Positions 1-32,476 of a stretch of 32,476 bases of DNA are shown in pieces. Within the stretch, counting starts at the first letter, position 1; each line of letters starts with the position of its first letter. The DNA is from Methanobacteriota archaeon (lineage in GTDB: Archaea > Thermoplasmatota > Thermoplasmata > RBG-16-68-12): positions 1 to 32,476 of the forward strand of contig VBLR01000115.1 of the NCBI GenBank assembly GCA_005878665.1. Direction: 5' to 3'. The notes beneath the pieces were generated by a model that made no database searches, had not been told where the DNA came from, and saw only the letters and a program-made list of their open reading frames with translations. Position numbers and translations under genes: made by a program.

Positions 1-1412
1 GTCTTCTTCAGCTGGATGACCCTCTTGACGAAGTTCTTCTTCGCAGTCGTGACGATCGCCTCGATGATGGCGCCGGAGATGATGTCCTTCCGCTTCACGG
101 TCTTGATCGCCTCTTTCGCCTCGGCGTCGAGTTTGACCTTGACCCACTTGTTCTCTCCGTAGAGTTCGTCGAGGACGAACCGGCGCAGCGACTCAATCGC
201 TTCCTTGTGGCCCCCGACCGCTTCGTCGAGGCTCTCCGCCGTCGGCAAGTCCTCGTTCAGGTAGATCCGCAGGATTTCCTCCGCCGCCTTGCGGTCCGGA
301 CGCGGGATCTCGATGATCTCATCGAATCGCCCGGGCCGCAACAGGGCGGGGTCCACGAGGTCCGCGCGGTTCGTCGCGCCGATCACGAAGACGTCGTGCA
401 GCTCCACGAGCCCGTCCATCTCGCTCAGGATCTGCGCGATGATGTTCTTGTGGACGCCCGAGGTGTCCATCATGCCGCGGACCGTGAACAGAGCCTCGAT
501 CTCGTCGAAGAAGACGATGCTCGGCTTCTTCTCGTGGGCCTGGCGGAAGATCTCCTTGATGATCCGCTCGCTCTCCCCGACCCACTTCGACAGGACGTCC
601 GCGATGCTGACGTTGAAGAACGTCATGTCGTTCTCCGTCGCGATCGCCTTCACGAGGAGCGTCTTGCCGCAGCCCGGGGGACCGTAGAGCAGGATCCCGC
701 GCGGCGCCTCGAGGGAGATCTGAGCGAACAGCTTCGCCTCCTGGTACGGCAGGACGACGACGTCCTTGATCCGCTCGATCGCTTCCATGAGCCCGCCGAT
801 CTCGCCGTACGTCACGTTCGGTTTCTCGCCGAGGAGCAGGGACTTGACCTCGAGGTTCGGGAGGATCTCCAGGACCTCCATCGTCGGAGGCAGCACCCCG
901 ATCTGGAATCCGGGTTTGAGCTTCTTGTACACCGCCTTGTCGCAATCGATCAGGCGCTTCTCCATGTCCCCTTCCACGGAGATCACGAGCTTGCCGTCCA
1001 TCATGTCGACGACCTTCGCGATCACGCCTTCGTTGCGCACCGCGCTGCCCTCGACGATGGCGTAGGTCTGCGGATGCACCCAGACGTACTGGCCGACGCC
1101 GAGCTGAGATTTGTCGACGAGTCCGGTCGAGACTTTCAATAGCTCCGTGGCACGCGCCACGACCACCTGATTCCCGTCGAGGTCGGGCCCTTCTTTGCGG
1201 ACGACGTACGCGTAGAGGAGCGGCGGTTGTTTGATCTTGTTGAACTTGTCCTCGTACGCCTTCAGGCGGTACTCCCGCTCCTCGATCTCGTAGCGGAAGG
1301 AGTGGAGGTCGCGCTCGTACTGCCGACGAAGGCGATCCATCTTCTCCTCGAACTCGTCCCGGACTTCTTCCGCCGACTTGGACACCTTCCCGTCGCCCTC
1401 ATCACTCGCCAT
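1..1412 (-). CDS. Proteasome-associated AAA+ ATPase, ARC/Mpa-like (PAN-related), C-terminus cut by the window edge
   Basis: Manual minus-strand translation from ATG at 1412, open to the edge: MASDEGDGKVSKSAEEVRDEFEEKMDRLRRQYERD... N-terminal coiled coil, OB-like region, Walker A GPPGCGKT, Walker B VFFDEIEA, ATNRADLVDPALLRPGRFDEIIEIPRPDR, C-terminal FVLDELYGENKWVKVKLD...RKDIISGAIIEAIVTTAKKNFVKRVI, which resembles Mpa/ARC more than classical PAN. Not in the ORF track because it runs off the edge. Confidence 0.85.
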   Translation of the reverse strand, partial: MASDEGDGKVSKSAEEVRDEFEEKMDRLRRQYERDLHSFRYEIEEREYRLKAYEDKFNKIKQPPLLYAYVVRKEGPDLDGNQVVVARATELLKVSTGLVDKSQLGVGQYVWVHPQTYAIVEGSAVRNEGVIAKVVDMMDGKLVISVEGDMEKRLIDCDKAVYKKLKPGFQIGVLPPTMEVLEILPNLEVKSLLLGEKPNVTYGEIGGLMEAIERIKDVVVLPYQEAKLFAQISLEAPRGILLYGPPGCGKTLLVKAIATENDMTFFNVSIADVLSKWVGESERIIKEIFRQAHEKKPSIVFFDEIEALFTVRGMMDTSGVHKNIIAQILSEMDGLVELHDVFVIGATNRADLVDPALLRPGRFDEIIEIPRPDRKAAEEILRIYLNEDLPTAESLDEAVGGHKEAIESLRRFVLDELYGENKWVKVKLDAEAKEAIKTVKRKDIISGAIIEAIVTTAKKNFVKRVIQLKK

Positions 1413-1703
1413 TTTTGGATCACCGCGGGCTTGCGCGCGCGATTCGGTCAGGACGCGACGGCATCTGCTCTAGGGACGCGAGTCTGTGGAACAAGCTGCC
1501 GCCTCGTCCCATCCCTTGTTAGAAAGTGGCATCCGGAATTAAAGCTTTTGTTATCGGTACTGAAGATGCGACAACCCGTGAACGCGCGCCCGATCTCCTC
1601 CCCCGACAAGGGAGAGGTCGCATCGGCGATTCGCGAGCGGCTTGTTGTAGCGAATGAGGACGGAAAGCCGGGCCGCGCACGTGCTCGACGTCGCGCGGTC
1701 TCC

Positions 1704-4700
1704 CTAGGTGTATCCGCCCTGGATCAACTTCTTGATATACGGGGTCAGGACCCGAGCGAGGCCCATGTCCCCGTCCCAATCTTCGATCTGGTCCCAGTGG
1801 TGATCTTCCATGTCCTTGATGCACCGCTCGATCTGGCCGGTCCAGCTCTGCGTGCCGTCCCCTTCGATTCTCGCCGCGAGGACGAGCCACCGGCCTCGAC
1901 CGATCAGGATGTGCATGTGGCCGACCGTCATCTCGTTCAGGTCGGCGTAGTCGTCTCCGCGAAGCGCGTCCTTCACGAACGCTTGCACGGCCGTGAGCAT
2001 CCCGCTCAGGATGTCCGTGTCGACGTCGGGTCGAAGTCGACGGGTCTCGTGCTTGATGAGGAGTCCATCCTTGTGATTGAGGAGGAACACGTCCTCGACG
2101 ATCGCCTCGCTCTCCTTCGCGGTCGGAGCCGCAGGGGAAGGCTTCGATCCCGTTTGTGATCGACGCCGCACGAGGAAGAAGAGGGCCCCCGCAATCGCGG
2201 CGGCCACGAGCAAGAGGATCCACCAGAATTGCCCCAACAGGTTGGGGGCCGTTGCGAACTGGAATGTCTTCGACTGGACCATCGAGTTTCCCGCGAGGTC
2301 GCGCGCGCTCGAATCGATGACGACGAAGTACGTCATCCCGGATTGCAGCTCGCGGGTCGGGACGAATGTCACCGTCCGGGAGTCCGGACTCCACTGGAAG
2401 GAGCCATCGATCGCCGGTGTGATCGAGAACGCCTGCTCGACGGACGCCTGATCCATCCCTTCGCTGAAAGTGATCCGTATCCACGGGGTCGTGTTCGTGT
2501 CCGCGCCAATCGGGCGGGTGTCGGTCACGAACGGATTGATGACGTCGATCAGAGTCCATGTATCGTTCACGGCCGGCGTGGGCTCGACGTTCCCCGCGCG
2601 ATCCCGGGCCATCGTCCGGAACGCGTAGACGTGGGCACCTTGGCCGACGAACGACGCACTCGTCGCGGTCGTGTTGGTGTAGCCCGCGAGATCCGTCCAC
2701 GGACCCGAATCGTCCTGCCACTGCACGTGGTAGCCCGCGATGTCGGTCGTGCCGGTCGCCGGGCCCCAAGCGATCGTGAACTGGATTTGGTCCTCGTAGT
2801 TCGGCAAGAAAACCATGACCGAGTCGGGCGGAGTCGCATCCACGATCGTCCACGAGTCGTTACCAGCGGTCATCTCGACGTTCCCCGCACGGTCCGTCGC
2901 GTTCGAGCGGAAGGCATACGTATGGCCGTCCACGCCGGTGTACATGGCGGACGTCGTCGAGGCCGTTGTGACCATCCAATCCGACCAGGCCCCGCCGTTG
3001 TCGCGCACCTGAATCCGGTAGCTCGCGATGTCGAGGGTGTCGAACTGCGGTCCCCAGTAGACCGGGAACGTGAGCGACGTTTCGTACGTGGGAAGCTTAA
3101 GGGTGTGGGAGAAGGGCCGGCCCGTGTCGACCAGGGTCCAGGTGTCGTTGCCGGCCGTGATTTCGAAGTTCCCCGCACGGTCCGTCGCATTCGAGCGGAA
3201 CGCGTAGACTCCCTGCCCAGTGCTTACGAACGTCCCCGAGGTCGCGGTCGTGTCGACGAGCCAATTCGTCCATCCCGCGGCTCCGGCGTTGTATTGGATC
3301 GTATAGGACGCGATGTCCGTGACCCCGGCGTCCGGCGCCCAGGACACGGTGAACGAGTTCGTGTTCTTGTACGCACTCAGCGGGTTCACATGGGAGCCCG
3401 GTCGGAGCGTGTCGACCGTGGTCCAAGTGTCGTTCGCGGACGGACCCGCTTCCCGGTTTCCCGCACGGTCGTCCGCCGTCGTCGCGAACTCGTACACCCC
3501 ATCGGCGGATGCTGTGAACATGAACTGGCCAAAATTCCCCGCGGGTTGGACCGCGTACTGGACCCAGACCGCGCTCCCCCCGGTCCGATACCAGAGGGTG
3601 ATGTTTCCCAGCCCGGTCCCGTTCCCGTCCGAGGCCGTGTACCAGACCGAGAACGTCAGGGCGCTCTCGTATGTCGGCAAGGAGCCGGCCGCAGAGGTCG
3701 GGGCGATCTTGTCCACCATCACGAAGGATTCTGTATGGCTCGTGCCCATGTCCACCGACCGGGGATCGTTCGCGAACGAATACGGCGGATACGTCGCGCT
3801 GACCTGCGTCTGGTTGTCCGTCGGCAATGGGGAGTCGATGTAGACCCGATCGGTCACCAGGATCCACGGTTGGACTCCGCTCGGGGTTGTACGATCCCAA
3901 ATCCGCGTGCTCCCATCCATGACGACGACATGCGCTCCCCCAACGGGTGTGAATGCGTTGGGCCAGAGCGCGTCGACTTCGAGGTAGTTCTGCACGGTGA
4001 GATTTCCCGCGGCCATCACGGCCCATTTCGTGAAGGGGCTGTTGATCGCGGTCGCCTCGGTATAGTTGTCCACGTAGAATTCGTAGCTGCCGACCGACGT
4101 CAACGTCGCGTTGTCCGCCGTGAACCGCGTGGTGAACGTGTTGTTGCCAATCAGGAAGTATCCGTCCGCGTACGAGGCCTGAATCGGTGCGCCGTTGCCG
4201 GCCCCGCCCTTCGTGACACCGGAAATCGTATCGCTCGCGGACCGGCCGTTCGCGACGAGACCCGAGGCAATGCCGTACGCGTCTCCACCGCGGCCGCCGT
4301 CCGACGCGTCGAGTGCGTCACCACCCCGGCCGCCTTGCATCGTGGTGACCCGGTTCGAAGAGAGGTTCGGAGATACGAATACCTCCGCGGCCCCCGCCGC
4401 CGTGCCTCCGTTGCCGCCGAACCCCGTGCCGATTCCGCCGGCTCCTCCGGTGACGGTGTCGACTTGGTTGTAACTGGTCTGCGTCTTGTTGAACAATCCA
4501 TCATTGTTCCCGAAGAAGACGATGCCCGTCGCGTTGCCGCCGTACCCGCCGCGCACGCCGAGGCCCCCGGCTCCGCCCGTCATCGTCGTGAAGGTGTTGG
4601 CGTGGACCGTCGCGATGCCGGCGACATAGAAGACCGCAATGCCGTTCGCCGCGCCGCCGGTTCCGCCGATCCCGGAACCACCACCGGCCGCCGCCCCGTT

Positions 4701-6008
4701 CCCGCCAATCCCGCCCCGGACCGTCTGAATGGAATTGCCGCTGGCGTCGGCGTTCATCGCGATAATCAGGAAGAGTCCTTCGGCGTCACCGCCCGCACCG
4801 CCGTTGCCGTTCGTCGCACCCTTCCCGCCCGCTCCTCCGTTGCCACCGGCCACGACATCAACGGTATTCGCGGACAACTGGCTGCTGCCTGAGGAGCTCG
4901 CCACCTCGATGGCGACGGCCGACCCGGCATCTCCGCCTCGGCCCCCGGTGACGGTCGTGGCACTGCCGCCGCCTGCGCCGCCGGATCCGCCCGATACCGT
5001 CGTGATCATGTTCCACTGAATCGTCGCGCCCGGCGTTCCGACGACGACAATCCCGGCCGCGGAACCACCGTTGCCGCCCCGACCGCCGGTGCCTCCGGCG
5101 ATCGCTTGACCGTCCCCACCGCGTCCGCCGGTCACGCTGTCAATTGTGTTCGCCGTGATCGAGGCCGAGGGCGCCGCGACTACATAGATCCCCGCGCCGA
5201 TCGATCCGTCCCGGCCCGGGGCTCCGGGGACCCCACCGGGCGCCCCGCTGAATCCGCGGACGCCTTGAATCATGTTTCCGTCAATCGATGCGGTCGCGCC
5301 GGCCGTCAGGAGGATGCCCATCGCAAAGCCGCTGCTCACATTCGTGATCGTGTTGCGCGAGATCGTCGGGGTTCCAGGCTGCTCGACCTGGATGCCGATT
5401 CCGGTGGCGTTGATTGCGTTGTTCGTAATCTGAACATTCGAGGCGTTCGCGTACACGCCGACGTTCGTGGCTCGCAGGATCGTGTTGCTCGAGACGAAAC
5501 TCGAAGACCGAACGAAGGCGAAACCGACCCCCGCTTGGAGAATCGTGTTGCTGATGATGTTCGGAGAGCTGTCGGTCGCCGTGATCGCGCGGTCGGCTCG
5601 GTCGAAGGTCGACCAGGAGACGGATCCGGACGAGCTCGCATTGAACTGAATGCCGCCCCATGGAAACGGCGACCCGGTGTTGTTTGCGGTGAAGGTAATG
5701 GGTTTGGCCGGGGTCCCATCGGCCGTCAGCCTCCCCTCGACGAAGAGGTGGACGCCAGGATCGAACCTCACTATCGTTCCAGGCATGATTGTGAGGGCCC
5801 CTGAAGGACGAATCGTGAGCGGACCTATTACCGTGTAATTGATGTCGGCTCCGCCTCCCCAAGTCGTGGGCACGCTGATGATCCCTCGGACATAGGTCGT
5901 GGCGCTCGTGGTCGGAGCGGTGACTAACAAGATGGCGCCGACGGAGCCGAGCACGGCGAAAACAATCGCCACGCTCCTGATGGAGGACCACGACGGGTGG
6001 GGGCGCAT
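1704..6008 (-). CDS. Large cell-surface protein (protein A): signal peptide, right-handed beta-helix with Gly-rich insertions, FN3/Ig-like repeats, Big_5-like domain, C-terminal TM and cytosolic domain
   Basis: 1434-aa ORF. N-terminal hydrophobic segment SVAIVFAVLGSVGAILLVTAPTTSA; parallel beta-helix repeats (NNAINATGIGIQV, SRNTITNVSSG); repeated GGxGG segments; four copies of a 'DTWTxVDxxxPxSxxxLPxYE...YAFRxxATDRAGN' module; ITFSEGMDQASVEQAFSITP Big_5-like domain; TM FWWILLLVAAAIAGALFFLVRRR; cytosolic tail EDVFLLNHKDGLLIKHETRRLRPDVDTDILSGMLTAVQAFVKDAL. Confidence 0.9.
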   Translation of the reverse strand: MRPHPSWSSIRSVAIVFAVLGSVGAILLVTAPTTSATTYVRGIISVPTTWGGGADINYTVIGPLTIRPSGALTIMPGTIVRFDPGVHLFVEGRLTADGTPAKPITFTANNTGSPFPWGGIQFNASSSGSVSWSTFDRADRAITATDSSPNIISNTILQAGVGFAFVRSSSFVSSNTILRATNVGVYANASNVQITNNAINATGIGIQVEQPGTPTISRNTITNVSSGFAMGILLTAGATASIDGNMIQGVRGFSGAPGGVPGAPGRDGSIGAGIYVVAAPSASITANTIDSVTGGRGGDGQAIAGGTGGRGGNGGSAAGIVVVGTPGATIQWNMITTVSGGSGGAGGGSATTVTGGRGGDAGSAVAIEVASSSGSSQLSANTVDVVAGGNGGAGGKGATNGNGGAGGDAEGLFLIIAMNADASGNSIQTVRGGIGGNGAAAGGGSGIGGTGGAANGIAVFYVAGIATVHANTFTTMTGGAGGLGVRGGYGGNATGIVFFGNNDGLFNKTQTSYNQVDTVTGGAGGIGTGFGGNGGTAAGAAEVFVSPNLSSNRVTTMQGGRGGDALDASDGGRGGDAYGIASGLVANGRSASDTISGVTKGGAGNGAPIQASYADGYFLIGNNTFTTRFTADNATLTSVGSYEFYVDNYTEATAINSPFTKWAVMAAGNLTVQNYLEVDALWPNAFTPVGGAHVVVMDGSTRIWDRTTPSGVQPWILVTDRVYIDSPLPTDNQTQVSATYPPYSFANDPRSVDMGTSHTESFVMVDKIAPTSAAGSLPTYESALTFSVWYTASDGNGTGLGNITLWYRTGGSAVWVQYAVQPAGNFGQFMFTASADGVYEFATTADDRAGNREAGPSANDTWTTVDTLRPGSHVNPLSAYKNTNSFTVSWAPDAGVTDIASYTIQYNAGAAGWTNWLVDTTATSGTFVSTGQGVYAFRSNATDRAGNFEITAGNDTWTLVDTGRPFSHTLKLPTYETSLTFPVYWGPQFDTLDIASYRIQVRDNGGAWSDWMVTTASTTSAMYTGVDGHTYAFRSNATDRAGNVEMTAGNDSWTIVDATPPDSVMVFLPNYEDQIQFTIAWGPATGTTDIAGYHVQWQDDSGPWTDLAGYTNTTATSASFVGQGAHVYAFRTMARDRAGNVEPTPAVNDTWTLIDVINPFVTDTRPIGADTNTTPWIRITFSEGMDQASVEQAFSITPAIDGSFQWSPDSRTVTFVPTRELQSGMTYFVVIDSSARDLAGNSMVQSKTFQFATAPNLLGQFWWILLLVAAAIAGALFFLVRRRSQTGSKPSPAAPTAKESEAIVEDVFLLNHKDGLLIKHETRRLRPDVDTDILSGMLTAVQAFVKDALRGDDYADLNEMTVGHMHILIGRGRWLVLAARIEGDGTQSWTGQIERCIKDMEDHHWDQIEDWDGDMGLARVLTPYIKKLIQGGYT

Positions 6009-6072
6009 GCGGGACGGCGTCTCCCGGGCAAGGGATTTCCCCGGCCCAGTGCCGTCCCTGTTCCCCGCCTCG

Positions 6073-6099
6073 ATATATTACCCAAATGGCGCCGTTATC
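6073..6099 (-). promoter_or_regulatory. Putative promoter of protein A: GATAAC (6099-6094), N13, TATA-like TAATATAT (6080-6073)
   Basis: Minus-strand sequence CGATAACGGCGCCATTTGGGTAATATATCG; TATA-like element about 72 nt upstream of the ATG at 6008. Confidence 0.6.
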
Positions 6100-6103
6100 G
6101 TGC

Positions 6104-8308
6104 ATGATAGCAACTTCGAACCGGGATAATGGCCGTCGCCTGGAGGAGGCGAGAACCTTCAAGCCGCGCCGAGGGTTAGGCGCCGCGGTGCCGCGAACGG
6201 GACTCGACGCGATCTTCTCGCCATCGTCCATTGCAATCGTCGGCGCGTCCCGTCACCGCGGAAAAATCGGATACGAAATCCTGCACAACCTGATCGTGAA
6301 CGAGTACCAGGGGACCGTGTATCCCGTGAATCCGAAGGCGACGAGCGTCCACGGGATTCGGTCGTACCGGAGTGTCCTCGAGATCCCGGATGCCGTGGAC
6401 CTCGCGGTCATCACCGTCCCCGCGGAGGTCGCCATCGCGGCCGTCGAAGAGTGCGGCAAGAAGGGCGTGAAAGGGCTCGTCGTGATTACGGCCGGGTTCC
6501 GGGAGGTCGGCGAAGCCGGAGCGGCCCGAGAGGCGCGACTCGTCGCCCTGTGCGACGAGTACGGCATGACGATGATCGGCCCGAACTGCATGGGCGTGAT
6601 CAACACCCACCCCGACATCCAGATGGACGCGACCTTCGCGCCGACGCCGCCGCTCCCCGGTGGGATCTCGCTCGCGACGCAGAGCGGCGCCCTCGGCATC
6701 GCGATCCTGGACCACGCAAAATCCCTCGGCGTCGGCTTTGCCAAGTTCTGCTCGCTGGGGAACAAGGCCCAGGTGAGCCTCAACGATCTCCTCCGGATGT
6801 GGCACCGGGACCCGGACACGAAACTGATCCTCGCCTACATCGAGAATTTCGGCAACCCGAGGAATTTCGTCCGAATCGCGCGCGAGACCACGAAAGACAA
6901 GCCCGTCATCGCGGTGAAGTCGGGCCGTTCGGAGGCGGGAAGCCGTGCGGCGGTGTCCCACACGGGTTCCCTCGGCGGCTCGGATCTCGCCGCGGACGCG
7001 GTATTCACACAGACGGGGGTGCTGCGAGCGAACTCGATCGAGGAGCTCTTCGATCTCGCCATGGCGTTCGCCTTGCAACCGATTCCCCGGGGAGACCGCG
7101 TCGCGGTGGTCTCGGATGCGGGAGGCCCCGCGATCATGTGCGTCGACGAACTGGTCGCCCAGGGCCTGCGGCTCGCCGAGCTCGACCGGGCGACGATCAC
7201 GTACATGAAGAGCTGGGCTCCGTCGGAAGCGTCGCTTCACAACCCGATCGACCTCACCCCGCAGGGGAGCCTCGAAGATTACCGACGCGCCATGGAGGCC
7301 GTCCTCGCCGACGAAGGCGTGGACGCCGCGATCGCGATCTACGTGCCGCCCGTCCGAGTGAACGAAGTGGATGTCGCGCGCGCAATCTGGGAGACGGCGC
7401 AGAAACATCGGAAGCCGGTCTTGTGCAACTTCCTCGGACGGGCCGAGGACAGTGCGGGCTTCGTCGAGCTGGTGACGCATCGCGTCCCTTCGTATTCGTA
7501 CCCGGAAAGCGCGGCGCGGGCGCTCGCCGCGATGCGCCGGTACGCCCGATTCCGGGACCGGGAGGAAGGGGAGCTTCGAACCTTCTCGGTCAATCGCGGC
7601 GCCGCCGAATCCAGCTTGGCCCGGGCTCGAGCGGAGGGGCGAGCCCTGCTGCGTGGCGACGAGGCGAACATGCTCCTCGAGGCGTACGGGATTCGTACGG
7701 CAGCGACTCGGTTCGTCCGCTCGGTCGAAGACTTGCCCCGCGCCGCGGCGGAGATCGGCTATCCGGTGGTCATGAAGGCGGTCGGTCCGACTCTCATTCA
7801 CAAGTCCGAAATGCACGCGGTCCTGCTAGACGTCCGGGCCAAAGATGCGCTCCTGGACGGGGCTTCCCAGATGGCGCGTCGCCTGCGGGATCGAGGGGTC
7901 GCTCTCGAGGGATTCTTGGTCCAAGAATTCGTGACGGGCGGAATGGAGGTGATCTTGGGCATGACCCGGGACAAGGTCTACGGACCGTGCCTGGTGTTCG
8001 GCCTTGGCGGTATCTACGTCGAGTACCTGAAGGACGTCGCGTTCGGACTGCCGCCGCTGACGGATCGAGATGGGATGCGAATGATCGAATCGATCCGGAC
8101 GTATCCCCTCCTGAAAGGCGTCCGGGGCGAGCGGGCGCGAGATGTGAAGGCAGTGCAAGACGCACTCCTCCGACTCGCCCAACTCGTATCGGACTTCGAG
8201 GCGATTCAAGAGATCGATCTGAACCCGGTCGTGGTCTTCCCGGAAGGCGATGGTTACAAAACGGTCGATGCCCGAATCGCGCTCGCGCCCCCCGCGGCCG
8301 AGACCTAA
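6104..8308 (+). CDS. Acyl-CoA/acetyl-CoA synthetase (ADP-forming), fused alpha-beta subunits
   Basis: CoA-binding motif IFSPSSIAIVGASRHRGKIGYEIL, succinyl-CoA-ligase-like GPNCMGVIN, LATQSGALGIAILDHA, phospho-His-region motif AVSHTGSLGG, ATP-grasp C-terminal part YPVVMKAVGPTLIHKSE...EIDLNPVVVFP. Start uncertain: ORF opens at 6086; ATG 6104 or GTG 6188 also possible. Confidence 0.92.
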   Translation: MIATSNRDNGRRLEEARTFKPRRGLGAAVPRTGLDAIFSPSSIAIVGASRHRGKIGYEILHNLIVNEYQGTVYPVNPKATSVHGIRSYRSVLEIPDAVDLAVITVPAEVAIAAVEECGKKGVKGLVVITAGFREVGEAGAAREARLVALCDEYGMTMIGPNCMGVINTHPDIQMDATFAPTPPLPGGISLATQSGALGIAILDHAKSLGVGFAKFCSLGNKAQVSLNDLLRMWHRDPDTKLILAYIENFGNPRNFVRIARETTKDKPVIAVKSGRSEAGSRAAVSHTGSLGGSDLAADAVFTQTGVLRANSIEELFDLAMAFALQPIPRGDRVAVVSDAGGPAIMCVDELVAQGLRLAELDRATITYMKSWAPSEASLHNPIDLTPQGSLEDYRRAMEAVLADEGVDAAIAIYVPPVRVNEVDVARAIWETAQKHRKPVLCNFLGRAEDSAGFVELVTHRVPSYSYPESAARALAAMRRYARFRDREEGELRTFSVNRGAAESSLARARAEGRALLRGDEANMLLEAYGIRTAATRFVRSVEDLPRAAAEIGYPVVMKAVGPTLIHKSEMHAVLLDVRAKDALLDGASQMARRLRDRGVALEGFLVQEFVTGGMEVILGMTRDKVYGPCLVFGLGGIYVEYLKDVAFGLPPLTDRDGMRMIESIRTYPLLKGVRGERARDVKAVQDALLRLAQLVSDFEAIQEIDLNPVVVFPEGDGYKTVDARIALAPPAAET

Positions 8309-8324
8309 GGGACGCGGTACGAAT

Positions 8325-8726
8325 TCATTCGCCGGGAGCTGGGCCGCTTAACTCGATCCAGATTCCGTCTGGGTCCTCGACGTATGCGAGCAGACTCGTT
8401 CCCTCAACGAACGGAGGATGGCCGACCCGTGCCCCCTTCGAAAGCAGCTCTCGGTAAGCCCGCTCGACGTCCTCGCAGGCGAACGCGATGTGGTCGAGCT
8501 CGTCCCCGTTGCGATACGGTCCTGCGAAGAACTTGGAGCCATCGGGATACCAGTTCAGTTCGAGCAACTGTTTCGATCCCGCGCTGCGAAGCTCTGCCCA
8601 TTCACCCTCTGTTTCCGGAACATGCTGACGGCGGACGACCTGCATTCCAAGAGCGTCCCGGTAGAACGAGATCGAACGGTCCATGTCTCGCACCTGAATC
8701 CCGACGTACGCGAGTTTGTAGCGCAT
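8325..8726 (-). CDS. VOC/glyoxalase-family protein (lactoylglutathione lyase-like)
   Basis: MRYKLAYVGIQVRDMDRSISFYRDALGMQVVRRQ...GDELDHIAFACEDVERAYREL...LLAYVEDPDGIWIEL. ORF extends to 8789, but the conserved start is ATG at 8726. Confidence 0.88.
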   Translation of the reverse strand: MRYKLAYVGIQVRDMDRSISFYRDALGMQVVRRQHVPETEGEWAELRSAGSKQLLELNWYPDGSKFFAGPYRNGDELDHIAFACEDVERAYRELLSKGARVGHPPFVEGTSLLAYVEDPDGIWIELSGPAPGE

Positions 8727-8830
8727 GAAACCGATGGCCCCAGCCACCCGCAGCGCATAAGGGATTTCCCGCCAAACGACGGCGCGCAACGCTTGTAGCC
8801 TCGAAGGGCTATGTCCCTGGGGAGGGGGAC

Positions 8831-9205
8831 ATGATCCAAATTGACGTGGACCTCCCCGATCGACCCGGGGAACTCGCGAAGCTCGCCGCGATCTTGGGAG
8901 ACGCGGGGATCAACATCGACGCGATCGGCGGCGAATCCGCGGGCGGACGATCGTATGTGAGCCTGATCGTGAACCAGCCTGTGCAGGCGAGGGAGGCGAT
9001 GATGAAAAGCGGCTACACCTGCTCCGTGCGAACCGTGCTCGTCGTGCGCCTCGACGACAAGCCCGGAGCCCTCGCCGCCCTCGCCCGGAAACTCGGCGAT
9101 GCCGGGGTCGATGTCGTCAGCGTGATTCATCTCGGCACCGTGGGTGGCCATGCCCAGGTCGCGCTCGGCGTCGACAACCTGGAACGAGCCCGCTCCCTTG
9201 TCTGA
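8831..9205 (+). CDS. Tandem ACT-domain protein
   Basis: MIQIDVDLPDRPGELAKLAAILGDAGINIDAIGG... and a second VLVVRLDDKPGALAALARKLGDAGVDVVSVIHLG; SD-like GGGGAGGGGG upstream. Confidence 0.85.
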   Translation: MIQIDVDLPDRPGELAKLAAILGDAGINIDAIGGESAGGRSYVSLIVNQPVQAREAMMKSGYTCSVRTVLVVRLDDKPGALAALARKLGDAGVDVVSVIHLGTVGGHAQVALGVDNLERARSLV

Positions 9206-9247
9206 CCTCGCCCTTGCCCCGACCTGACAAGCGCCCTTCTCACGACC

Positions 9248-9273
9248 GATAACCAAAGCCCGTTTCTTAAATA
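9248..9273 (+). promoter_or_regulatory. Putative promoter of protein B: GATAACCA-N10-CTTAAATA
   Basis: GATAACCA (9248-9255), AAGCCCGTTT, CTTAAATA (9266-9273); start codon about 78 nt downstream of TTAAATA. Confidence 0.65.
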
Positions 9274-9307
9274 AGGCGCGGGCCGCTCGATTTCTCCGTA
9301 CACGAAG

Positions 9308-9327
9308 CGCGAGGAGGTTCCCTCGCG
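9308..9327 (+). promoter_or_regulatory. Hairpin in the predicted leader of protein B (7-bp perfect stem, 6-nt loop)
   Basis: CGCGAGG-AGGTTC-CCTCGCG read directly; overlaps SD-like AGGAGG. Confidence 0.4.
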
Positions 9328-9344
9328 ACCCAGGCGGTCAGCGT

Positions 9345-10748
9345 ATGCAAGGGGCGATCGAAGCTCTGCTTTCCGGTCTCGTATTCCGAGGGCTCGGCCC
9401 CGCCGTCTCCGGAATCCTCATGGCGGCTCCGCTGAAGAAGGTCGCTCGGGCTCAGCTCAAGAAGATTTACGTCCTCGATGAGCGGGGCGAGATGGCCGGC
9501 GAGTACGTCCTCGATTCGGACTGCCCGATCGACTACAACGACTTCCTGAAAGTCCTGCCGGACGAAGGAATCGGCGACCGCGATTCGCTCTTCGTCGGCG
9601 AATACGTGTTCACGGCCTTCCAGAGCGGTAAGTTCGCGTTCGTCCTTCTGTCACGCGGCCAGCTCGCACCGGACGATGTCAACTGGACCGCCCTCCTCCT
9701 CACGGCCGCGGATTCGCATCTCGCGTCCGCGGCGAACCGCCCCCCACCTGCTCGTACCGAACCGAAACCGGATGCCGACAAGGGATTCGCGGAGCGTGAC
9801 GCACGCCTCCAAGCGAAGGAAAAATCCCTCGCAGAGCTGGAGGCAAAACTCAAAGCGGACGCGGCGAACGTGAGCGGGCGCCAGGAGGAGCTCGACCGGC
9901 AGAAGGCGAGGCTGGCGGCCCTCGCCGACTATTCCACCCAACTTCAGGACGCGGTGTCCAAAGGAGCCTCCCGATCCGCGAAGACCCTCGAAATCGCGGA
10001 ACAACTCGCGGCGAGTTCCAACGAGGAATCGAAGAAGGCCGAGTCGAAAGCCAATTCGGAAGTACGACAGGCGTTCGAGCAAGAGCGAAGGGCGCTCATT
10101 GCCGCGAAGACCGATCTCGAGACCCGTTACCAAGAGGCTTCCGCGCGGATCGCACAGCTCGAGAAGGAAGCGAAGGACTCCGTCGCCATCCTCGAGAAGG
10201 AGCGGGCAGAGGCCTCCGCCCGGGCCGCGGAAGATGACAAAACGCGCCGCGAGATCGAGAGCCGCGTGGCCGACCTGAGCCAGCGTTTCACTTCGATGGC
10301 GAAAGAGCGCCTCGTCGCGTCCCATCGCCCCCCGGGCGAAGTCTCCGAGGAAGTCCGGAAGGCGATGGAGGGCGAGAAAGCCGAGTTGGCGCGGGAGCGC
10401 AAATTCCTCCAACGACGGGCGATCGAGCTCTTGGATCGCGAGGAGCGAGTCCGGGACCGCGAAGCCCGGGTCGACGATCGGGACCGTGAATTCGGGCGGC
10501 GGGAGCAGGATCTCGCGGCCCGCGAGCAGGATTTGGACCGGCAGAGGACCCTCCTGGCCCAGGCGAAGCCGCAAGCCCCCGAAGTTCGCGCCGAACCGGA
10601 CGAAGCGAAAAAAGACATCGAACGGCGCGTGAAAATCATCCAGCAGAAGGCGCTGGAACTCCTGGATCGCGAGGAGAAGCTCCGAAAGCGCGCAGCGGAG
10701 CTGGAGGCGATGGAAGCTCGACTCGCCGGTCGCGTAACGGCCGAGTGA
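9345..10748 (+). CDS. Coiled-coil protein (protein B) with small N-terminal globular (longin/roadblock-like?) domain; paralogous to the cytosolic part of protein C
   Basis: 467 aa. Hydrophobic/amphipathic N-terminus MQGAIEALLSGLVFRGLGPAVSGILMAAPLKK; domain KIYVLDERGEMAGEYVLDSDCPIDYNDFLKVL...FVLLSRGQLAPDDVNW; long charged heptad-rich helix; C-terminal RVKIIQQKALELLDREEKLRKRAAELE matching the C-terminus of protein C. Confidence 0.85.
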   Translation: MQGAIEALLSGLVFRGLGPAVSGILMAAPLKKVARAQLKKIYVLDERGEMAGEYVLDSDCPIDYNDFLKVLPDEGIGDRDSLFVGEYVFTAFQSGKFAFVLLSRGQLAPDDVNWTALLLTAADSHLASAANRPPPARTEPKPDADKGFAERDARLQAKEKSLAELEAKLKADAANVSGRQEELDRQKARLAALADYSTQLQDAVSKGASRSAKTLEIAEQLAASSNEESKKAESKANSEVRQAFEQERRALIAAKTDLETRYQEASARIAQLEKEAKDSVAILEKERAEASARAAEDDKTRREIESRVADLSQRFTSMAKERLVASHRPPGEVSEEVRKAMEGEKAELARERKFLQRRAIELLDREERVRDREARVDDRDREFGRREQDLAAREQDLDRQRTLLAQAKPQAPEVRAEPDEAKKDIERRVKIIQQKALELLDREEKLRKRAAELEAMEARLAGRVTAE

Positions 10749-10779
10749 CCGGCTCTAGTTCTCCAAGGAAATCAGGTCA

Positions 10780-10805
10780 GATAACCACCAAACGGCGCTT
10801 AAATA
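10780..10805 (+). promoter_or_regulatory. Putative promoter of giant gene C: GATAACCA-N10-CTTAAATA
   Basis: GATAACCA (10780-10787), CCAAACGGCG, CTTAAATA (10798-10805); same boxes and spacing as upstream of protein B. Confidence 0.65.
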
Positions 10806-10848
10806 GGTCCCAGCGGAACCGGCGGTAAGCCACCCAGACGCTCGCCAG

Positions 10849-10861
10849 AGTCGTGACGACT
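10849..10861 (+). promoter_or_regulatory. 13-bp perfect dyad AGTCGT-G-ACGACT in leader of gene C (candidate operator or hairpin)
   Basis: Read directly; lies about 45-60 nt downstream of the TATA-like box. Confidence 0.3.
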
Positions 10862-10872
10862 TTGAACGTCTC

Positions 10873-13800
10873 ATGTGCCGCACTGCCAGGTTCCTACCAC
10901 GACGTCGCACGAGGTGCCTCGACTCGAACTCCCGGTCCTCCGGCCACGTCGATGAGCGGCAGCGCCGGTCGTCGCGACCCCTCCGCCTCCGTCCAGGACG
11001 TGGTGGTCTCGTGAAGGCGGGAACCGCGATCCTGCTCGCCTTCATCCTCCTCGCGACTGCCATCCTGGTGGTCGCAAGTCAGTCGATGCCCGACCCGCTC
11101 GCGAAGTTCCGGACCCCGGACGGTCGGCTCACGATTCCGGGGCGTGCACTGACATCGGAACTGCAACGATTGCTGTTCCATAGTAATGATCTGCAGCCTT
11201 ACACGAATGTCACCTTCCTGCTCCCGGCGAGATCCACGTATCCGACGGAGCGCCTCGTGGCCATGTCATTTGCATCTCCAAATCTCAACGTCTTCGTCCA
11301 TCTACGTCAAGCGCCGGAAACGTGGGGCAGCGCCATTGACCACGTCCTCCGAGTGTGGTTCCCACCGGTCGACTGGCACGAAGTGGGAATCGGAATCCGA
11401 GACTCGGTCCGGGACGGCGTAGGGTGGTTTTTCGATCTCTTCACGATGAACGCCAAGGCCGATACATTGTCGGTGGATTCGACCACCGTCTCGGTCGTCG
11501 ACCCGGCCGCCGCCACCTGCACGACCTCTCAATCGGCAGCGGCGGGAGACAACGCGGTGCTCGTGATGCTCAGCAATCGCGGCCCGACCGCATACACCAC
11601 CGTCACTTACGGCTCGGTCAGCCTGGGTCTGATTGCTGGGACCGCCACGAGCGGCACGGGATTCGTCCGGACGGAGATGTGGTTCTATCAGGGCGCGATT
11701 CCGAGCGGGGCGCAAACGATGACGGCCACGCTGGTGAGCGGCACCGCGAAACAGGTATGTGCAACGGTACTCCTGAGCGGCGTCTGGGCCCCGACTCCGA
11801 CTGCAGGAGGAACCAGCGCCAGCGGGACGACCGCGAATCCGAGCATTTCGATCTCTCCGGCATCCGCCGGCGAGCTGGCTTTCGCGGTGATGGGGATTCG
11901 AGGGACTACGGCACCGACGGCGGTCACCGGCACGGGAGCCACCGCGACGAGTCTCTACGGGATTGCGCCGACCCAGTGCACCAGCGCCCCCTCCACTTCA
12001 TGCGGAGCGGGGGCCGACATGCCCTTCCCCGGAACGGCAATCACGTGGACGGACGGCAACGCCACGGACTGGGTCGTTTCCGCGGTTCGTGTATTGCCCA
12101 CCCCCAACTGCGGCGCTGCATCGGGGAATTGCTACCGGATTGGCGCGGGCGGGACGTGGGCCACGGGCGCGAATTGGTCGAATACGTCCGGCGGGGCAGC
12201 GTGCGGCTGCACTCCGGTGGCAACGAACAATGCCATCTTCAACGCCACCCCCACGGGCACCACGACTCTCGCCGCGGCGACCACGATCGCCAGCATCGAC
12301 ATGACGAACTTCACCGGCACGCTCGATACGACCGCATCCAATTGGGGCCTGACGGTGAACGGCCCGTTCGCCATCCAAGGCACCCTCCTGGCCCGGAATT
12401 CGACCATCGTCGTCACCGGAGACGTGGTCATGCTGACCGCGGGGACGATCGTCAATCTCGGCGCATCGGCGTGGACGATCAACGGATTGTGGACGAATCT
12501 CTCCACCTCCGCCTCGTGGGTCGCGGGGACGAGCACGGTCACGATCCGAGATGCCGCGAGCGGGACGCTGACATTCGCCGCACTCGCCGGCGGGACGAAC
12601 GAGTTCAACAATCTCACGCTCGATGCCACCGTGACCACCAGCATCACCTACACGATGGCGGCGAACCCGCTCCGGATGGGAGCGACCCTCACGATTCGCA
12701 ACTCGACCGGCGGGGCGACGGGACCGACCATCTTGACGACATCGGCGTCGAACCTCGGCATCACGACGGGCGCGCTCGCCCTTACGACCTTTGGAAGCCT
12801 GACGGCGAATGGGTCCGCCGTCGTGGTCAACGGCAACGTGAACGTCAGCGCCGCGAACGGCTACGTCGTCATGGGTTCGTCGACCTGGACCGTCACGGGC
12901 ACTTGGACGAACGCTTCGACGTCCGCCTCATGGAGCGCCGGGACGGGCACGGTCACGTTCACGAGTGCGACCGGCGGGACGATGACGTTCGCCGGTGCGA
13001 ATCTTCCCGGGAACGAGCTCAACAACGTTTCGTTCACCTCCTCGGCCGCGTCCGCCCAGACGTTCACCATGGCAACGAGGGCCCTGATCTGGGGCGGGAC
13101 GCTCACGATCTCGGACGGTTCTTCGACCACGGCGCTCGCAACGGCGAGTCTCGGCCTGACTGGCGGCGCACTCAGCGTCGGCAACGGCGGCATCCTCACC
13201 GCGAACGCATCCACGGTCACGGCATCGAGCGTGGCGATGACCGGGGGAACGAGCGGAACGATTACGCTCACGACCAGCTCGTTCACCAGCACCGGCAACT
13301 GGGACACGAGCGGAGCCGGCTCCGTGTTCACGAAGGGAACGAGCACGGTGACGATGAGCGGTGTGGCTAACATCGCCATTCTGAACGCGAGCAACAACTT
13401 CAACAACCTAGTCATCTCCGCGGCGGGAACGGTCACCCAATCCGGGCTCGTGGACGTCTCTGGGACGTTGACCGTGAATGGCGGCTCGGTCCTCGCGAGT
13501 GGCACCTTCACGTTGACCGTGGCCACCCTCGCGGCGAACATGGCAGGTGGAATCACGGCAGGAGCGGCAGGCACGAAGACCATCACCGGGAATGTCAGCA
13601 TCGCCGCCGCGGGATACTTCAGCTTCGGCGCGGCGACCTGGAACTTCGGCGGTTCGTGGACGAACTCGTCGACGAGTGGATCGTGGTCCGTCGGAACGGG
13701 CACGGTCGTCTTCAATTCCGGCTCGTCTCGCACAATGACCTTCGCCAACTTGGGAGTCTCGGAGTTCAACAACGTGCAGTTCAGCCCGACCGCCGCAGCA

Positions 13801-16800
13801 ACGTTCACCATGGTCACGAACGGCCTGCGGTGGGGAGGCACGCTGACGCTCAACAACAATGCGACCCTTTCGACCGGGAACCTCGCGCTGACGGGCCCGG
13901 GCGGGAACCTCACCGTGAACAACGGGGCCACCTTGACCGCGGGCACGTCGGTCGTGAGCGCGACCAACGTGACGATGACGGGCGGGACCTCGGGAGCAAT
14001 CACGGCCTCCGGGTCGTGGACCGTCTCCGGAAACTGGGACACATCCGGAGCGGGCTCCGTACTCACCGCGGCTTTGAGCACGGTGACGCTGAGCGGAACC
14101 GCGAAGACCGTCCGGATCCTGAACGCATCCAACGGCTTTGGGGCACTCACGATCAGCGGCACGGTTTCCGCGGCGTCGGCAATCACCCTCTCCGGCCTCC
14201 TGACGGTCAGCGGCACCTTCGACACGACCGCGACCAACTACGGCCTGTCGATTGGCGGTGGCCTGACGGTCAGCGGCGTCGCGGGAATCCTCCGGTCAAA
14301 TGGATCGACGGTCTCTGTGGCCGGGAATGTTTCCGTGAACAATGCGGGCGGCTACATCACGTCCGGCGCCGCCGGTTCGTGGACCGTCTCGGGATCCTGG
14401 ACGAACACGTCGACGTCCGCATCTTGGAATTTCGCGGCGTCCATCACGTTTAACTCATCGGTCTCCCAAACGATGACCTTCGCGGTCCTTCCCGGAGGCG
14501 CCGCCGAGTTCACCGACATCGCGTTCAACAGCGGTCCGTCGACCGTCACGTTTACCATGGCGACGAATCGCCTCATCTGGTCGGGGACCTTGGCGGTCCA
14601 GGGTGGGGCCGGAGCGACGACGCTCGCTACGAGCAACCTGGGCCTCACCGGCGGCGCAATCACCATCGACGACGGCGGCGTGTTGACCGCGAATGCATCG
14701 GCGGTCAGTGCATCGAACGTCACGATGACCGGCGGTGCGTCAGGTACGCTGACGCTTACCACGGGCGCATGGACCATAACCGGTAACTGGGACACATCCG
14801 GCGCAGGCTCGACCTTTACGGGCACGGCCAGCACCGTGACGATGACCGGGGCGGTTACGACCGTCAAGATCCTGAACGCGTCGAACGGGTTCGGAGCACT
14901 CGTCATCGGTGGCACCGTCTCCGCCGCCTCGGCCCTCACGACCGCGGGGCTCGTGACTGTGAGTGGTACGCTCGACACGACGGCGACGAACTACGGCCTC
15001 ACGGTCGGCGGCGGACTCACCGTCAGCGGTGCGAGTGGGGTGCTCCGCTCGAATGCGTCGATTGTCTCCGTGGCCGGGAACGTGAGTATCAACAACGCCG
15101 CGGGCTACATCACATCGACGGCCGGCGGTTCTTGGACCGCGTCCGGATCGTGGACGAACTCCGCGACGTCAGCCTTGTGGAGTTTCGCCGCTCCGATCAC
15201 CTTCAACTCGTCGGCCTCGCGAACGATGACGTTCGGTAACCCGCCCCTCGAATTTGGCGGGAACGTCACCTTCAACTCCGGTGCATCGACGGTCTCTTTC
15301 ACGATGGCCGCAAACAGCCTAGACGTCGGTGGGACGCTCACAATCGCAGGCGGAGCCGGAACGACGACGCTGAATACGAGTGGTTCAAACCTCGCCATCA
15401 ACGCGGTCGCATTCGTTGTGAACGCGGGAGGAGCCCTCACGGCCAACGGGTCCACAATCACCGTCACATCGATGGACACCCATCTCGGCACGTTCGCGGT
15501 CGGCGCCTCGACCGTCGTCGTGAACGCCTCGGGCGGCACGATTGACATCACGCAGACCGTCAACAATCTCACGGTCAATCCGGCCGTCTCGACAACGTTC
15601 GCTGGATCCCTCACGTGGACGGGAACCCTCACCTTCACGAGCGCCGGGACCGTCGCGTTCGGAACGAATAGTCTGACCTCCAGTGGCGCCGCGACGTTCA
15701 CGTTCGCGTCGGCGACGGTCACGATGAGCTCGGGGAACTGGGATACGTCTTCGGCCACGACCTTCACTGCGACGAGTTCGACGGTTACGTTCTCAGGGAC
15801 TGGAAATCTTCGGATCGGGGGGAGCGCCTCCTTTGATGTGCTCGTCGTCAGTGGCGGCACCCGGACTCTCCAGAGCCAACTCACGACGGCGGGACTCCTG
15901 ACCCTTTCGGGCGGCATCCTCGCCAAGGGGGCGAACGCTCTCACTGCTAACACCGGACTGACGATGTCAGGAGGCGCGATCACGTCCACCTCCGGTGTTG
16001 TCAGCATCACCGGCAATGTATCGATCGTGGCAGCCGCGTCCTACATCGTCTTCGGTTCCGAATCCTGGACCGTGAGTGGCTCGTGGACGAACAATTCCAC
16101 GTCGGCGAGTTGGTCGATCGGAACCGCGACCGTGGCCTTCAACGCGTCCTCGGCGCAGACGATGACGTTCGCGGCTCTCCCGGGGAACGCACCCGAGTTC
16201 TACAACGTGACCTTCAATAGCGGCGTGTCGACGGTCACGTTCACGATGACGGCGAATGCCCTGGCTTGGTCCGGAATCCTCACGGTCCAAGGCGGGAGCG
16301 GGGTGACGACGCTCGCCTCGAGCAATCTCGGACTCACGGGAGGCGCCATCGTCGTAGGCAATGCGGGAGCCCTCGCGGCGAACGCCTCCGCGGTGTCCGT
16401 CTCCGGGGTGACGATGATCGGAGGTGCGAGCGGCACGTTGACGTTGACGACCGGTTCATGGACCGTCTCCGGCAGCTGGAACACAAGCGGGCTGGGCTCG
16501 GCATTCGCGAAAGGCACCTCGACGGTCACCTTGACCGGGGCCGCGCAGACCGTATCCATTCGCAACGCATCGAACGGGTTCTACAATCTCAGTGTCTCGG
16601 GCACAATCACTCAATCAACCGCCATCGATGTGTCCAATTCGTTGACGGTGAGCGGAGCGCTGGCCACCGGAGGGTTCAACATTACGGGCGGTTCGAACCT
16701 CTTCGTCCCGGATGGTGGCACCCTGGCGGCGGGCACGTCCACAGCCACGTTCACGAACGTCACGATGACCGGAGGAGTCTCTGGTACGATCTCCCTCACC

Positions 16801-19800
16801 GGAGCCTGGACGGTGAGCGGTTCTTGGGACAGCACGGGCGCAGGCTCGGTTCTGAACTCCGGGACATCGACCGTGACCTTCACCGGGACCTCTCAGACCA
16901 TTAGCCTCGCGGCGGGCCAGATGTTCTACAATCTCACGATCGGTGGTACAGTCTCCATCAACTCGACGGCGACCGCGGCGGCTTTAATCGTGAACAACGG
17001 CGCCGTCCTCACAAAGACGGGCCAGACCATCGCCTTCAACACCCTGACAGAGAACGGGACCGGGAGCATCGTCGACGGACCGATTACCGTAGTGAACTTC
17101 TCCGTCACGAACAGCGATGGAACGAACCTCACGGCCATCAGCGTGTTCACGACGTGGACAATCGACGCGGACTACACATGGACCCATTCATCCACCATCG
17201 CGACCTCGACGATCACCTTCACGATCGGGGGCAACACGAGCGGCCACCGATTCAATGTGACCAAGGACGCCGTTGATTTCACCAACGGGCTCGTGAACGG
17301 TTCCGGTCAGATCATCTTCACGATGCTCGGCTCGGACCCGGTCGTCGACGTCCGCCTTTCATCGTCTTGCGGGGGGAATCGATACTGGATCGGCGGGGCG
17401 GGTAGCTGGTCTCAGACGGCCCACTGGGCGGATTCCTCGGGCGGGGTGAACGGATGCTCCGTGCCGAGCTCCTCGAATGCGGTCTTCTTCGACGCGAGCT
17501 CCGGAGGAGGAACCGTCACGATTAATCTGAATGCCGCCGCGTCTTCGCTCAACTCGACCGGGTGGACGGGGACGCTCGCGATCGGGTCGTTCGACCTCGC
17601 GGTCGGCGGCGACATCACCCATGCGGCGGGAGTCATTTCGATTGGCCCCTCCTCCAACGCCGGCCTGACGGCAACCGGGACTCTCACCCTCTCAGGTTCC
17701 GCCGTCCTCGACGGGTCCGGCGCGGCGTCCCTGGTCACCGTCTCCGGCGACGCGTCAATCACCAGCACGTCGGCTTACTTCCGGATGGGCACTGGCACCT
17801 GGACCTTCGGAGGGTCCTGGTCCAACGGCAGCACCTCGACGAACTGGGTCGCCGGAACCGGCCTCGTGATCTTCGATTCTTCGTCCTCGCAGACGCTCAC
17901 TTTTGCGAATCTTGCGGGGGACGAATTCCACAATGTGACATTCCAGTCCGTGGCGGGCAGCGGGACAATCACCTTCTCGATGGCGGCGAACGGCCTGCGG
18001 TGGGGTGGACTCCTCGTGATCCAAGATTCCGCGGGTTCGACGACCACGCTGGTGACATCGAATCTCGCCCTGACCGGTGGATCCCTTACGGTCGGCAATT
18101 CGGGAGTCCTCATCGCGAACGCATCGAGCGTCGCCGTGGTGGATGTCACGATGGCCGGCGGAGCTTCCGGTACGCTGACCCTCACGAGCGGGTCTTGGAC
18201 CGTAAGCGGGCAATGGGACACGTCCGGCGCCGGTTCGACGTTCGCTCGGGGCACGAGCACGGTTACCCTGTCGGGCACGTCGGCGAGTGTCACGACCCTC
18301 GATGCGACCAATGGATTCAGCAATCTGGTCATTTCCGGCACGATCACGCAGAACACCGCGATCGACGTGCGCGGCACGCTGTCGGTGAGTGGCACGCTCA
18401 CCACATCGGGGAACGACCTCACGGGCGGCGCCAACCTCACGATCTCCGGAGGGGGGAGCCTGGTCGGGACCTCGTCGTCTATCGTCGTCTCCGGGGTGAC
18501 GATGAACGACGCAGGGACGAATTCCATTTCCCTCACGACCGGCTCTATTTCCGCGTCGGGTACATGGGACACCTCCGGGGCGTCCTCGGCATTCACTGCC
18601 GGCTCGTCCACCGTGACCCTCACCGCCGCCTCCGCAACGATGGCGCTCGGGCCCGCTCAAGCGCTCGCGTCCTTGATCATCGCAGGGAACGTCTCGTTGG
18701 CATCCCCGTTGACGGTCTCCTCCCTCACAATCTCCTCGGGCGGACTCGCGAAAGGCCCGCACCCGCTGACCGTGAACAGCAATCTGACGCTGGCGGGCGG
18801 CTACCTCACCTCGACGTCTGGGTCGGTCTCGATCGCAGGAAATGTGAGCATTTCTTCGGCGTCGTCTTACATCGCGTTTGGCTCGGAAACCTGGATCGTC
18901 TCCGGGAATTGGACGAACGCCTCGACCTCGGCATCTTGGTCCGCAGGGTCTGCCGTGGTCACATTCAACGCGACGACGGACCAGATCATGACATTCGCTG
19001 GGGCCAACCTTGCTGGCAACGAATTCAGCACGGTTGAGTTTGACAGCGGCTCCTCGACCACGACGTTCACGATGGCCGCAGATGGCCTTGTGGCCCAGAC
19101 CATCACAATCCAAGGTGGCTCCGGGACGACGATTTTGACGACCTCGGGTGCGAGTCTCCCAATCATGGCGAATGCCCTGACCGTGGGCATTGGTGGCGCG
19201 CTTACGGCCAACGCCAGCATCCTGACGGTGCGCTCGCTGAGCACCGCCGCTGGCGTATTCGCAGCCGGGACGTCGACCGTCGTCGTCAACCTCTCCGGCG
19301 GCTCCGTCGATGTCACGCAGACGTTGTACGACATCGTCGTGAGCCCTGGAATCAGTACGACCTTTGTCTCGAGCATCACCTGGTCCGGGGCACTAACGCT
19401 GACGAGCTCCACATCGGTTTTCAACGGCAGTCTGATTTCCAACGGCCCGGCGGTCCTGAACCTCGGAGCATCCACGCTCTCCATCGCAGGATCGTGGGAC
19501 ACCTCCTCGACGACGACTCTCACGTCGATCGGCTCCGCGGTGACCTTTACCAGCGTGACCGGCTCGATCACCCTCGGTGCGAGTCAGCGGTTCGCCACGT
19601 TGACCATCGCCGGGACCGTCGCTCTCGCGACCGACCTGAGCGCGGACACCCTGACCGTGACAAGCTCGAACGTATTGACGATGACGAACCACCGCATCGC
19701 ATTCAACAGTCTGACGGTCAGCGGGACGATTACAGACGGATCCGTCAACGTGACCGACCTCACGGTCACGAACAGCGACACGACCGCCTCGGTCACCATT

Positions 19801-22800
19801 GCGGGGTTCAGCGAGTGGTCCCGAGGCTCCTCATACGCCTGGACCCACACCTCGAGCGAATCGTCCCAGACGATCACGTGGACGATCGGTGGAAATGCCG
19901 CGACCATCCCGTACGCCGTGACGAAAGACGGCTCGTCCTTCGCAACCGGAACGGTCAACAGTTCCGGTCAGGTGATCTTCACGATGCTCGGCTCCGACCC
20001 CGCCATGCAGGTGACCGTGCACAACCCGATTCCGCCTCCGTGGTGGCAGTCATCCTATCTGCTTGCGATCTTCCCCATTGGAATCCTCTTGGGTGTTGCA
20101 ATGTTCGCGCAACGACAGCGCTGGAGGCCCGCGAAGGCCTTCCTCGTGGACGACAGCGGGAGAATGCTCAGGGAATTCACCCTGGACCCGGCCTGCCAGG
20201 TCACGTACGACCAGGCGGTGCAGGCTGGCATCTTGGACGCGGTCGACAAGCCGATCAAAGTCACGAAGTACCACGGCCAGACCGTCCGCGGGGACGCGCT
20301 GGGGGTCGTGCTCCTCGCCTACGGGCCGGTCACCCTCGAGCACGTCGAGTTCGCGCGTGAGATGCTGGTCCAGATTCAGGACAAGTTCGAGGACGCCGTC
20401 AAACAACGCCTCGAAGATGCCCGGGCCCAAGAGGCCAGTGTCGCCACGCAGATGGAAGGCCTCGAGGCACGCCGGACGGAAGTCGAGACGCGAGCAGCCG
20501 AGGTCGAATCGATGACCCAGCGAGCGGAAGCCCGAGAGACAAAGATCGCCGCGGACACCGAATCGCTCGAGGCGAAAGAGCAGGACCTCCGCCGACGGGA
20601 GGACGACTTGGCGGAAGGCCGCAAGGCGGTCGATGAGCAAGTGCGACAAGTCGAAGAACTCCGGACCTCGATCGACCGACGTACCGAGGAAGTCCAGGGG
20701 CAGGCGGCCGAGGTCATCGCTAAGTCCGAGGCGGTCCGGATTCGAGAAGAGGGGGCGACCGCGCTCGAAGCGACTCTCCGGCAGCGAGACGACGCGCTTG
20801 GACAAGGAGAGGCCCGCCTGCAAGACGCGATGGAACGCCTCGCGACGGAAACGTCCGAGGTGCATCAGAGGCTGGACGAGGCCGGGCGGCGCGAGGAGGC
20901 CCTGAGCCGGGATCAGGCAGACCTAGCGAACGGCCGTCAGAAGTTCGAGGTGGATCAGAAAGAGCTCCTTGAGTTCAAGCGTTCGATTGACAGCCGGGTC
21001 AGCGCCGTCGAAGAGAGCGAGGCCGCAATGGGCCAGTTGTCGAAAGAGCTCGCGGCACGGGAGGCCCGAATCGCGCCCGACGAAATACGACTCGCGGAGC
21101 GAGCAAATGCGCTCGACCAACAGGAGGCGGAGCTGAAGACCGATGAAAATCGGCTGACCGCGAGGACCCAGGCGCTCATTGCCCAAGCCGAGGACCTGAG
21201 CGCGCGGGAAGTGACGCTCAAAGAGGACCGAGTGGTCCTAGAGGAAGCGCGGGGTGCGTTCGAGTCGGATCGGCGAGAATTCGAGGAGCGCCGTGCGCAG
21301 TATGACGAAGAAATGCGCCGACGCGGGGACGACCTCGATAGCCAGGCGAAGACGTTGGGCGAGAGCCAACTCCGATTGGCCCAGGAGACGGAGACGTTCG
21401 AGGCGGAGCGGACCGAAAAAAGCCAGGCCATCCTTTCCCGCGAAATCGAACTCGAAGCTCGCGAACAGTCTCTCCGGGAAAAGGAGGACGCGGTCCGCGG
21501 CCAGGCGGAGGAAAACGCGCGTCGCGTCGCGGAACTGACGGCCCAAGACGAATCTCTGGAGATCGAGGCGGCGAAAGCGGACAAGCTGCGCGGTGATCTC
21601 GAGGCTCGCAAGGTTGACCTCGCGAACGGCGCGAAGGAACTGGAAGTCGAAGCGGCTCGATTGCGGGACGAGGAAACAAGAGCGGCGGAGGAACGACGGA
21701 CGTGGCAGACGACCCTGGAGTCCGAGCAAGCCCTCCTGAAGGGCCAGCGGGACGCGTTCGAGCAAGAGGCCGCCTCGGCGCGAGCCTCGTGGGCGGATCG
21801 GGTGATGCGGATCGAAGCCCGCGAGGTCGACGCGGAGGAGAAGGAAGAAAAGGTCCGGACGGACGTGGACTGGATCGCCCGGAGCGAGGAGGACCTCAAA
21901 CGCCGGGAGAAGGCCGTCGAAGAGGCCGGGCTGTCCGCGGCTCAGATGAAGGCCACCGCAGAACGCGTCGCGAAGGAGGCCGAACAGCGATTCCTCGAGA
22001 TCGAGTCGCGGGAACGTGCCCTTCGAGAAGAGGCGGCGCAACGCTCCATCGAACTCACACAGCAGACGGAAGGACTGAAGCGAATCGAATCAGAGCTTGG
22101 ATCGAGGCAAGCCGATTTCGAGAAGGAGCGGGTCATGCAGACCGAACGGCTCCGCGAGACCGAGACGAATCTTCAGATGAAGGCCCAAACCCTCGAGGCC
22201 AAGGCCCGCGAACTCGCAGACCGTGAGAGCCGGGTCGCGGCGACGGAGGAAGCGTCTCGCCAGGCCGACTTGCGCGTCCAGCAGGAGCGGGCGGACGTCC
22301 AGGCGACGGCGAAACAGGTCGAATCCCAACAGCTCGAACTCGCACAGCTCAAAGACCGCTACGATTCGGAGGCGGCGCGTGTCCGCAGCGAGATAGAGGG
22401 CATGCGACAATCCGTCGCGGCGAAAGAGGCAGAGCTGCGTGGAGAGAGAGAACGCGTCGAACGGGATTCGGCGGCCCTGCAGGAGACCCTCGGCGCGAAG
22501 GCGAAGGAGATGTCGGTCCGAGAACGGGCGCTCTCCGCGCGAGAGGCAGAACTCCAAGCGGAGGAGCATGAGCTTGAGGCACGCGGGCGGGAACTCGAAT
22601 CAAAGGAGCGCCAAGCCGAGGCCCACCTGACCGAGATGTCCGCGCAGGCGATGGCGCTCATCCGCAGAGAGCAGGATCTGAACACGCGAGGTGCGCAGCT
22701 CGAACAGACGGTCCGTCGGTTCGAGGCCGAAGCGACGGAGAAGCGCCGCGAATGGGAATCCCTCCAGACGAGCCTGAGGTCTCAGGAGGCACAATTCAGC

Positions 22801-24297
22801 GCGACGTCCGAATCTCAAATGGCCGAGCTCTCGAAGAAATCGGAAGAACTCGAGGGCCGAGAGCGCAGCCAACGGGCGGCGCTCGCCCAGCTGGAGCTCC
22901 AGCGATCCAAGCTCGAGGCGGAAGCCAAGGCCCAATCGGCCAAGTCCGCAGAAGCGGAGGCGGCGTGGCGGCGATCGGAAGCCCGACTCGCGGAGCTCAA
23001 GACAAAAGAGGACGATCTCCTCCGGGGGCGTCAGTCGTTCGAATCCGAACGCTCCACCTGGTCCGCCCGCCGAACCGAAGAGCTGAAGCAGCTCGAAGCG
23101 ACGCGAGATGCAGCCGCACAGCAGGCCCAGCAAGCGGAGCGGCTCGTGGCGGAGTCGCATCGCCGGGCCTTGGTCGCGGAAGAAGCCGAACGGGCGGCGA
23201 AACGGCAGACGGCGGACCTGGCTGCCCAACAGACGCGCCTCGAAAATCGTCGGCTCGAAGCCGAGAAGGCGGAGCGCGACGCCCAGGAACACCTCGCCCA
23301 GCTGCAGGATGCCTCCCAGAAGCTGGCGGCGAAAGACATGGAAATCGCCACCTCGCTCAAGAATCTCGAGTCGCGACAGTCAAAACTGGCGGCATCGGAG
23401 CGCGAGTCTGCGGCCCTCCAGGCCGAATTGCGCTCCCGCAAGACCGCCTTGGACCAGGAGTCGACGCGCATCGCCGCATCGTCGGATCAATTGGCAATGC
23501 GTCAAAAGGACTTGGAGTCTCGGACGGCCGCCCTGGAAGCGAAGATGGCGCAAGCCTCGGCGAGGGAACAGGCCCTCGCGACGGAGCTCCAGCGCGCGGA
23601 CAACCTGATGGAAGACCTCACGAAGAAAGAGCGCGACCTTCGCACCCGCGAGGAGACGGCGAAGGGCACCGAGAAGAACTTGGCGGCACGAGAGACGAAC
23701 CTCACCGCCCGGGATGCCGAGGTCAGAGACGGGATGCGAGGACTCGAGAAGCTCCGCAAAGAAATCGAGGACCAGCGAGGTGCAACCGAGGAGGATCGCC
23801 GGACCGCGAAGACGACCCGTGAAGAGGCGGAGGCGACCAAGCGCGAGGCCGACAAGGTCCGCGCCCAGGCCGACGCGATGCAGGCGGAGGTCAACAAGAA
23901 CCTCCGGTTCCTCCAGAAGAAGGCGCTCGACGTGCTGGATCAAGAGGAGAAAATCCGCGCTCGGGTTGCGAACATCGAAGGACAGGAGAAATCGCTCGAC
24001 ACCAGGGGAGAAATCCTCGAGGGGAAGGAACGCGCCCTCGAGGCGGAGCAAGCCACGCTCGATTCAAAGCTCGGGAAACTACAAGCTGAGGTCGACCGAC
24101 TTCGCGCGCGCCTCGCAGAGACGGAAAAGGCGGGAGGCCCGACGACCGCCGCGATGGAAGAGTGGAAGAAAGATGTCGAGAACCGGGTGAAGATCATCCA
24201 GAAGAAGGCCATGGACCTGTTGGACCGCGAGGAAAAGCTCCGGAAGAAGGAGGAGGAGCTCCGTGCACGCGCGAGCCAGCTCGGCGTGAACCCCTAA
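10873..24297 (+). CDS. Giant single-pass surface protein (protein C): N-terminal hydrophobic signal, ~3000-aa repetitive beta-rich ectodomain, TM helix, cytosolic globular domain, ~1300-aa coiled coil
   Basis: Uninterrupted 4474-aa ORF. N-terminal hydrophobic AGTAILLAFILLATAILVVASQ; repeated 'SGSWTNSSTSASWSxGTxTVxFNxxxxxTMTFA' and 'GxWDTSGAGSxFxxGTSTVTxSG' motifs; TM SSYLLAIFPIGILLGVAMFAQRQRWR (~20050-20112); domain KAFLVDDSGRMLREFTLDPACQVTYDQ; coiled coil to C-terminal RVKIIQKKAMDLLDREEKLRKKEEELRARA. Start uncertain: an in-frame GTG at 11011 with upstream GGTGGT is an alternative. Confidence 0.9.
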   Translation: MCRTARFLPRRRTRCLDSNSRSSGHVDERQRRSSRPLRLRPGRGGLVKAGTAILLAFILLATAILVVASQSMPDPLAKFRTPDGRLTIPGRALTSELQRLLFHSNDLQPYTNVTFLLPARSTYPTERLVAMSFASPNLNVFVHLRQAPETWGSAIDHVLRVWFPPVDWHEVGIGIRDSVRDGVGWFFDLFTMNAKADTLSVDSTTVSVVDPAAATCTTSQSAAAGDNAVLVMLSNRGPTAYTTVTYGSVSLGLIAGTATSGTGFVRTEMWFYQGAIPSGAQTMTATLVSGTAKQVCATVLLSGVWAPTPTAGGTSASGTTANPSISISPASAGELAFAVMGIRGTTAPTAVTGTGATATSLYGIAPTQCTSAPSTSCGAGADMPFPGTAITWTDGNATDWVVSAVRVLPTPNCGAASGNCYRIGAGGTWATGANWSNTSGGAACGCTPVATNNAIFNATPTGTTTLAAATTIASIDMTNFTGTLDTTASNWGLTVNGPFAIQGTLLARNSTIVVTGDVVMLTAGTIVNLGASAWTINGLWTNLSTSASWVAGTSTVTIRDAASGTLTFAALAGGTNEFNNLTLDATVTTSITYTMAANPLRMGATLTIRNSTGGATGPTILTTSASNLGITTGALALTTFGSLTANGSAVVVNGNVNVSAANGYVVMGSSTWTVTGTWTNASTSASWSAGTGTVTFTSATGGTMTFAGANLPGNELNNVSFTSSAASAQTFTMATRALIWGGTLTISDGSSTTALATASLGLTGGALSVGNGGILTANASTVTASSVAMTGGTSGTITLTTSSFTSTGNWDTSGAGSVFTKGTSTVTMSGVANIAILNASNNFNNLVISAAGTVTQSGLVDVSGTLTVNGGSVLASGTFTLTVATLAANMAGGITAGAAGTKTITGNVSIAAAGYFSFGAATWNFGGSWTNSSTSGSWSVGTGTVVFNSGSSRTMTFANLGVSEFNNVQFSPTAAATFTMVTNGLRWGGTLTLNNNATLSTGNLALTGPGGNLTVNNGATLTAGTSVVSATNVTMTGGTSGAITASGSWTVSGNWDTSGAGSVLTAALSTVTLSGTAKTVRILNASNGFGALTISGTVSAASAITLSGLLTVSGTFDTTATNYGLSIGGGLTVSGVAGILRSNGSTVSVAGNVSVNNAGGYITSGAAGSWTVSGSWTNTSTSASWNFAASITFNSSVSQTMTFAVLPGGAAEFTDIAFNSGPSTVTFTMATNRLIWSGTLAVQGGAGATTLATSNLGLTGGAITIDDGGVLTANASAVSASNVTMTGGASGTLTLTTGAWTITGNWDTSGAGSTFTGTASTVTMTGAVTTVKILNASNGFGALVIGGTVSAASALTTAGLVTVSGTLDTTATNYGLTVGGGLTVSGASGVLRSNASIVSVAGNVSINNAAGYITSTAGGSWTASGSWTNSATSALWSFAAPITFNSSASRTMTFGNPPLEFGGNVTFNSGASTVSFTMAANSLDVGGTLTIAGGAGTTTLNTSGSNLAINAVAFVVNAGGALTANGSTITVTSMDTHLGTFAVGASTVVVNASGGTIDITQTVNNLTVNPAVSTTFAGSLTWTGTLTFTSAGTVAFGTNSLTSSGAATFTFASATVTMSSGNWDTSSATTFTATSSTVTFSGTGNLRIGGSASFDVLVVSGGTRTLQSQLTTAGLLTLSGGILAKGANALTANTGLTMSGGAITSTSGVVSITGNVSIVAAASYIVFGSESWTVSGSWTNNSTSASWSIGTATVAFNASSAQTMTFAALPGNAPEFYNVTFNSGVSTVTFTMTANALAWSGILTVQGGSGVTTLASSNLGLTGGAIVVGNAGALAANASAVSVSGVTMIGGASGTLTLTTGSWTVSGSWNTSGLGSAFAKGTSTVTLTGAAQTVSIRNASNGFYNLSVSGTITQSTAIDVSNSLTVSGALATGGFNITGGSNLFVPDGGTLAAGTSTATFTNVTMTGGVSGTISLTGAWTVSGSWDSTGAGSVLNSGTSTVTFTGTSQTISLAAGQMFYNLTIGGTVSINSTATAAALIVNNGAVLTKTGQTIAFNTLTENGTGSIVDGPITVVNFSVTNSDGTNLTAISVFTTWTIDADYTWTHSSTIATSTITFTIGGNTSGHRFNVTKDAVDFTNGLVNGSGQIIFTMLGSDPVVDVRLSSSCGGNRYWIGGAGSWSQTAHWADSSGGVNGCSVPSSSNAVFFDASSGGGTVTINLNAAASSLNSTGWTGTLAIGSFDLAVGGDITHAAGVISIGPSSNAGLTATGTLTLSGSAVLDGSGAASLVTVSGDASITSTSAYFRMGTGTWTFGGSWSNGSTSTNWVAGTGLVIFDSSSSQTLTFANLAGDEFHNVTFQSVAGSGTITFSMAANGLRWGGLLVIQDSAGSTTTLVTSNLALTGGSLTVGNSGVLIANASSVAVVDVTMAGGASGTLTLTSGSWTVSGQWDTSGAGSTFARGTSTVTLSGTSASVTTLDATNGFSNLVISGTITQNTAIDVRGTLSVSGTLTTSGNDLTGGANLTISGGGSLVGTSSSIVVSGVTMNDAGTNSISLTTGSISASGTWDTSGASSAFTAGSSTVTLTAASATMALGPAQALASLIIAGNVSLASPLTVSSLTISSGGLAKGPHPLTVNSNLTLAGGYLTSTSGSVSIAGNVSISSASSYIAFGSETWIVSGNWTNASTSASWSAGSAVVTFNATTDQIMTFAGANLAGNEFSTVEFDSGSSTTTFTMAADGLVAQTITIQGGSGTTILTTSGASLPIMANALTVGIGGALTANASILTVRSLSTAAGVFAAGTSTVVVNLSGGSVDVTQTLYDIVVSPGISTTFVSSITWSGALTLTSSTSVFNGSLISNGPAVLNLGASTLSIAGSWDTSSTTTLTSIGSAVTFTSVTGSITLGASQRFATLTIAGTVALATDLSADTLTVTSSNVLTMTNHRIAFNSLTVSGTITDGSVNVTDLTVTNSDTTASVTIAGFSEWSRGSSYAWTHTSSESSQTITWTIGGNAATIPYAVTKDGSSFATGTVNSSGQVIFTMLGSDPAMQVTVHNPIPPPWWQSSYLLAIFPIGILLGVAMFAQRQRWRPAKAFLVDDSGRMLREFTLDPACQVTYDQAVQAGILDAVDKPIKVTKYHGQTVRGDALGVVLLAYGPVTLEHVEFAREMLVQIQDKFEDAVKQRLEDARAQEASVATQMEGLEARRTEVETRAAEVESMTQRAEARETKIAADTESLEAKEQDLRRREDDLAEGRKAVDEQVRQVEELRTSIDRRTEEVQGQAAEVIAKSEAVRIREEGATALEATLRQRDDALGQGEARLQDAMERLATETSEVHQRLDEAGRREEALSRDQADLANGRQKFEVDQKELLEFKRSIDSRVSAVEESEAAMGQLSKELAAREARIAPDEIRLAERANALDQQEAELKTDENRLTARTQALIAQAEDLSAREVTLKEDRVVLEEARGAFESDRREFEERRAQYDEEMRRRGDDLDSQAKTLGESQLRLAQETETFEAERTEKSQAILSREIELEAREQSLREKEDAVRGQAEENARRVAELTAQDESLEIEAAKADKLRGDLEARKVDLANGAKELEVEAARLRDEETRAAEERRTWQTTLESEQALLKGQRDAFEQEAASARASWADRVMRIEAREVDAEEKEEKVRTDVDWIARSEEDLKRREKAVEEAGLSAAQMKATAERVAKEAEQRFLEIESRERALREEAAQRSIELTQQTEGLKRIESELGSRQADFEKERVMQTERLRETETNLQMKAQTLEAKARELADRESRVAATEEASRQADLRVQQERADVQATAKQVESQQLELAQLKDRYDSEAARVRSEIEGMRQSVAAKEAELRGERERVERDSAALQETLGAKAKEMSVRERALSAREAELQAEEHELEARGRELESKERQAEAHLTEMSAQAMALIRREQDLNTRGAQLEQTVRRFEAEATEKRREWESLQTSLRSQEAQFSATSESQMAELSKKSEELEGRERSQRAALAQLELQRSKLEAEAKAQSAKSAEAEAAWRRSEARLAELKTKEDDLLRGRQSFESERSTWSARRTEELKQLEATRDAAAQQAQQAERLVAESHRRALVAEEAERAAKRQTADLAAQQTRLENRRLEAEKAERDAQEHLAQLQDASQKLAAKDMEIATSLKNLESRQSKLAASERESAALQAELRSRKTALDQESTRIAASSDQLAMRQKDLESRTAALEAKMAQASAREQALATELQRADNLMEDLTKKERDLRTREETAKGTEKNLAARETNLTARDAEVRDGMRGLEKLRKEIEDQRGATEEDRRTAKTTREEAEATKREADKVRAQADAMQAEVNKNLRFLQKKALDVLDQEEKIRARVANIEGQEKSLDTRGEILEGKERALEAEQATLDSKLGKLQAEVDRLRARLAETEKAGGPTTAAMEEWKKDVENRVKIIQKKAMDLLDREEKLRKKEEELRARASQLGVNP
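12109..17358 (+). repeat. Ectodomain block 1 of protein C: cap module, beta-repeats, terminal module
   Basis: Starts with CYRIGAGGTWATGANWSNTSGGAACGCTP; ends with VTNSDGTNLTAISVFTTWTIDADYTWTHSST...NGSGQIIFTMLGSDPVVDV. Confidence 0.75.
17368..20025 (+). repeat. Ectodomain block 2 of protein C: shorter copy of the cap/repeats/terminal-module layout
   Basis: Starts with NRYWIGGAGSWSQTAHWADSSGGVNGCSVP; ends with VTNSDTTASVTIAGFSEWSRGSSYAWTHTSS...NSSGQVIFTMLGSDPAMQVTV, parallel to block 1. Confidence 0.75.
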
Positions 24298-24342
24298 TCG
24301 ACAACGAGGCGGAACCGACGCCGTAGCCGATTGCGCCGAGCA

Positions 24343-25524
24343 CTAACGCGCGGCCTTGCGAATCGCCTGATCGAAATCCTCGATCAGGTCGTCCGTATCC
24401 TCGAGGCCGACACTCACGCGCACGAGGCCTTCGGTAATCCCGCTCTTCTTTCGCTCGTCCTCCGTGAGGGGCCCGTGGGTCATCGATGCGGGGTGCTGCA
24501 CCAGGGTTTCCGTCCCGCCGAGGCTCACGGCGAGCGTCGCCACCTTCACGGACTCAACGAACCGCCTGCCCGCGCGATGGCCCCCCTTCAGCTCGAAGCT
24601 CAGCATCGCACCGAAGCCGGACATCTGTTTGCGCGCGAGGGCGTGTTGAGGAAACGACGCGAGGCCGGGATAGTGGACCACCCGCACGGCCCGGTCACTT
24701 TCCAAGGACTCGGCGAGTGCCTGGGCGCTTGCGCCTTGGACTTGCATGCGAATCGGGAGCGTCTTAATCCCGCGTCGAACCAGGAACGCCTCAAACGGGC
24801 CGAGCGCAGGACCCAACATCTTGTACGCGAACCAGATGCGGTCGAACAATCGAGGGGTCGCCGTGATGACTGCACCCGCGACGACATCGCTGTGGCCGCC
24901 GAGATACTTCGTCGCACTGTGGAGCGCCGCATCGACCCCGAATTCGAGGGGACGTTGGTTGATTGGCGATGCAAACGTGTTGTCCGCAAGGGTCGTGGCT
25001 CGCACGGACTTCGCGGCATCGACCGCTTCGCGGAGATCCGTAATCATCATCGTGGGGTTCGCCGGAGTCTCGATGTAGACCAACCGGGTGTCGCTCCTGA
25101 CGGCCTCCTTCCAGGCACCCGGCTTCCGCGGATCGACGAAGCTCGTCGACACACCGAACCGTGGCAGGAGGCGGGTGAAGATCTCCGTGGTGGCCGCGTA
25201 CAGGCTCGCGCCCGCGACGACGTGGTCGCCGGAATCCACGCATGCCAGGATTGCCGACGCAATCGCGCCCATCCCGGATCCCGTCGCGAGGGCCCGGGGG
25301 CCGCCTTCGAGATCCGCGAGCGTCTCCTCGAGCTCGCGCAGCGTGGGATTGCCCCATCTCGTGTAGTATGCCGCGGGCGCCGTCGCGGCCGCAAACTCGG
25401 CGCCTTGGTGCGCCGACTCGAGAGCCCAGGTCGAACTCGCGTAGATCGGCGTGACGATGGGACCCCGCCTTTTCCCGCGGCGGCCGTGGACCGCGCGCGT
25501 CCGAGGACCGAGACTCTTTGCCAC
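24343..25524 (-). CDS. Cys/Met-metabolism PLP-dependent enzyme (cystathionine gamma-synthase/lyase family)
   Basis: MAKSLGPRTRAVHGRRGKRRGPIVTPIYASSTWAL...YYTRWGNPTLRELEETLADLEGG..ALATGSGMGAIASA...DNTFASPINQRPLEFGVDAALHSATKYLGGHSDVVAGAV...RVSVGLEDTDDLIEDFDQAI. Confidence 0.93.
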   Translation of the reverse strand: MAKSLGPRTRAVHGRRGKRRGPIVTPIYASSTWALESAHQGAEFAAATAPAAYYTRWGNPTLRELEETLADLEGGPRALATGSGMGAIASAILACVDSGDHVVAGASLYAATTEIFTRLLPRFGVSTSFVDPRKPGAWKEAVRSDTRLVYIETPANPTMMITDLREAVDAAKSVRATTLADNTFASPINQRPLEFGVDAALHSATKYLGGHSDVVAGAVITATPRLFDRIWFAYKMLGPALGPFEAFLVRRGIKTLPIRMQVQGASAQALAESLESDRAVRVVHYPGLASFPQHALARKQMSGFGAMLSFELKGGHRAGRRFVESVKVATLAVSLGGTETLVQHPASMTHGPLTEDERKKSGITEGLVRVSVGLEDTDDLIEDFDQAIRKAAR

Positions 25525-25664
25525 GATACGGAGACGCTGGGTTCGGCGAAATAGGTTTCCAAAGCCAAAGAAAACGAGAGCGAGATGAGGTTCGAAGATG
25601 CCCGCACCGGCGCCGTGAAAGTTAAACCGGAAAGGTCAAAAAGGGGGGGTGTATAACAACCCTT

Positions 25665-25692
25665 CGCCCGGTCGTTGTATCACGGCCGGGCG
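25665..25692 (+). promoter_or_regulatory. Inverted repeat (10-bp stem with one G-U, 8-nt loop) between TATA-like box and SD of the ferredoxin gene
   Basis: CGCCCGGTCG-TTGTATCA-CGGCCGGGCG; upstream GTATAAC at 25651, downstream AAGGAGG at 25701. Confidence 0.45.
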
Positions 25693-25714
25693 ACCCGCCT
25701 AAGGAGGCAACTAG

Positions 25715-26140
25715 ATGTCGCGTGAAGTGGACTTTTCGGCGAAACCAATCGACCCCGACTTCATGAACAAGCCGGACGAATACCCCGAGACGGGGACCCA
25801 CTTCGACCACAAAGTCTACGCCGAGGGCGTCGAGCGGCTCGATGCCAACGGGACCCCGTATCCAACGAAACTCGGAATTCACGGTCTCCACGTGGCTGTC
25901 GACTTCGATGGCTGCGTCGCCGACGGCGTCTGCATGGACGTCTGCCCGGTCGACGTCTTCGAGTGGCTTCTCGCCCCGGGCAAGAAAGGCACCGGGAATG
26001 ACAAGATCATTGAGAAAGGCGGCGAAGAGTGGGATAAGTACCGATGCGACAAGTCCGACATGATTCGGGAGTCGGACTGCATCGACTGCATGGCGTGCGA
26101 GACCGCCTGCCCGACGAAAGTCATCAAGATCAACCCGTAA
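25715..26140 (+). CDS. Zinc-containing dicluster ferredoxin (archaeal type)
   Basis: N-terminal Zn-site-like THFDHKVYAEG and LGIHGL; cluster motifs DGCVADGVCMDVCPVDVFEW and DCIDCMACETACPTKVI; SD AAGGAGG 7-13 nt upstream. Confidence 0.92.
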   Translation: MSREVDFSAKPIDPDFMNKPDEYPETGTHFDHKVYAEGVERLDANGTPYPTKLGIHGLHVAVDFDGCVADGVCMDVCPVDVFEWLLAPGKKGTGNDKIIEKGGEEWDKYRCDKSDMIRESDCIDCMACETACPTKVIKINP

Positions 26141-26184
26141 CCGGTACGCGCGCCTCGGAGTCCACCGGACGGACCGAGTCGAGC

Positions 26185-27090
26185 TCACTCGAGATCGGCT
26201 TGCGGTTGGGTCTTCCGCCCGAAGAGGGCCCGCCACGCCCGGCGCAAGGGCTCCGAGACGGCGGTGATTTTCCCCGACCGGATTCCCAAATAGACCAGGC
26301 CGACCACGATCCAGTAGGCGACATACGCCGAACTCTCCAGGAGGGTCGGCGCCGCACTGTAGCCCACGATGCCACGCAGCAGATACCCCGCAACATTCGA
26401 CGCGTCGTCGGGAAAGGACCTCGTCAAGTCATAGAGCGTCGCTGAGCCGAGGCTCCAGTTGATCGCTTCTCGCAGTTCATGGACCGCGTGAGCGAAGAGG
26501 CCCGCCGCGATGACGACAAGGAAAACGCTCGTGACCTGAAAGAAGCGCTTCAGATCGATCCGCCAGGACACACGGATCAGGCCGATCCCAATAATCGCCG
26601 CCACCAGCAACCCCACGGCCACCCCGATGATTGCCTCGAGGGGCGATGTGAGCCTTCCCGCGCCGAACACGAACAGCGCCGTCTCGACTCCCTCCCGCAA
26701 GATCACGACGAAAGATAACAACACGAGTCCGAAGGCCTGCTGTCCGCGAAGCGCCGCATCGATCCGCTGCTGGACGTGGACTTTGATGCTACGAGACGCT
26801 TTCATCATCCAGAGGACCATCGAGGTCAGGACCGCGACGGCAACGAGCATCGCGACCCCTTCGAAGACCTGTTCCCCAAATCCCTCGAACTCGATTGTCA
26901 TGAGGACCAAGACAGCCGCAACGCCGGCGCTGACCCCCATCGCTCCTGCGGTCCCCAGGTAGACGTAGCGGTTCAGCGAGCCGCGCCCGATTTTCACCAG
27001 GTATCCGAGGATGATTCCGATGATTAGCGCGGCTTCAATGCCCTCCCGAAGCCCGATGATCAGGTTCGGAATGATCCCAACGGCGGCCAC
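26185..27090 (-). CDS. FTR1-family iron permease
   Basis: Multiple TMs with duplicated motifs GLREGIEAALIIGIILGYL and ILREGVETALFVFGAG. Confidence 0.9.
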   Translation of the reverse strand: MAAVGIIPNLIIGLREGIEAALIIGIILGYLVKIGRGSLNRYVYLGTAGAMGVSAGVAAVLVLMTIEFEGFGEQVFEGVAMLVAVAVLTSMVLWMMKASRSIKVHVQQRIDAALRGQQAFGLVLLSFVVILREGVETALFVFGAGRLTSPLEAIIGVAVGLLVAAIIGIGLIRVSWRIDLKRFFQVTSVFLVVIAAGLFAHAVHELREAINWSLGSATLYDLTRSFPDDASNVAGYLLRGIVGYSAAPTLLESSAYVAYWIVVGLVYLGIRSGKITAVSEPLRRAWRALFGRKTQPQADLE

Positions 27091-27240
27091 GAGTCACGTC
27101 TCCGAGTCACATCTCCGAATCCCGATCGACACAGCGCGCGGTATCGCGTCGATAACGGCGTAATATTTGAGCTTTCGGTCAATGGAATCTGGGGACGAAC
27201 AAAGGCAACGAAACGCGCGATCCGTCCGGTGGGGACGCCA

Positions 27241-28086
27241 TCAAGCCCCGTCGTTCATCGATCCGCTGCGGTATCCGAGAAGATCGATCGTGACGTACAG
27301 GAATCCGGCATCGCGGACCGCGCGGGCGACCTTTTCGGCGGTCTCGGGGGCGACGATACGCGGGATATCCGCTCGCGGCACCTCGATCCGGGCGACCCTA
27401 TCGTGGGCCCGCACGCGCACGACTCGGAAGCCTAGCGCCCGGATCGCTCCCTCCGCTGCCTCGACACGTTGTAGCTTTTCCACCGTGATCACCTCGCCGT
27501 ACGCTATCCGAGAGGACAGACAGGCGTTGCTCGGTTTGTCGAAGAAGCTCAGGTGAAGTTCTCGAGCGAGCGCACGCACGTCGGCCTTCGCAAACCCGAA
27601 TTCGACCAACGGATGCCAGAAGCCCGCCTCGTTCATCGCTTGGATTCCTGGGCGGTGGTCGCCCAAGTCCGAGACGTTCACGCCGTCTGCAATCGCATGG
27701 AACCCCCGTTCGGCCGCCAACGGCTTCAACGCTGCACCAAGCTCCTGGCGACAGAAATAGCATCGGTTCGTCGGGTTCGCAACGTACCGATCGTTCGCGA
27801 GCTCGGAGACGCGGATTGTCTCGAGGCGAATTCCAATCTCCGCGGCTTCTGAAACGGCCTCGGCGAGTTCCCAGCGCGCGAGGGATTCCGCATCCGCGAG
27901 GACCGCGACGGCGTTGTCCCCGAGCGCGTCGTGGGCCACGCGGGCGACGAGACCGCTGTCGACTCCTCCGGAGAAGGCGACGAGCACCCGCCCACGGGCG
28001 CGCATCGCGGCGGCCATGCGATCGTGCGCCTCCCGAATGTCGAACGGGCGAGTCGTGGCCTCCATTATCTCTGTCGAATGCGACAT
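27241..28086 (-). CDS. larE: LarE-like ATP-dependent sulfurtransferase (PP-loop)
   Basis: PP-loop VLVAFSGGVDSGLVARVA; NRCYFCRQELG; DGVNVSDLGDHRPG; PSNACLSSRIAYGEVIT. ORF extends to 28356, but the N-terminal extension overlaps thrC and looks spurious; likely start ATG 28086 (or 28065). Confidence 0.85.
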   Translation of the reverse strand: MSHSTEIMEATTRPFDIREAHDRMAAAMRARGRVLVAFSGGVDSGLVARVAHDALGDNAVAVLADAESLARWELAEAVSEAAEIGIRLETIRVSELANDRYVANPTNRCYFCRQELGAALKPLAAERGFHAIADGVNVSDLGDHRPGIQAMNEAGFWHPLVEFGFAKADVRALARELHLSFFDKPSNACLSSRIAYGEVITVEKLQRVEAAEGAIRALGFRVVRVRAHDRVARIEVPRADIPRIVAPETAEKVARAVRDAGFLYVTIDLLGYRSGSMNDGA

Positions 28087-28142
28087 CGCGGATAAAGCCA
28101 TCGCGGGACAAAGCGTAAGGGCCCAGCCGAGATGACCGCGGC

Positions 28143-29360
28143 GTGCGCCCCGCATTCCTCGAATGCTCCGCGTGTTCGAAGCACCATCCGATCCGGTTGC
28201 TGAACACCTGCGATTGCGGATCCCCGCTGTTCGCCCGATACGATTGGAAGGACATCCGGACCGACGACTTGTTGTCGAGGAAAGATCTCTGGCGCTACGC
28301 GCCGCTCCTCCCGCTGGAGCCCGAGGAAATTCGATCGCGCGGCGAGGGAGGAACACCCATCCACCGACTCGAACGCATCGGTTCCGGAGGCCGCGTCGCG
28401 CGCCTGAAGGTCGACGCCCTCTACGTCAAAGATGAAGGACTCAACCCGACCGGGACGTTCAAAGCGCGCGGCATGGCGGTCGCGGTCCCGATGGCGTGTG
28501 CCCTCGGAGCGACGACTCTTGCCGTCCCGACCGCGGGGAATGCCGGAGCCGCGTTGGCGGCATATGCCGCGACATATGGAGCGTCCGCGGTCGTGATCAT
28601 GGCAAGCGATGGTCCTCCGCATCAGGCCCTCGACGCATCCGCATACGGGGCGCAGGTGTTCCGGGTCGACGAAGGCATCGCGGACGCGGGGCGGATCGTG
28701 AGCGAGCTCTCGACCACGACGGAGCTGTTCAGCGTCGCGACGTTGCGGGAACCCTACCGCATCGAGGGGAAGAAGACGTTGCTCTTGGAGATCTGGGAGG
28801 CCCTTGGCGGGATGCCGGACTGGATCCTTTTCCCGACCGGAGGTGGGACCGGAATCGTCGGGATGTGGAAGGCGCTCCACGAACTGCGCGAGCTCGGTTG
28901 GTACGAGGGCATCTGGCCGCGCTTCGGGGTCGTTCAGGCCGAAGGTTGCGCGCCGCTCGTGAGAGCCTGGAAAGAGGGCCGGGAAAAGGCGGAGCCCTGG
29001 GCGATGCCGAGGACCGAGGCGGCGGGACTTCGCGTCCCCGCGACCCTCGCCGACCGGATCGTCCTCCGGGCGATTCGCGAGACCCGCGGCGCGGCCGTCG
29101 CAGTCTCCGACGCGTCGATGAAAGTCGCGGCATTGAATCTCGCGGTCCTCGAAGGAATCAGCGCGTGCCTCGAGGGCGCGGCCACCCTCGCCGGCCTCCG
29201 GCGCTTCTTCGACGAAGGCTTCATCACCCGTGAGGACCGGGTCGTGTTGGTGAACACCGGGGCGTCGGACGGCCGCACGGTCGCCGAGCTGAACGTCCCC
29301 GAGGTGAAAACGGCGGAACAGGTCCGCGAGTACCTCGGGCTCACGTCGCGTGCTTCTTGA
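28143..29360 (+). CDS. thrC: Threonine synthase (GTG start)
   Basis: N-terminal zinc-ribbon-like LECSACSKHHPIRLLNTCDCGSPLF; PLP motif EGLNPTGTFKARGMAVAV; PTAGNAGAALAAYAA; FPTGGGTGIVGMWKA. Confidence 0.9.
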   Translation: MRPAFLECSACSKHHPIRLLNTCDCGSPLFARYDWKDIRTDDLLSRKDLWRYAPLLPLEPEEIRSRGEGGTPIHRLERIGSGGRVARLKVDALYVKDEGLNPTGTFKARGMAVAVPMACALGATTLAVPTAGNAGAALAAYAATYGASAVVIMASDGPPHQALDASAYGAQVFRVDEGIADAGRIVSELSTTTELFSVATLREPYRIEGKKTLLLEIWEALGGMPDWILFPTGGGTGIVGMWKALHELRELGWYEGIWPRFGVVQAEGCAPLVRAWKEGREKAEPWAMPRTEAAGLRVPATLADRIVLRAIRETRGAAVAVSDASMKVAALNLAVLEGISACLEGAATLAGLRRFFDEGFITREDRVVLVNTGASDGRTVAELNVPEVKTAEQVREYLGLTSRAS

Positions 29361-29817
29361 CCTCGTCGAGGATCTTCCGGTGGTCCGGCGGAACCTTTGG
29401 ATCCTCGGTCACCCACTTGTATTGAATGATCCCGTTCGCGTCCAGCACGAAGACGGAGCGTTTCGTCACGCCTTGAAGCCCGAAACTGCCGAAGTGCTCG
29501 TAGAGCACGCCGTACGCCGTGCTGACCGTCTTGTTCCAGTCGCTGAGCAACGGATAATTGAGCTGGTTCTGTTGTTTGAAGACCCGATGGCTGTGATGAC
29601 TGTCCGTGCTGATCCCGAACACCTTCGCGCCCCACTTCTGGAGGTCTCCCATCGAATCGCGCATCGCGCAGAGCTGGCCCTGGCACACGTTCGTGAAGTC
29701 CCAGACGTAGAACGACAAGACGACCGGGCCTCCGCCGAGTTCCTTCGAGAGGGTGACGGGCTTTCCTTCGTCGCTCAGCACCGTGAAATCCGGCGCCTTC
29801 TGGCCGACATCCACCAT
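29341..29817 (-). CDS. Peroxiredoxin (AhpC/TSA family)
   Basis: MVDVGQKAPDFTVLSDEGKPVTLSKELGGGPVVLSFYVWDFTNVCQGQLCAMRDSMGDLQKWGAKVFGISTDSHHSHRVFKQQNQLNYPLLSD. ORF extends to 29973; conserved start at ATG 29817. Confidence 0.88.
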   Translation of the reverse strand: MVDVGQKAPDFTVLSDEGKPVTLSKELGGGPVVLSFYVWDFTNVCQGQLCAMRDSMGDLQKWGAKVFGISTDSHHSHRVFKQQNQLNYPLLSDWNKTVSTAYGVLYEHFGSFGLQGVTKRSVFVLDANGIIQYKWVTEDPKVPPDHRKILDEVKKHAT

Positions 29818-30002
29818 CCGGCTCCCCGGCCGTCGAGAGGCGGGCCCGACATAACCCTTTCGCTTTCGGCACTCCACGAAGTCCGCGGGCGGCGGAACGG
29901 AATGTATATCTAACGGTTGGGACACATTAAGGGCCTCGCCTGTCCAGAGGCATTGCTGAACCGGACTGAACACATCGCTCGGGAGAGAGGTTGGGGGAAC
30001 GA

Positions 30003-31577
30003 ATGGCGAAGTATGTGCTCGCCGCCGACTACACGCTCATGACGGACTACCGAAACGTCCCGCTGGCCACATTCTTCAGCTGCATTCCGACAGATTATTG
30101 GCACTCTCGCCTCGTGTTCCGCATCCTCGCGGACCCGCCGAAGCTCGATGCGGAGGGCCGGCCGATCCGAGTGCCATACGGTCTCCGGAAAGTCGAGGCA
30201 TCCCTCGTCCGCGCGTATGGACGCGATGACGTCGTCATCGCCGACCCTCGGACCGTGGACCGCTATATCGATGACGAAACGGAGGTCGTGGGACTCCACT
30301 CGATGGATCCGCTTGGCCTCGGTCCCGTCAGCATGTCCTTCACCATGGGCGGGGTCCTCACGCCGTACACGAAGGCGATGTTCCTCGAGCTCGTCCAGCG
30401 TGTCCAGCGACCCAATCGGAAATACAAGGTCGTCCTCGGCGGGCCCGGCGCCTGGCATTTCGATTACCGCCAGGAAATGCAGGAATCTCTCGGAATCGAC
30501 CACATCGTCCACGGCGAGGTCGACCATCTCGTCCCGGAGATTTTCGACCGGATCGTAAACGACCACGCTCCCCCGGTCATGCGCTTCACGAACGCGACCG
30601 CCCCGACCGTCGACCAGATCCCGAAAATCTTGGGTCCGACGATGCACGCGATGAACGAGGTCATGCGAGGATGCGGCCGCGGCTGCGAGTTCTGCGAGGT
30701 CACTCTGCGCCGGCCTCGATACTTCCCGCTCGATTACATCGGCGACGAGATCGCCGTGAACACGAAGGTCGGCCAGTCGTCGATTCAGCTGCACTCGGAC
30801 GACATCTTCCTGTACAACCTGGAGAACTGGAAGACGATGGAGCCGAACGAGGACGCGGTGAAAGATCTGTTCCGCTACGTCATGGCCCAACCCGGGGTCT
30901 CCCATTGCTATCCGACGCACGGGACCCTCAGCGCGGCGGTCACGAACCCGGGGCTGATCCAGGACATTTCGGAGATCGTTCGCGCCGGCCCGGGCAAGTG
31001 GGTTGGCATCCAGAGCGGAATCGAGACGGGGAGTCCGGCGCTCTCCCGAGCCGTCTTGCACCGGAAGGCCGCTCCGTTCACGGCCGAGGAATGGCCGGAC
31101 ATCGTCGTGCAGGGCACGCAGATCCTAAACCGCAATTACTGGTATCCCGCCTTCACCATCATCCTCGGTCTGCCGGGCGAGACTCCGGAGGATGCGTGGA
31201 TGACGGTGGACCTCATCGACCGGATGGAGCAGATCCCGGATGGCCACTTCATCACCGCGCCGCTCACGTTCGTTCCGATCGGCGTGCTGCGAGGCGAGGA
31301 GTTCTACAACATCGATGAGATGATCGACGAGTCGCGGTTCAACGTCGCCTACCGCGCGTGGCGCCACGTCCTCCTGGAAATCGACGAAGACTTGTGGCAT
31401 CTCACGCGGCTCCCAGCGCCGACGAGAGCGCTGGTTGTCGCGACCGCACGAATCGGCGGCCGGTACATCCTCGGAATCATGCACCGATATGCGAGGCGAA
31501 TGGGCTTCCGAATCCGAGCTCCGGCGAAGACGCGCCGGCAGGCGGAAGGACACACCCTCAGCTTCCCGGCCGGCTGA
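30003..31577 (+). CDS. Cobalamin-binding-type radical SAM protein
   Basis: VMRGCGRGCEFCEVTLRRPRY (CxxxCxxC), preceded by Rossmann-like region with VVLGGPGAWHF and followed by IQSGIETGSPALSRAV and IILGLPGETPEDAW. ATG 30003 preferred over TTG 29991. Confidence 0.85.
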   Translation: MAKYVLAADYTLMTDYRNVPLATFFSCIPTDYWHSRLVFRILADPPKLDAEGRPIRVPYGLRKVEASLVRAYGRDDVVIADPRTVDRYIDDETEVVGLHSMDPLGLGPVSMSFTMGGVLTPYTKAMFLELVQRVQRPNRKYKVVLGGPGAWHFDYRQEMQESLGIDHIVHGEVDHLVPEIFDRIVNDHAPPVMRFTNATAPTVDQIPKILGPTMHAMNEVMRGCGRGCEFCEVTLRRPRYFPLDYIGDEIAVNTKVGQSSIQLHSDDIFLYNLENWKTMEPNEDAVKDLFRYVMAQPGVSHCYPTHGTLSAAVTNPGLIQDISEIVRAGPGKWVGIQSGIETGSPALSRAVLHRKAAPFTAEEWPDIVVQGTQILNRNYWYPAFTIILGLPGETPEDAWMTVDLIDRMEQIPDGHFITAPLTFVPIGVLRGEEFYNIDEMIDESRFNVAYRAWRHVLLEIDEDLWHLTRLPAPTRALVVATARIGGRYILGIMHRYARRMGFRIRAPAKTRRQAEGHTLSFPAG

Positions 31578-31580
31578 AGC

Positions 31581-31826
31581 TCAGCTCCCGTTCGTGACCC
31601 AGGCCCGATATTGCTTCGCCTTCGCCTCGGCGCCTTCCTCTCCCATGATCGAAGGGAGGGTCCGCTCTCGCAAGAGATCGACGATCTTCTCGAGATCGCC
31701 TTCCGTCAAGCTCGAGAGATCCGCGCGGACGTCGCGAAGCCTCTTGCGGAGCATCGCGAGGGCCATGTCTCCCCAGATAGCCCGCATGTCGGCCTCGATG
31801 AGATCGTACGCCGCCTGTGCACCCAC
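31581..31826 (-). CDS. Hypothetical small helical protein (81 aa)
   Basis: MGAQAAYDLIEADMRAIWGDMALAMLRKRLRDVRADLSSLTEGDLEKIVDLLRERTLPSIMGEEGAEAKAKQYRAWVTNGS; compact ORF filling the gap between neighbours. Confidence 0.65.
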   Translation of the reverse strand: MGAQAAYDLIEADMRAIWGDMALAMLRKRLRDVRADLSSLTEGDLEKIVDLLRERTLPSIMGEEGAEAKAKQYRAWVTNGS

Positions 31827-31830
31827 GGTC

Positions 31831-32124
31831 TCACGCTTCGGCCGGCATCTGATGGGCGCTGAGCCACGCGCTGTATCCGATGTAAAATAGGACGACGAGG
31901 GCGAGGACCAGGAAGGCGTCGGGCAGGATCGTGTCCGCGAGGAGGATCCGGAACCCCGCGCTCAGGCTGAGCGCAATCCCCACCGCGGCGAGGCCGACGC
32001 TCAAACGGTACAAGAGGCCGCCGCGCATCATCCGGACGCCCCGGTGCGCGAGGAGGAACCCGCCCAAGACTCCGCAGGAGATACTCAAGACGAGTACGAT
32101 GAACTGCTCCGCGGAGACGGCCAT
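31831..32124 (-). CDS. Hypothetical membrane protein (97 aa, about 3 TM segments)
   Basis: Hydrophobic segments FIVLVLSISCGVLGGFLLA, LSVGLAAVGIALSLSAGF, AFLVLALVVLFYIGYSAWL; 4 nt from the neighbouring ORF, likely an operon. Confidence 0.65.
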   Translation of the reverse strand: MAVSAEQFIVLVLSISCGVLGGFLLAHRGVRMMRGGLLYRLSVGLAAVGIALSLSAGFRILLADTILPDAFLVLALVVLFYIGYSAWLSAHQMPAEA

Positions 32125-32198
32125 CGAACCGACCCTCTCTTCGATGCGGACCGATGCGCCTTAAGTCTACGCCCTCTAGATTCAGGGTTGAGAATAAT

Positions 32199-32476
32199 TC
32201 AGCCCTCGAGTCGAGCGGTGACAGACTGGCCCCCGACTTGGCGGAAGTCCATCGACCGGTAGAGGGCGATGGCGGGTTCGTTTCCGATCGTGACGTACAG
32301 GGCGAGCCGCGGCTCTTCGCGACCCGCGAGCCGCCCCATCGCGGCCTGGAGCAACGCTCGCCCAAACCCACGGCCGCGGCGGTCCTTCGCCACACCGAGC
32401 TCCGCGACGAGCGGCGTGCCCATCCAGTGCGTGATCAGGATCGCGCCCACGATTCGGTCGCCCTCCAACGCGACAT
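32199..32476 (-). CDS. GNAT-family N-acetyltransferase, N-terminus cut by the window edge
   Basis: VAELGVAKDRRGRGFGRALLQAAMGRLAGREEPRLALYVTIGNEPAIALYRSMDFRQVG (acetyl-CoA-binding R-G-R-G-x-G-[RA] motif; NxxAxxLYxxxxF). Confidence 0.85.
   Translation of the reverse strand, partial: VALEGDRIVGAILITHWMGTPLVAELGVAKDRRGRGFGRALLQAAMGRLAGREEPRLALYVTIGNEPAIALYRSMDFRQVGGQSVTARLEG

Follow-up and report, generated by a model that had tools for sequence, protein, structure and literature searches.

A shared element upstream of genes A, B, and C

Do the promoters of genes A, B, and C answer to one regulator, and does that regulator serve these genes only? The three genes lie in a 32,476-nt stretch of DNA (the window), which is contig 84 of G000, a 1.75-Mb assembly of 178 contigs that is 77% complete. 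Gene A (1704 to 6008, minus strand) encodes a 1434-aa secreted or surface protein with NosD, fn3-like, and Big_5 domains (Pfam), and its ATG is kept in close orthologues. Gene B (9345 to 10748, plus strand) encodes a 467-aa protein that has no Pfam or NCBIfam match and looks like a coiled-coil scaffold; its start, ATGCAAGGG, is kept in most orthologues. Gene C (11011 to 24297, plus strand) encodes a protein of ~4428 aa with a signal-peptide-like N terminus, and a longer, 4474-aa reading of it contained no Pfam domain. A first-pass annotation had noticed a common GATAAC-TATA layout upstream of the three genes and proposed one activator for all of them.

A scan of the window found GATAACCA-N10-CTTAAATA without mismatches upstream of both B (9248 to 9273) and C (10780 to 10805), exactly the pair of 8-mers, 10 nt apart, that had been annotated. 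These were the sole matches in the window even when three mismatches were allowed (chance expectation, 0.01). The promoter of gene A likewise reads as annotated, with GATAAC-GGCGCCATTTGGG-TAATATAT on the minus strand at 6099 to 6073, equivalent to GATAAC-N13-TAATATA. This layout is real, yet it is half of the element. Conservation upstream of GATAAC brought to light a second, distal half-site, which reads TATCA at A, TCTCA at B, and AATCA at C, so that the whole element is an imperfect inverted repeat, TTATC-N6-GATAA(C/T), in which the promoter-proximal half-site is nearly invariant. The putative operator of gene A (6095 to 6110, minus strand; CTATC-ATGCAC-GATAA) matches TATC-N6-GATAA exactly, and those of gene B (9237 to 9252, plus strand; TTCTC-ACGACC-GATAA) and gene C (10769 to 10784, plus strand; AAATC-AGGTCA-GATAA) contain blocks that are invariant in aligned orthologue promoters. 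The corresponding TATA boxes are TAATATA at 6074 to 6080 on the minus strand for A, 13 nt past GATAAC, and CTTAAATA on the plus strand at 9266 to 9273 for B and at 10798 to 10805 for C, where some orthologues read CTTATATA. With at most one mismatch, TATC-N6-GATAA matched the window at A, B, and C only (5 matches, including both-strand doubles, versus 1.1 expected); the window's other promoters lack the full element. GATAAY alone occurred at chance level (10 matches versus 7.8 expected), and GATAAC-TATA with three mismatches was uninformative (15 versus 10 expected).

The annotated TATA-to-ATG distances of about 72, 78, and 74 nt hold for A and B but fail for C. We moved the start of gene C from the ATG at 10873, because in-frame stops lie upstream of the shared start in two close orthologues (L095 and L096); the start common to orthologues is the GTG at 11011, which gives a leader of ~205 nt past the TATA box. 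The leader of gene B contains an inverted repeat, CGCGAGG-N6-CCTCGCG (9308 to 9327, plus strand), which is conserved in many B orthologues with some compensatory change and is predicted to form a consensus hairpin; across nine orthologues, 2 of its 7 pairs show two-sided change and 3 more show one-sided variation. The divergent gene adjoining A (6086 to 8308) encodes an ADP-forming acyl-CoA ligase with ATP-grasp and CoA-binding domains. Since the first ATG of this reading frame falls inside the promoter of A, the true start codon probably lies beyond it, in the downstream direction.

Conservation of the element among orthologues

We aligned 18 promoters of gene B orthologues, in which TTCTCA and GATAACC were invariant and CTTAAATA nearly so, while the flanks varied. 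In 17 orthologue promoters of gene C, the invariant blocks were ATCA, GATAAC, and CTTA(A/T)ATA, and 2 of the 17 carried an exact TATC-N6-GATAA. The GATAAC of gene A was kept in 12 of the 14 orthologue promoters examined, three of them from the sister genus; the remaining two carry GGTAAC, and some A orthologues have a perfect GTTATC-N6-GATAAC. Protein identity in these comparisons drops to 48 to 58%, and the B and C promoter blocks were invariant in orthologues as distant as 56 to 58%. The named relatives that have a gene B are soil and sediment assemblies of Euryarchaeota and Thermoplasmata (e.g., isolates EA_x, RBG_16_67_27, and RBG_19FT_COMBO_69_17). Their sample names agree with the Angelo soils, and from published work we infer that they belong to GTDB order RBG-16-68-12, known as Ca. 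Angelarchaeales (PMC9038741) or Ca. Yaplasmales (PMC9239135).

A fixed distance to the TATA box and a second half-site across genomes

For genome-wide tests, we searched for patterns and took each pattern in reverse as the control. GATAAYN{1,31}TWWATA gave 134 matches versus 4 in the control in eight genus genomes, a total that counts orthologues separately. Although 31 spacers were possible, 95 of the 134 matches had a spacer of 14 nt and another 19 had one of 12 or 13 nt, the kind of fixed spacing upstream of the TFB recognition element (BRE) and TATA box that marks archaeal upstream activator sites. The 14-nt spacer also accounted for 13 of the 18 nonduplicate matches in G000 alone. TATC-N6-GATAA was found 123 times versus 3 in the control in eight genus genomes, with perfect palindromes counted twice, once on each strand. 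The composite of both half-sites and the TATA box occurred 55 times versus 0 in 19 genomes of the genus, 62 times versus 1 in the order's remaining 18 genomes, and 20 times versus 3 outside the order. Four contigs (C43, C104, C138, and C148) have TATC-N6-GATAA sites with no suitably spaced TATA box.

The distal half-site was then measured in 16 different target genes of G000, a set that includes A, the source of the first half-site reading. This test used one site per gene and was a repeat, since automatic sequence clustering had merged unrelated genes; of the clustering, we kept the position frequencies alone, as a hint. Likeness to TTATC averaged 2.7 of 5 at positions -11 to -7 from GATAA, compared to at most 1.7 elsewhere, and 11 of the 16 genes scored at least 3 of 5 at offset -11, versus a maximum of 3 genes at any other offset. 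The half-site centers are thus ~11 bp apart, or about one helical turn, and such an inverted repeat is typical of the operators of dimeric winged-helix regulators. At the other 5 of the 16 sites the distal half-site is slight or absent, so some of these may be chance matches, single sites, or differently bound.

The genes downstream of the element

Each genome (1.7 to 2.5 Mb) has ~12 to 21 GATAAY-TATA sites. Among the genes that the element precedes in G000 are three for Ras-like GTPases in tandem (the outer two carry TATC-N6-GATAA, the middle one TATC-N6-GATA), along with genes for two KaiC-like ATPases, a V4R protein, coiled-coil proteins, and a membrane protein with DUF835. Others encode an ABC ATPase, a Kef-like antiporter, two secreted NosD-like proteins in addition to A, a GPN-type GTPase (next to a divergent coiled-coil gene), a protein that may be of the Roadblock type (score below the cutoff), and winged-helix regulators, two of them small. 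In G007, the element lies upstream of a mechanosensitive channel gene. None of the targets seen was an archaellum gene.

The element is not spread over promoters at large. Among the 15 promoters of G000 with CTTAAATA, 4 carry GATAAY, and the 11 without it include those of ribosomal-protein genes, which we recognized by eye; A general core promoter element would be present at most promoters, those of housekeeping genes included. That A, B, and C have a regulator in common is well supported by the fixed spacing, by the second half-site, and by preservation of the element throughout the genus. The implied restriction of this regulator to scaffold and surface genes does not hold, since in each genome a dozen or more further loci carry the element with identical spacing. 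Read to the letter, this is the outcome that the first-pass annotation had named as counting against it, namely, the motif at the same spacing upstream of many unrelated genes; the set is small, however. Given that signaling, scaffold, surface, and regulator genes dominate it, a theme read from the gene list, and that the ribosomal-protein promoters examined are excluded, the element looks like the mark of a wider regulon rather than a general promoter element.

We also considered whether the element is common to all Ras-like GTPases, which proved false: only the three-gene cluster has it, and the other members examined do not. A PF00071 search of G000 found ~14 Ras-like GTPases in 1.75 Mb, with 15 to 21 matches per genome in the genus. 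A second group of these GTPases (L290, L291, L292, L294, L299, and L302) has a different conserved promoter motif, in order roughly ATTCGCA, CTGACATT, and GTTATAAG. An ABC-ATPase promoter is present in near-identical copies at two contig ends (L006, G000:C109:6331; L010, G000:C53:9515), which represent strain variants or an assembly duplication.

Candidate transcription factors

Two winged-helix proteins, wHTH1 (G000:C75:3177-3575) and a paralogue (G000:C53:1044-1382), lead as candidates for the factor because their own promoters carry the element, and we would put the chance that the factor is found here at a little under even. The 133-aa wHTH1 is encoded in all 37 of the order's genomes that we examined, as well as in 3 of 9 from elsewhere. 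Its promoter keeps GATAATCA across most of the genus, usually as two copies ~32 bp apart, and GATAAT is also present there in f3, f4, and f6 and in the sister genus. TATC-N6-GATAAT stands upstream of wHTH1 in f3 and upstream of the tandem paralogue in f2 and f3; the G000 promoter of wHTH1 has no good TATC partner and instead carries its second GATAATCA ~32 bp upstream. If either protein were the factor, the circuit would be autoregulatory, although a transcription factor need not regulate itself. Several paralogues from this winged-helix family are present in each genome, which makes more than one protein eligible for the assignment. Compared against Pfam and NCBIfam, wHTH1 came near the generic HTH_20, Phr, and Sta1 models, with only HTH_20 above the cutoff, and a search of solved structures returned weak ArsR/Lrp-like matches. 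At L186 and L258, the leading gene of the tandem winged-helix pair is preceded by a conserved block, GAGTATCAAA followed by GAGAACCGGATAGA, which is possibly a different operator.

A model for the element and its alternatives

We think it probable, judging from the motif and its geometry, that the element, set at a constant distance from the TATA box, is the operator of a dimeric winged-helix factor that most likely activates transcription and co-controls A, B, and C with ~20 other loci. A winged-helix dimer would dock on TTATC-N6-GATAA(C/T), with GATAAY most often 14 nt from the TWWATA core, and would thereby sit just upstream of the BRE, always on one face of the helix. From there it would most likely activate through contact with TFB or TBP, recruiting them as is thought for EarA; activation is suggested by analogy, because fixed-spacing sites upstream of BRE/TATA accompany activation in archaea (EarA and TrmBL1/Tgr). 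Genes A, B, and C would in this way be co-controlled with Ras-like GTPases, KaiC-like ATPases, V4R, DUF835, coiled-coil, and NosD-like surface proteins, and small winged-helix regulators.

A dimer in this position might instead hinder or modulate assembly of the initiation complex, as a repressor or dual regulator, which we regard as unlikely. Autoregulated winged-helix proteins are often repressors, and the GATAAT conserved upstream of wHTH1 would suit such a protein; in addition, the target TATA boxes are often good (CTTAAATA) and have no obvious need of help. The operator, however, lies wholly upstream of BRE/TATA at a fixed spacing, and in archaea sites so placed accompany activation, while sites over or downstream of these elements accompany repression (PMC4158304, PMC5512572).

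Fixed spacing to TATA, presence across the order, and the varied functions of the targets would also be expected if GATAAY were a constitutive extension of the order's core promoter (a lengthened BRE or an element that sets promoter strength) that works without a regulator of its own. This is very improbable given how few the sites are in each genome, the ribosomal-protein promoters that have identical TATA boxes and no GATAAY, the other Ras-like GTPase promoters examined that also lack it, and a half-site 11 nt further upstream, which is no core-promoter feature. A recent duplication could account for the likeness of the B and C promoters, with A a coincidence: B adjoins C, their proteins have coiled-coil segments in common, and the 8-mers are identical on both sides. 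Outside the 8-mers, though, the two promoters are unrelated, and their blocks are separately conserved in 17 to 18 orthologues; the conservation at A and the same layout at unlinked genes likewise refute this account, to which we assign next to no likelihood.

Going further than the operator of a dimeric activator, one can picture an order-wide regulon of an uncultured Thermoplasmatota lineage, where two tandem winged-helix proteins that regulate themselves switch on Ras-like GTPases, KaiC-like ATPases, V4R/DUF835 sensors, coiled-coil scaffolds (B, C91, and C150), and giant surface proteins (A and C) as one cell-surface or cell-polarity apparatus. This picture is speculative and, we think, less likely than not.

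Comparison with known archaeal regulators

Archaeal activators with known regulons are few, and with a precise, conserved operator a regulon can be read from nothing more than metagenome assemblies. Here, it links an unstudied pair of scaffold and surface giants to Ras-like GTPase and KaiC-like signaling and comes with specific candidates for binding. Our literature search returned no promoter-motif study naming Thermoplasmatota and none joining this phylum, a promoter motif, and a transcription factor.

Ptr2 and TFB-RF1, as cited in PMC5512572, recruit TBP or TFB from sites upstream of weak core promoters, which resembles the site position and recruitment proposed for our element; they differ in factor family and site and are not known to have a regulon of this kind. 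EarA, a small euryarchaeal archaellum activator of Methanococcus maripaludis and Pyrococcus furiosus and a proposed recruiter of TFB, has sites upstream of the BRE, from which they keep a short, constant distance (9 to 11 bp in P. furiosus), and acts on a surface structure, and both traits recall the present system (PMC10665913, PMC5512572). Its site is TACATA, often directly repeated, whereas here the conserved sequence upstream of the BRE is GATAAY, in an inverted repeat with a TTATC partner, and the targets are GTPases, KaiC-like proteins, and scaffold and surface proteins.

As a sequence, then, the putative operator differs from both the EarA site and the Thermococcales glycolytic motif of TrmBL1/Tgr, TATCAC-N5-GTGATA. 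The latter separates TATC from GATA by N9, compared to N6 here, its targets are sugar genes and ours are not, and at the corresponding offset of -14, 0 of the 16 promoters scored at least 3 of 5. What the two have in common is an inverted repeat of TATC/GATA half-sites placed upstream of BRE/TATA, the position from which TrmBL1/Tgr activates transcription (PMC4158304).
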